NCBI GenBank assembly: GCA_019454045.1
Contig: SKCR01025345.1
Coordinates: 413,042 to 477,041 of the forward strand
Origin: Zanthoxylum bungeanum
Taxonomy: Eukaryota; Streptophyta; Magnoliopsida; Sapindales; Rutaceae
Length of the DNA stretch: 64,000 nt
Direction: 5' to 3'
Part shown: one piece after another, positions 1 to 64,000 of the stretch
Layout: each line of letters starts with the position of its first letter
How positions within the stretch are numbered: position 1 is the stretch's first letter
Program-made: the position numbers and the translations under genes
Notes under the pieces: model-generated
Database searches by the model: none
The model's input: the letters and a program-made list of their open reading frames with translations, nothing else
Told to the model about the DNA's origin: nothing

Positions 1-450
1 TTGGGAATCATTCCAAAAACTTTGGCGGACGAACACATAATCGGAAAAACAAATGGAGATGAACGCATTATCTCAAGGATGTCTGAACAACTCCTTGAAA
101 TGGTCAATACTGCTGATGCATTTATTGCTTTACCAGGTGGGCTCAGAACGTTTGAAGAAATATTCACAGTGGCATCATGGGCGCACTTGAACATTCATCG
201 GAAGCCCATTGGATTACTCAACCTTGATCATTTTTTTGATTTTCTGTTTGTATTTCTTGCAGAAACCAAAAGACATGAGTTTGTCACAAAATCAGTACAA
301 GATATTTTCTTGACTGCAACAAAGGTCGAGGAATTAATTGACCAAATCTTAGCCTTTGAACCAAAAATCGACCCCATTCTTTCCAAGTTGAACTGGTCAG
401 ATAGCGATCGTGGTAAGAAGCGTAAATTGGACATAGATCTTAATCGGTAA
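1..450 (+). CDS. LOG-like cytokinin riboside 5'-monophosphate phosphoribohydrolase, 3' part
   Basis: LOG enzymes release active cytokinin bases from their riboside monophosphates in the cytosol. The visible frame (149 codons to a TAA at 448-450) shows the family order: GIIPKTL near the start, TADAFIALPGG at residues 37-47, then WAHLNIHRKPIGLLN (60-74), a C-terminal helix region, and a basic tail (RGKKRKLDIDLNR). The 5' end lies outside the window and the first codon is TTG, so no start is called. Two oddities: the family signature PGGxGTxxE reads PGGLRTFEE here, so the second glycine of the nucleotide-binding loop is arginine (GGA to AGA would do it), and the Arg-Lys usually found before the ADAF segment is missing. 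The stretch is uninterrupted, whereas classical LOG genes carry several introns, so this may be an intronless LOG-like subfamily member or a retrocopy. Family call fairly firm; activity doubtful. Confidence 0.72.
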   Translation: MGIIPKTLADEHIIGKTNGDERIISRMSEQLLEMVNTADAFIALPGGLRTFEEIFTVASWAHLNIHRKPIGLLNLDHFFDFLFVFLAETKRHEFVTKSVQDIFLTATKVEELIDQILAFEPKIDPILSKLNWSDSDRGKKRKLDIDLNR

Positions 451-982
451 TTTTTTTCGTAGAATTTCAGTTAACCAGGTATGATCTTCTAAACTCTTCT
501 TCTACTGTTTAAGACATTGGGGAAAATGTCTCATTTAGGTTTGGGGGAGGGAATAGTTGATTAGTATCTTGTTTATTTTGTGATTTTTAGTCCAATTTTT
601 TTGAAAAATACAAAAAAATTGAAAAATTTTACAAAAAATCAAAAAAAAATATTTAGTATTTTTGTGTTTTTAATTTGATTAATCAGGTGAAATTGGTGTG
701 AGATAGCTGTGTAAGGAGTTTCCACTCTTGATACGTATCTCAAACCTATTTTCGAAACAAGTTAATTTTTATTTATTTCCTTTTGAATTATTTAATTTGT
801 GAATTCTCCATAAAATTGACTAAAATGAATCTTCATATGCTCAGTTGGCAGGTATTATCAACATGCATGGTAACATACAGACATGAGCTGTAATTGAAAA
901 GTTTATAATATTCAGTGCTCTACTTTAATTGGAGGAAGCATCTATAAATAGCAATGAAGTAATAAAAATATTAAAAAAATAC
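451..982. other. A/T-rich intergenic stretch downstream of the LOG-like gene
   Basis: No coding potential seen. It would include the 3' UTR of the LOG-like gene. A-runs and T-runs dominate 590-665. No clear polyadenylation signal stands out. Confidence 0.4.
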
Positions 983-1223
983 GTCTGAGATTCGAGTTAT
1001 TAAGTCTGTAAGGGTGTTTTATCACCTAGTGCCCTAAAGCCAACTGGTTTGGGAGTCACTGGCCCAAAGCTCGTTACATGGATCGAAGATGTTGCCAAAA
1101 AAAATATATATATCTGAAGTCTGAGTAATTAAGTCCATATGGGTGTCTTGACACCTAGTGCCCTAAAGCCAACTGGTTTGGGAGTCACTGGCCCAAAGCT
1201 CGCTACATAGATGGAAGATATTG
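983..1223. repeat. Imperfect direct repeat of about 105-110 bp
   Basis: Two copies (983-1094 and 1119-1223) share a core containing CCTAGTGCCCTAAAGCCAAC and the following GGTTTGGGAGTCACTGGCCC. They are separated by an A/T-rich spacer. Because a polypurine tract and a gypsy LTR follow downstream, this is plausibly part of the untranslated 3' region of that element, but it could be independent. Confidence 0.6.
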
Positions 1224-1779
1224 TATATAAATAAAAAAAAATTAAAAGAGAAAAAAAATCAGAAAAATCAGAAAAAAAAAATATTCCATTGCTAAAAAAA
1301 GTGTGAATTCTGATAAAATTTTAGGACAAAAATATTACTCTCTTTTCAACTACACTTGTGATTGTTGTGGGCAAAATGAGTTGATTAATATTTTGTTGGC
1401 TGTGTATATGGAGAATGGTAAAAATAATCGAAGAATTTACTTATTCGGTAATTTAAAAAGAAACAAAACAATTATTGACTTGGATAAGAAGTTTCACCTG
1501 TTAAGTCACTAACTTCTTTATTCTCTTGTCTTTTTTCTTTTGTGTTCATTAGTTTTACTATCTTTTTACTTTTATCAAACGTTTGTGCGTATCGTTGATG
1601 TAAGCCCTCACGAGACTACAACTCGTCCACTAGGGGACACCTAGAGGTTTAAAGGGTTGTTGCATACGCTAAATGCAACTGTGATCCCTACGAAAGTGGC
1701 TTAGTATAATTTTAATTATTTATTATATTATATTTTATTGTTTTTCTCGAGGACTAGCAAAATGTTAGGTTTTTGGGTG
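1224..1779 (+). mobile_element. 3' internal remnant of a gypsy-type retrotransposon, with polypurine tract
   Basis: The segment from about 1,580 carries text typical of the untranslated end of plant gypsy elements, including CTCGAGGACTAGCAAAATG at about 1,747 and a G-rich tract (TTAGGTTTTTGGGTG) directly before an LTR start. A 69-codon open frame at 1,303-1,512 has no similarity I recognise and is probably not a gene. Everything upstream in the element (gag, pol) is absent. Confidence 0.5.
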
Positions 1780-2235
1780 TGATGAGTGGTAATTATATCA
1801 CTATTTCCCAATCATTTTACCTAATATTTTAGTTAGTTTCTCGAATTTTATGAACGTTTTGATGAATTCTTATTTATTTTACAGATAAAAATAATATTGG
1901 GACTTAATGGAATCAACTCTGGGCTAAAACGATGAAATCCGGAAGAAAAAAAGGTCAAAAACGAAAATTTACTGTACACGTCACGAAGTGCAGTCCTAAA
2001 TTCTAATTTTGCGCAAGTTTGATATTTTGACCATAAATTTTTCATCCGATATCCAATTGAGCTGATGCAAGTTGTAGATTAAAGACGACTCAAAGATCTA
2101 CAACTTCGAAGAACAAAATAATTTCGAATTCTGAAGGTTTCATGACCGAATTAGATGAACAATCCAAAATTGTGTTATGTTTAATTACTAAAGTCATTTT
2201 CAAAAATATAAAACTTTTTCAAACTTCCACCAAAC

Positions 2236-2376
2236 ATGCAAGCATGTTTGGTGGAGTGTTTTGTGCCATGTTTGGTGCCTTGTTTGATGCCATATTTGGT
2301 GGAGTGTTTGTTGGAGTGTTTTGTGGCATGTTTGGTGGAGCAATTGGTGGAGCAATTAGTGGAGAAATTGGTTGAA
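2236..2376 (+). repeat. Degenerate GTTTGGTGGAGT minisatellite inside the LTR
   Basis: About a dozen imperfect units of 9-15 bp around a TTTGGTGGAG core follow each other. They give overlapping low-complexity open frames (runs of FGGVF or VECFVPCLV-like residues) that should not be called genes. Confidence 0.7.
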
Positions 2377-2622
2377 GCCTTTAGATTTTCCTATAAATAC
2401 CAAGCCATTTCATTTGTAATTCTCATGTTTTCCTTAGGTTTTTTTAAGGAATTTAAGGATTGCATCTTGTTTATATTTATTTTCAGTATTCAATTTATGT
2501 ATTTTTATTTTCAGTATAGTAGTAGTTTATTTTACTTCAGGAATGGTGAAGCTTTTATTATTTTAGTTTTGATTAATCTCCCTTAATTATAATATGGAAA
2601 TTATAATTTAACATAAAAGGTT

Positions 2623-2808
2623 ATACCGCTTTAATGGCTGGTTTTATTTATTTCATTAATGTGACACCGCCTATATGGCCGATTTTTATGTGACAATGAT
2701 TACCGCCTATATGGCTGGTTTATGGACAAATAATGATACCGCCTTTATGGTCGGTCGGACTTAATTAAAATCTAACTTAATGAGGATACCACATATATAG
2801 CTGGTTGG
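2623..2808 (+). repeat. Five spaced copies of a TACCGCCTATATGGCTGGTT motif
   Basis: Copies start near 2,623, 2,663, 2,700, 2,738 and 2,785. Each keeps a TACCGCC-TATGG-GG pattern separated by unlike A/T-rich text of 15-25 bp. The regular spacing inside an LTR suggests repeated regulatory or structural units, or simple replication slippage. Confidence 0.6.
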
Positions 2809-3619
2809 TAATATCACTGATAAATTCTATATTATAATAAGGGAGATTTCTAAATTAGAAATAGTAATGTGGATCCCCAACCCCCCCAAGCATTTTATTT
2901 TTATTCTAGGGAAGTGATGAAACACAATATCCACACACTTAATAATTGATTTTCTTTTTATGGGTAATTCTTTAGTTTGTTTATTGAGTCTTAAGCTTAA
3001 TGCTTCTTGTTAATTGGCCATTAATAAGATTGTTTTGGTAAACTTAAAATGAACTTGACGAAAGAGATTTTAGGTTTCAGCCTTAGATTCAATAGCCCAC
3101 GATCTTCCTTGAGGATAAATAATCCTTTAATAGATTTCCTTACAGGATAGACATATACCTGTCGGGCGGGGGTAGCCACTTTTGGAACTTGAACTTAATG
3201 AATTCAGGTAACTTGGTTAACATAGACATATGATTAATTGGGTTATTTGGGTATTTGTATCTGACCATCGACAGAGGGTTTTGCATATCTTCGTGTTCCA
3301 GGTTAGCAAACTGACTTATTACACATGTATAAGAGAATCAATTCATCTTTAGGATAATATTGTGTGGAATCACAACCCTAGATCTTTGTGTCTTTTATTT
3401 ATTTTTCTTAGTATTTTCTTTTGTTTATTTTATTTAAGGAAATCCACATTCAACCAACCAAAAGTAATCATTCTCTTCTCCTTAATTAGATACTTGTAAA
3501 TAAATAGTATCAATAATTAATAACAACAGTAGGAATGAAGTCCTCGTGGGATCGATATTTTTATACTACTTGAACGATACGTGCGCTTGCCTTATACGCG
3601 TGTGATTATGCACCGATCA

Positions 3620-4686
3620 ACAAACACAACCTCCCATCTTAATTCAATTATGCCACCACCATTTCCTTTTGTTAATCACACCAACTTTGTATTTTAGGAG
3701 TGTTTTAGATTGAATCTAAGGAGAGGGTGAGGAGAGTATTTTAGTTGTGAATAAAGAGAGTTTTGAAGACAATTACAGAGAGATTTGAGAGCATTTTCAG
3801 AAGTTTTTAGAGAGAAAAATGAAACTAGTAGAAAGAGAAACAACTAGAGAGAGAAAGTGCCTAGTTCGACGTCGTCCAATCTCTGTTTCCGATGAGTGAC
3901 CACGTTTGGAGAATCCTCTCGACGAGACGAATCCAACGACACTAATCTGCTGCAGTGATTCCACCAGACGCTCCTCCACGCGCGGCCTCGTCTCCTCCTC
4001 CACGCACCACCGCGCCTGTACCTCACCTCCCGGATCAGAATTTTCCCCTCGTCGAGATACTCAGTATGGACATTTCGTTTGCCTAAATCTGACCTTCAGT
4101 TGTTCAGAAACGAGCCAAAAATGATAGTTATCGTCGTTTGACATAACCACCGTGCTTCAACTGTCATCACCACCATCACTGTGATCCTTATGACGTATAC
4201 TAACCATTGGTTCTGTCGTTATAAAATTTGGAGGTCGTTGGAGTTTGGTATGTGATTGTTACCGTTTTGGGGTGTAAACGTAAGATTTTTAAAGTCTTGG
4301 ACTTAATTGCATATTGGCATGATTATGAGTATAAATCTGTAAATTCTATTTTTCAGGGGTTAATTAGTAATATTTGAGAGTTTTAGGACTATATGGAGAT
4401 AATAGAAAAGTTTTAAGGTTAAATTGAAAATTTAAAAAGTGTTTGGGTAAATTCATAAATTTAGCAAAATTGAGGGACCTGATCATAATTTTATATTTTT
4501 CAGATGTCAACGAGGATATAGATATATTGAGGACTTTTGCATAGATTGAGGTAAGTACAACGCATGATGATTCCCTTAACATAATTATTTGTTGATTGAG
4601 GGTTGGCATGAAAGTGTGTGTGTGTGTGTATATGTGTATGTATATATATAATGATATAATTATAGTTATCTATATGTGTAAATATT

Positions 4687-4718
<32 letters not shown>

Positions 4719-4882
4719 ATATATATATATTTTATTGAGTTATTGAAGACATGAGAAATATAAATCTGTGATTGTTGAGATGAGATTGATGGATTGAATG
4801 TGAGATTTGATTGTATTGGATGATGAGTGTTATTATATTATGCTGCCAAATTTTGTATAATAGTGGTCAGAGATGAGATGAG
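3620..4882 (+). mobile_element. LTR family X, copy 1, left part (interrupted)
   Basis: Aligns by eye to the complete solo LTR at 19,797-22,009 across the GAGAGAGAAA-rich segment, the GACGTCGTC and CTCTCGACGAGACGAA block, the TTTGGAGGTCGTTGGAG block and the GTAAGTACAA-GATTCCCTTAACATAATT block. Its own 5' end is missing (the gypsy LTR abuts it). A Y-family solo LTR then splits it. The short open frames here on either strand are not genes. Confidence 0.7.
4681..4731. repeat. (TA)n microsatellite
   Basis: Two runs of TA dinucleotides in the family X LTR. The solo copy at 19,797 has an (AT)n run at the corresponding place, so it is an inherited feature of the family. Confidence 0.85.
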
Positions 4883-7287
4883 TGTAGGGGTTGGTGCTCA
4901 GAGCGCCAATTCCCGGTTGTATTTTGTTAAATACTTCTGTAAAACGTTATTATCAATAATAATATATGCAGTTTCTATAATATAATCTAATCTTTTATAT
5001 GGTAAAGACGTAATGACCCTAGAATGATTAGTCATGATACAGTTGCAAAAGCGTCGCAACGGACATTGAGTCGTATCATGACGTTGTCATTCTCAGACAG
5101 TTCCTGGTCAAGGTTTACACTACTTGGTCAGTATAGTAAACCCGTTGAGACCGGTACATGTCGTATACTGGAATATATGATTCCAATGGTTTCTCAATGA
5201 ACCATAAGTCTTGGAGACTAGTATAGACGTGTAGGTGTTTATAGCGGATAAACACTGAACGACTCACCGAAGATTCTTAATGGATGGTACACCAGCGTCA
5301 ATAAGAATCTTCTTGGGTTGAGTAGCACTTGTGATTCTTAGACTTGAGATGCCATTGTGGGCACATGAGACATCTTCTACACTTAGACGGCAGTCACGTC
5401 ACCGATCTATTTAGATCAGACCTCCGCCTGTTCGTTGGGTGTAGATAGATCCTCAGGGTGTCCTATGTGTATCAAGATAGGATCCGTCAGTTCTGTGTAC
5501 CAGAGCATAGGTAGTCCATATGATTAGCAATCAGATAAAACCATGGGCCCGTGGTAAAGTTTAGAAGCTAGTTCTAAACATTCTTTTTGAGATTGCTAAT
5601 GGAAAAGTCGACTGGATAATCCCCATAGAGATTTGACGTTTACATCTGTATCTCTGGGATTTATCCGGATACCTGTGACGGAGGGATTATACATCTGCCA
5701 TGACCTCGACCTGTATGGTTCAACGAGATTATCCGTGATCGTCATAATCTACGGGTGGATAGATTATGGACACGAAATTTGATTTCGTGACGGAAATACC
5801 TGAACCTAGAGAGTCTCAATAATGAAACATACTCGTAGAGCACTAGAGCAACATTAAATAAATAATATTGATTATTTGTAAAGTCGTTTAAAGGTTAAAC
5901 GCAAGATACGTGCAAAAAAGGACCCGATAGTCATTTACGTAATTATTGTGTATTTACATTTAATACTTGATTAATTTAAATACACATTAATTAATAGTCA
6001 AAATGAGTTATTTGACTTTTATCCTAAATGAATATATGTTTTTAATATTTAATGTAAATATTATACATATATTTAATATATTTGTATTTGATTAATTAAT
6101 TAATTGTTAAATGATTAAATTAATTAAAATATAAATATTTAATGTTAGGATATTTGATTTGTAATGATTAAAGTTGCTTAATTAAAGTAAATAAATATCT
6201 ATAAAGTAGTTTTAGATATTTAATTTACTTTAACCAAATTAATTGTCAAATGAAATTGAAATTTATTCTTGTTGCATTTGGTATATCATTTTCGGCCAAG
6301 GCATATTCCAACAAGTATAAATTTTTTTCATTTCATTTTAATTTGATAACCTAATACACATTTCACAAAAGTAAAACTCCATTGAAGAAAGCTTGAAGAA
6401 CTTTGAGAAAGAAAGAAAAATCCAAGAAAGCTTGATTTTAGTAAGTTTTCTCCAACTTACTATTAGTAGGGAAATTGTTCCTTAGGATCTAGGCTTTCAT
6501 ATTTGATATCCTAAGGTTATTTCTTTCTTTGTTCTTTGTGGTTTTTGTTGATGGAAAACTTTGGTGAAATTGTAAAGCATGTATGATGAAGAAAGGATAT
6601 GACTATTGTAGTTATATGTAATCTTTTAAGGTTTATGAAACCATGTTGCTATTCTAGAGTTGTTGACCCACTCTTAAATGACCTAGATTTGATCTTGAGT
6701 TGTTTCATTGTGTTGAGACTTGAATTGGATGTAAGATTGATGATTGAAGTAATTGATTTGGTGTATTAAGTCCAATTTGTCCAATTTGTTGAAATTGAGA
6801 AATTAGGGTTTATAACCAATTCTGAATTTGGGGCTTTTGAGATATGTTGAGCATTTGGGTGTGTATATGATGCATGCAAAGTTTCATGTTGATTGGATTT
6901 CATTTAGATGAGTTTTGAGACATGAAATGACCAAATGGTCATTAAGCCCTCCAAATGAGGCTCACGGCATTTGGATGCCAATTTGGGGATTTTGTGTCTT
7001 TTGGTGTTTTGATGTTTTGAACATGCTAAGTTCATCTTAGAAATGATTTAGAATCATTCAAAATTGATTGGATCAATTCGGACTAAAATGGACAAAATAC
7101 CATATAAGGGTAATTTGGTAATTTCACTTGAATTTGATTCATTTGAAATTTTATTTCATTATTTGATTATTGGGTAATTAAATAAATGTGTTTATTTATT
7201 TAATCCAAGAAAAAGTTTTGAAATCTGAAAATCGGATTTTCACCGCTTCCGCTGCGTTACCGGATTCACCCGTATAAAACCCCTTCA
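4883..7287 (+). mobile_element. Solo LTR, family Y copy 1 (copia type), 2,405 bp
   Basis: Starts TGTAGGGGTTGGTGCTC and ends AACCCCTTCA, flanked by the 5-bp target duplication ATGAG at 4,878-4,882 and 7,288-7,292. It sits inside the family X LTR, whose text resumes at 7,293. Assignment to Ty1/copia comes from copy 3 (54,670), which is followed by an initiator tRNA-Met primer site. The block at about 5,100-5,800 is the most conserved between copies and is dense in inverted repeats: GGTTTAC/GTAAACC (5,112-5,142), GTGTTTAT/ATAAACAC (5,235-5,255), an 11-bp stem at 5,269-5,312, CATAATCTA/TAGATTATG (5,743-5,768) and CACGAAAT/ATTTCGTG (5,771-5,789). No open reading frame of note. Confidence 0.85.
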
Positions 7288-7971
7288 ATGAGCTGAGCTG
7301 AGATGAGATGAGCTGAGATGTGATGAGAGAGCTCATAAGAGGCTATGCGATGTTATGCATAATTAGAGGTGGAGAGTGTTTCAGTTCTCACTTACACATT
7401 TATGCGTGATGATATGGTGGGAAACCTTGAGAGTTATGATGAGGTACTCTCCCATTGGTTTCAATCTATTATTATACCAGACCCGGATTAGCAACCATGT
7501 TTGATGGATGTTTGTATTGTTGTGAAAATGGTTGCTTGAGATGATGCTTATTATAATATATGTTATTTTCAAATATTATTACATATATATACATACATAT
7601 CCATATTTTATTGGTGAGGTCATGTTGAGAGTATGAATGCTTTACTTACCGAGTTCTTTAAGCTCACCCTTATCCCAAACATCCTAGTAGTTCGTCAACA
7701 CAATAGTAGCAGTACCCGGATTTGATCCACGTGCCACAATGGCTTTTCGGGTTTATCCAGATATTTAAGATATTATTTTCATGTTCTTAAAATTTGTGTT
7801 GTAAACTTTAATATTGAAGGCTTTATTCAGAGATTTGCTAAATTGTAATTTAAGAAGCATTAATTTATTTGCATATATGTTTGAATTGTGTGACATGTAG
7901 GATGCTCAAACTAATGAAGTCCACGAACCCCTTTCTAGAGTTGGGCTCATTTTAGGGAGAGGGTTGTGACA
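7288..7971 (+). mobile_element. LTR family X, copy 1, right part
   Basis: Continuation of the X LTR after the Y insertion. It matches 21,300-22,009 of the solo copy, including GATATGGTGGGAAACCTTG, TTTGATCCACGTG and the terminal GGGTTGTGACA. It ends at 7,971. Confidence 0.75.
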
Positions 7972-8550
7972 TTATTAATCATAAATATAAGGCTACAAGC
8001 ATAGTTAAGCCTATATTTTTTTTTTTATGTTTACTTGTAGGGGAAATATTAGTAATCTCAATCATGAGCCCTAACTTTATCCAAAGTTTTATCATCTTAT
8101 CCTCGCTTGCTAGTTTCCTTCGCACATTTTCTTGACCCAAATATGTCTTTAGGCCAGTAAGTTATCTTTATTTAGGGTTCTTGAACAATAAAGATTAATT
8201 CCGAGGACCAAAATTGGATCTTTATTGATGAATTCTTCAATAATAAGTAAAATTCAAAGAATGGAAGAGATGGGAAGAGTGAACCTTGGCCTTTAAAGAT
8301 TGGACCCTTAAAGACAAGATTAAAATCTTTCTAAAATGGACTCTAGAAATCGATGAATAAATCAAAATAAAAGATCGATTTTGACATGAAATGGATATAT
8401 ATATATATATATCTCTAATTTATATTTATGAAATGATCAAATAGTATTGAGGATTGGGAAAGACGCACCTCTAGTGTACCAGTTTTTGTGTCCACGGTAA
8501 ATACTGAGTAGTCAAGTGCGGAGAAGATAATTATTAAAAGCATCTAAGTA
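7972..8550. other. Unassigned A/T-rich stretch
   Basis: No gene or recognisable element. Holds a T-run (8,017-8,026) and a short (AT)n run near 8,396-8,413. Could be internal sequence of the family X element, since it directly follows the X LTR terminus, but no primer site is visible. Confidence 0.35.
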
Positions 8551-8555
8551 GTAAG

Positions 8556-10781
8556 TGTTAGAGTTGGTACTCGGCGTGCCGATTTCTTATGTATTTCCTT
8601 GTAAATACGTGTATGAACAATATTTTATTGTGAATAAAATTTACAGTTTCGTCAATATATTTTCTTTAAAATGGTAAAAGTGTAATAGACCTAGGAATGA
8701 TTTAGTTATAACGTAATTGTAAAAACGTCGTAATTGACATTGAGAAATGTTATAACAATATCATTCTTAAACTGTTCCTGGTCAAGGTTTACATTATTGA
8801 TCCGAAAGTTAACTCGGGAGATTGGTACATGTCAAATATAAGAATATTAGATTCTGTTGGTTTATCTCAATGAGTTGCGAGTCTAGGGAGACTCGAATAG
8901 ATATGTAGGTGTTCATAATAGATGAGCACTTAATGAATCACAGAAGATTCCTAATAGATGGTACGCTTACGTCAATAGGAATCTTCTCGAGTTGAGTAGC
9001 ATAGTGGTCCTTCGACTTGTGATATCACGGTGGATATATAAGTTATCCTCCACACTTTGATGACAGTCACGTCTTTGACATTTTTAGGTTAGATCTTCGC
9101 CTGTTCATTGGGTGTGGATTGATGCTCATGATATTCAGTGATGTGTCCAGAGAGGATTCATTAGTTCTGCGTGCAGGATTTAGGTATCCACTTCATGAGA
9201 TTACGATTTATCAAATCCATGGCCATGGTACACTCGAAAATTAGTTCTAAGTGTTATTGAGAAATCGTGAATCTATACGTTGACGGGATTATACTTTATG
9301 AGATTTGACGATTATATCTATGTCTCTGGTATTTATCCGGATACCTATGACAGAAGGATTATACATATGCGAAGATCTCAACTGTATGGTTCAACAAGAA
9401 TATCCATGGTCGTCATAATTTATGAGTGGGTAAATTATGGACACGGGATTGGATTCCGTGAGGAATATACCTGAACTTAGAGAGTCTCGCATAATCAAAA
9501 ATACTCATAGAGCACCATGGTGACTTAAAATGAATAATATTGATTATTCGAAAATCATTTAACGGTTAAACGAAAAATTACATATGCGGGTCATTCGGTA
9601 ATTTCCTAAATTAATATGTATGTGTATTAGATACATAGTTTGATTAGATACGTATTAATTAATTATCGAATGAATTTGGAACATATGTTCATCATGTATG
9701 TATTTTAACATTTAGTGTAAATGTTGAAATACATTATACATTTAATTAAATGAATTAATTAATTAAAATATTAATTAATTTATTTATTAGGAATTTATAA
9801 GTATATTATTCACATGTATAAGACATGTGTTGTATGCTTTAAATTGTGACATGTGGACTTGTTGGAAAATTTAGTGGAATGAGATATTTGTTTTGATTTA
9901 TCAAATTGTTTTATTAAATTTAAAAAAAAAATTGATTTTCTCTCTCCCACTATAAGCCTAATTATTGGCCAACAAAGGAAATGGGGTACTATTCCCATTT
10001 CTTTAACAACAACAACTAGAGAGAAAAACCTAAAAGAGAGAAAAATTTGTGAGATCAAAATCAAGCAAAAGCTTAAAGATTATTGAAGTTTACGGTAAGT
10101 TTATTAATCTTTTAGCTAGGAAAGTGTTTCCTTTGCAATTTTGGTAATACATGTGATGTATATTATTTTTCCTTCTCTTGAATATGAGTTTTTTGTTTGT
10201 TGGATGCTTATTGGGAAGATTAAATACACGTGTGATAATACTTTGGGCTTAATAATTGTTATTAGAGTTCAATTTGATCTAGGAAATAAAAGTTGTCATT
10301 CTAGAGTTTCTATACCACTTTATAGAATCCTAGAATTATTCTTGAGTGTTTTTGAATGTGGCGAGACTTTAAGAATGTTGGATTGATTACTCTAATGCTA
10401 GATTGAAAGCCAATTTAGGTGGAAATTTGGTTAATTTGATTAATTACAATTTTTAGGGTTTATGCCCATCCCAAATTGGGGCTTTTCATTCTATGAAATA
10501 ATTGGGTACATTATATGTATATTAATAATTTTGGTAGTGTTTTGGAAATACTTAATTGTGTAATTGACACTTTTGGACTAAAATGAATAAAATGCAAAAA
10601 GTTTGCTAAATTGGTAATTTTCGGTCATAAGGGTATTTTGGGTAAATCCAAATTTGATTTGGGATTAAATATTAAAATAAATAATTTATTTTAATAGTCC
10701 AAAGAAAAATTTTTAAAATTCGAAAAATCTGATTTTTCACGTTCTGTTGCGCGACCCGGTAAAACCGTGAAAACGACAACA
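8556..10781 (+). mobile_element. Solo LTR, family Y copy 2 (copia type), 2,226 bp
   Basis: Starts TGTTAGAGTTGGTACTCGG and ends GACAACA, flanked by the 5-bp duplication GTAAG (8,551-8,555 and 10,782-10,786). It shares the whole conserved block with copy 1, notably TTCCTGGTCAAGGTTTACA at about 8,775 and the stem-loops at 8,909-8,929, 8,943-8,986, 9,414-9,439 and 9,442-9,460. Point differences fall on both arms of these stems in a pairing-preserving way. Short open frames inside are not genes. Confidence 0.85.
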
Positions 10782-10786
10782 GTAAG

Positions 10787-11661
10787 TTCACCCCAAGATG
10801 AGTGCTCTCCTATTCCGACTTCCCCAGAGCCTCCGGTAGCACATCCGAGATAGCTACGGGTACTCTGCCCTTGCAGGGATGGAACGACATAAGTTTTGAA
10901 AATTTAAGAGAAATTTTGAAAATTGGCTATTTTGATCACCAAGAATGATTTCGCTCCTAGAGAATTGACGAAAGGGGGAATCTTTATGATTGAACCTTGT
11001 CGTTTGCCTGTAAAAAAAATGATGAACAATTTTTTATATATCAAATCGTAGGTATTTCATTGGTTCATAAGAATAAGCGCAAAATCACTAAAAGATACAA
11101 GCTATGTTGATAATTTTTTTTGATTAATATAACAATGACAGAAAATAACAATGGCTGGAGTTGGTACTACGAATAAAGAGAGAGTAGTTTGCGCGTGCGG
11201 ATGCTGTTGATCGTGTGCGCCCGTGTGCATGCTGCGTGTTGGGCTTGGGGTTGCGGGAATGGGCGCGAGGATACACGGAGCTCTGCTTCGGCTTGCACGC
11301 TGGGGACCAGCTGTGTGTGCGTTCATGTTATGTGCGCGTGTGTTACCGGGCTGTTTTGGCCACGCTTGACCTCACTTATGCTCGTGTCTAGCCCGTGAAT
11401 AGGCAAATTGTTGCCGCAATTTTCAAGGGATCTAACAAAAAGCCAATAACGCACAGACAGGAGTGGTCATACAGACCATTTTTTTTTTTTTAAAGATAAT
11501 TATGTCCAGATGGAATACATTTATGTTACAGTAGTCTAATGTATAATTGTCCAAAAAATGAATATGTGTGACTATAAAAAATGATATGTACGACTATTTC
11601 TGTAAACATAGAGGTCTATGTACATGTACATGTTTAAGCAATTTTAGGGGTCTGGACTTTG
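10787..11661. other. Unassigned region with a GC-rich island
   Basis: Mostly A/T-rich, but 11,187-11,400 is GC-rich with repeated GTGTGCG/GCGCGTG text. Overlapping open frames on both strands here (about 70 codons) look like composition artefacts. Probably part of an old LTR; no ends found. Confidence 0.35.
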
Positions 11662-11669
11662 GTCGCTGC

Positions 11670-12021
11670 TAGGAGTAACTGGCCGGCCTAGCCCGTGCCC
11701 AATTGGGCTCGGCAAGGCCGGGTTTTTTAAAAAAATAAAAATTTATTCTTTAAAATAAAATAACTATTATTTTTTTAATTTTTAATATTTAAAAATGAAA
11801 AGAAAGTAAGGATGTTAATGTTTTTTTCATTGGATTTTAAGAATGTAATTATAAATATATATATTTAGAATTAAAATATTATTTTATATAATTAAAAAAA
11901 TATATTTTTAATAATAAAAACATGGCCCGACCTAATTCTTGAGTTTTTTCCCAGTCCTGAGCCCTAAAATTTTACTTACTGAATCTGGCCGGATCAGACT
12001 TGGGCTTTTCTGCCGCACTTA
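11670..12021. mobile_element. hAT-like MITE, 352 bp
   Basis: Bounded by an 8-bp near-duplicate GTCGCTGC (11,662-11,669) / GTTGCTGC (12,022-12,029). Ends begin TAGGAGTAACTGGCCGGCC and, read from the other side, TAAGTGCGGCAGAAAAGCCC; these resemble the TAGGGGTGGCAA ends of plant hAT MITEs. The subterminal GC-rich GGCCGGCC and GGGCTCGG text with an A/T-rich centre fits too. No transposase. Confidence 0.55.
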
Positions 12022-12029
12022 GTTGCTGC

Positions 12030-12584
12030 TAATTTTGGATATATAGTGTTATATAGTTCTTTGAATTTAAGATTTTACCCCTTAGGATGGATGCCCTTAA
12101 TCATCAGCAACATCAAGTCATTTCGATTTCTCATTTGAAGAATGTCTCGTTGAGTTTTGAGTAGCCTAATGGAAATGGAATCAAGAACCAGCTTTATTGA
12201 ATTAATTATTTTTTCTTAATTCGAAATTCTAGTAATTAGAATAAGCTAGATTCTTAGATTTGCAATAATATACGACTTCTCACTTCATATAAGATGTAAA
12301 AAGAAAGTAAAAATATATCTACAAACTCTTGTACAAAGTCTTTTTCGATATTGATGTGGCATATCATGACTGATTGAATGGTTTACATCACGTTGTTCAT
12401 TTCATTTAATTTTATTATTTTATAATTACTAATTAATACTCTGCATATCCAGCTAGTAGTAGGTTCCTCCTTGCGAACATAGCTGGGAAAATTCAACTTT
12501 GTCAATTTCATAGTAGAATTATCCAGTTTTTGCAACATTTCCTCCATTTATTTTCTCACTTTTTCCTCCATTTGTTGCTTTAGC
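12030..12584. other. Unassigned A/T-rich stretch
   Basis: I see no gene, RNA or clear repeat here beyond short A/T runs. Confidence 0.3.
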
Positions 12585-12598
12585 ATCTCTTGTCCAGC

Positions 12599-12782
12599 GT
12601 CCTAAAGGGATGTGATTTGATGGTGTAGGGTTTAGGATCTCATCTTGAGATCCTAGGTTCGAATTTAAGGAATGTGTTTCTTGTATGAGCTTGAAACAAT
12701 CAGAGATTTTACCTGCTTCACTTAAACCTGAAAGGGATGATTTGGCGGTTGAATTTCCAACAATTTAAAAAAAAAAAAAAAA
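12599..12782 (+). mobile_element. SINE, about 184 bp with poly(A) tail and 14-bp target duplication
   Basis: Flanked by perfect copies of ATCTCTTGTCCAGC at 12,585-12,598 and 12,783-12,796. The body has an RNA polymerase III box B-like GGTTCGAAT at 12,656-12,664, a weaker box A-like region about 35 bp upstream, and a terminal A-run. The size, tail and long duplication are those of a plant tRNA-derived SINE moved by LINE machinery. A TAGGATCTCATCTTGAGATCC-like inverted repeat sits between the two boxes. Confidence 0.85.
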
Positions 12783-12796
12783 ATCTCTTGTCCAGC

Positions 12797-14070
12797 TCCT
12801 GCCTGAGAACTTTTAGCTACTTCACTCTCTAATCATTTTAGGACTTTAGGACACTTGAATACCAAGTTGGTACGTGCCTTGATGATAGAGCATGTAACAA
12901 GTTTTTGGACAGATATAGGACTTTAGGACACTTGAATGGGTCTTTGGTCTCTTAAATTTATAGATTTCAAGGAGCTCTAGCCCCCGAAGTCAACGTTACT
13001 TGAGATGAAATTCGTTGATCATTTTATGCTCATAATCCTAATGAAATTGAATGAACAAAAGATAACATCTCATCTCCTAATCCTTACTCTAAAAGATGTA
13101 GATAATTAATTAGGATAACATGCCTATTCCCATGACATCTTAATATTTTTGTGAAGAACGACCACTTATTATCTTAACAAGTAAAAGATGGCTTGGCGCA
13201 CTAAGTTTTCCGCATTGTGGATTCTGAAAACGATTCAATATATATACAATCTTAGTTTTGCTTTTCTGTAAAGAAGATAACTATTTCATCTCATCATCTT
13301 ATGCACACTTATCAGGTGTAAAGAAAATAAATTTCACTATTATTGATTCATGAACACATCACTATATAAGTAATCAATTTATACCATTGTTAAAACTTAA
13401 TTTAGGAAATGATAATTATGGTTATGGAATTTGATCGACAATCAATATTTATCTTGTTTGACTATAAATTGAATTGATTGGAGCAGTGGCTCTTTCAAAG
13501 TGAGAGACGAATCAATTACTTCACAATCAACTACATAATGCTTCAGAATAAATATTATTTTTCTTGGTGACTAACCATTGCCATTTCCATCGTTGGGGTC
13601 ATTTTGTTCGTTCTTGTCCTACTGTAAGTCTGTAATTCTTTCTCCTATTGTAAGTATAAACTACTGAAATTGATTTACCACTCTGTGGTGGCGACTGAAA
13701 TAAAGAAGTTGTTTGACAAATTTTCTCTTCACAGAATAATGATCCTTGTATATCATAGTAGGTGGTGGAGGTTTTTTTTAGATAGTCAGGGACAATACTT
13801 TATTGCCCTCAATTTACTTGGTTTGTAGCCTTAAAATCTCTCTGTCTTGTTATTAAAATTCATCCATTCATTATGCAATTTCAAAGAAGGCTGTAGCCTT
13901 TTATTTTGTCTGTGTTGACTTCTATAGAGGCTAGGGGCTTGACTGAATTATTTTCAAACAGTTTTCTTTGATTGGCAACTCGAATTCGAATTTTTTTTTT
14001 TTTAATTTAAAAAAATTATTTATGTGTTGGCTATATGCTTTACTTTCAACATCATAGAGGCTTTTGCTGG
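12797..14070. other. Unassigned region; one short hydrophobic codon run before a splice-donor-like site
   Basis: Mostly A/T-rich noncoding. At about 13,572-13,625 the + strand encodes a run of hydrophobic residues (LTIAISIVGVILFVLVLL) followed by GTAAGT. That pattern resembles the transmembrane exon of plant receptor-like kinases, but no kinase or extracellular exon is recognisable nearby and a stop codon precedes it. Confidence 0.25.
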
Positions 14071-14083
14071 AGATAGACATGCA

Positions 14084-14122
14084 CACGGTTTGGTTACGGT
14101 TTCAAACCGTAACCGAACCGTG
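14084..14122. repeat. 39-bp near-perfect palindrome
   Basis: Two 19-base arms, CACGGTTTGGTTACGGTTT and its inverse, match at 18 of 19 positions around one central C (14,103). Such CGGTTTGGTT text is common near the ends of plant hAT elements, and a microsatellite follows 44 bp later. No element ends could be set. Confidence 0.8.
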
Positions 14123-14165
14123 TTGAACCACAACCGTATGATTCGGTTTGATTTAAGATTGGAAC

Positions 14166-14226
<61 letters not shown>
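14166..14226. repeat. (TTA)n microsatellite, about 20 units
   Basis: Uninterrupted TTA run. It produces a spurious poly-leucine open frame on the + strand. Confidence 0.95.
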
Positions 14227-14543
14227 AAGTAATGTAAAATTAGAAAATGTAAAATTAATGTATTTATTGTTTTGGAAAAAAGAACTTGTACTTAATTAAG
14301 TTGCTTACGTATCATCTTAGGGTGTAGAGAAATTAAAGTTCACGTAGTTCTATTATATTTTATTTTTAATAATTTATCCCATTTATATTTTATTCATCCT
14401 CATCCGGGGTAGGGGGTCCGGTTAACCTTCGATATTAGTTGTGTTTGTGTTATCACACAATTCTTCAAAAGTTTCCGAATGACTTTCTTGTTCACAATGA
14501 TCTATCCTACACCAATCTTCAAGACACGTTGGAGCTTCTAATT
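14227..14543. other. Unassigned A/T-rich stretch
   Basis: Nothing recognised. Confidence 0.3.
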
Positions 14544-14880
14544 TGTAATATCACATTAATATCTATTTTCATTTTCTTCTCTTTAAACCTAACCCAACCC
14601 CACAATCACATTATCACAACATCATGTATTTATTTGTCTCTAAATTATCAAAATCAAACAAAACAATCACCCACCCTTTACCCAACTAACCTGCAACCAT
14701 TTCCATTATTAAACAACAACACCCTAATTTTTATTTGCATTTTGGAAGTGTTTTAGTTTGAATCCAATGAGAGGGTGAGGATAGTGTTTTGGTTATGAGT
14801 AAAGAGAGTATTGAGAACATTTACATGGAATTTTTAGAGAGAAAAACTGAAATCAATAGAGAGAGTGTGTGTGTGTTCAG
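14544..14880 (+). mobile_element. Fragment of LTR family X, copy 3
   Basis: Begins TGTAATATCACATTA, like the TGTAATACCTCATTT start at 19,797. It keeps the order of the CTCTAAATTATCAAAATCAAAC segment, the GTGTTTTAG-TTGAATC-AATGAGAGGGTGAGGA segment and the TTTTTAGAGAGAAAAA segment found at 3,700-3,830. Similarity fades after about 14,880. Confidence 0.55.
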
Positions 14881-16703
14881 AGAGAAAATTATTTTCACAA
14901 GCTTTGGATAGTCTCTCAAATAATAAATCGAAAGTTTAATCGGCCGATTCAGTGTGTGGATACACTTCGAGGTAATCAGAGATGGTTCGCTTTCCGGATT
15001 GAGCTCACGGGAGGTATACATGCTATACTCATATATATACATGGTTTTATAGTGTAAAAGAAAATTTTAAAATCCTTCGTTAGTTTTTTCGGCACGGTTT
15101 TCTGTAGCCATGGGTAGGGAAACCGTTCCTCTATTTTCACTTATTACAATATAACTCGATCTAAAACCTAACATCTAATAGTCTTGATGTCGATGAAGAT
15201 ATCGATATTCTCATCTGCTCATCTGTAATAACCACAAATAATATACCTGAGAAAAGTAAAGACAAAAGCAGAAATAAAATAGAACGATGCACATATATAA
15301 ATTACATAATTAAGCATCATCGTAAATACATAGAATCTTCTCCCCATTTTTTTTCATTAAATGACAAGAGTTAAGAAAAATAAATATCAATTTACTGCAC
15401 ATAGAAAACCATGTAATAACAACAATAACATATGCAAAATTCTCCCACTCACTAATAATACATCTCAATTAGTAAAAAGAAATATACGGGAATAAGAACA
15501 TGTAAAATATGAAGTATGCAAGATAAAAGAAATACTTGATCCAATGATATAAAATGAAACGAAATGAAATGAAAGCATCCACACAATATGAAATTAAAAG
15601 CTTGATAAGAAATGACTCAAAGCATCATTACATTAATGTCCGGTTAATATTCAATTGTTTATGACATGGTATAATATAAAACATGTCTATTCATGCTCAA
15701 TAATATACTCATGCATATGACTTAAACATCACAAACATAGCAAGTGCTTGCATGAATAAAAAATAAGTACACAAAAATTCAAAACTTAATATCTTATTTT
15801 ATAAGCAGAATTAAGCTAAAGAAGTCATATCTCTTATAACACCAAGTACACAGAATAATTGTTGAAAACCCATCGCCACTTGGACCTGAGAATAAGTAAC
15901 ATTGGTTGCATGTTATTATTTTCTCCCCCTAAGTATGAGCTCATGAATAAAAACTCTTTCGAATGAAGAATTTTTACTCTTATCTTTTAAATTTGGCACA
16001 TTGGCTCTTTTGAATACTTTAATTGAAGTACTTGAGACTCATTTAAAATTTTATTTTCTTGAAGGAGATAACATAAGTTCATCTAATCAAAGATCACATT
16101 ATTTAATGATCTTAGTATTATAGAGACTAGACTGCATATCCAATAACTCATACATGTGATCAAGCCTCAAAATCAATAAAAATATGTATGTGAGATGCAA
16201 GCCTAAGATATACTAAGAGTTTTTATCATACATACTTAGGCATACAAACTATTAATGAAAAGAAGCATATCACACATGCATATTCAGATATCCTACTTAC
16301 TAGGATAACGTGCTTTGAGCTTGGATATGCAATTTCAAGCCACTAACTCCTTTTTTGTATATAAAAAAATGTAAAAGACATAATAATTTTTTTATTTTTA
16401 AGAATATGTGGAGTTGTATCCCGAATGTAGAAATAACAAAAAAATAAAAAAATCATGCAAAAATAACTAAGCTAAAGCACATAACATGCAAGGCAATAAC
16501 ACGAAAATGCATACAAGACATGCAAAATTAAAGAGCACACACAAATGCAACGTAGGAAGATGAATGCACCATCTAAGACAAGACACACTAAGGTGCAGTC
16601 TCATCAATCCTTTCGAGATTGAAATATTCTGAAGTGATTAGGAAAGAAATTCTCACCCAAACTCTCATAGGAATCTCTTTCATTTGAGAATTTCTTGTCA
16701 GCA
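14881..16703. other. Unassigned A/T-rich region, possibly the degraded 3' part of the copia relic to its right
   Basis: No gene. A minus-strand purine tract (TTAGGGGGAG, plus-strand complement at about 15,922-15,931) resembles the polypurine tract of SIRE-like copia elements, which would fit the minus-strand gag at 16,704-18,526, but integrase and reverse transcriptase are not detectable. Confidence 0.3.
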
Positions 16704-18526
16704 TCATAAGTTTCTCACTAATGAAGTGAGTCTATTTGGAAGTGCAGAGACTTGACAAGCTAGATTCAAAAAATCAAATTTAGGTTGAGCACTATTATAC
16801 CTCTTCTTCTGTTTATTCAATATGAAATACTTGGGTCTAGTATGTTCTGATTTGCCACAGCGGTGACAAATAAATACAAACCTTGTACGAGAATGAGGTT
16901 TACTAAAATGACCTCTAGGTTGAGGTTTGTACACGTAAGAAGGAATATCAGGAGGAATCACTCGACTCTGGTCAATTACATGCTTCTTTCTTAAGTCATA
17001 TTGAGGAATTAGTTCAACATGATTGAATATGGGTTGAGATGTGGCAAAAATAATTTTAGAAATAGAAATCGTGTCATAGCTTGACTCAATGTAACCTAAC
17101 CTTTCTTTTCACAATGAGGCATACCAATGTCTAACATGTGATCTAGTTTCTCAGTCCCATTAGAAAATACATATATCTGTGTTCTAACATTTTCATGTTC
17201 TTTCTCTAAGAATTTGACTCTATCTACCAACTCTCTATTTCTCTCATTGAGGTTATCAATAACAATAATATTCTTGTCCAACTTGGCTTGGACTTCGTTC
17301 CTATCAAGTTCAATTTCTTTCAGCTTTTTATTGACCTCAAAACAAGTGTTCTTGGTAGCTAAGCTCTCATTATAAAACTCAGTATATACTATATGAAGAT
17401 CATCCTCATTTTCAGAGTCATCATGAGATGAGTAAGTACAAACATCCACATCACTATCATTAGTGTCTTTCCCACTGATAGCATTGAAGAAAATACAATG
17501 TGATTGCATCTCTCATCAGAAGAGTCATCAGAAGTATAATCATCATCACTATAAGAGACATTATTGACTTTCTTACCTCTCGAATTTAGATAAATGAGAC
17601 ACTTATATCTTATGTGCCCAAAGTTCTGACACTCATGACATATAACAGTTGAGGTTTCCTTTCCATATCTTCTCTACACTCTTTTCAACCACTCATAAGA
17701 CGTTTGTTATTGTCTTTAGACCTCTCAATCCTTCTCCTATCAGTAGCATGATCATTTTTCTTATAGTTAAGAAATTTATTAAATTTCTTCCCAAATATAG
17801 ATATGTCAGCCTCTGAAAATGAAATATCTTTATCATCTTCTGATGAATCATGGGTTTCCTCTCATAATTTTCATAACTATGTTATTAGACATTCTAAACC
17901 CTATAAGCTTACTCTCATAGACTTGAAGGTTACTTACAAGGTCGTCTAATTTGAGATGATCTAGGTCATTGCTTCTATTGTAGTAATATTAGGAATGAAT
18001 TTTTCAGATAGAGGCCTAAGATTTTTCGAATAATTTTATTCACGGGGATATTCTCACCTAAGTTAAAACCGAAATTAACTATGTCGTTAATTTGAGCATA
18101 TAACTCATCAAAGATTTCATCCTCCTTCATATAAGTAACTTCAAATCTTATAGCAAGATCTTGTAGTTTAGACTTCTTGACAGACAATGTGTCCTTCTGA
18201 ACAGTCTCAAGAATATCCCAAACATCCTTAACAATTTCACATATGGAGACTCTCCTAAATTCAGTGGAGCAAATAGCATTATGAAATGCATTAATAGCTT
18301 TACTATTACTGTTGCTATCTTCAATGTGCTCTTTGAACCAAATGAGTTTATCCTTAGGGGTAAAGACCTTGTTTATGGTGATCATGGATTATTTCCACTC
18401 ATATTCAACTGACATCGAAATAACTTCATCTGGGGATTTGAGGAACGTTTTCATGTGAACCTTCCAATGAGGGTAATTAGTCTGATCAAAGAATGTTGGA
18501 CAATTAAGAAGTTGATTTCTATCCAT
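16704..18526 (-). pseudogene. SIRE-like copia gag, broken
   Basis: Gag packages the RNA genome in the virus-like particle. Starting from the ATG at 18,524-18,526 the frame opens MDRNQLLNCPTFFDQTNYPHW, which fits the N-terminus of copia gag, and meets a stop at 18,389-18,391. It stays open over 17,975-18,385 with the gag helix region (KKSKLQDLAIRFEVTYMKE, DELYAQINDIVNFGFNLGE), then a coiled-coil-like acidic piece at 17,096-17,509. A degenerate zinc knuckle (CHRCGKSEHTRPKYF, last Cys lost) appears in another frame at 16,704-16,961. Several stops and at least one frameshift make it inactive. The primer site and LTR lie immediately upstream. Confidence 0.7.
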
Positions 18527-18556
18527 AACTAAAAGGGTCAATGATCGAAGTCAGAT

Positions 18557-18568
18557 GCTCTGATACTA
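18557..18568 (-). other. Primer-binding site, initiator tRNA-Met type
   Basis: On the minus strand the text reads TAGTATCAGAGC, one base from the TGGTATCAGAGC complement of the initiator tRNA-Met 3' end, between the LTR and gag. Confidence 0.65.
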
Positions 18569-18572
18569 ATTA

Positions 18573-19663
18573 AAAATTCAATAAGGTTCAACCCTTATAC
18601 ACATATGGAGGAATATGTGTAAAACCTATAGATTTTAAAGACTAACTACAAAAATTTAAGACAAGTCCTAATTATTATTTCTATAGTTAAAACCATACAC
18701 CCTTAAATCTAATTAATGACCACACTCTTAATCTATATAATAATTAAAGAGCTAAAAATAAATAAGGTAATAAACAAAATCAATACAAAAATTATTGACG
18801 GAGTGGAAAACTTTTGATAGAGAAAAACCACTACTGGTATAGGTTTCCTCCCAAATTCATTATGAAGAGAAAAATTACAGTGATGGTTATAAGACATATA
18901 GCAACAATTTTACCGACTCAAATATCTCTATTGTAATAACCCGAAGAAACTCTCCAAGCTCGTACCAAGCTGCCTTCTTCAAAATCTCTGAAATCTCTAA
19001 GTTAATCAAATCTGCGAACTCACGATGTCGGAACTTCAACTATCAATCTTCACCTTAGAACTCTGAAGGTTTAAAGTATTGACTAGGGTTGTGTTTGTAT
19101 TGATGGTTATCAATGGAGAAACTTACCAAAAGAAAGAATACATGATATTAATTAAGTTTTCGGTGTAAACTCTCAAGAAGAAGTAAATAAATGATATAGA
19201 GGTTGTATTTCATGTTTCCAACACTTGATAGAGTGGTTTATGCTTTCTTTATATAGGTAGGGTTTTCAAGCCTTCAAAAAACCTTTAAAACATGTCTAGA
19301 AAAGGCAAAATACGCAGAGACATTCAAACGTAGTGTCGAGCGTGTAACGAACTCTTAAATTATGTTCGAACACGATGAAGGACTCTACACGTATATGAGC
19401 TTAATGGAGGGTTTCATTCGAACTTTTTGAAGGACGTGAGCTTACTGGAAGGTTGCGTTAGAACACTATGATGAAAGTGACATACACGTGAGCTTAATGG
19501 AAGGTGTCGTTGAACACTATGAAGAATATGACATGCATGTCAGGTCTGAAATCCTCATCCAATGTCTTCCAAAAGCTAGTCCAATTGCTTCGAGATCTTT
19601 AAGAATCATTACAACTCAATTAAGTTTAGTTTGTTACTGAATTAGCCAACACATAGACCCAAC
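18573..19663 (-). mobile_element. 5' LTR of the SIRE-like copia relic, about 1.1 kb
   Basis: Lies between the primer site and the outer end TGTTGGGTCTATGTGTTGGC (minus strand), which is a plausible TG-type LTR start. The inner end is mutated and lacks a clear CA. A 5' LTR, primer site and gag in the proper order support the assignment; the 3' LTR was not found. Confidence 0.55.
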
Positions 19664-21104
19664 ACTCTCCTCCCTAAAGATACTCAAGTTAAAAATTATC
19701 TTCCAAGTTAGTGACCTCATATAAACTACCGATCTTTATGTGTTCAGTTTTTTATAATCTTCTGTCACGCTTGCATGTATAACAATGGATGGTTAATGTA
19801 ATACCTCATTTTATTTTTATCAAATTATTACCTCAATTATATTCAAAGATAACCAAACCACATAATTTTATATCATTACCTAAAGCATGTTTTTATGTCC
19901 CCTAATTATCAAAACAAACCCATCACCACACCTCTAATCCAATCATTAACAATCACTTATATCACCACCTAGCTACTTCTAATAATAATTAAAAAAAGAA
20001 GTCATTCTTGCTATCTCTTCATTGCAGCAACATAGCAGATGAGGGGGAGAGTGAGTATGCAGAGAAGAATGTCTTAGACCTAATAAGAGGTGGTGCTAGT
20101 TTTAATGCTTCTGTTGAGAACGTTTCTTTTGGAGGGATTTTCTTAAGGTCTTTATTCATCTTCAACTCCATTCACCAAGCATGCTTTCTGGATTCAGACT
20201 GTAACTAATGAAGAGAGAGTGTTGAAGATAAATTTCAAAGTTATGAGAATAATTTTGAGGAGTTTTAGAGAGAGAAATCAGAGCAATTGTGGGGGAATTT
20301 CTAGAGAGAGAAAATTTATCCGAGAGAGAGATGCTTCGTTTGACGTCATCTGAGCTCCATTTTCGGCGTGTGACCACATCTAGAGCATCCTCTCGATGAG
20401 ACGAAGCTAACACCACCAGACCATTGCAAAGAAACCACCGGACGCGCTCTCACACGCACCGATGACTTGTTGTCCACGCGCTTCATACACCGTCGTGCGT
20501 GTTTGACACTTCCCGGACCAGAATATTTCCCTCGTCGCAAGTTGGACATTTCATTTGCCCAAATCGGACCTTCGGTTGTTGAGAAACGAGCAAAATATAG
20601 TAGCTATCGGGGTGTAATCGATCGTCGGTAACCATTGTGTTTCAACCCTCACCACCACTATCACCGTGGTCCTTGAGACGTTTGCTGAACAATGGCTTAT
20701 TCGTTGTGAGATTTGGAGGTCGTTGGAGCTTGATATGTGATTATTACCATTTTGGGGGTGTTAATGATAGAATTTGAAAGTTTTAGACTTAATTGTATAT
20801 TTGCATAATTAAGAGGGTAAAACTGTAAATTTTATTTTTCAGGGGTTAATAGGTAATAATTGAGAGCTTGAGGACTTTATGGACATAGCAGGAAAATTTA
20901 GGGATAAAATCATAATTTTAGAAAAATTGAGGGACTTGATTGTAATTTTATATTTTTCAGATTCTTAGCAAGCATATAGGCATATTAATGACTTTTGCGT
21001 TGATAGAGGTAAGTACAATGCACAATGATTCCCTTAACATAATTGTTTGTTGATTGATGGTTGTTGTGAAAGTCTATATCTATTTATTGGTATAATTATA
21101 ATTA

Positions 21105-21108
<4 letters not shown>

Positions 21109-21149
<41 letters not shown>
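21109..21149. repeat. (AT)n microsatellite
   Basis: Long AT run inside the X LTR. A second one follows at about 21,573-21,637. Confidence 0.9.
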
Positions 21150-21151
<2 letters not shown>

Positions 21152-21320
21152 GGAGATATTATATTGTGTTATTGAAAGCATGAGAATTATGAATTCATGA
21201 TTGTTGAGATGAGATTGATGGATTGAATATGAGATGTGATTGCATTGGATGATGTGTGTTGTTATGTTATGCTATCGGGTTTTGTATAATAGTGGCCGGA
21301 GATGAAATGAGATGTGTGAG

Positions 21321-21472
21321 ATATTTTGCGGGATAATATGGTGAAAAACCTTGGGAGTATGAGAGAGACTATTCCATTGGTTTTAATCCACTCACACATA
21401 TTTTGCGGGATAATATGGTGGGAAACCTTGGGAGTATAAGAGAGACTCTCCTATTGGTTTCAATCCACTATT
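21321..21472 (+). repeat. Tandem duplication, 77-bp period
   Basis: The segment starting ATATTTTGCGGGATAATATG is repeated at 21,398 with few differences. The X copy at 7,288 has only one unit, so the duplication is specific to this copy. Confidence 0.75.
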
Positions 21473-21573
21473 ATACTGAACCAGATTAGCAACCATGTTT
21501 GATGGATATTTGTATTTTTGTGGGATGGTTGCTTGAGATGATATTATAGTATATGTTATTTTCATATATTATA

Positions 21574-21637
<64 letters not shown>

Positions 21638-22014
21638 CCCTATTTTGTTGGTGAGGTCATGTTGAGAGTATGAGTGCTTTACTTACTGAGCTCTTTAAAC
21701 TCACTCTCATTTTCCCCAAACATTCCAGGTAATTCGCTAGCACAGCAATAGCAGTACCAGGTTTTGATCCACGTGTCACAGTTATTTTTCGGGTTGGTCC
21801 AGACATTTAAGTCATCATTTGCATATTTTTAAGATTTTTGTTGTAAACCATAATATTGGAAAGATATTCAGTGATTTTCAAATTTGTAATTTAAGATGTA
21901 ATATTTGTGCATATTTGTTTGATTTGTATGACATATAGAATGTTCGAACTTAAGAAGTCCGCGAACCCCTTTCTAGGATTGGGCCTGCTCTAAGGAGGGG
22001 GTTGTGACAGTTAA

Positions 22015-23053
22015 TATTCAGTTAGTTATATATTTTTATCTATAACTATTATTCACATTTTATTAGAAAAAAATACTCAATAAAAATCCAAGCAAGCACC
22101 GAATTCAGTACTCTCTCAAACAGTCTTATGATTATAGAAGATTCCAAAAGATAAATCACGAGTAAACATATAATGGCCACGCCTGCAAATGCACCATTGT
22201 ATTGCCTTTGTAGCCCAAAGGACCAACAATCACAATATGTTCAGTTGACAGAGTCAAGAGCATCATTCATCAAAATTACCTAACTTATATATCTTTTATC
22301 ATCTTTATATATCAAAGTCATTTACTTGTAACCCAGTTCACATTTAAGTTGAATAAGAAACATGCCTACCAACTTTTTCTCATTCTGGCCTGGAGATGCC
22401 TATAAACTCAGGAAGAATCAATGAGTGGAATTCTTTTAGGTTGAATATGGGGCCTCCACTATGATATTGGATGTTGAATTTATTAGTGCCTTTAATGGCC
22501 TACCCAATTGAAATTTCAGAATTTGATATGTTTAAACCATATACTAGGTTTTGCTAATTTTATTGCTTTCATCTTATCGATTATGCGTATCTAATTTAAT
22601 GTGCAGGGATCGTTAATATATTAAAACATATTATGATGAAAATCTTTCTTCCCATTTTCCCCCGAAACAAAGCAATGATCATTTCTTAGGTGTGTTGGAT
22701 GTAGCTTTCTGACATGTCACTGAGATTTTAGTAGGGATGACAATGGCCATATATGAAATAAGGATTTTATTATCCTACGTATTCAACTCGTTTCATTAAT
22801 GGGTACGAAAGAGTTCCCCGTGAATGTTATGGAACTTCAAAAGCCTTGTAATTCTGTCCTTCATAATCTTATCTTGTGAGTACTGTCAAAAACTTTGAAA
22901 ATTAATTCATTTAATCTTTTTGTAGGAGATTATGCCTTGAAGGAGTTTTGTTGGTGTGTATTTAAAGGAGTTGCTGGAATTATTAAATTGAAGAAACTTT
23001 TGTTGAGAGCTGCATGTAATCCTTTTTTTTTTTTTTTTTTGGTGTTTTGGTGA
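22015..23053. other. Unassigned A/T-rich stretch
   Basis: No gene seen on either strand. A T-run of about 19 lies at 23,022-23,040. Confidence 0.3.
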
Positions 23054-23607
23054 ATGGGAAGTATATTGATGATGAGAATTCAGTTGTTGGATATTCCGGC
23101 CGTTGGGACGGATGTGGAATTATTAGGGTCGGATCAGAGCCCCGCGCAGCGGAAGTGGGTCAAACCCAAGGATATCAAGAATGTGTGTAATTTTAAATTA
23201 TTTAATGAAATACTATATTCCATTACGAGTGTATAGGAAAAAATCAGGGCTGAATCGAAGTCCGGAAACTTATAAACGAGCGAAAACAACACCTAATTTC
23301 TTCTGATCTTCCCTAAATATTTTTAAAAATACCCAAAATTAATTTTTAACATCAAAACCAACATCAACACATGTTATAGAACAAAAATCAATTTTTTTCA
23401 AAATATCAAATATTTTTACAAAAATATAAATTTATTCTAAATACGCCATTGCGTAAATTTTGAATTCAAAACACCAACCAAATTAGAATCTCACAATGAA
23501 ATGACTCATGAATAATTCTAGGTCACCCATAGGTGGTCAAGTAATTCTAGAATGGTAGGCTTAGCTCAAAGCTATTATCTAGAGTTCTAAACTCTAATTT
23601 TATGTCT
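23054..23607 (-). mobile_element. Y-related LTR on the minus strand, part 1 (3' end)
   Basis: Read on the minus strand it ends ...CACTTCCGCTGCGCGGGG, like the CGCTTCCGCTGCG near the 3' end of family Y LTRs, and contains a CATTCTAGAATTACTTGACC-type segment matching the 'CATTCTAGAGTTNNTGACCCAC' zone of the Y copies (6,650, 10,297 and 56,544). The copia element at 23,613 interrupts it; the text resumes at 29,204. Confidence 0.5.
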
Positions 23608-23612
23608 ATGTC

Positions 23613-23963
23613 TGTTGTGATTAAACACACACGAATAGAGGTGATTGGAGAGAAAACTCTTCTTTTATATTCACAAACAAAAGAATTACAAAGCTTTATA
23701 ACCCAAGCTTTACAAAAAACTTTCACACCACTTTACTCTCTATTACTCTCACGTTTGAGATTTCTGGGATTTCTGGGATGATAAAGAATGAAGTTTTGGG
23801 CTCCTTAAATAGCCACCAAAACGTGTGCACTTTTGCAACACGTTTTGGCAAAACGTGTTGCAGCTGGCAACACACCACACACATCACTTCTTACTTTCGG
23901 CGTGTGTGTTGCCAACTTGCATGCATGATGCATGCAAGTTGCTTCTTGCAAGCTGTAACAACA
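23613..23963 (-). repeat. 3' LTR of the Tork-like element
   Basis: TGTTGTGATTAAAC...TAACAACA on the + strand. Holds a 27-bp palindrome at 23,914-23,940 built on CATGCA (RY) motifs, and a TTTTTGTAAAGCTT segment. The minus-strand polypurine tract (GTGGGAGATT) is at 23,964-23,973. Confidence 0.92.
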
Positions 23964-24123
23964 AATCTCCCACTCGGTGAAGATTTGCCAAAATCTGAGC
24001 CGACCATCAATCATCCAAACTGGATCCTCAAAAGGATCCTCCTATGGCTGCATCTGTATGACTGCCTACGTACCCTGAGTTGGGATCAAGCCAATCGTAG
24101 TTCTCTGAGTCTCCCCACTCTGA

Positions 24124-27100
24124 CTATGTGGAGAGTTTTGTCATCCCGGCTATGGCACGACAGATTTCAAGCTTCTCCTTCGGTAAGACCTTCGTGAACA
24201 TATCGGCACCGTTGTCGTCGGTGTGAATTTTCCTGAGTTCTAACAGCCTTGAGCTCAGGACGCCCCGTATCCAGTGATACCTCACATCGATATGTTTTGA
24301 CCTCGAATGAAATGTGGAATTTTTACCGAGATAGATAGCACTCTGGCTATCGCAGTACAAAATGTATTTATCCTGCTTGAAACCCAATTCCTGGACGAAT
24401 GTCTTCATCCACAACAATTCCTTATAAGCTTCTGTCACTGCAATGAATTCTGCCTCTGTTGTAGAAAGTGCAACACATCTCTGCAACCTAGACTGCCATG
24501 CCACAGCTCCTCCTGAGAGAGTAATCAGATATCCCGAAGTAGACTTACGGGTATCCACATCTCCTGCCATATCTGAATCGGTGTAGTCTATCAACACTGG
24601 TTCGCTCCTTCCAAAACATAGCCTCATTTTGGATGTGCCTCGAAGATACCGCATGATCCATTTGATAGCATTCCAGTGTTCCCGTCCTGGGTTTGACATA
24701 AACCGGCTGACCAATCCAACTGCGTGTGCTAAGTCTGGCCTCGTGCACACCATGGCATACATAAGACTTCCCACTGCTGAGGTGTATGGAACCTGTTTCA
24801 TTTCCTCATTCTCTGTCTCAGTAGAGGGACTCTGTTGTGTACTCAATCTAAAATGGGTAGCAAGAGGAGTGCTAACCGCTTTAGCCTTGTCCATCTGGAA
24901 TCTCTGAAGTACCTTCTCGATATACTCCTTCTGTGACAAGTATAACTTCCTGGCTTTCCGATCACGACCGATCCTGATGCCAAGAATCTGTTTAGCTGGC
25001 CCCAAGTCTTTCATCTCAAAAGACTTACTCAGTTGCTGCTTCAAATTATCAATCCTCGATTGATTCCGACCAACTATCAACATATCATCTACATACAGCA
25101 GTAAGATGATAAAGTCATCGTCAGAAAATTTCTGAACGAAAACACAATGGTCTGAAGTGGTCTTCTTGTATCCCTGCTCCCCCATAACTGACTCAAACTT
25201 CACGTACCACTGTCTCGGTGCCTGTTTCAAACCGTAGAGGCTTTTCCTGAGTCTGCACACATGGTCCTCTTTCCCTCTGACTCTGAAGCCTTCTGGTTGC
25301 TCCATGTAAATTTCTTCTTCCAGATCTCCGTGAAGAAATGCGGTCTTGACATTCATCTGCTCAACTTCCAGGTCGAGGCTTGCTGCTAAGCTGAGTACTA
25401 CCCTGATGGATGACATCTTCACAACTGGAGAGAAGATTTCATCGAAGTCAATGCCTTTCCTCTGATTGAATCCCTTGACAACTAGTCTGGCTTTGTACTG
25501 GGGTTGTGAAGTATGCTCTTGTTGCTTCACTCTGTACACCCATTTGTTCTTCAAAGCCCTTTTGCCTCTTGGCAATTTCACCAACTCAAAAGTGTGATTG
25601 TCATGCAAAGATTTCATCTCATCTTGCATGGCTTCCTCCCACTTTTCTCTGTCTTCTGTTTCCACAGCCTCCTTGTAGCTCTCGGGTTCTCCCCCGTCAG
25701 TAAGCAGCACATACTCATATGTAGAGTATTTGGTTGAAGGTCGTCTTTCTCTGTCAGACCTTCTCTGTGGAACTGTTGGTGTAACTTCTGGTACTGGTGG
25801 TTGATCATGATCATCATCTCTGAGAGCTTCATCACATGTACCCTCCTGTCTGGGAACCTCATCTTCAACTCGTACTGGCACCAGTGTATTAGGTTCTGGA
25901 TTCACATTTCTGTATTGCTGGGGCATTGTCTTCATCTCATTCCGGATATCTTCTATGGTATGGTCTTCAACAAAGACAACATATCGACTTCTGACAATCT
26001 TCTTCTCCACAGGATCATAGAGTTTGTAGCCGAAATCATCATGACCATAGCCAATAAAGACACAATGTCGCGTCTTTGCATCAAACTTGGATCTCTCGTC
26101 CTTTGGGATGTGTACAAATGCTTTGCACCCAAAGACATGCAAGTGTTCATAAGACACTTCTTTACCTGTCCAGGCTTGGTTAGGAACATTACCTTTCAGT
26201 GTGACCGCTGGGGACATGTTCAAAATATGTACTGCTGTGTTGAGTGCCTCCCCCCAAAATGTCTTCGGCAGCTTGGCTTGTGACAGCAAGCTTCTGACTC
26301 TTTCGCACAAGGTTCTGTTCATCCTCTCAGCTAGGCCATTTAGCTGAGGTGTCTTCGAATGTGTCGTTTAATGTCTGATTCCTTGCGTCTTGCAGTATTG
26401 ATCAAACGGACCTCTGTATTCTCCACCGTTATCTGTTCTGATGCATTTGAGTTTCTTACCGGTTTCTCTCTCCACCAGGGCGTGAAACTCCTTGAACAAT
26501 CCCAACACTTGATCTTTTCTCTTCAAGGTGTATGCCCAGATCTTCCTTGAATGATCATCAATGAATGTCACAAAATACAGTGACCCACCAAGTGTTCGTG
26601 TCTGCATCGGACCGCATACATCTGAATGTATGAGATCTAGTACCTCCGGTTTCCGTTGAGGCGGGGAGCTCTGGAAGGACACTCTGTTCTGCTTTCCAGC
26701 CATGCAGTGTTCACACTTCCGTAAGTGTGAGTTCTTCAATTCGGGAAGAACATTCCTCCTGCGTAGTATCTACATCCCCGTTTGACTCATGTGACCGAGC
26801 TTTTTATGCCATAGCTCGGCTGCCTCATTGCTGTTGACTGTATTTATGCTACTATTTGAAAGCTTAGCATGCATCAAATACAGAGTTGAATCTTTCTTAC
26901 CTCGTGCCACGACCATTGATCCTTTAGTGAGCTTCCAGGTGCCGTCACTAAAGGTGCTGCAGAAACCTTCATCATCCAGCTTGCCTGTTGAGATCAAGTT
27001 TAACCGGATGTCTGGGATGTGCTTAACTCCCTTCAACACTAGCCTTGTCCCGTTCTCTGTTTCAAGGCAGATGTCTCCAATACTGACGGCTTTGGACTGT

Positions 27101-28086
27101 CCGTCATTCCCCATCCTTACAGCACCGTAGTCCCCTGGTGTGTAAGATGAAAAGAAGTCTCTGCGAGATGTGGCGTGTATGGAGGCGCCACTATCTATCA
27201 CCCAACTGGTCTCGTGGCTGGTAAGATTCACAACATCTTCTTCATATATAATGAAGAACTGTTTGGAGGTATTGTCGGTGGTAGTAGCAACTCTTTCTTG
27301 ATTAGAGTCACCATCTCTCATGGACTGTTCGTTCTTCAGTTTTTAACAGTCCCTTTTCATATGGCATTTCTTTTTACAGTGATAGCACTCAATATCCCTC
27401 GTTCTTGATTTCCCCCGGTTCTTGTCTGATCTCCCTGGGCCTCGGCTTTTACTCCTCCCCCTTCTGGTGTTCTTTTCTGTCACTAGAGCTTCTGAGGTTG
27501 AGGCTGATGCTGACTCCTGCATTCTCGTCATCTTTTCTTCCTCGAAGATCCTGGTTTTCGCCATCTCCATAGTGACTTTCCCATCTGCGGCTGAATTTAT
27601 CACCGTAGATCTGAACGTTTCCCAAGATTCTGGTAACGTATTAAGGAGTATTAAGCTATTTACCTCATCACCGAAGTCTATGCCCAATCCAGACAATTCT
27701 TTCATTGTTCCGAGGAAATCGTTGATGTGGTCCGCCACAGCTATACCTTCCTGGTATTTCAACCCCATCATCTTCTTGATGTAGTACAGCTTGTTGTTGC
27801 CAGTCTTTGCTCGGAAAAGATCCTCCAGCTTTCTTCATAAGATATGTGCATTTGTCTCTTCACTAACATGGTTCACGATACTGTCGTCGATCCACTGACG
27901 AATAGTACTGCATGTTTTCTGGTGAAGATTAGCCCACTTCTCATCGGACATTCCTTCTGGTTTCTGCTCCAGAATTACCGATCCATCATAGTCATTCACA
28001 TACAGAAGGTCTTTCATCATTCCTCTCCATGTGAAATAGTTTGTATTGGTTAACAAAACCATTTTTCCGTTGCCCCCATCCATCAT
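24124..28086 (-). pseudogene. Copia gag-pol polyprotein, 1,320 codons in one frame with four stops
   Basis: The single minus-strand frame runs from the ATG at 28,084-28,086 to the stop at 24,124-24,126 without a frameshift. Gag (28,086-27,343) ends with a zinc knuckle CYHCKKKCHMKRDC in which the conserved Gly before His is Cys. Protease follows with the active-site WVIDSGAS. Integrase has WHKKLGHM, HSDVCGPM, FIDDHSRKIW and DNGGEY. Reverse transcriptase has AFLHGDLEEEIYMEQP and the catalytic YVDD (in LLYVDDMLIVG). RNase H has DYTDSDMAGD, TEAEF and DSQSAI. Internal stops sit at 27,835-27,837 (TGA, probably from Trp), 27,343-27,345 (TAA), 26,770-26,772 (TAG) and 26,368-26,370 (TAA). The element therefore cannot make the full polyprotein itself but could be mobilised in trans. 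Plus-strand open frames here are shadows. Confidence 0.95.
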
Positions 28087-28837
28087 AAAAATTCTAAGCA
28101 GAATTTCAAAAAACGGACCTCACTGTTGCGTCCGGAATGGTCAAAAATTGTGGAAATGACACTTCGTTTGTCAAATCGGACGCAGGGACCAATTTGTAAA
28201 TTTCAGAAATTAAAGGGGTCAAAGTGCAATTTCCAAAAGTTTAGGGGCCAAAGTGCAATTACGGAAAAGTTCAGGGATTAAATTGCAATTTCCAAACAGT
28301 TTAGGGACTAAATTGAAAATTTCTAAAAGTATAGGGGCTAAATTGTAATTTCCAGAAAGTTCAGGGACCTATCTGAAATTTACCAGGCACCTATCTGAAA
28401 TTTACCAGGCACCGCTGACGTGGCACTGATGGCTGACTGCAACGCTGACGTGGCTGCTGACTGGATGCCGCGTGTCTGCTGACTGTGTTGCTGACGTGTC
28501 CTGCTGACTGGGCTGCTGACTGTGCAGGGTCTACTGACGTGGCGCTGACTGGACGCTGACTGGACGACACGTGGCGGCTGACGTGGTCGTCTTCTTCCTT
28601 GAGCGCGCGTGCGGCGCGTTTCTGCGCATGGAGCGTGTGGCCAGCTCTCTGTTGGCGCGTGTCGCGCGTGAAGGGTCACCGGAGCTCCGTTCGATCACCG
28701 AAAAATACCACCGTGCTCGTCTCGCCGTGAAAAGTCTGATGGTATGCTCAAAATCGATTTTCAACAACTTTCGTCGGAACCGACTTTCCGAACCAAATCT
28801 CTGTTACTGAGTTTCGGGATCCCTACGAGTAATCTTA
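28087..28837 (-). other. 5' leader of the Tork-like element, with tandem repeats
   Basis: Untranslated leader between the primer site and gag. It holds about six 30-bp units (28,190-28,375) around AGGG-CTAAATTG-AATTTCC, then two 22-bp units (28,369-28,412), then GC-rich text at 28,412-28,590 with many GCTGAC and TGACGTGG repeats. A short open frame at 28,380-28,679 is not a gene. Confidence 0.75.
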
Positions 28838-28849
28838 GCTCTGATACCA
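28838..28849 (-). other. Primer-binding site, initiator tRNA-Met
   Basis: Minus strand reads TGGTATCAGAGC exactly, two bases inside the 5' LTR. Confidence 0.92.
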
Positions 28850-28851
28850 CT

Positions 28852-29198
28852 TGTTGTGATTAAACACACACGAATAGAGGTGATTGGAGAGAAAACTCTT
28901 CTTTTATATTCACAAACAAAAGAATTACAAAGCTTTATAACCAAGCTTTACAAAAAACTCTCACACCACTTTACTCTCTATTACTCTCACGTTTGGGATT
29001 TCTGGGATTCTGGGATGATAAGAATGAAGTTTTGGGCTCCTTAAATAGCCACCAAAACGTGTGCATTATTGCAACACGTTTTGGCAAAACGTGTTGCAGC
29101 TGGCAACAACCAAACACATCACTTCTTGCTTTCGACATGTGTCTTGCCAACTTGCATGCATGATGCATGCAAGTTGCTTCTTGCAAGCTGTAACAACA
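28852..29198 (-). repeat. 5' LTR of the Tork-like element
   Basis: Nearly identical to 23,613-23,963, including the RY palindrome at 29,149-29,175. As the 5' LTR it would supply the promoter. Confidence 0.92.
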
Positions 29199-29203
29199 AT
29201 GTC

Positions 29204-29930
29204 TAACATAAACATTTTGACCCAATTACAAGCATATTGTGTTTATATTTCCAAAGCATCCTAACACAATTAATTAGTCTATTTTCAACATAATGTATCT
29301 AATATATAATTCAACACTATATGTCTCACTAACTTACATAGCAAGGTTGATTCAAAGATCCAATCTACTTCTCCTTATTGAAATGTTTGGAGAACTTCCA
29401 AGGATTAGCAAGCTTGACTCTAAGATCCAATCTTGATTCCAATGCTAGCAAGCTTCACCCCAAGATCCAATATTGATTTCTCCAAATTGAAATGTTGTAG
29501 AGATCTCACAAAATTTCTCTAAACACTTCTCTAACTTAGGCTAATTTCTCTAATTCTTGCTTGTATTTAGCTTTTTCAAGCTTTAGCTTTGCTTTTCTTA
29601 ATTAAAATCTTCCTAAAGCTTGTTATTTATAACAAAACTTAGGTAATTTTTAAATAATAAAAGTTGTAATCAACTTTTAGGTGGGTTTAATCTAATTTGT
29701 TCAAATATGTAAATAGGTGTGACTAATCTTCATTGTCTACCACTTTGATTTAATCCAATTAAATCAAGACAAGAATTAGGAAATAGATTAGTTCAATATT
29801 ACCACTTTGATTTAATCCAATTAAATCAAACCAAAACCACTTATTATTACATACTTATAATTACCATAATATCCTCAAATAATAGAGATAATTATGATTT
29901 TACAATTAAGTCATAATTCAAACGTTACAG
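29204..29930 (-). mobile_element. Y-related LTR on the minus strand, part 2
   Basis: Continuation of the LTR split by the Tork-like element. It includes three imperfect units AGCAAG-TTGA-TC-AAGATCCAATCT (29,340-29,480) and a 30-bp direct repeat built on CCACTTTGATTTAATCCAAT (about 29,740 and 29,801). The conserved hairpin block of family Y is not included, so this copy is truncated by the sequence at 29,935. Confidence 0.45.
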
Positions 29931-29934
29931 CTAG

Positions 29935-30160
29935 TGGAGTTTAGAATTAGTCATATGGTTTGGAATGCAATAGAGTTGGGGATCTCTTAGCTAGGATAGG
30001 TTCTAGTGGCATTATAAATGAGTGGTCGTATTTTAAGGAATGATGAATTGCAATTGCCTAATTTTCAGATTAGATGACTTTGTAAGAATTTTTTGTATTT
30101 GGATTTTCCACCGCCTTACGTGAGGCTATTAATAAATTTTCTCTTTTTATTAAAAAAAAT
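29935..30160 (+). pseudogene. LINE or RNase H-like tail, broken
   Basis: Plus-strand text gives RISHMVWNAIELG and LLARIGSSG in neighbouring frames, resembling the C-terminal VPR-N-ADALA region of plant LINE-type RNase H. It is followed by AATAAATTTTCTCTTTTTATT and an A-run as in LINE 3' ends. Fragmentary, with stops; weak call. Confidence 0.35.
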
Positions 30161-30651
30161 ATATTTATTGATGATGATATTTAATAGAATGACAACATTT
30201 AAATGTAGAATATGATTGTGGAATTTAGTTATATGCATTTCCAATATGGTGCAGATAAAACCTATGGATAGATTTGTAGTTGTAGTAATAATAATAATAA
30301 TAATAATTTTTACTATTTTATTTTTTGATAACATGTTATTTGTATTTAAAAATAGAATGATAATTGTTCAGGTGCTAGTTGTATAATTTATGACAAGATT
30401 TACATGCTAGTAATTGAAAGTTTGGAAGCCCCTATATTCCAATAACAGACGTTGTATGTTGTCATAATAATTTTTAACCACGTTCATTTCATTTTCAACA
30501 ATACGCGTTTCATGTAGTTGAAGTTACCTACTTTTAGCTACATCAAGAACAATAATGCTCAATAATGATCAACACTAGCTATTTAATTTTTCAGCTGCTC
30601 CAATATTACTTTTCGATAACAATGCCGAACATCAGAATCAACCTTGAATTT
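30161..30651. other. Unassigned A/T-rich stretch
   Basis: Nothing recognised apart from a short (ATA)n run at 30,286-30,306. Confidence 0.3.
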
Positions 30652-31955
30652 TGATGAGCGGTCAATATGATATATATTTTCCTCCTCTATAGTTTAATGT
30701 TTTGTGAGTTATCTCAAGTTTTACGAGTGTTTTGATGTGTTTCGGGTTTATTTTACAAGTTAAAAAAATATCGAGACTCAACAGAATCAACTAGGGATGA
30801 AAACAGCAAAATTTGGAGCCAAATTGGGCAAACTCGTGGAGCCAGTAGTGCGTCCCGACTCTGGCAGCACATCCTCCACAAAATCTTGGCAGAAAGCGTT
30901 ATTTGTGGCGCATCGCGACGCTGCCTCTTGCACGTTGCGACGTGCCGAAGAGAACCAAGAGCATCCCAACTCGTGGATGTGCGCGTCGCAACACGGACGT
31001 GTTTTCCAGATTCGCCCAGAACTCAATTTCTGATAAGAAAACACCTCCAAGACCTCATATATAAGCATAAACTTGTTATGATATTTTGAAGCCTCCAAAG
31101 AGATTTTTTAGAGAAGACGAAATACATCAAGTGAGCACAGCACAAAAACTCAACAGCAAAGAGCGAAAGACTGCCGATCTCAACATAGTTTCTTCTTTCA
31201 TTTGCTTCCATAATGTTTTCTTTATTATTGAATATCTATTTAGAGTTTTTGAGCATGTGTAGTAACTAAACTTTTAATCTAGGGTTGCGATGAAACCCAG
31301 TATTTTGAGTTTATAAATTGATTTTCTTATATTCTGTGTGATGTTTTGGCTTATTTATTGAATCTTGTTTTTAATGCTTCTTGTTACTTGATTACCAATA
31401 AGATTGATTTGGTAAACTTAATTGAAGTTGATAAAAGAATTTTAGGTTTAGTCTTAGATTCAATAGCACACGATCTCTTCTTAGAGATTTTCTTACAGGA
31501 TCGAAATATACATGTAAGGCGTATGTAGCCATAATTGGAACATGATCTTAATGAATTTGGGGTTAATTAGTTGACATAGAAATATAGTTAATTAATTTAC
31601 TCTGAATATTTGGACATTATCATCGAAATAAGCTTGTGGATTTCTTCATGTTCCATGTTAATAAGTCAATTTATTATACAAGTATAGAAAAATCAATTCA
31701 TCTGTAGAATAATACTGGGTGGATTCATAATCATGGATATGACTCTCATTAATTGTCGTTGGAATTTTCATAACTCATCTTCATTTTTTTTAGCATTAGT
31801 TTGATTCAAATCATCTTCTAGTTAAAAATACATTAGATAATCGTAGGTAGTTAGTTTTAATAATTAGTAACGTAGGTAATAAGTTCTCGAGAGATCGATA
31901 ATTTTATATCACTTGAACGATACGTACATTTGCATAACATGTGAAAATCGCGATG
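30652..31955 (+). mobile_element. Gypsy-type LTR, relative of 1,780-3,619
   Basis: Starts TGATGAGCGG. Shares with the first LTR a near-start block (GTTTTGATG-TTATTTTACA) and a near-end block (GATCGATAATTTTATATCAC then TTGAACGATACGT), but lacks the minisatellites and is shorter. At 30,850-31,010 it has GC-rich text with GCATCGCGACGC and GCGCGTCGCAAC. The 3' end and target duplication are not clear. Confidence 0.6.
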
Positions 31956-32462
31956 AAGTTTCATCTTTAAACTCAAGAAGATGTTACGATATACTTTGTT
32001 ATCCATCCTTCAATTATCTTGATTTCAGATTACGACCAACCACGACAAATCACTTTCTCTTTCCAGATTTATATTCCGCAATGAGATCCTTCAAGATATA
32101 AACGTTCGCCCTTTGTAAAACACATATTTGAGCTACATTAGTTAATTAACAAAAAAAAACTGATAAGATTACTTCATTATGATCTGAATGTTATGAGTTC
32201 GAGTAGTGAAAATAGTTATTTTGTGAAAAAATAAAGATAAGACTACGTATATATTGAATTCTCCAGAATCCATAGTATGAGAAATCTCGTGCGTTAGGTT
32301 ATCCTTTAGTTAATTAACAAAATAATAATAATTATTAGTTACCACAATCTAACTATAATCTATTATTTAAATATAGATAGTTACACCGGTCTAGATGAGT
32401 AATCCATATATATGCACTTGAATTAACTTTTTGAATAATTTTATTATTAGAAATATGCAAAC
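31956..32462. other. Unassigned A/T-rich stretch
   Basis: No gene. Provides the left flank, with target copy AAATT at 32,463-32,467, of the three-LTR element. Confidence 0.35.
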
Positions 32463-32467
32463 AAATT

Positions 32468-33355
32468 TGTTGATGGTGGGTTTTCACCCCCAATAAGTCA
32501 GCATCCCGAGGATGGGCAAGAAAAGAATTTTCAGTTACGATGATGCGTTTTGTAAATAACAGAGGAAAAACCCAAGGTCCTCGTTAGGGCGAGATTAGGC
32601 AGAAGGACTTGAGCCTAAGGCGCAGAATCAATCTGACCAGAAGAGGTCATGATCCGACCAAATGAGGTCATGCTCCGACCAGAGGAGGTCAAAATCCGAC
32701 CAGTGGATCCGACTAGAATAGGTCATGATCCGATCAGAGAAGGTCATGATCTGACTAGTGGATCCGACCAGAGGAGGTCATGTGCATCATCCATAAAGCT
32801 GTGATGTGACTAAAGCAACTTGCAAGGTCATCCTCTGACACACGCCACCGCGTGAACGAATGATACAGGCTGGCGTCATAAAGGTAGTGTATGGCAGTAT
32901 TCAAGAAGGGGGTGATTAATGAAATTTCAGATGACAGGTTTACTTTCGACAGCAGCAGGAAATCCGCGTGGCTGACGTCGTGAAGATATAGGAACAGTGT
33001 TACTTTTTTAGTATATAAAGGGAGGGTAAACACATTTGTAAGGGTTAGAAAATTTTAATCAAGCACCACTTGTGAGAAAACACCAAGCAAACATCTCGGT
33101 ATCATACAATCATCCTTCAAAGAGGTCGGCCGAGCTCGGTTCAGTTATAAAATCAGTATTCCACTTTGTTCCCATGGACGTAGGCTGGATCCACTCCGCC
33201 GAACCACGTAAATCCTTTGTCATTTTGGTGTTTGTTTTTATTTTTCTGCTAAATTTGCTTTTGGCCCTTTATACCAAACAAATTCATGGTTGGAGAAGGA
33301 TTATTCCAGGAGCGGTATTCAAACCTGCCCTTGGAACGAAAATCACCTGTCAACA
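32468..33355 (+). repeat. LTR 1 of the tandem gypsy element
   Basis: TGTTGATGG...TGTCAACA. Contains about eight GATCCGACCAGAGGAGGTCAT-like units (32,630-32,785), a TATA box (TATATAAAG at 33,012-33,020) and the conserved GGACGTAGGC...CGAACCACGTAAA motif near 33,176-33,222. Primer-site-like GTTGGCCACGTCTGTGGGG follows at 33,356. Confidence 0.88.
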
Positions 33356-33453
33356 GTTGGCCACGTCTGTGGGGAGAGAGCAAAAAGCATTTGACGTAGT
33401 AAGACAATAGCATGAGACGGGAACCACAGATCGTCGGAGGGTTCAATGACTGA

Positions 33454-34916
33454 GTGGATGGAGAGAATGGAAAAAACATGAGGAATGAAATGAAGACAAA
33501 CCAAGCCTCCATGAAGGCCATGATGGAAAAGCTGAAAATGATAGAAAAGATGAACGATGAAAAGTTGGAGGCTGGTCTAAGCCATATGAGAGATGAGATA
33601 ATGAAGGGAAAAAGTGTTGTAGGCCTGGGCAGAGGTGATGAGCCAGGGAGGATGGATCTCTGGAGGGTGAGATCTGTAGTGGAAGCCGGAGCCTTACCGA
33701 CAGAAAGACTGTGGGAAGAAGAGGAGAAGAGGCAAACTCTAGAGTCCTTCAGTAATAGCCCACGTTTTAAGAAGGATGGGCACGGAAGACATGGGGGGGA
33801 TATCGAGAGGGGTTCAGCCACAGCGTACGTCGTGCTCGGAGTAGCAGGCGTGAAAAAGTTCGCGAGAGGCAGCGATATAATACCGACGAACCGATGAAAG
33901 ACTGGTTCAGGAAAGAGATGAAAAATGGGAAGAAAACATGAAGGCTGACAAGGGAGACAGTCAGGACGGAGAAGCGGCATCCCCATTCACGGAAGAGATA
34001 TTGTCAGCAGAGTTCCCTAGACGGCTCATCATGTCATCTATGAACTCCTACAAAGGTCATACCGACTCCAAATCCCATGTCGAAAATTTTGTTTTGCTAA
34101 TGGAGGTTCAAGGGATGGTGGGATAGGCCATCTGCAAGATGTTCCCTTTGACCTTGTGTGTACCCGTAATTTTGTGGTTCAGAAGTTTGACTTCAAGGAG
34201 CATCAATAGTTTCTCTCAGCTCAGTAAATCATTTGTTCGACATTTCAAAGGAGCGTGTGTGCCAAGGAAGATGGCAGGAGAACTGACTGATGAAGCAGTG
34301 AGATGATGAGCCCCTGAAGAATTTTATTGAAAGGTACCATGATTTGGTGCTCGAGGTCGGAGCATACGAGTCATCAGAGGCACTGGAAAATCTTAATGGA
34401 GCTCTAAAGGTCGGGAGGTTGTGGACTCACCTGAGGATCTAAGAGATACCAGACTATGCCACAGCTCTGGAGTTGGCCAGGAAATTTATTTTGATGGAGG
34501 AGGATGAGAAGATTGCCCGAGGATGGGGCACCCGGAGGACTAAGATACTCATGTCGGAAAATCAATGAAATTTGGGCAAATATGTGAGGAGACCAATCCC
34601 GGGGCAGAAGGAGCTCAGGCCGACGCCTCAGGATAATCAAGTTCAAGAGATGAGGTCGTATGTCCATGCCAACCATGTCGTGGGGGGACAGTGTACACCC
34701 CCCTGAACAGACCCATGGCCCAGATAGTTCAGGAAGTCTAGGATAAAGGTCTATTAGCCGAGCCCGACCTGAGGAGGTTTTCGATTGAGGAGGGAAACAA
34801 CATGGCTTATTGTATGTACCATAATGTAAATGGACATGCCACGAATGGATGCAGGCCTGCAGGAGCAAGTGGAAGACCTGGTGAAAAAAGGCTATCTGGA
34901 TTAGTGCATAGACCAA
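33454..34916 (+). pseudogene. Gag-like remnant, internal copy 1
   Basis: Plus-strand frames at 33,454-33,897, 33,938-34,126 and following text read as broken plant gypsy gag: EILSAEFPRRLIMSSMNSYKG, then a region with FKGACVPRKMAGEL and LALELARKFI-like helices, with stops and shifts between. The minus-strand open frames over the same stretch (33,249-33,986 and 34,404-34,916) are shadows. No zinc knuckle or enzyme domain is seen. Confidence 0.55.
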
Positions 34917-35131
34917 ATGGCTATGGAGGCCGACCAGTGCTGATAGTAGAAGTCATCAAGTCGGGCACTTGGAATGCTGAGATGCTGAGAGGATATTTTC
35001 AGTAGAGCCTCTCTTATAATGACCCCCAAAGAGTTGTAAGAAGAGCAGTAGATCCCAAGAATATGAGTAAGACTTTCCATTTCTTAAATAAACTTTTGTT
35101 TATCCATGCTTGTTCATTATGGCCAATAAGA

Positions 35132-35577
35132 GGCCGAGGTATTTTGATGGCTCGGGTCTGCTTTAGTATCGGCCGAGGCCGAGGTGTTTTGATGGCTCGG
35201 GTCTGCTTTAGTACCGCCAAGGCCGAGGTGTTTTGATGGCTCGGGTCTGCTTTAGTACCGCCGAGGCCGAAATGTTTTGATGGCTCGGGTCTGCTTTAGT
35301 ACCGCCGGAGGCCGAGGTGTTTTGATGGCTCGGGTCTGCTTTAGAACCGCCGAGGCCGATGTGTTTTGATGGCTCGAGTCTGCTTTAGTACCGTCGAGGC
35401 CGAGGTGTTTTGATGGCTCGGGTCTGCTTTCGTATCGCCAAGGCCGAGGTGTTTTGATGGCTCCAGTCTGCTTTAGTACCGTCGAGGCCGAGGTATTTTG
35501 ATGGCTCGGGTCTGCTTTCGTATCACCGAGACCGAGGTGTTCTATGGCTCGGGTCTACTTTAGTACCACCGAGGCCT
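35132..35577 (+). repeat. Tandem array of 44-bp units, internal copy 1
   Basis: About ten units of GGCCGAGGTG-TTTTGATGGC-TCGGGTCTGC-TTTAGTACCG-CCGA, with a few variants (TCGTATCGCCA, TATTTTGATGG). Sits between gag-like text and the 3' untranslated part. Confidence 0.92.
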
Positions 35578-36123
35578 TATTATATTCGTTGACATGGGGT
35601 CAGAGTTTCTCCTCTATGGCCAAATGTTATTGGCACAATGGTGGTACGTTCCCCTGTGGCCAAGTATTTATTTGTGGCTAGGGGTCGGGTTACGTCCCAG
35701 CGATGCTTTGCTATCTTCGATTGGCACGAGGCCTGGGTTACGTCCCTCAAAAGCCCTATTATTGTGTTAATGGCCCGAAAGAAAAAAAAATTCCCCATGG
35801 CTTGTCTTCTGTTATACAAGACTTTACAGAACATTCCTTATGGAATCTCGAATTAGAGGGTATGACCCAGAAGAGGAGAGCCGAGATTGTGAACCTAATC
35901 TCAGATTTTCGACTAAGGGTCAACCAGTGCTGATTCAGGTCGGCATCGAATGTCCAAGTGTTGAAAAGGTACCACAAGACATCAGATTAAAGCAATATGA
36001 GGTGCTCATAAGAGTATCAATTTGAGGAAATCAGATTAGTCTCCAGTTTCACGCACCACCATCTTTTTTATAGTTCCCGACATCAACTCGTTAACTCGTT
36101 GATATCGAGAACTAGGGGACATA

Positions 36124-36982
36124 TGTTGATGGTGGTTTTTCACCCCCAATAAGTCAGCATCCTGAGGAATGGCAAGAAAAGAATTTTCGCTTACGATGAT
36201 GAGTTTTGTAAATAACAGAGGAAAAACCCAAGGTCCTCGTTAGGGCGAGATCAAGAAGAATGACCCGAGCCTGAGGTGAAGAATCAATCCGACCAGAAGA
36301 GGTCATGATCCGACCAGTGGATCCGACCAGAAGAGGTCATGATCCGATCAGAGGAGATCATGATCCGACCAGTGGATCCGACCAGAGGAGGTCCTGTGCA
36401 TCATCCATAAAGTTGTGATGTGACTATAGCAACTTGCAAAGTCATCCTCTGACACACGCCACCGCGCAGCGTGAACGAGTGATACATGCTGGTGTCATAA
36501 AGGTAGTGTATGGCAGTATCCAATAAGGGGGTGATTAATGAAGTGTCATATGACATGTTTACTTTCGGCAGCAGCAGAAAATCCGCGTAGCTGACGTCGT
36601 GAAGATATGGGAACAGTGTTACTTTTTTTTAGTATATAAAGGGAGGGTAAACACATTTGTAAGGGTTAGCAAATTTTTAATCAAGCACCACTTGTGAGAA
36701 AACACCAAGCAAACAACTCGGTATCATACGACCATCCTTCAAAAGAGGTCGGCCGAGCTCGGTTCAGTTATAAAATCAGTATTCCACTTTGTTCCCGTGG
36801 ACGTAGGCTGAATCCATTCCGTTGAACCACGTAAATCCTCTGTCATTTTTGTGTTTTGTTTTTATTTTTCTGCTAAATTTGCTTTTGGCCCTTTATAACC
36901 AAACAAATTCATGGTTGGAGAAGGATTATTCCAGGAGCGGTTTCTTCAAACCTGCCCTTGGAACGAAAATCACCTGTCAACA
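36124..36982 (+). repeat. LTR 2 (middle) of the tandem gypsy element
   Basis: Serves as 3' LTR of internal copy 1 (polypurine tract AACTAGGGGACA just upstream) and 5' LTR of copy 2 (GTTGGCACCGTCTGTGGGG follows). TATA box near 36,633. Fewer GGTCATGATCCGACCAG units than LTR 1. Confidence 0.88.
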
Positions 36983-37080
36983 GTTGGCACCGTCTGTGGG
37001 GAGAGAGAGCAAAAAGCATTTGACGTAGTAAGACAATAGCATGAGACGGGAACCACAGATCGTCGGAGGGTTCAATGACT

Positions 37081-38562
37081 GAGTGGATGGAGAGAATGGA
37101 AAAAACATGAGGAATGAAATGAAGACAAACCAAGCCTCCATGAAGGCCATGATGGAAAAGCTGCTGAAAATGATAGAAAAGATGAACGATGTGAAAGTTG
37201 GAGGCTGGTCTAAGCCATATGAGAGATGAGATAATGAAGGGAAAAAGTGTTGTAGGCCTGGGCAGAGGTGATGAGCCAGGGAGGATGGATCTCTGGAGGG
37301 TGAGATCTGTAGTGGAAGCCGGAGCCTTACCGACAGAAAGACTGTGGGAAGAAGAGGAGAAGAGGCAAACTCTAGAGTCCTTCAGTAATAGCCCACGTTT
37401 TAAGAAGGATGGGCACGGAAGACATGGTGGGGGATATCGAGAGGGGTTCAGCCACAGCGTACGTCGTGCTCGGAGTAAGTAGCAGGCGTGAAAAAGTTCG
37501 CGAGAGGCAGCGATATAATACCGACGAACCGATGAAAGACTGGTTCAGGAAAGAGATGAAAAATGGGAAGAAAACATGAAGGCTGACAAGGGAGACAGTC
37601 AGGACGGAGAAGCGGCATCCCCATTCACGAAAGAGATATTGTCAGCAGAGTTCCCTAGACGGCTCATCATGTCATCTATGAACTCCTACAAAGGTCATAC
37701 CGACTCCAAATCCCATGTCGAAAATTTTGTTTTGCTAATGGAGGTTCAAGGGATGGTGGGATAGGCCATCTGCAAGATGTTCCCTTTGACCTTGTGTGTA
37801 CCCGTAATTTTGTGGTTCAGAAGTTTGACTTCAAGGAGCATCAATAGTTTCTCTCAGCTCAGTAAATCATTTGTTCGACATTTCAAAGGAGCGTGTGTGC
37901 CAAGGAAGATGGCAGGAGAGAACTGAGACTGATGAAGCAGTGAGATGATGAGCCCCTGAAGAATTTTATTGAAAGGTACCATGATTTGGTGCTCGAGGTC
38001 GGAGCATACGAGTCATCAGAGGCACTGGAAAATCTTAATGGAGCTCTAAAGGTCGGGAGGTTGTGGACTCACCTGAGGATCTAAGAGATACCAGACTATG
38101 CCACAGCTCTGGAGTTGGCCAGGAAATTTATTTTGATGGAGGAGGATGAGAAGATTGCCCGAGGATGGGGCACCCGGAGGACTAAGATACTCATGTCGGA
38201 AAATCAATGAAATTTGGGCAAATATGTGAGGAGACCAATCCCGGGGCAGAAGGAGCTCAGGCCGACGCCTCAGGATAATCAAGTTCAAGAGATGAGGTCG
38301 TATGTCCATGCCAACCATGTCGTGGGGGGACAGTGTACACCCCCCTGAACAGACCCATGGCCCAGATAGTTCAGGAAGTCTAGGATAAAGGTCTATTAGC
38401 CGAGCCCGACCTGAGGAGGTTTTCGATTGAGGAGGGAAACAAAACATTGCTTATTGTATGTACCATAATGTAAATGGACATGCCACGAATGGATGCAGGG
38501 ACCTGCAGGAGCAAGTGGAAGACCTGGTGAAAAAAGGCTATCTGGATTAGTGCATAGACCAA
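37081..38562 (+). pseudogene. Gag-like remnant, internal copy 2
   Basis: Near-identical to copy 1. The 37,198-37,482 frame repeats more than 70 residues of the 33,454-33,897 frame unchanged, but small insertions (for example near 37,162, 37,479 and 37,918) shift frames differently from copy 1. Confidence 0.55.
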
Positions 38563-38777
38563 ATGGCTATGGAGGCCGACCAGTGCTGATAGTAGAAGTC
38601 ATCAAGTCGGGCACTTGGAATGCTGAGATGCTGAGAGGATATTTTCAGTAGAGCCTCTCTTATAATGACCCCCAAAGAGTTGTAAGAAGAGCAGTAGATC
38701 CCAAGAATATGAGTAAGACTTTCCATTTCTTAAATAAACTTTTGTTTATCCATGCTTGTTCATTATGGCCAATATAG

Positions 38778-39218
38778 AGGCCGAGGTATTTGATGGCTCG
38801 GGTCTGCTTTAGTATCGCCGAGGCCGAGGTGTTTTGATGGCTCGGGTCTGCTTTAGTACCGCCAAGGCCGAGGTGTTTTGATGGCTCGGGTCTGCTTTAG
38901 TACCGCCGAGGCCGAAATGTTTTGATGGCTCGGGTCTGCTTTAGTACCGCCGAGGCCGAGGTGTTTTGATGGCTCGGGTCTGCTTTAGTACCGCCGAGGC
39001 CGAGGTGTTTTGATGGCTCGAGTCTGCTTTAGTACCGTCGAGGCCGAGGTGTTTTGATGGCTCGGGTCTGCTTTCGTATCGCCAAGGCCGAGGTGTTTTG
39101 ATGGCTCCAGTCGCTTTAGTACCGTCGAGGCCGAGGTATTTTGATGGCTCGGGTCTGCTTTCGTATCACCGAGACCGAGGTGTTCTATGGCTCGGGTCTA
39201 CTTTAGTACCACCGAGGC
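38778..39218 (+). repeat. Tandem array of 44-bp units, internal copy 2
   Basis: Same array as at 35,132-35,577, unit for unit, with one-base indels. Confidence 0.92.
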
Positions 39219-39769
39219 CTTATTATATTCGTTGACATGGGGTCAGAGTTTCTCCTCTATGGCCAAATGTTATTGGCACAATGGTGGTGGTACGTTCCCC
39301 TGTGGCCAAGTATTTATTTGTGGCTAGGGGTCGGGTTACGTCCCAGCGATGCTTTGCTATCTTCGATTGGCACGAGGCCTGGGTTACGTCCCTCAAAAGC
39401 CCTATTATTGTGTTAATGGCCCGAAAGAAAAAAAAATTCCCCATGGCTTGTCTTCTGTTATACAAGACTTTACAGAACATTCCTTATGGAATCTCGAATT
39501 AGAGGGTATGACCCAGAAGAGGAGAGCCGAGATTGTGAACCTAATCTCAGATTTTCGACTAAGGGTCAACCAGTGCTGATTCAGGTCGGCATCGAATGTC
39601 CAAGTGTTGAAAAGGTACCACAAGACATCAGATTAAAGCAATATGAGGTGCTCATAAGAGTATCAATTTGAGGAAATCAGATTAGTCTCCAGTTTCACGC
39701 ACCACCATCTTTTTTATAGTTCCCGACATCAACTCGTTAACTCGTTGATATCGAGAACTAGGGGACATA

Positions 39770-40625
39770 TGTTGATGGTGGTTTTTCACCCCCAATAAGT
39801 CAGCATCCTGAGGAATGGCAAGAAAAGAATTTTCGCTTACGATGATGAGTTTTGTAAATAACAGAGGAAAAACCCAAGGTCCTCGTTAGGGCGAGATCAA
39901 GAAGAATGACCCGAGCCTGAGGTGAAGAATCAATCCGACCAGAAGAAGAGGTCATGATCCGACCAGTGGATCCGACCAGAAGAGGTCATGATCCGATCAG
40001 AGGAGATCATGATCCGACCAGTGGATCCGACCAGAGGAGGTCCTGTGCATCATCCATAAAGTTGTGTGGACTATAGCAACTTGCAAAGTCATCCTCTGAC
40101 ACACGCCACCGCACAGGTGAACGAGTGATACATGCTGGTGTCATAAAGGTAGTGTATGGCAAGTATCCAATAAGGGGGGGTGATTAATGAAGTGTCATAT
40201 GACATGTTTACTTTCGGCAGCAGCGGAAATCCGCGTAGCTGACGTCGTGAAGATATGGGACCAGTGTACTTTTTTAGTATATAAAGGGAGGGTAAACACA
40301 TTTGTAAGGGTTAGCAAATTTTTAATCAAGCACCACTTGTGAGAAAACACCAAGCAAAACAAAATCGGTATCATACGACCATCCTTCAAAAGAGGTCGGC
40401 CGGAGCTCGGTTCAGTTATACAATCAGTATTCCACTTTGTTCCCGTGGACGTAGGCTGAATCCATTCCGTTGAACCACGTAAATCCTCTGTCATTTTTGT
40501 GTTTGTTTTATTTTTCTGCTAAATTTGTTTTTGGCCCTCCATAACCAAACAAATTCACGGTTGGAGGAGGTTATTCCAGGAGCGGTATTCCAAACCTGCC
40601 TTGGAACGAAAATCACATGTCAACA
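39770..40625 (+). repeat. LTR 3 of the tandem gypsy element
   Basis: TGTTGATGG...TGTCAACA, then target copy AAATT. Resembles LTR 2, with extra one- to three-base indels after about 39,940. Confidence 0.88.
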
Positions 40626-40683
40626 AAATTAATATAAATATATCAAAGTTACTTTATTTGGAGAAAAATGTAAAGGTGGTTAC

Positions 40684-41612
40684 CATTGACTGTGGAAATA
40701 GCTACAACACTATCAGAGATGTTCTCCAACACCCTATCAAATTAAATAGAAAAATACGTTAGTCTTAAATATTTTCAGAAGAAAAGTATATAAGAATTTA
40801 TGATACAGTTATTGTTACCCGCAGGTTAAATAAGGATCTCGCAACCCATTGGAGAAAATGATATTGTTTCCAAATCTATGGAGAATCAATTTCAAGTTCT
40901 GCCAATTTAGCAGTCGTAGTACTAATAATTAGGCAGTGATGAATGAAATGTTTCAGTAAATTCATTTAGTAAGTGTGTATTTTGATAATTGTTTCCAACA
41001 GCTACTTACTTATGAAACATACTCGAATCTGGATCCAATATTGAACTAAAATGTGCTAAATTTTTCATTATCTTTTGCCACGCGTGCTTTATTAATAATG
41101 CATGGTCAAAATTCATTTATATTTAAATTATTTTCCAATAACTATCAATAGCAATTTATGAAAAAATATCAACTCAACACTAAATTTAAATCCAATCCAT
41201 AATAAGTTGTCACCCAGTGAGAATTTCTACAGTATATACTACGGTGGTGTTTCCGGAAAGTTTCATTGGAACTCTTACTAGTTTGATTGTTATTAATTAT
41301 TTGAAAAGAATAAAAAAGGAAAGCATTAACCAACAAAAATTTTATTTCTTATTAATTATTTTAAAATCATTACTTACAATTAGTATTGTAACCAACTTGC
41401 AGAGCAATAATAATTTGACTTCTATGAAAACATCGTTAGTATTTGTGCTTAAATATCAAGGGAGTGTAAAGTTAAAGTAGAATTTGGTAGGGTTCCGGCT
41501 CTATACTCCTTTGGGTAAGGTGGTTATTGGCTGGGGCGTTACAGTAACCAACTTGCAGAGCAATGTCATGGAAGTAAGGGATTGGAGCTGATGAAGCTGT
41601 ATATGGTGTTGT
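40684..41612 (-). pseudogene. Broken S28 serine carboxypeptidase paralogue
   Basis: Two exons match the intact gene at 46,057-50,539 in sequence, length and splice phase. The piece at 40,819-40,898 (80 bp) encodes [21 protein letters not shown] with the catalytic-Asp motif; that at 40,684-40,733 (50 bp) encodes GVLENISDSVVAISTVNG. Both have AG acceptors and GT donors. A worn third-exon piece (ASSAPIPYFHDI) lies at about 41,568-41,612, in the expected order. The active-Ser exon, the penultimate-side exons and the last exon (catalytic His) are absent. The gypsy array stops 59 bp from the last remaining exon, so its insertion may have removed or separated the 3' end. Confidence 0.75.
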
Positions 41613-41639
41613 ATATCTCTTGGATGTAATTAAAAGACA

Positions 41640-41870
41640 AAATATAATTATGTGGAGTGGTGTGGTTTTTCGGAATTGACGGCCGGTGTTAAAATTTGTA
41701 GGGAGAAAGGTTATAATTTTGTGGAATTGGAAACGGATTCTAATTAAGGTCATCGTCGGTGTCTTAAGAATATAGTATGGGTATTGTATTTGGAAGATTT
41801 TTGGGAAGAGTTTATTAGTCATTTTGAACATTGAACTTCACTATTGGTCATATTGTAAAAGCAATTCATC
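41640..41870 (+). pseudogene. RNase H-like (LINE-type) fragment
   Basis: Plus strand reads CREKGYNFVELETDSN across about 41,692-41,742, resembling the ELETDS-type RNase H motif of plant LINEs and related host pseudogenes. No other domain is visible. The minus-strand open frame at 41,472-41,831 is mostly a shadow. Confidence 0.4.
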
Positions 41871-42382
41871 CAAATTCTAAAATCAAGATCATGAAATTAA
41901 TTGTAGAATTCAAAATTAGGTATGTATTATAAATCAGCTTAATAATAGATATACTCACTGAGTATGGCATGTGAGAGAGGTTATTCAATTAAATTAAAAT
42001 TTAATATGAGAGTTTTTTTTCTATACTGAAAGAGTATTTCTTCATACATATATATTATTATATATCGTATAAATAATAATAATAAACTATCGTGTTTGAA
42101 GCTCACTGAAGATAAAAACTAATCAACTAAATAAACGACCGGTTGTTATATTCTCAACAATGGGAGATTGAAGCCAGCTGATTTACAATCATATAACTCA
42201 AAACCTCATATGATTCTTAATTGACAAATTTTTTTTACAATAACAAAATTTTGACTAAAATACACATATAACTCGGGCATGTTCCTTCTTCAGACTCTAC
42301 AATCTACATGAGTCAAGTAAAAAATTGGGGAAAAAAAATAAGGAAACAGCCTAAAATTCCAAAGGCAATTAATTATTGTAAT
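41871..42382. other. Unassigned A/T-rich stretch; 3' flank of the B3 gene
   Basis: Nothing recognised. Would hold the 3' UTR of the minus-strand gene to its right. Confidence 0.3.
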
Positions 42383-42620
42383 TCAGTATTCATGGGAGAG
42401 CTCATCAGTAGTAGTTGATCCTGTGGCTGCACTTGTTGGAAAATTGCTTCCATTGCTGCCATTGCTTCCATCTTTTCCTGTACCCTGACTAGTTTTTGCA
42501 CCATTGTCTTCGAGTTTCTTGTCTTCACAAACTTGACTTCCTTTACAATCAACCAATACAAGTGCCAAGCAGAGTTGTTCATTTGGCAACCTGAACTTCC
42601 ATAGTTGAATTGTATCATTC
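42383..42620 (-). pseudogene. Out-of-frame C-terminal tail of the B3 gene
   Basis: Reads MNDTIQLWKFRLPNEQLCLALVLVD and ends in a low-complexity GSNGSNGSN / Ser-Thr tail. The start overlaps the stop of the upstream frame (ATGA-type overlap). The first 25 residues complete the B3-like fold; the rest is divergent. Either the broken end of the gene or, if the lost base is an assembly error, its true C-terminus. Confidence 0.65.
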
Positions 42621-43527
42621 ATTTCAGCTTATTCCGATCTATAACTGCATTCCAATCTCTTATCAGCACATAACAAAAGCTAGTCTTTGCTCTCATCACA
42701 GCTTCGTTACTCTTATTATCATCTTTAACATTATCCGCTCTCTTAAAAGTCATTACACATTGTTGAAGTAGAGGCTCAATCATCTTCACTTTGATCTTGC
42801 CTCCATTGTCAAGATACCTCTTCTCATCATCTGTCAAAAAACCTTTTGATACTATTTGATTCACAGGAATTGACAAGCGGTAGTGATGATCAGATACATC
42901 CGTCGGAAACAAAGCCTTCTGTATAACCAGTTCGATCTTAGAACCATTCATCTGTTCAATTATTTCCCTGAATTCTTGGGGCAAATCCGGAATCTCGTCT
43001 GGAACAACTGGTCTTTCTCTCTTTGGTTTCTTGTTGGGTTTTGAAAAATCTTGGGTAAAACTGCTTTTTAATTTCTTTTGCTTAGCTTTTTCAGAAACCC
43101 AATAGCCTGCCTTCGCAGAATCACCCATAAGTTTATAATTCCGAGCTATATTGTAAAACCCTTGTGCTTTCTTGCTATACAAATCATTAGTAGTAACAGG
43201 TTGCTTGATGACTTTTTCTTTTTGTTTTTTATCAGAAACCCTGACCCTAACCCTAACCCCAGCCAGCGAAGCCTGTGGCTGACTAGAATTTGCTTGCTCA
43301 AAAAGTTTCCAAGTAGGAAACTGGTAGTACAAATTACTCAGATCATCTTCAACTGGCTTCTTTTGTTTTTCTTTCCTAAATCTTTCTTCCTCAATTTTCT
43401 TGGAAGCCAAACTTGCAACGGCCACCAAAGCATCAAGACCAGTCCACTTTTTTTCAATCTCGATTCCTCTTTCTTGAAAATCATTCAAACTCAACAAGTT
43501 GAGAGAATCATAATCTTCTTTGCCCAT
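42619..43527 (-). CDS. B3-domain (DUF313-type) putative transcription factor, frameshifted near its end
   Basis: Plant-specific DUF313 proteins carry a B3-like DNA-binding fold and are expected in the nucleus. The frame gives 302 residues from the ATG at 43,525-43,527 (a TTG two codons upstream is not used). An acidic-basic N-terminal region is followed by a Lys-rich linker (about 147-172) and the B3-like domain from about 180: LPQEFREIIEQMNGSKIEL, IQKALFPTDVSDHHYRLSIP, FLTDDEKRYL, and YVLIRDWNAVIDRNKLK at the end. The family continues here with a strand like NDTIQLWKFR, which exists immediately downstream but one frame over, so one base appears to be missing near 42,619-42,625. Intronless. 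A minus-strand TATA-like ATATATATAAAC is at about 43,690-43,701. Family call good; function not shown. Confidence 0.75.
   Translation of the reverse strand: MGKEDYDSLNLLSLNDFQERGIEIEKKWTGLDALVAVASLASKKIEEERFRKEKQKKPVEDDLSNLYYQFPTWKLFEQANSSQPQASLAGVRVRVRVSDKKQKEKVIKQPVTTNDLYSKKAQGFYNIARNYKLMGDSAKAGYWVSEKAKQKKLKSSFTQDFSKPNKKPKRERPVVPDEIPDLPQEFREIIEQMNGSKIELVIQKALFPTDVSDHHYRLSIPVNQIVSKGFLTDDEKRYLDNGGKIKVKMIEPLLQQCVMTFKRADNVKDDNKSNEAVMRAKTSFCYVLIRDWNAVIDRNKLK
43239..43260. repeat. Telomere-like (CCCTAAC)n tract inside the B3 coding region
   Basis: Three tandem CCCTRAC units plus a partial one. On the coding strand they give alternating Val-Arg (residues 91-97). Confidence 0.8.
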
Positions 43528-43701
43528 CTTCAATTTCTTCTTCTGAGTAATGGGAGAAAATGAAAAAAAAATATAACAAGGAAAAAGAAAAGGTGAGGGG
43601 CAATTAATGGCGAAGAAGAGGTACCTTTATTGAGCTATGGCTATGATCAATGTTCATGCGTAATGGTAGAGGGGGGTGAATATTTAGTTTATATATATAG
43701 A

Positions 43702-44228
43702 GATGAAAATCCAAATATAATTAGGACTTAATCGATGTCCTGTTCGTTTTAGGAGTACTTAACGGAAGTTTTATTTTGTTCCTATGGGTTTAGGGATTGA
43801 TTTGGTACTGAGTGTTTTTTTTTTTCCTTTTGGGGGGGGGGGGGGGGGGGCTGACTTCTTGCAACGTTCCTAACATGAAAAGGAAACAAGAAATGTGAGA
43901 AAGTGGAAAAATAAATAAATCAAAAAAAAAAATTGCAAAATAGTGGCAAGTAGCAGTTGATTCATGTTAATTTACACCGACTGAAAAATGTTCATAAGTG
44001 TAGAATAAGCTTTTATTGTGGAAATCATTTAATATATGATATTTATTTACATTCAAGAAAAAAAATCACCGTCAATATATTTATCCAAAATTGACAAAAA
44101 AAATTCAAATATTTAATATCGATCGAAATAATTGAAAAATTTTAAAAATTATAAATGTGATCGTCAATATCCGAAAAATAGAAAAAATTATCCCGAAATT
44201 TATTTTTTTATTTTTTGAAATGCATAAA

Positions 44229-44295
<67 letters not shown>

Positions 44296-44567
44296 TGTTT
44301 GTTTGTTTGTTTTATTTTCAAAATCGAAACTCAACCATATCCCATATAATTTGAATATCAAGTAGTTTCTTTATCAAATAATATTGTGTATCAGAGCTGC
44401 AAATCCTAACTATAGGCAGGCTATATAGTCCTTAATTTATTTTTTTTTATATAATAACTAATATCTAAGAGCTCCATATTTTTTCTTTTCATTATAATTT
44501 TATGCTATGATCAAATATCACAAACGTAAAAATGTTTTAGCCCCGAGGATATCAGGATCAGCTCTTG
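43702..44567. other. Unassigned stretch with poly-G run
   Basis: Upstream of the B3 gene. Contains a G-run of 19 (43,832-43,850) and A/T-rich text. Confidence 0.4.
44226..44311. repeat. Compound microsatellite (ATA)n(TTA)n(GTTT)4
   Basis: About nine ATA units turn directly into about fourteen TTA units, forming a self-complementary A/T hairpin, then four GTTT units. Confidence 0.92.
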
Positions 44568-44572
44568 CTCGC

Positions 44573-45892
44573 TATTGTGATATTTTATATCGTACCGCAA
44601 GTGTACGGTGTCAAGTTTTAGTATAAATGAATTTAGAGTGTCGAACCCACATGGATTGCGTTAACTCGCACTAAATACTACAATTAATAATCCTAACTTT
44701 ATTTAGAAAACAAATAATAAAGATTTTAATAAATAAATATAAAAATAATTAGATTGGAGGAACTAATACGATAGAGATTCTAGAGTCCGATTTCACCTAG
44801 CTGTCGCCTATGTATTTGTCATGCCAATTAATCCTTGTTCAGTTATATTGTTTATAAGTCAAGACTCCAAAAATATCCACTCCCTCTCTCAAGTATCAAT
44901 GAACATATCATCAACTACAGACTTCGATATCTCTATAAAAATCTAGCGATTAACAACTCATTACGCTTTGTGATTCTATATTAACAACTTCAAAGGAACT
45001 TATATATTCTCTCGAACTCTATAAAAATCCTAGGTTATATTCTCTAGAGCTATTCAAAATCTCATCTCTCGAGTGATAGATTCTAAACATATATCATCAT
45101 ATTTGTGGCCAGCAAACACAAGACATTAAACTCAAGAGAATACAAATAAACTGAATAAAACTTCATAATAAAATTGACAAACAATTACAAGGTTCAAGCA
45201 TCAATTACATCATCTTCCTCTAGAATTAAGGAGTTTAGTTCATGACAATAGATAAAGACAATAAAAACAAGTCATGAATCTAATGGAAATCATTAGAGTT
45301 CTAAGAAAGAAACAAAAAGATAAAACATGAATTGAATCTCTTCCTCTTCGGACGTCACCGCATTCGTCTCCTCTTGTCGCTCTTCAATCATTCTCCTTGG
45401 ATCTCTATAAAATAAGTGTTTTTGTGTTTTGTGCTATGTATTAGCCTATTCTCTTGAGTTTGGACGAACTAATCTATTTATAATAAAGCCTTGGAGTCAT
45501 TGGGCATGTAAAAACCCTAAAAATCATGCTTTTGGTGCACATGGGGCGTTAATAGATTGGCGCCGCGGCGCCAAAGCCCCTGGATTTGGTATGGAACGCA
45601 TAGATCTCTTTGAGTACATGCAAATCGATATATTATGGATCTCATAACTCTTTCTAGATCAAAAGTTATAGCCTTTTTAAATTCAGCGCCCAGCTGATGC
45701 TGGTTTTGTCTGTTCTTGAGTCCGATGCTCCCGATAGGTCCCGATACACGCGTAATTGGTCAATTCTTCATGTTCTAATGCTTCCTACACACAAGACATA
45801 AAATAAACTATAAATGACACTAAATGACTCAAACCATAACAAAATAATAGGCTAAGTATATCGGAATAAGTGGGTCTAAACCGCACTTGTCA
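44573..45892 (-). mobile_element. Solo LTR, gypsy Tat/Athila-like, 1,320 bp
   Basis: On the minus strand it starts TGACAAGTGCGG and ends near ...CCGTACACTTGCGGTACGAT...CAATA. It is flanked by CTCGC at 44,568-44,572 and 45,893-45,897. The GGTTCGACACTC and GACACCGTACACTTGCGG text near its 3' end is characteristic of such LTRs. The terminal CA is TA here, presumably mutated. Contains the palindrome TTGGCGCCGCGGCGCCAA (45,557-45,574). The open frame at 45,429-45,647 is not a gene. Confidence 0.65.
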
Positions 45893-46056
45893 CTCGCATA
45901 TCCAAATTTATTGGGAAATGAAAGTAATGTATAAATGAAGTTAGTGTTACAGTCTGATAAAATTTGTTCTCGAAAATAATTCCTTAATATCAAACTTATA
46001 TGATATGATAATTTTTTAGACATATATAATTCCTTAATATCATTTTAATTTGTCTT

Positions 46057-46912
46057 TCAGAATCCAATTATGTTGCGAGTGTCTTTGACAAGTCTGGCAT
46101 TGTATTCTGCAATCCAAAGTTGAATCATTTTGATCTCTTTTTGTCTCTGCTCAACCAACCAGTCAGGATCACTTGGAGTAGCATTCAGTAAATCCAAGCC
46201 GTGAGCTCCTAAATACCATCACAATTAATCTTGGTCATTCTTTTTGTAACAAAACCAGAAAAAAAAAATAATAATAATTCAAAACACTTGATTAAAAGAA
46301 AATGGATACCTTCTTTTGTAAATATAGCTACAACACTGCCAGATATATCCTCTAAAACCCTGCACTTTCAATAAATATGAATTAATTTGCCGTGTAAGTA
46401 GAGGCGGTATCTGGAGTGCGCTACCGAAGCCCGGTGTATTACATGAAAAAAATTAGTCATCCTAAAATAAAATCATGTCTCCGTCACTGCATCTAAGGCT
46501 GCCGATATACAAAATTGTATGATGAAAAAGGATGAAATTTTAGGTTCTTTTACCCTCCAACACTATACGGGTCTCGCAGTCCATTGGAAAAAATTATGTT
46601 GCTTGAAAAACTTCCAAGGACAGATTTTATATCCTGAAAGATTATTACATAAAAAACAGAACAAAAAGAAAAATATAATGTTAGTTAATTTTTATGTTGT
46701 TTGAAAAACAGAAGTGTAAATGAAGAGTACAAGATGTTCATGTAAATACATGGCCACCAAATTCTGTTGTGATCCAATGTGTTCTTGGGGTTACACCGAA
46801 AAGAGCTTTGCAGGACTTGGTGTAGTTGTTCAAATCAAAAGGCGATGCTTGGAACATTGTATCATTTTCACCATGTCCGATTGGCATTACCATTTCAGTG
46901 CATGTCTGATAC

Positions 46913-46954
<42 letters not shown>

Positions 46955-49900
46955 GTACTAAATGTTGAAATAGCTCACAGGCCGGTCCTGAGAGATAGAA
47001 AACATAGGAAACCGTCTATTGCTGTATTTTTTTTTTTTTGTAAAATTTCAGGACTTCAAATCGTGTTTTTTATTCTTCACTTATTTATTTTCCTTTTATT
47101 TATTTATTTTAGTGATTAAAAATAAAAAATAGGCCCATTTTATGGGACTGACTTAGGCTTTTCAAACTTTAGAATCGGCCTTGATAAGTCGTGTCTAATA
47201 CACAAGATTAATTCGCATTATAAGCAAGACATGAGAAGGTCTTAATATACGTAACCTTACTTTCTTTTCCCCCACAAAGAGACTGTTTATAGTGTTCGAA
47301 TACGTGACCAAACAAATATTAAATTAACACATGATTATCACGCTGGATACGATCTTCTACCATAAAAAAATAGTAATAATAAACATAAGAATTTTGGAAT
47401 ACCTGCCATATCCATCCACTCTTATTGCTTGGTGTAAAATCAATTATATAATTACAATGTCCTCCGTGACCTCCGCCGCCGAGTAAACTAGCACTGAGTC
47501 CTGCTGCAACTTTGCCAAGAATATCAGTCGCTTGTGGTGCTCCATCAATGGCGCCGCAGACCTTACTGACTGGATTATATGGTGGATTATCATTCTGAGC
47601 AGATATCACATACATCATTCCTAAATGGTCCTTTAGCTCTTTTGATGAATTCAAAGTACTTGAATGAACAAGGAACATGTGTTATTTACTCGAAATGGAT
47701 AAATTCCTATTTAGTCCATAGATTTTAAGCTAATTACTCAGTTAGTATGTTTTTTTCACAAATTATCCAAAACTTTTCTATCTACTTCTCTAACCATTGA
47801 ATTTAATCTTTAAGAGAAAACTAATATTTTTATTAGATATAACTTCAAATTCTAACAAGTCAGACATACAGCAGTTGAAAAATAGAAAATAAAAAGATAA
47901 TTTTTAACGGAAAAAAATATAAAACATGTCAGTGTTCTAAAACGTCTTGCCTAGGCGCGCCTAGGCGGCGCGTATAGGTTTGGCGGCCTATGGCCACCCC
48001 GCCTGGCCCCAAATCGTTAGGGCCAAGCACTCGTCGCAAATTCATCGGTCAACAGACGTTGACCGATGCGAAATTCGAATTAATTATTTTTTCTGACCGA
48101 ATTTCACACCCCAATCATAACCCTAACCTTAATTTTAAAAATTAACTCTCTAACTCATTGAAAAAAATCCCGATTTAGAGTATAACCGTTAAAAATCTAA
48201 TTTTTAAGGGGAAAAAATAACAAAGCATTTATCCAGTTGGAAAAAGATGAGAATGATATAGCAGGCTCTTGTCTTATTCATTACCTGCAAGTATGAAAAA
48301 TATTGCTAAGATTTGTAAGACCATTTGTTTGGCCTGCAATTCTGTCAATCTCGGACCATGACTGTTTTATTGTATTGTAACAACTCTCACTGAATTCCTG
48401 CATCATCCAACAAATTATGTGTATTGTTTGTGTATATATATAAACAATACTTAATAACTTGTGTATATATGTTTCAATTTCTTACTCTGAAATCCTTGGT
48501 GACGACAACATGGTATCCATTTTCTGGTGTGATATTATCGAAGTAAAGAATTGGTGCAGATGATGCCAAGGCTCCGATAGCAATATGTGGGTATTTCAGC
48601 CGTAACCATGATGCAAGCACTGGAATTTTTAGACCCAACATAATAATGATAATAGCAAATAGCTTCTTATTGAAAATTAAATAATTTATACAAGGCCAGT
48701 CGTGGCTAAAGGCGGTCCGTCTAGGATGACTATCGGGACGTCTCGTCCTGATCGGTGCTTGTCCTGTCTCATCCTGATTATTATTCTGGATGAAAAATTG
48801 GTCTCCAATGCCGACTGATTTTTTTAATTCCGGAAGAAAAATCGTAATAATGATAATAGCAAATATCTTCTTATTGAATCTTGATTAGGATTTAAGAAAT
48901 TTTAAGCTAAAATTCAAGATTTAGAATTATTTTTTGGTTTCAAGCTTGACTGGAATTTCTATGAAAAATCATCATGAACCCCTTTTAGAACTTTTATTCA
49001 AGATGAATTTTCATCCGACTGCTAACCCTAGGTCCGCCTATAGTTCCCATTTTTTAAATAAATAATGGTCGAGGGCCTCAAATTTATTTTTATTATAATA
49101 TTATAATGTGGCCAATATAATGACTTCAAAATATAATAATGGCATTAGGTTTGAAGATACGAAGGCCAATATAATGACCTCAAAATATAATTTTTACTGA
49201 GGATGTGAATTTTCATCCCGTTGCCAACCCTATATCTGCCTATAGTTCTCATTTTTAAATAACTAATGGTTAAGGATCTCAAATTTATTTTTATTATAAT
49301 ATTATATTATATTGCCTCAAAATATAACAATAGCATTAGGCCAGCCCTGAATTTTTATATTGGCAATAATCTTGTGTTGCGACAACTTACTTCCACCATA
49401 AGATCCTCCAACCGCAATGACGGGGCAATTTTCAGCTGACAGGTTCTTTTTAACATCTGTGATCAACTGTGCGTAATCTGCCAAAGCTTGTGTTGAGCTT
49501 AAATATCCGAGAGTGCCCGCATCTCTGAATGCTTCTTCTTCGGATCCGAATGGCATTGAGTCTCCATAATAACGATGCTGTATATATATGGTAACAATAT
49601 TCGCCGACGGATCACATACAGTTGATCAAGTCTCCAAAATCCAATATAGGCAATTTTTAGTTATGTATTGCTGATTAAGATTCACCGTTGAAATGAATTT
49701 GTACTTAATAATAAATTAAACTGTCATAATTTATATAATATGGTTATTATATAAATCTTATTTATCTCCTAACTATTAATCTGATCCTGAATATAAATTA
49801 TTATAATGACACTTTAGTCCTTATAATTTTGAAAATACAAACTTTAACTTTCGTCGTTAGATTTCCATTAATTTTGAGTCATTTTTATCCGATTATTATT

Positions 49901-50539
49901 AATTAAATGATTTAAATACTCAAAAAAAAATATTTTAAAAATAGTTTAAGTTTGTTTTATAATTAAATGAAAAATGACACAATTAACAAAAATAAAAATT
50001 TATATTTTCTAAAATTACATTGGATTAAAATTTATATTTTTAAAACTACAGTTATCATAGCTATTTGTGGAATAATCAAGTGTTATTTTCCCATAATATT
50101 AACATCAAAAGAATATCAACAATGCTAATTATAAAAAAAAAGACTTGCATAGAGAGAGAGAGAGAGAGATACTCACCTCAATATACAACAAGAGAGCTTT
50201 AAAAGACGAAGCAAGATCAACAATGGATCCCTTGCCGGAGATGCCATAGGTCAACGGAAGCTCCTCGCCGATATAGACAATGATCGGGGAGCTAGTGTTT
50301 GGCCCTCCCCAGTACTGGAAGTTAATGACGTATTTCTGTTGAAAGGTGGCATAACTCTCAGGCTTGTAATTGAAATGATCCAAGCTTTGTGTGTAATAAT
50401 ATGTTACAAATTCTGGCGGGAGGTCTGATCTGGGCTGCAGGCTCGTATCAAATCTCATGTATCTGGTTGCAGAAACACATATTGTTGTGGGCAAAATTAT
50501 TAATACTGAAAGCAGTTGAAATGAGAATCGAATTGCCAT
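46057..50539 (-). CDS. Serine carboxypeptidase, family S28 (lysosomal Pro-X carboxypeptidase-like), nine exons, 496 aa
   Basis: S28 enzymes remove a C-terminal residue after proline, in the vacuole/lysosome or outside the cell. Exons (minus strand): 50,539-50,177; 49,577-49,391; 48,619-48,486; 48,397-48,285; 47,658-47,403; 46,905-46,750; 46,633-46,554; 46,359-46,310; 46,208-46,057. All introns have GT-AG ends and phases agree; the total is 1,491 bp including stop. Residues 1 to about 23 form a hydrophobic signal peptide. Landmarks: [10 protein letters not shown] (about 49-58), [15 protein letters not shown] (122-132), nucleophile Ser180 in GGSYGG, Asp424 in NGLRDP, His449 in GAHGLDL. Length and order fit plant S28 proteins. 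Introns have collected repeats: a TAT microsatellite beside the exon 6 acceptor, a hAT-like end in intron 4 and a duplication in intron 2. No defect seen, so probably functional. Confidence 0.93.
46915..46954. repeat. (ATA)n microsatellite at the 3' end of intron 5 of the S28 gene
   Basis: About 13 units, ending 10 bases before exon 6 (first base 46,905). On the sense (minus) strand this is (TTA)n where a polypyrimidine tract is expected. Confidence 0.92.
47929..48080. mobile_element. hAT-like terminal fragment in intron 4 of the S28 gene
   Basis: CAGTGTTCTAAAAC followed by GC-rich CCTAGGCG text resembles the left end of plant hAT elements with CAGTGTTCTAAAA termini. Holds the 18-bp palindrome GCCTAGGCGCGCCTAGGC at 47,949-47,966. 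The opposite end was not found. Confidence 0.45.
49003..49348. repeat. Direct duplication in intron 2 of the S28 gene
   Basis: The order GAATTTTCATCC, GCCTATAGTTC, TTTTTAAATAA, CTCAAATTTATTTTTATTAT, AGCATTAGG occurs twice (about 49,003-49,160 and 49,205-49,345) with scattered differences. Confidence 0.6.
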
Positions 50540-50940
50540 TTTTGAGCTTCGGAGCTGTAGCTTCCTGAATCTGAAGATATATTACTATGGCATTAGTCGA
50601 TAATCATTTACTATTATTGTTTATATCGACATTTACTAAGTGAGTATAGACATATTTGGATGTTAGCCTAACTTATATAAAATTTCGAATCGAATTGTCA
50701 TTTTTTATAATCTTTTGACACGTATTGTATATATATAATAATCATAATTTATAAAAAAAATTAGTACAAAGTTTAACTCAACATTAAATTGGTATGTGTT
50801 TTGATTCGAACGAATGCATATATGTTTTTAGAATATATGTATGTTAGTTGTATAACATGTGTTGATGGTGGTTATGATGTTAAAATTGGATTTTAGGAGT
50901 ATTGAAGTATTAGGAAAAAATTAGAAGTGTTTAGTATTGG
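50540..50940. other. 5' flank of the S28 gene
   Basis: A/T-rich, presumably 5' UTR and promoter on the minus strand. No convincing TATA box or known element could be fixed. Confidence 0.3.
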
Positions 50941-51340
50941 TTTGAAGTTGAAATTGCTCACTGCCTAGGACAGCGTCGCGACTCTGACCTTCCAGCGTCG
51001 TGACACCGTGCATCAGACCTAGGAGCGTCGCGACGCCCACCCTTCCATGTCACGGTGCCGAGACATTCATCTCTTGTAGTTGCTCTCGCACTTTGAAGCG
51101 TCTCGACGCCCAAGCTTCCGTGTCGCAACGCTCAAAGCTGATGAATACTGAAACTTCATTTTCTCCGTTACGGAGTTTTCTGGCTCCGTTTTGATCTCCG
51201 TTTTATCCTATAGACTCAAAACGGAATGTAGTTTTACATAAAATATTTTAAAATACACCCATGCTAGATATCCACGGGTTAGACCCATTTTCGCTGCACA
51301 GAACATCAATTCTACCCTAGGGGTTCCACATCCGCTCTAA
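50941..51340. mobile_element. GC-rich LTR-like fragment
   Basis: Repeated GTCGCGACGC-type text (perfect GCGTCGCGACGC at 51,025-51,036) as in several plant LTRs, followed by A/T-rich sequence up to the pararetrovirus. No ends could be fixed. Confidence 0.4.
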
Positions 51341-51348
51341 CAAATGGC

Positions 51349-51890
51349 ATGGCGCTTGGTGAGATCCATCAAACAACTTTGAGTGCTCTAGAACATCTAT
51401 GTGAACAAAAGGCATTTTTCAAAGAGCTCATCAAAGATAGACAACCTTTCAAGTCATCTTGTAAAAAGTCTCATTTGATAATCAAATGTAGTGATAATAA
51501 ACATCGCACGTGTGCTATAAAGAAGAAGTCTCATTACAAGATGTACAAAAAGAAAAGCAGGAAGCTCAAGAAGCAGTCTAAGCCTCTTCGCTACTTCAGA
51601 GTTAAAGAAAAGTGGAGTAAGCCAAAAGACAGTAGGTGTTTCATCTATAAAAAGAATGGACATTTCTCGAATGATTGCCTACGCAATAGGAAGCAAGTAG
51701 CCAAGCTAGTAGAACAGATCCATCAAAGCATTTGGATTGATTTGGATGATGTAAATGCTAAATCTTGGTTCTCAAACCAAGACTTCCCAGACCATAAGAC
51801 TGTATTTGCTTTAGAAAATCACGATAGTTTAGATGACAGCTCAGATGATAGTGCTGATGATTATGTTTTAGTCCTAGCATTACAACCATG
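51349..51890 (+). pseudogene. Endogenous pararetrovirus (Caulimoviridae, Florendovirus-like): capsid C-terminal region
   Basis: Old copy of a plant pararetrovirus in the host genome. The frame shows a Lys/Arg-rich stretch followed by a zinc knuckle at CFIYKKNGHFSNDC, in which the second metal-binding Cys is Tyr, and then an acidic tail (DDSSDDSADDY). This order, basic region, knuckle, acid tail, is that of the capsid end of caulimovirids. Upstream parts (movement protein, capsid core) are missing. The frame is cut at 51,890 by a hAT element. The listed ATG is internal to the former polyprotein, not a true start. Confidence 0.75.
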
Positions 51891-53448
51891 TATGGATGGA
51901 AGTTTGGGTCAAGATTCGTTTATTCGTTTGATTCAATTCGCTTCAAAGCGAATATAGGTTTGAAAAAATTAATTCGTTTAATAAATGAGTCAATTCGATT
52001 CAATTCGTTTAATAAACGAATCAAATCCGAATTTGAACTCATCAATTCGTTTATTCGCATAGAATTCGTTTATTAAATGAATGATAAACGAATTGAACCA
52101 AATCGAATTCGTTTAATATCCATTTAATTATAAATAAATTTATCCTTAAATGTTTTGAATATAAGTGTTTAACACCAATGATATTTTAATAATTACCTAT
52201 TTTAAACCTAAAAAATTAACTATATAAAGTAAAAATCTAAACCTAGACTTCACTTAACCTAAAATTTCACAGTCGCCTCTCTCATTAATCAAACGAATTC
52301 CAAACCTAAAACTCTCTCAAATCTCAACTCAATCGCTGGACAAAAAAAAAAACTTTTTGATAATCACGAGGGTTATTGAGCTGATTTTGCTCCAAAATTT
52401 CATCATTTTCTTTGTCATCAATATACTGGTAAGATTCTGTATGTCCTTTAGAAAAAGAATGGATTAATAAACGGTTCTGAGTTATGGAGTACTCTGGGAA
52501 TTTTGTAAATTTTTAATCTGATCTGTTTTAAGTCGATTTATTTTATTTAAAACTTGTATTTATTCTTTTTTTATCAGATTAAACATGAAAATGGTCTGTT
52601 TCGTTTGCTGGATTCTTTGAAGCCATATATTTCTTAAAGCTTTTTATATCCTGGATGGAATTTGTTTCCAACTTTCTTAGTTTTCGCTTTGAGTACTCTT
52701 TCGGCATCTACATATATTTTTTTTACTATTTGGAGTTCATCTCCTTTCAAAATATTTTTCTTTATTAGAAGGTACTATTATAGGTTCAGGAATTGATCGT
52801 GGATTTTTATATATTTGGGTACGCTTTTCTCTTATTTCTGTTCTATTTTTCTGGTCGATTATCATCTTCTCCTACTAAAATTTTTTCTTCTAAATAATAA
52901 ATTTCTTTTAACGGCAATTCTGTTTAAAATCTAGGTTTTAACAGTATAATTTTGTTTTATTTGCAAGATCTTTTTTTCGGATGATGATGATAAAGATGTT
53001 TGCCATCTCAACTCGTGTTCGAGAATTCCTTGGTCAAAAATATATTTTGAATATTTTAATTATTATTATGTAATTGATTTATAATTTGAAATTTGGAGCT
53101 TGTTGTAAGTATTTTTAATCTATAAGACTATAACAATGAATATGCTGAGATTTTGTACTTAATTTTGATTAAACGAATCGAATACGAATATTCAATTATT
53201 AAACGAATAAAAATCTAATTCGTTTAATTTGTGTAAATGAATCGGATGCGAATATTCATTTATTAAACGAATACTAAATTCAATTCGATTCGTTTAATTT
53301 TTATAAACGAATAAAAGAATCGAATACGAATATTCATTTATTAAACGAATCGAATATGAATCATAATATTATGATTCGTTTAATAAACGAATCAAATTCA
53401 AATTTAGGACATTACAATTTGATTCGTTGATTCATTTTGTCACCCCTA
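51891..53448. mobile_element. Non-autonomous hAT element, 1,558 bp, inside the pararetrovirus
   Basis: Ends TATGGATG and, on the other strand, TAGGGGTG (6 of 8 positions agree), flanked by a perfect 8-bp target duplication CAACCATG (51,883-51,890 and 53,449-53,456). The subterminal 250 bp at each end are filled with ATTCGTTTAATAAACGAAT-like repeats in both orientations, a usual site type for hAT transposase. The centre has 5'-UTR-like CT-rich text near 52,260-52,340 but no transposase frame, so mobility would need a related active element. Confidence 0.85.
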
Positions 53449-53781
53449 CAACCATGTCAAGGTGTACAACCAACAATCATTGTTCTGCCAGTCGAAATTC
53501 AAGTGCTTCCCACTAAGTATGATAAGTTCATCACTGTTATTGAGTTCATGGGCATAAGAGCCCATAGAAGCATGATGAATCATACGGTTCTATCTCAAGA
53601 AGCATGGACCAGACACATTGAATACTTAAAAGCAGCAGATGGTGAAGTATTCGAAACAGATCTTTTCATTAAGAAACCTATTGGAATCCAATTCTTCCCA
53701 GAATGCATTATTTGGGCCAAAGTTCTTGGTTCAAATATTCCAGATAAAGATTTACTAATTGAGTTCGATGTCTACCAATAA
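53449..53781 (+). pseudogene. Endogenous pararetrovirus: aspartic protease region
   Basis: Frame continues the polyprotein after the hAT element. It resembles the caulimovirid retropepsin: LPVEIQVLPTKYDKF, AADGEVFETDLFIKKPIGI, FFPECIIWAKVLG and IEFDVY. The catalytic Asp-Thr-Gly position reads Gly-Ile-Arg, so the protease is dead. A stop ends the frame at 53,779-53,781. Confidence 0.7.
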
Positions 53782-54251
53782 GATAAAATGCTTCAGATAC
53801 TTTCAGATGGTGTTCAATTTAAATTATTGACAATGCCATAAACTACCATCCCGAAGTTGTTCTCGTCAATAGAAGTCAAACCAATTTTAGTTATTATAAA
53901 GGTATTATCTCCTTTTTGTTCAGATTATCATCGGGATTTCACGCATCCCTCTCTTTTATGGAAGAATGAAGAATTATTTATTATGCTACTCTTGGCTTAA
54001 TGATGATATAATCCTACTAAGGCATCTCACCCTGGGATGACACCTTCAGCCCATGCTTTGGCCTAGAATGAAAGAAACTAATTGTTACAGCAAGGATTAA
54101 TATAGCCCAGAAACTCAGATGGAGCTTTCCAAGCTTTTTATGTGAAAAAGCGGTCAAAGAAAGTCAGAGGAAAAAATAGATTGGTAATTGACTACAAGAC
54201 ACTTAATGTCTTTCTCAAAGATGACAAGTTCCTACCTGCCAAAGATCAACT
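53782..54251 (+). pseudogene. Endogenous pararetrovirus: protease to start of reverse transcriptase, broken
   Basis: Several stops, then a recognisable reverse transcriptase beginning with RGKNRLVIDYKTLN followed by FLKDDKFLPAKDQ (54,142-54,251). The sequence is cut at 54,251 by copia LTR text; most of the polymerase, including the catalytic motif, is not seen again. Confidence 0.7.
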
Positions 54252-54669
54252 TGTTGGGGTTGACGCAGCGGAAGCTCGCGGCGGATGGCGAAAATGGTTT
54301 TTAAACATTTTAAAAAATTTCCGAGTAAATTAATAAATATCAAATATTTATAATTCACTCAAAAATGGTAAATATATTATTTATTAACATTTAATAACAT
54401 AATATATTTGGTTACACGACGAATTATTTTACGAAAATATTTTCGACAAATCTACGCGTCATGGGCAAGCGGTCAAACCGGTTGACCAACAGTCGAGCCG
54501 GGTCATCCCAGACATTTGGGCAGTGTTCAATCAGCCCTTGGCCTGTCCAAACAGTGCCCAATTCGCTGGGATCACAGCCGGCACGCAACAGACCCGTTTT
54601 GACGCGAATATCACCATTTTCTGGCATTTTCGCCCCGGAACAATTTCCGGAATTTATCCACCACCCAAT
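54252..54669 (-). mobile_element. Inverted 3' fragment of a family Y LTR
   Basis: Reads, on the minus strand, as the last ~420 bp of a family Y LTR: CGAGCTTCCGCTGCGTCAACC and the terminal CCCCAACA at the junction with the pararetrovirus. It lies head to head with the next LTR. Confidence 0.65.
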
Positions 54670-57202
54670 TGTTAGGGTTGGTGCTCCGAGTGCCAATCTG
54701 GATCGTATTTATGTACGATTCATTAATACGAGCGGTTCAATTTTCCATAATATTACTAATTTTACTGGTAGCACCCTTATCTTTTATACACTTATTCGAT
54801 TTAATCTCGATTAGATTGAAACTAAATCTGGTTCAGTGATACGTGTATATTAGACAAAGACCCTAGGATTTACAATATAGTGCGCAGTTACAACGTAGTT
54901 TGTAATTGACATTGGGAAGCGCACTATTAGTTGTATATCCTTAAATAAAGTTCCTGGTCAAGATTTACTAACACGGGTCGGTTAGTAAAATCCGTTGAGA
55001 CCAGTACATGTCGTATATCGTGACTTAGTCTGATGGTTTATCCCAATGAACCATGAGTCTTGGGAGACTCGTATAGACATGTATGTGTTTATTTGATAAG
55101 ACACTGAACGACTCACTGAAGGTTTCCTAATAGATGGTACACCAACGTCAATATGAACCTTCTCGAGTTTAGCGAGCATAATGGTCATTCGACTTGAGAT
55201 ACCACCGTGGATATATGAGCTATCCTACACACTTTGATGACAGTCACGTCAATGATCTAGCCATGATCAGACCTCCGCCTTTTCGTTGGGTGTGGACTGA
55301 TGCTCATGATATCCTATGCGTATCGAGACAGGATCTGTCAGTCCTGTGTATATGGCATAGGCATCCTCACGTGTTTACGATCTATTAAATCCATGGCCGT
55401 GGTATAACATCGGAAACCAGTTCCGAGTGTTATTTAGAGATCGTAAATTAAAAGTCGACTGTATTATACCGCATGAATTTGACGTTCTCTTCTATATCCT
55501 AGGTATAATACAGATGGCCCGTGACGGAGGGATTATACGTATGCAGTGACCTCGACTTGCATAGTTTAGCGAGATTATCTGTGGTCGTCATAATCCATGA
55601 GTGGGTGGATTATGGACACGAAATTGGATTTCGTGACGGATATACCTAAACTTAGAGAGTCCCACAATATGAAGTGTACTCGTTGAGCACTTGGGCAACG
55701 CGATATGAATAATACGGATTATTCATAATACTTCGCCGGATTAAGTGAGTTAATTCGGATCGTTTAATCGGTTAAACGATGACACATGCATTAGAGGATT
55801 TTGTCCGCGAATAATTATTGTGTATTTGTATTTGATACATAATTCGATTAGATACACATTAATTATTCGTCAAATGAGATTTTGACACATTCCATGAATA
55901 TATGTATTTATTATTTAATGTAAATAAAATACATGTATTTGTGTAAATTAGTTGTTTAATTATTTAATAGTTAAATAATTAAATAATTGACTTTTCAAAC
56001 CTTATCCATTAATCATTAATTGAATGACAAATGGTGAGTTTTAATTGGATCAAATGGCATGAAATTAATTACACTTTATTTGTCTAATTTTGATTTGTTA
56101 ATATAAAGTGAAATTGGTTTTAATTTGATTAAAAAAATTGAAAGACCAAAATGGCCCTTGACTTCAATTTCGTCCACACTAATACAAAAAGGGGGAAATT
56201 TTGTTTCTCTCTCTTGTTCACTCCCTCACTGCCGAGAGCTTCAACTAAGGAAGATGAAAATGGGTTTCATTGATACTTAATGAATCAAGCATAAAGATTT
56301 GAAGAAAAATCAAAGAAAAGACTAAGGTTTAAGGGGATTTAAGGTAAGTCTTCAAACCTTAAGCTGGAATATCTTGATTTCTTATTTCTTCGTGATTTAG
56401 AAATATTCTAGGGTTCTTAAAATCTGAAATTTTTGGGGCTTTTGGTTGTGGATAGTGAATTGGAAGTGGTTGAACATGTGTGAAATAAAATTGGTGAATA
56501 TTATTGTAATGTTAGGCCAATTTATTCAATTATTGAAATTTGTCATTCTAGAGTTTTTGATCCACTCTAAATAGCCTAGAATTGTTCTAGAGTTGTTCAT
56601 ATGTGGTGGGACTCATTTGGTGATGGATTGATTAGATTAATCTTGTTGAAAACTGGATTTAAGCATGAAAATTAGGCCAATTTCGTTTTCTGTTTTGACC
56701 TGGAAATAAATCTGATTTTGTGATGAAATTGTTGTCTTTAGAATATTTTGGATGTAATTAGGGTGTTGGCACAATTGCCGGAAATTATTTCCGACTTGAA
56801 ATAAACGAAAACGGCCAAAAAAACAGCGTTACCGGGTGGATTTTGAGCCAACCGGGTGACGGCTGTCCAAACAGTGAGTCTGTCACTATTCGGGCAGCCC
56901 ATGAACTGTCCCAACACTATTGGAGCTGACCTGGACAGTTTCCATAAGTGTCGGGTAGTCAGTTCGGTCAAAAACACATTTTAGGCCATTTTATGAAAAA
57001 AACGGTTTTCGTAAAAGTTTCGCGAAGTTTCAACTATATTTATGTTAATATTTGATATTAAATAAATAGGTATAGGTGAAATATGAATAAATTATTTATA
57101 TTAGATATTGAATAATTTATTCAGTATTTTGAAAAAAATTTAAAATACGATTTCGCCCGGACTCGCGCTTCCGCTGCGCCCCATCGCCCAAAACCCCAAC
57201 CA
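54670..57202 (+). mobile_element. Family Y LTR, copy 3 (copia 5' LTR), 2,533 bp
   Basis: Starts TGTTAGGGTTGGTGCTCCGAG, ends CCCCAACCA, and is followed by a primer-binding site, which makes it a 5' LTR and identifies family Y as Ty1/copia. The conserved structured block is at about 54,940-55,640, with stems at 54,962-54,992, 55,085-55,104, 55,118-55,162, 55,460-55,513, 55,589-55,614 and 55,617-55,635. Confidence 0.85.
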
Positions 57203-57205
57203 AAA

Positions 57206-57217
57206 TGGTATCAGAGC
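57206..57217 (+). other. Primer-binding site, initiator tRNA-Met
   Basis: TGGTATCAGAGC, three bases after the LTR end. Confidence 0.92.
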
Positions 57218-58429
57218 GGGTCTGATGCTTCATCCATTACATTATTCGTGCTTGATATTTGATATATAATCCAATTTTAATGTTCGCACATGCTTGGAAT
57301 CTAGATATGTTTCTTAACTGTTCGGTTCTACGCTAACGAAAATGTAACGAAAATTTAATTGTTAAATTAAGTTATATTTTCTATAGGTAGAATAGATTTG
57401 TTTAGAAAATGATTTAGATTAATATTCTGCATTTGATGTAGATTACAGCTTCCATAGGAAAATCCCCGCTTTTAAATATGGTTGTAAAGTGACGTGTATT
57501 GGATACATATTTCTTGGTCCGTCTTGTCAGTACAGTTTATGGGTATTTTTCTATAAGTGCATCCGAGATCGTGCTAAAGTTGTGAGGGTGTAGTTATAAG
57601 ATTATTATCCATACCGGTTGTATATTGATACTGGATAAATTCAAGTGAAAGTGTAAATCTTGAACATGCCAAAGTTGTCAGGACTACACCGGTAGCTTGA
57701 GTTTGTCATTGACAAGTGTAGCCTTGATATGCCTCCCTGTGAACGTGCCAAATCTGTCACAGCGAGAAACGATCAGGACCGAAACCAGGAGTCACTGGTG
57801 AGTGATTGACAAAGAGTTGTCTACCTAATGAATATATGTAGGCGAGAACATGACAAAGCTGTGAGTCGAAATATATAAATGGGATCCTACTCTCACTATG
57901 GAATTCGATTTAATTATTGATTCCCGTTGTCCGTTGGGGATTACGGTATTACGTAAAGTAATGGGAGACACTGCTGGGTTAAAAATCCATAACCCAACCA
58001 GTGTGTAATTTTATGGAATTTACTGCTTTCGTTTTCCTTTATTCTATATTGTTTATAGATTTATGCTTCTAATCCACTGCATAATATATTACTTGAATAT
58101 ATAGGTTTTCTAACTTTACTTATGGTTGCGTAGTTCTAGGATAAGTTCTAGAAAGACAATAGACTTAGATACTGTTAGATTAATTTAAAAACCATCGGGA
58201 ACTGTTGTTCCGATTTTCTTGGAAAATCAAGATGGTTTCTGACTTAGTTACTAAGTCACGATTAGGTAATCTAAATAGATATCTGGTTTAGGATATAATA
58301 GTCTAGTTAGAACTGTTTCTTATGCAGTAAAAATTAACACGAATCAGTTCATATCTCGAGATTCTTAACTGGCATTAAGAAAACCCCTTTAGTATTTTTT
58401 TTGTCTTATAATGATGTTTCTTAGCTTTA
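57218..58429 (+). mobile_element. Internal leader of the family Y copia element (no coding domain seen)
   Basis: About 1.2 kb without any gag or pol motif. Contains four spaced variants of GTGCCAAAGTTGT (about 57,570-57,860) and the pair GGGTTAAAAATCC/ATAACCC near 57,975. The right junction with the pararetrovirus is only approximate. The element is either truncated or non-autonomous. Confidence 0.5.
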
Positions 58430-59271
58430 GTGACTTTTAGAAGTCATGTGTCTGACACAATTTGCATAAGGACCAGCACAGACAAAAGTAGTGTGCCTAC
58501 TGAAATATGTCACTCAGGATCCATCTGCTCTAAAGATTCCCACAGATGGACAGCGTATCTTACAGACTGAATATTAGGAAGTAATACTTTTAGAAATGAC
58601 AGAAGGAAAAGAATCTTTTTTGTGGTCACGCAAGCGGACAATTCAAGGAGTTAAAGAAACATTACCATACTGTGTACAAAGAAGCCTTAGCTGTAAAGTA
58701 TGAAATTAAAAATTTTGAGTTCCATCTAGTCGGCCATCATTTCTTGGTCAGATTAGACAATTCATATTTTCCCAGGATTCTTGACTTTCAGAACAAGTCA
58801 TTGCCAGCAAAGCAATTGATTCGCCAGAAAGAATGGTTTGCAAAGTATGATTTCTCAGTCAAGCATATAAAAGGATATCAGAACCTGATTCTAGATTTTT
58901 TATCAAGACCTTATCAAATACATTTGATAACTCTCTTTAAAAGTATCTCTTTGATATTCATGGCATCCTCATCCCTCCAGTCTAAACTTGCAGCTCTCAC
59001 AGCACCTCAACGTGTTTGACTCAACAATGATTATGTACAAGATCTGTAGACAATAATATGGAATAACTTTACTAATCATGAGTCAGCCCTTCTCCCAAAG
59101 GAATCCGCCAAAGACGTTCTAGAATATCCTCCTACTAATTTCATTCCCCGATGTTCTATATTAAGAAGACTTTGGAATGGTATCTCAAAAGGAACGGAGA
59201 AATATGGACGGGCAGTAATTATTTACAGAGGTTATGAAATATACCACACCAAATTATTTATCAACAACTAA
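58430..59271 (+). pseudogene. Endogenous pararetrovirus: end of reverse transcriptase and RNase H, broken
   Basis: Resumes with text like the polymerase-RNase H junction (SALKIPTDGQRILQT at about 58,518-58,565), then GHASGQFKELKKHYH leading into the open frame at 58,672-59,019 with KNFEFHLVGHHFLVRLDNS, KEWFAKYDFSVKHIKG and DFLSRP, all typical of caulimovirid RNase H. The first catalytic Asp position reads Glu; at least one frameshift (near 58,616) and several stops are present. Worn C-terminal text reaches about 59,270. Confidence 0.75.
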
Positions 59272-59519
59272 GATTTTTTTTAACATGGTTCCATAGAAAT
59301 TTTCAACATTATTTGAGCTTGGTTTTATCTGTAGTTTTATTCTTGGCAACGATAACAAAAGGCATCATTGTTCTCCAAAAGAGACTACATTCTATATGAA
59401 TGTATATATGACATGATGGACCCATACAACTAGTCACTGCAGTGCTACTTCTGCCCATGATTCATGTCTCCCAAAAGATAGTCTTGGCTCACCAGTAGAA
59501 ATATCCTGTAAAAATCTGG

Positions 59520-60990
59520 ACAGTGGGGGGGTGAGTCCTAAAGAACTCAATGAGTGAAGCTATAAAACCAGAAAATGAACAATATTAGAAAATACTCATA
59601 ATCAATGCAATAATTTTCCAAGTTCATAATACATAAATCCAAGTTTTTCCTTTCAAAACTTTGTAAAAAAATTATGAAAACATCATCTGAAATACCACTG
59701 TCAATTTGTATATTATCCCGATGTATGAGGGCGTTATGTCTCGCTGTCCCCCCCCCCCCCATACATCCATCTTGGTAGTCTTGGGGAGTTACATCTCATT
59801 ATTCCCAAGCCACTAAACCAGTAAACAGTAGTGTTATCAATACCACCAACTTGTCTCTGAATCTGAGGTCTAGGGGCCTCGCTATCCCTCTAGTCATATA
59901 TCCAGGATCTAGGGGCATCTGTCATCCCTAGTCTTGTACCCCGTGTGCACACGTCCCGGATTGGATATCGATAACCGTCAATTCTATATCTGAGTCAAGT
60001 TACATCTGAGGTGGGTTTTTCCCTCATGCCTCCAAAATCACAAAATCATATATCATTATCAAAAACACTTTCTGAAATCAAGCTTTATCAAAAAGCATCA
60101 ATCATAAATATTTCAACTCGCATGAAACCAACTGAAAACATATTTAACAACTCTGAAATAAGTATTCTACTTACAGTGCTACGGCAAGTCGGGTGCGGTA
60201 TGCGACGTAGGTGACCTCCGAGTGTCTTGACGTTGATCTAAGGCCAAAGAAACTATTAGTTTTACTTGTAATGATTAGAAAAGTATATGTAATACATGAT
60301 TGTCATTTTATGCTAATAACATGGCTTGTCGTGTGTCTGTACACCTATATGAAACCCTTATAATGCCCCCAATATCTTAGGATAAAATTGAAATTGACAA
60401 AATTAACCCTGAAAAACTGGTCACGCGCGTCGCAACACTGGGCCTGCGCGTCGCGACGCTCACCCAATCAGGTGAAGCAGTAAGTGATCTTTATTCTCCG
60501 CATTGCGACGCAAGGCCTGGCTGTCGCGACGCCCATGAAAAAGGATTGAGGAAGTAAGTCTCCTCTGTTTTCCACGTCGCGACGCTTCCTCAAGGGCTTC
60601 GCAACGCTCAAAGCCCATAATCATTCAAACACCAAATTCCCAGAACGTGTCGTAACGATGGGTGTATGCCTCATGATGCCATGCCATTTTCAGGACCCAA
60701 ATTCTACTTCACGTGTACATGCAACTTCTACAACACAACACAAGTCATAATCACAACAAATACACAACATACCTTCCACTACACCCTTTAACACCATCTC
60801 AAAACCATTTCATAACCCCATCTTAGTTTCATACTTAGGGATTACACAAATTTGGGGTTCCATAAAGCCTCAACTTTTCTAACTCAATAACCATAAACAT
60901 ATCTCCAAACTCAAGTTACCAATACTCTTTCTCCCGAATGGACCATAGATTATTCTCAAGTCTATCTTCTAAATCATCTAGTTAGGATTA
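59520..60990 (-). mobile_element. LTR-like relic on the minus strand, possibly chromovirus type
   Basis: Shows the CCTCATGCCTCC, GGTGACCTCCGAGTG and GC-rich GCGTCGCGACGC (60,448-60,459) succession seen in minus-oriented gypsy LTRs. A C-run of 12 lies at 59,749-59,760. No TG/CA ends or target duplication could be fixed; open frames here are not genes. Confidence 0.4.
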
Positions 60991-62830
60991 TCCCGGCTAA
61001 TTGCATGGAAGATTGGAAGGTTATCCATTGACCTGCCAAACCTAAGGCTCGATAACGTCTTGCATGTGAAATTTGTTGGACTCCTCAGCTCACTTATAAT
61101 GATACGAGTATTATACAGGCTATTTCTATTGATTCAATAAAAATGAGTTAGAAATAAACTTTATAGATATGTAATGGAGACTATTCACTATAATTATAGA
61201 AACCCAACGGCGTATCATCTGAGGATACAATCGTTTGAAGTATGGCGGAAATTTAAATCAAAATCATTTTTAGCGTTATCCATATATCATATTCTATCAA
61301 AAAAAATATGGAATGATTACCGGGATGAAGAAGATCTCATCAGAGAATAAAAGCCAGTCAAATGTTGTTTGTTTGTTGTTTGTATAATAATTAGATTCTC
61401 TGGGTCCAGTACATATGGTGTTTTGCTTTTGCTTTTGTCAGCTTTAGCTAAAGTAGTCCATTAATTTATGCTTTTGCTTTAATAATGATTTGTTTTAATC
61501 AAAGTCAGCTTTAGCTTTTACTTTTACTTTAATAAAGTTATGTGGTAGTTGGATTATATGACTATAATTTGATCTTTAGGTAAGGATTATGTCCTACCAA
61601 AGATTATTTATATCTCTTCCTCCAACTATATAATAATGATGGTTTTTATTTGGAATCAAGTTCAAGTTTGGTTTGAAGTTCGGAATAAAAATTAGAGTGT
61701 TTGAAATCTTATGTCTTTCTAAAGTTCTTTCTTAGGTTCTCCTGAAAACATAAAGAAGACGATCATCATTACATGACAGCTCAACTCAATCATACCTACG
61801 AGTATGTTTTACAATCGCCTCTTTTGAGGATTTTATGTATCAAAAAGTAGCATGGAGGTTACCCTTGATAATATAGGTATTCGCTCGTCTCCTTTATATG
61901 ACCTAGTTCACTAGAGTTTAGGCGTCATACGAGGACTGCATCTTTGCCACTTTGTAGGGTGGTTGGAAAAATAGAGAGTAACCCGAATATTCGTGGATGA
62001 TAGCTCTATGTGTGTAGTTTATGTAGAATTTTATGGAGCTTGATTTGGAATTCTTTAGAGTAAGTTATGGCCAAAATATTGAGTACTTTTAGGATTGCAA
62101 CTGTTATTGGAATTGGCATACCGGTCCCATATCGATCCCTGAATCGGCATACCGGTGTCTGAGATTAGGGAACACACTCACTGGAATCGGTATACTGGTC
62201 TCTCTGTATTTGAACTATAACAGCTATAAAGGGCTGGTTTTGTGCAAAATGTATAAATTGGCCATTTTTCTCATTTCAATCACACCTCTTACACATATAT
62301 TCATCTTCTAAACATGTCAAAACATTCTTAAGAGTTTACAAACATCTTCAAATCATTTTCTCTCTCAAAATTACAAAGCTTATTCTTTCATCTTCATATT
62401 CATTTTAGAGAGTTTATTACATTTGAGTATTTCTCACACTTACAAAATCTTTGTAATACTTGTTGGTGAGCAATTTTTGTGTTTATTTGTAAGAAACCTT
62501 TGTGTTTCAAATTCTTTATCATTGTATAAAGGTTTAGGGAACCTTGAAAACCCAAAATTGAAAACCTTGAGGGTTGGCAAAAACTCTAAGATGTGTGAAA
62601 CTTGTTGAAGTTTAAGGTTAGAGAGTCTTTGAAGAAAACCCCATTGAAGGTTTGGGGGTGAGCTCGGAATATTTTTATTGTAAAGTGTGGATTCATTTTA
62701 CATAGTGGAAAGTTTCAAGAATGGCTTAGAGTAATTGACGTAGGAAATGAGTTGGTCGAACCACCATAAATCTGGTGTCAATTTATCTATCTATATCTCA
62801 CTTATTTATTGCAAGTTTTATATTATTTTT
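60991..62830 (+). mobile_element. LTR-like relic, plus strand
   Basis: Contains three spaced ATCGG-ATACCGGT units (62,113-62,205), a possible promoter region (TATAAATTGG at 62,251), a pyrimidine-rich leader, and near 62,737-62,780 the motif GACGTAGG...GTCGAACCACCATAAATC that also occurs in the LTRs of the three-LTR element. Start not found. The 61-codon frame at 62,423-62,608 is probably not a gene. Confidence 0.45.
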
Positions 62831-64000
62831 TCATATCATATATTAAACTTGTCATTGCTAAAATTAATGTTGATAATCACTTTTGAATAATTAAAATAAA
62901 ATCAGTATTTTATTTATTGTTCATAATCTAAAAAATATTTTTTATCCATGGTTGTTTAAATACTTGTATGTAATTTCAAAAAGAAAGTAAAATATGCTAT
63001 TATTTTACTAAAGGATGGGAATATTTCAACATAAATTTTTGACATTTAAGTATTGATTTAAGTCAATTGAATGGTAAATATTACTCAAAGTCAAAAATTA
63101 ATCTAGACATGATCAAAATATGTGTATCATTAAATATTATTTTGACTTTGAATACCTACCATTGGCTCAATGTCTGGATTTTGATTCTAAAAGCAATAAA
63201 TATTATTTTTTTTTCTTGACTTCCAAAAAGCAATGAGTGTGCTATTTGATGCAGATAAGAAAGTAGAGTGAGTAACAAGTGATTCCCCTCCCACTGCTTT
63301 CTTAATTGACTTGTTAAAATTTATCCAAAATCACGAGTCTTTTGCATATATGGACACGAACACATCAAGAGTTTAATTTGTTTTAATTAGAACAACTTCT
63401 TTCACATTTCTGGTTTGAACAGTACACTGGATCCTAGTGGTTAAATCATTTTTCTTTAAGAGTAAGAGGAATTCATATGTAGTGAACAAAGTTTGTACTG
63501 TAATATTTTTGCAGTCATATATATGGGCTCTGCTTCTTTGGCTCTCTCATGTTGAATTTTCTCAGACGTGATTTGCTGTGTAATTTACCCAATGTTGTCT
63601 ATAATTAAAGCGGTTCTTTTCTTTAGAGGGAAAAAAAGGTACATTGCATCATTGTTATTTGTGCTTTTTTAATGAAAATGAAATTTCTTTTTATATAAGT
63701 TTATGGAAGGTATATGTTTCTTTTTTATATATTATATTATAGATCAAACGAGGGAAATCCCCCTAATATTTAATGAAATTAAGTGAAATATATCCTCATG
63801 TTTTAAAATTAAGTGAAACTCCTCTCATATTTAAAAATCTTAAATTTAAGCCTAAGAAATTTAGAATTTCAATCGAGATTCGGGATCCCTAATCATTTTT
63901 TGGGGATTCGGGATTATTTTTTCATCCCAATTCAAAAAAATCAGTCAAGTTTTGAGACGATTTTTCATCCCGAATCACAATCGAGATGGGATGAGTCAAA
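62831..64000. other. A/T-rich end region with one fold-back repeat
   Basis: No gene seen. A ~138-bp inverted repeat lies at 63,041-63,178. The last 150 bp contain repeated CGGGAT/ATCCCG and GAGAT-type text but no recognised element. Confidence 0.4.

Follow-up and report, generated by a model that had tools for sequence, protein, structure and literature searches.

A covarying stem-loop block in the long terminal repeats of an abundant copia family of Zanthoxylum bungeanum suggests a selected RNA structure

Elements of U3 with a part in the export of RNA are described for HERV-K and a monkey relative (PMC6916052, PMC11379458); a table in the first of these reports places the span of the Rec response element (RcRE) of HERV-K at ~430 bp (PMC6916052), and the region of the MER11-derived element is given as ~1000 bp (PMC11379458). 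A review of models of long terminal repeats (LTRs) ties the conservation that is left in long R regions to stem-loops (PMC3601003). For the RNA of the plant copia element BARE, mention has been made of conserved signals for dimerisation and packaging (PMC3735527), and ahead of the 3' LTR of Sireviruses stands a polypurine octamer, AGGGGGAG, whose last base varies in two members (PMC2829016). It is in our judgement a largely open question by what means plant LTR retrotransposons divide their RNA among nucleus, translation and particles, and an LTR structure supported by covariation offers a definite target for probing and mutation. In the literature outside subscription journals we found no covarying structure in a plant copia LTR. 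Here we describe an LTR block of ~800 nt that is probably a sense-strand U3 RNA structure and would act in cis on the fate of the RNA of an abundant copia family.

The window, a stretch of 64,000 nucleotides at the end of its contig, holds three copies of this LTR, Y1, Y2 and Y3 (Table 1), which start where the earlier note had placed them and share the stem-loop block it described. They are 68-72% identical to one another over the first 960 LTR positions of Y1. The family is a Ty1/copia LTR retrotransposon, as the note had held, on the evidence of LTR pairs, target-site duplications, primer-binding site and domain order. Among the 40 matches listed for a search with Y1, four LTR pairs lie ~7.1 kb apart, and among the 40 listed for Y3 two pairs lie ~6.8 kb apart. 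The LTRs are 2.4-2.55 kb long, with the structured block in their 5' part, and paired LTRs begin with TG and end with CA, as in Ty1/copia elements. Locus L061 has LTRs of 2.41 kb (TGTAGGGG...CTTCA) that are 98.8% identical as a pair, the 5' one aligning end to end with Y1 at 90.6% identity; the LTRs of L063 measure ~2.55 kb. Short, 5-bp target-site duplications were present in all three cases examined, namely Y1, L061 (AAATC) and L063 (ATATC), the last two identified by eye. The tRNA-Met-type primer site TGGTATCAGAGC directly follows the 5' LTR in L061, L063 and Y3, and a purine tract precedes the 3' LTR in L061 to L064 (AGTGGGAG in L061, L062 and L064; AGTGAGAG in L063). The Sirevirus octamer has no occurrence in these four loci, which thus lack the polypurine tract of that group. 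The internal pieces of L061 match Pfam models in the order PF14223, PF22936 with PF13976, PF00665 and PF07727, that is, gag, integrase and RVT_2, the copia order.

The family is abundant: a conserved 19-mer at Y1 5100-5118 has 22,609 exact matches in the 3.96-Gb assembly (11,327 forward and 11,282 reverse), and the same 19-mer read backwards has none. It had no match in viral contigs and seven in 257 Gb of bacterial and archaeal contigs, which is about the chance level (estimate ~4).

Table 1. Features of the three LTR copies, in window coordinates; paired segments are separated by a slash.
Feature	Position	Strand	Details
Target-site duplication, left of Y1	4878-4882		ATGAG, 5 bp
Y1, solo LTR of the copia family	4883-7287	+	TGTAGGGG...CCTTCA; inserted in another repeat
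Short hairpin at LTR start	4888-4912	+	
Domain A, hairpin	5021-5093	+	5021-5040/5073-5093; covarying pairs 11/21
Domain B, branched	5100-5260	+	5104-5109/5149-5154, 5112-5116/5138-5142, 5155-5162/5226-5233, 5186-5192/5197-5205, 5235-5240/5250-5255
Domain C, hairpin	5260-5320	+	5269-5279/5302-5312 (stem cited in the earlier note)
Domain D, long hairpin	5333-5484	+	5343-5355/5465-5476, 5361-5374/5457-5470, 5376-5382/5439-5445, 5403-5408/5413-5418; alternative pairings overlap between RNAalifold and the strand-neutral helix search
Domain E, branched	5483-5682	+	outer helix 5483-5489/5676-5682; enclosed 5524-5532/5591-5598, 5557-5566/5572-5581, 5618-5623/5656-5661
Domain F, branched	5692-5824	+	5717-5723/5800-5806, 5729-5736/5790-5797, 5743-5751/5760-5768, 5771-5778/5782-5789
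A+T-rich hairpins 3' of the block	5858-6075	+	weaker covariation
Candidate TATA box	6316-6322	+	LTR position ~1434; role inferred
Target-site duplication, right of Y1	7288-7292		ATGAG, 5 bp
Y2, second copy	8556-9780	+	LTR 3' end left undelimited
Y2, structured part	~8688-9502	+	
Y3, 5' LTR of an element	54670-~57200	+	3' end approximate
Y3, structured part	~54860-55677	+	
Primer-binding site 3' of the Y3 LTR	57206-57217	+	TGGTATCAGAGC

Elsewhere, the window contains copia, B3-domain and S28 matches. The repeat into which Y1 is inserted is dispersed (3755-4882 with 7389-7981, and 20214-22020; ~73-76% identical). A separate copia element occupies 23613-29199, with end repeats of ~350 bp that are 96% identical and an open frame of 747 aa matching RVT_2. 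The G+C-richer stretch 32465-40115 carries direct duplications ~3.65 kb apart, identical (100%) in parts, with arrays of a 44-bp repeat; its three ORFs of 182-245 aa have no Pfam match. On the minus strand lie matches to a B3-domain family (At2g31720-like, 42619-43626) and to the initial portion of the S28 serine carboxypeptidase model (50129-50581).

RNAalifold, run on 16 copies (the three of the window with 5 of 29 Y1-like and 8 of 29 Y3-like copies drawn at random), predicted nested domains from ~5021 to 5824, giving six stem-loop domains over ~800 nt of Y1. As the same 16 copies both found and display these helices, the tests below use single-copy folds or strand-neutral rules. A strand-neutral search found 21 compatible helices, well above the 'at least seven' inverted repeats of the earlier note; 41 of their 179 pairs show at least two Watson-Crick types, against 12 of 122 pairs in the 14 helices of a mirror-repeat control. 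The note had let the block begin at 4883 and end at 5800; the LTR does start at 4883, but the structured stretch runs from ~5021 to 5824, with A+T-rich hairpins up to ~6075. The stems it quoted are present, GTGTTTAT/ATAAACAC in Y1 corresponding to GTGTTCAT/ATGAGCAC in Y2 and GAAGATTCTTA/TAAGAATCTTC to GAAGATTCCTA/TAGGAATCTTC, and GAAGGTT/AACCTTC occurs in Y3 with one extra base (10 of 11 pairs). The clearest stem, absent from those the note had cited, is Y1 5032-5040/5073-5081, where eight of nine pairs show at least two Watson-Crick types across the three subfamilies, some of the compensation proceeding via transversions such as T-A to G-C. Mean folding z is -1.3 to -2.1 in the LTRs, compared with -0.3 to -0.9 in two other stretches, and one control stretch also has a strong hairpin (z = -8.3). 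At Y1 5930, in the A+T-rich hairpins, z is -5.0 for the sense and -6.0 for the antisense strand. All three LTRs have their best sense z in this A+T-rich stretch (5930-6155, 9675-9825 and 55795-55945), that of Y3 reaching -8.0.

LTR identity, conserved pairing and covariation were computed directly. The main alignment holds 77 copies, 30 of subfamily a (Y1), 17 of b (Y2) and 30 of c (Y3), with mean identities within subfamilies of ~0.99, 0.92 and ~0.95; those of a and c were the top-scoring matches and no random sample. The covariation sample comprises these three subfamilies only, with most copies closely related. In a fold computed from Y1 only (span 120), 54 of the 69 double-sided changes seen in the majorities of subfamilies b and c were Watson-Crick, compared with 13.3 under a permutation null (sd 3.5, maximum 29 in 2000 permutations) that swaps partners among pairs of the same type and keeps the changes of each column. 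Part of this excess arises because double changes are themselves more frequent than the null gives (69 against 29.9). Folds from the other copies behaved alike: 31 of 48 double changes were Watson-Crick for Y2 only (null 10.6) and 48 of 59 for Y3 only (null 11.1). In a tree-aware test on the 77 copies, compensated same-branch events numbered 27, against 8.3 in 200 simulations (sd 2.8, maximum 15), and uncompensated ones 6 against 7.5. Both nulls were custom scripts.

Perfect inverted repeats of at least 8 bp in Y1 (11 helices, 96 pairs) had 15 of 16 double changes Watson-Crick in Y2 and 10 of 16 in Y3. Single-copy tests gave z = 5.2 and 4.3 for Y1 with Y2, and 6.3 and 5.8 for Y1 with Y3; Y2 with Y3 was not significant (0.6 and 1.2), the Y3 to Y2 count being 27 of 52 against a null of 28.3. 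Four other repeat pairs of the window, used as controls, had no clear covariation signal (z = -0.8 to 1.7); three of them are 71-83% identical, two being parts of one repeat, and the fourth, at 92% identity, has little power. Ten held-out copies, taken from listed 19-mer match places and unused in defining the helices, bear on one outcome that the earlier note had named as refuting its reading, further copies with independently varying arms: 12 of their 14 double changes were still Watson-Crick. Six of these copies share the change at 5273-5308, probably one inherited state, which leaves seven distinct changes; L088, which diverges most among the copies that align well (85.6% to subfamily c), contributes 5 of the 12 compensations, and the two failures fall in L083 and in the poorly aligning L084. 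Thus the permutation null, the tree-aware null, the control repeats and the held-out copies agree in supporting the note's proposal of selection on pairing, and the retention of pairs while letters drifted in three distant subfamilies suggests that the block is a selected RNA structure.

Minus-strand folds covary too, as any Watson-Crick stem must covary on both strands. The choice of strand was approached through mismatches, G-U being a pair in sense RNA and A-C its counterpart, counted in scored, non-overlapping helices picked by a strand-blind rule. Leaving aside the hairpin at the LTR start, these had G-U in 24 pairs and A-C in 6 (p = 0.0014); with it the count was 32 to 8 pairs, and 47 to 14 when cells were counted. 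Unpaired columns were balanced (31:30, 40:44 and 30:40). The excess of G-U in helices, set beside unpaired columns free of bias, points to sense RNA. All perfect repeats gave G-U to A-C ratios of 133:105 at 5 bp, 41:37 at 6 bp and 15:5 at 7 bp, many of those of at least 6 bp being chance pairings, and the single-copy version with 6-bp repeats in the three window copies was mixed (42:22, 20:28, 30:25, 28:36, 27:19 and 41:19). Private changes stood at 125:103 in the copies of subfamily b and 102:94 in those of c. One-sided changes in minus-strand folds, read on the plus strand, favoured G-U in all six comparisons (sum 130:69); in plus-strand folds they summed to 90:64, with A-C ahead in the two comparisons from Y2, and in the held-out copies to 23:17. 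We thus assign the structure to the sense RNA with moderate confidence, the counts other than the first being weaker.

Conservation along the LTR was scored in fifty-base bins after aligning the LTRs of L061 and L063 with Y2. Identity between L061 and L063 was 58-90% in all 15 bins of LTR positions 201-950, and 70-87%, over fewer aligned bases, in the A+T-rich hairpins (1051-1250); beyond 1250 most bins had 26-62%, near the level of unalignable sequence. Most of stem A falls in positions 101-200, where identity was 36-42%, yet the hairpin is retained. A sequence-only MAFFT alignment of domain A misplaced the diverged arms and for this reason was excluded from the counts.

The place of the block in the transcript was approached through promoter-like motifs. 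In subfamily a, 25 of 30 copies have a TATA-type match that begins within LTR 1425-1455, and 27 of 30 have another that begins at ~1240-1265; in subfamily c, such a match occurs within LTR 1300-1700 in 22 of 30 copies, at no shared position. Upstream of the block, TATA[AT]A[AT] was found in none of the 30 subfamily-a copies (LTR 1-135) and none of the 30 subfamily-c copies (LTR 1-200). With TATA-type sites following the block and none preceding it, a place in U3 is suggested, the U3/R/U5 borders being guesses; if transcription starts near LTR 1450, the block would lie in U3 and enter the RNA only from the 3' LTR. Of the 30 subfamily-a copies, 29 have an AATAAA just 3' of the block, at LTR ~970 (Y1 ~5858), which might serve as a U3 poly(A) signal. 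Further downstream, a short conserved stretch of all three copies contains TTCTAGAGTT (window 6441 and 6652; 10299; 56546), in Y1 ~210 bases downstream of a GTAAGT, and the two together could mark an intron in the leader. A donor-like GTAAGT near LTR 1560, in 17 of 30 subfamily-a copies, was set aside as unspecific, another occurring at 670 in 20 of 30.

Both the U3 placement and a role of the block in RNA fate we infer. Selection in replicating lineages would keep the base pairs while the letters drift. With U3 transcribed from the 3' LTR only, the structure would follow pol and lie close to the 3' end of the genomic RNA. By analogy, it may there govern the fate of the RNA in cis, possibly by offering a host protein or Gag a binding platform through which unspliced genomic RNA is exported, stabilised or packaged. 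Our first choice for this role, a tentative one, is nuclear export or stability. Signals for packaging or dimerisation usually lie in the 5' leader. The block, in contrast, is probably in U3, at the RNA 3' end, which counts against our second choice, an unlikely one, in which Gag would bind the structure for packaging or dimerisation, limiting entry into the particle to full-length genomic RNA; the same covariation evidence would serve this reading, and BARE reportedly keeps its packaged RNA in a pool apart from its translated RNA (PMC3735527). Were transcription to start upstream of the block, the structure would fall in R-U5 and could control translation, in an IRES-like manner, or reverse transcription. 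BARE uses two TATA boxes (PMC3735527), but TATA-type matches are absent upstream of the block and present downstream in subfamily a, at ~1250 and 1430-1440; given the U3 placement from these promoter hints, a role in the 5' leader fits less well and seems to us improbable.

Two further explanations were weighed. Copia Sireviruses have palindromic LTR regions that are small-RNA hotspots (PMC5311732, PMC10760457), and the stems could likewise be palindromes acting on the DNA level or in silencing, like the maize arrays that attract small RNAs. This we hold to be very improbable: the stems are dissimilar and nested, with spans of up to ~200 nt, and a DNA palindrome would not predict the excess of G-U over A-C, itself moderate evidence. 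Old transposon copies decay mainly through transitions. Methylation-driven C-to-T and G-to-A changes can thereby mimic compensation from C-G to T-A, and alignment could also mislead, but an artefact of either kind is strongly disfavoured, to the point of deserving hardly any weight: the signal persists under a permutation null that preserves the column changes, stem A is also compensated by transversions (T-A to G-C), the control repeats of 71-83% identity stay at z = -0.8 to 1.7, and the held-out copies agree. Were the block a plant export or packaging element, as the analogy given below would have it, the element would exist at more than 20,000 places in the genome, available to host transcripts. 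With its more than 22,000 exact 19-mer matches, the structure would also amount to a large dispersed pool of RNA-structure modules, which transcripts of the host might carry.

Retrozymes carry a hammerhead ribozyme in the LTR. Rfam searches gave no match at gathering score in the whole window and none at E up to 1 in 4883-7293; in L061 and L063 they gave one weak match, to a Tetrahymena snoRNA model (E = 0.29), outside the LTRs, and no tRNA genes were found in 4800-7400. If it lies in U3, the block would resemble RcRE and the constitutive transport elements of simple retroviruses, such as the MER11-derived one, which are lengthy RNA elements located in U3 or derived from it and borne close to the 3' end of a retroelement RNA; export by those elements was shown with reporters in animal cells (PMC6916052, PMC11379458). 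By this analogy it might be a multi-domain U3 export or packaging element and a putative plant counterpart of RcRE or of a constitutive transport element, which we regard as doubtful. The signals of BARE are cis-acting elements of a plant copia RNA (PMC3735527), as the block would be, and the stem-loops of long R regions are stated for retroviruses and for R, as opposed to the U3 of a plant copia element (PMC3601003). The enod40 domains derived from transposable elements are also stable plant RNA stem-loops with a copia-like relative, but the copia similarity there lies between integrase and reverse transcriptase, outside the LTR (PMC10578108). The first ~25 bases of the LTR resemble, by eye, the right arm of the inverted repeat around the polypurine tract of Pseudoviridae (PMC2829016), a likeness limited to the LTR start and outside the structure at 5021-5824. 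The palindrome arrays of maize Sireviruses are, like the block, a copia LTR region with many predicted hairpins (PMC5311732, PMC10760457, PMC2829016). Those arrays are described as many short palindromes with a CGG-CCG core in highly variable regions; in contrast, the stems of the block differ from one another, are fixed in place and carry compensating changes.
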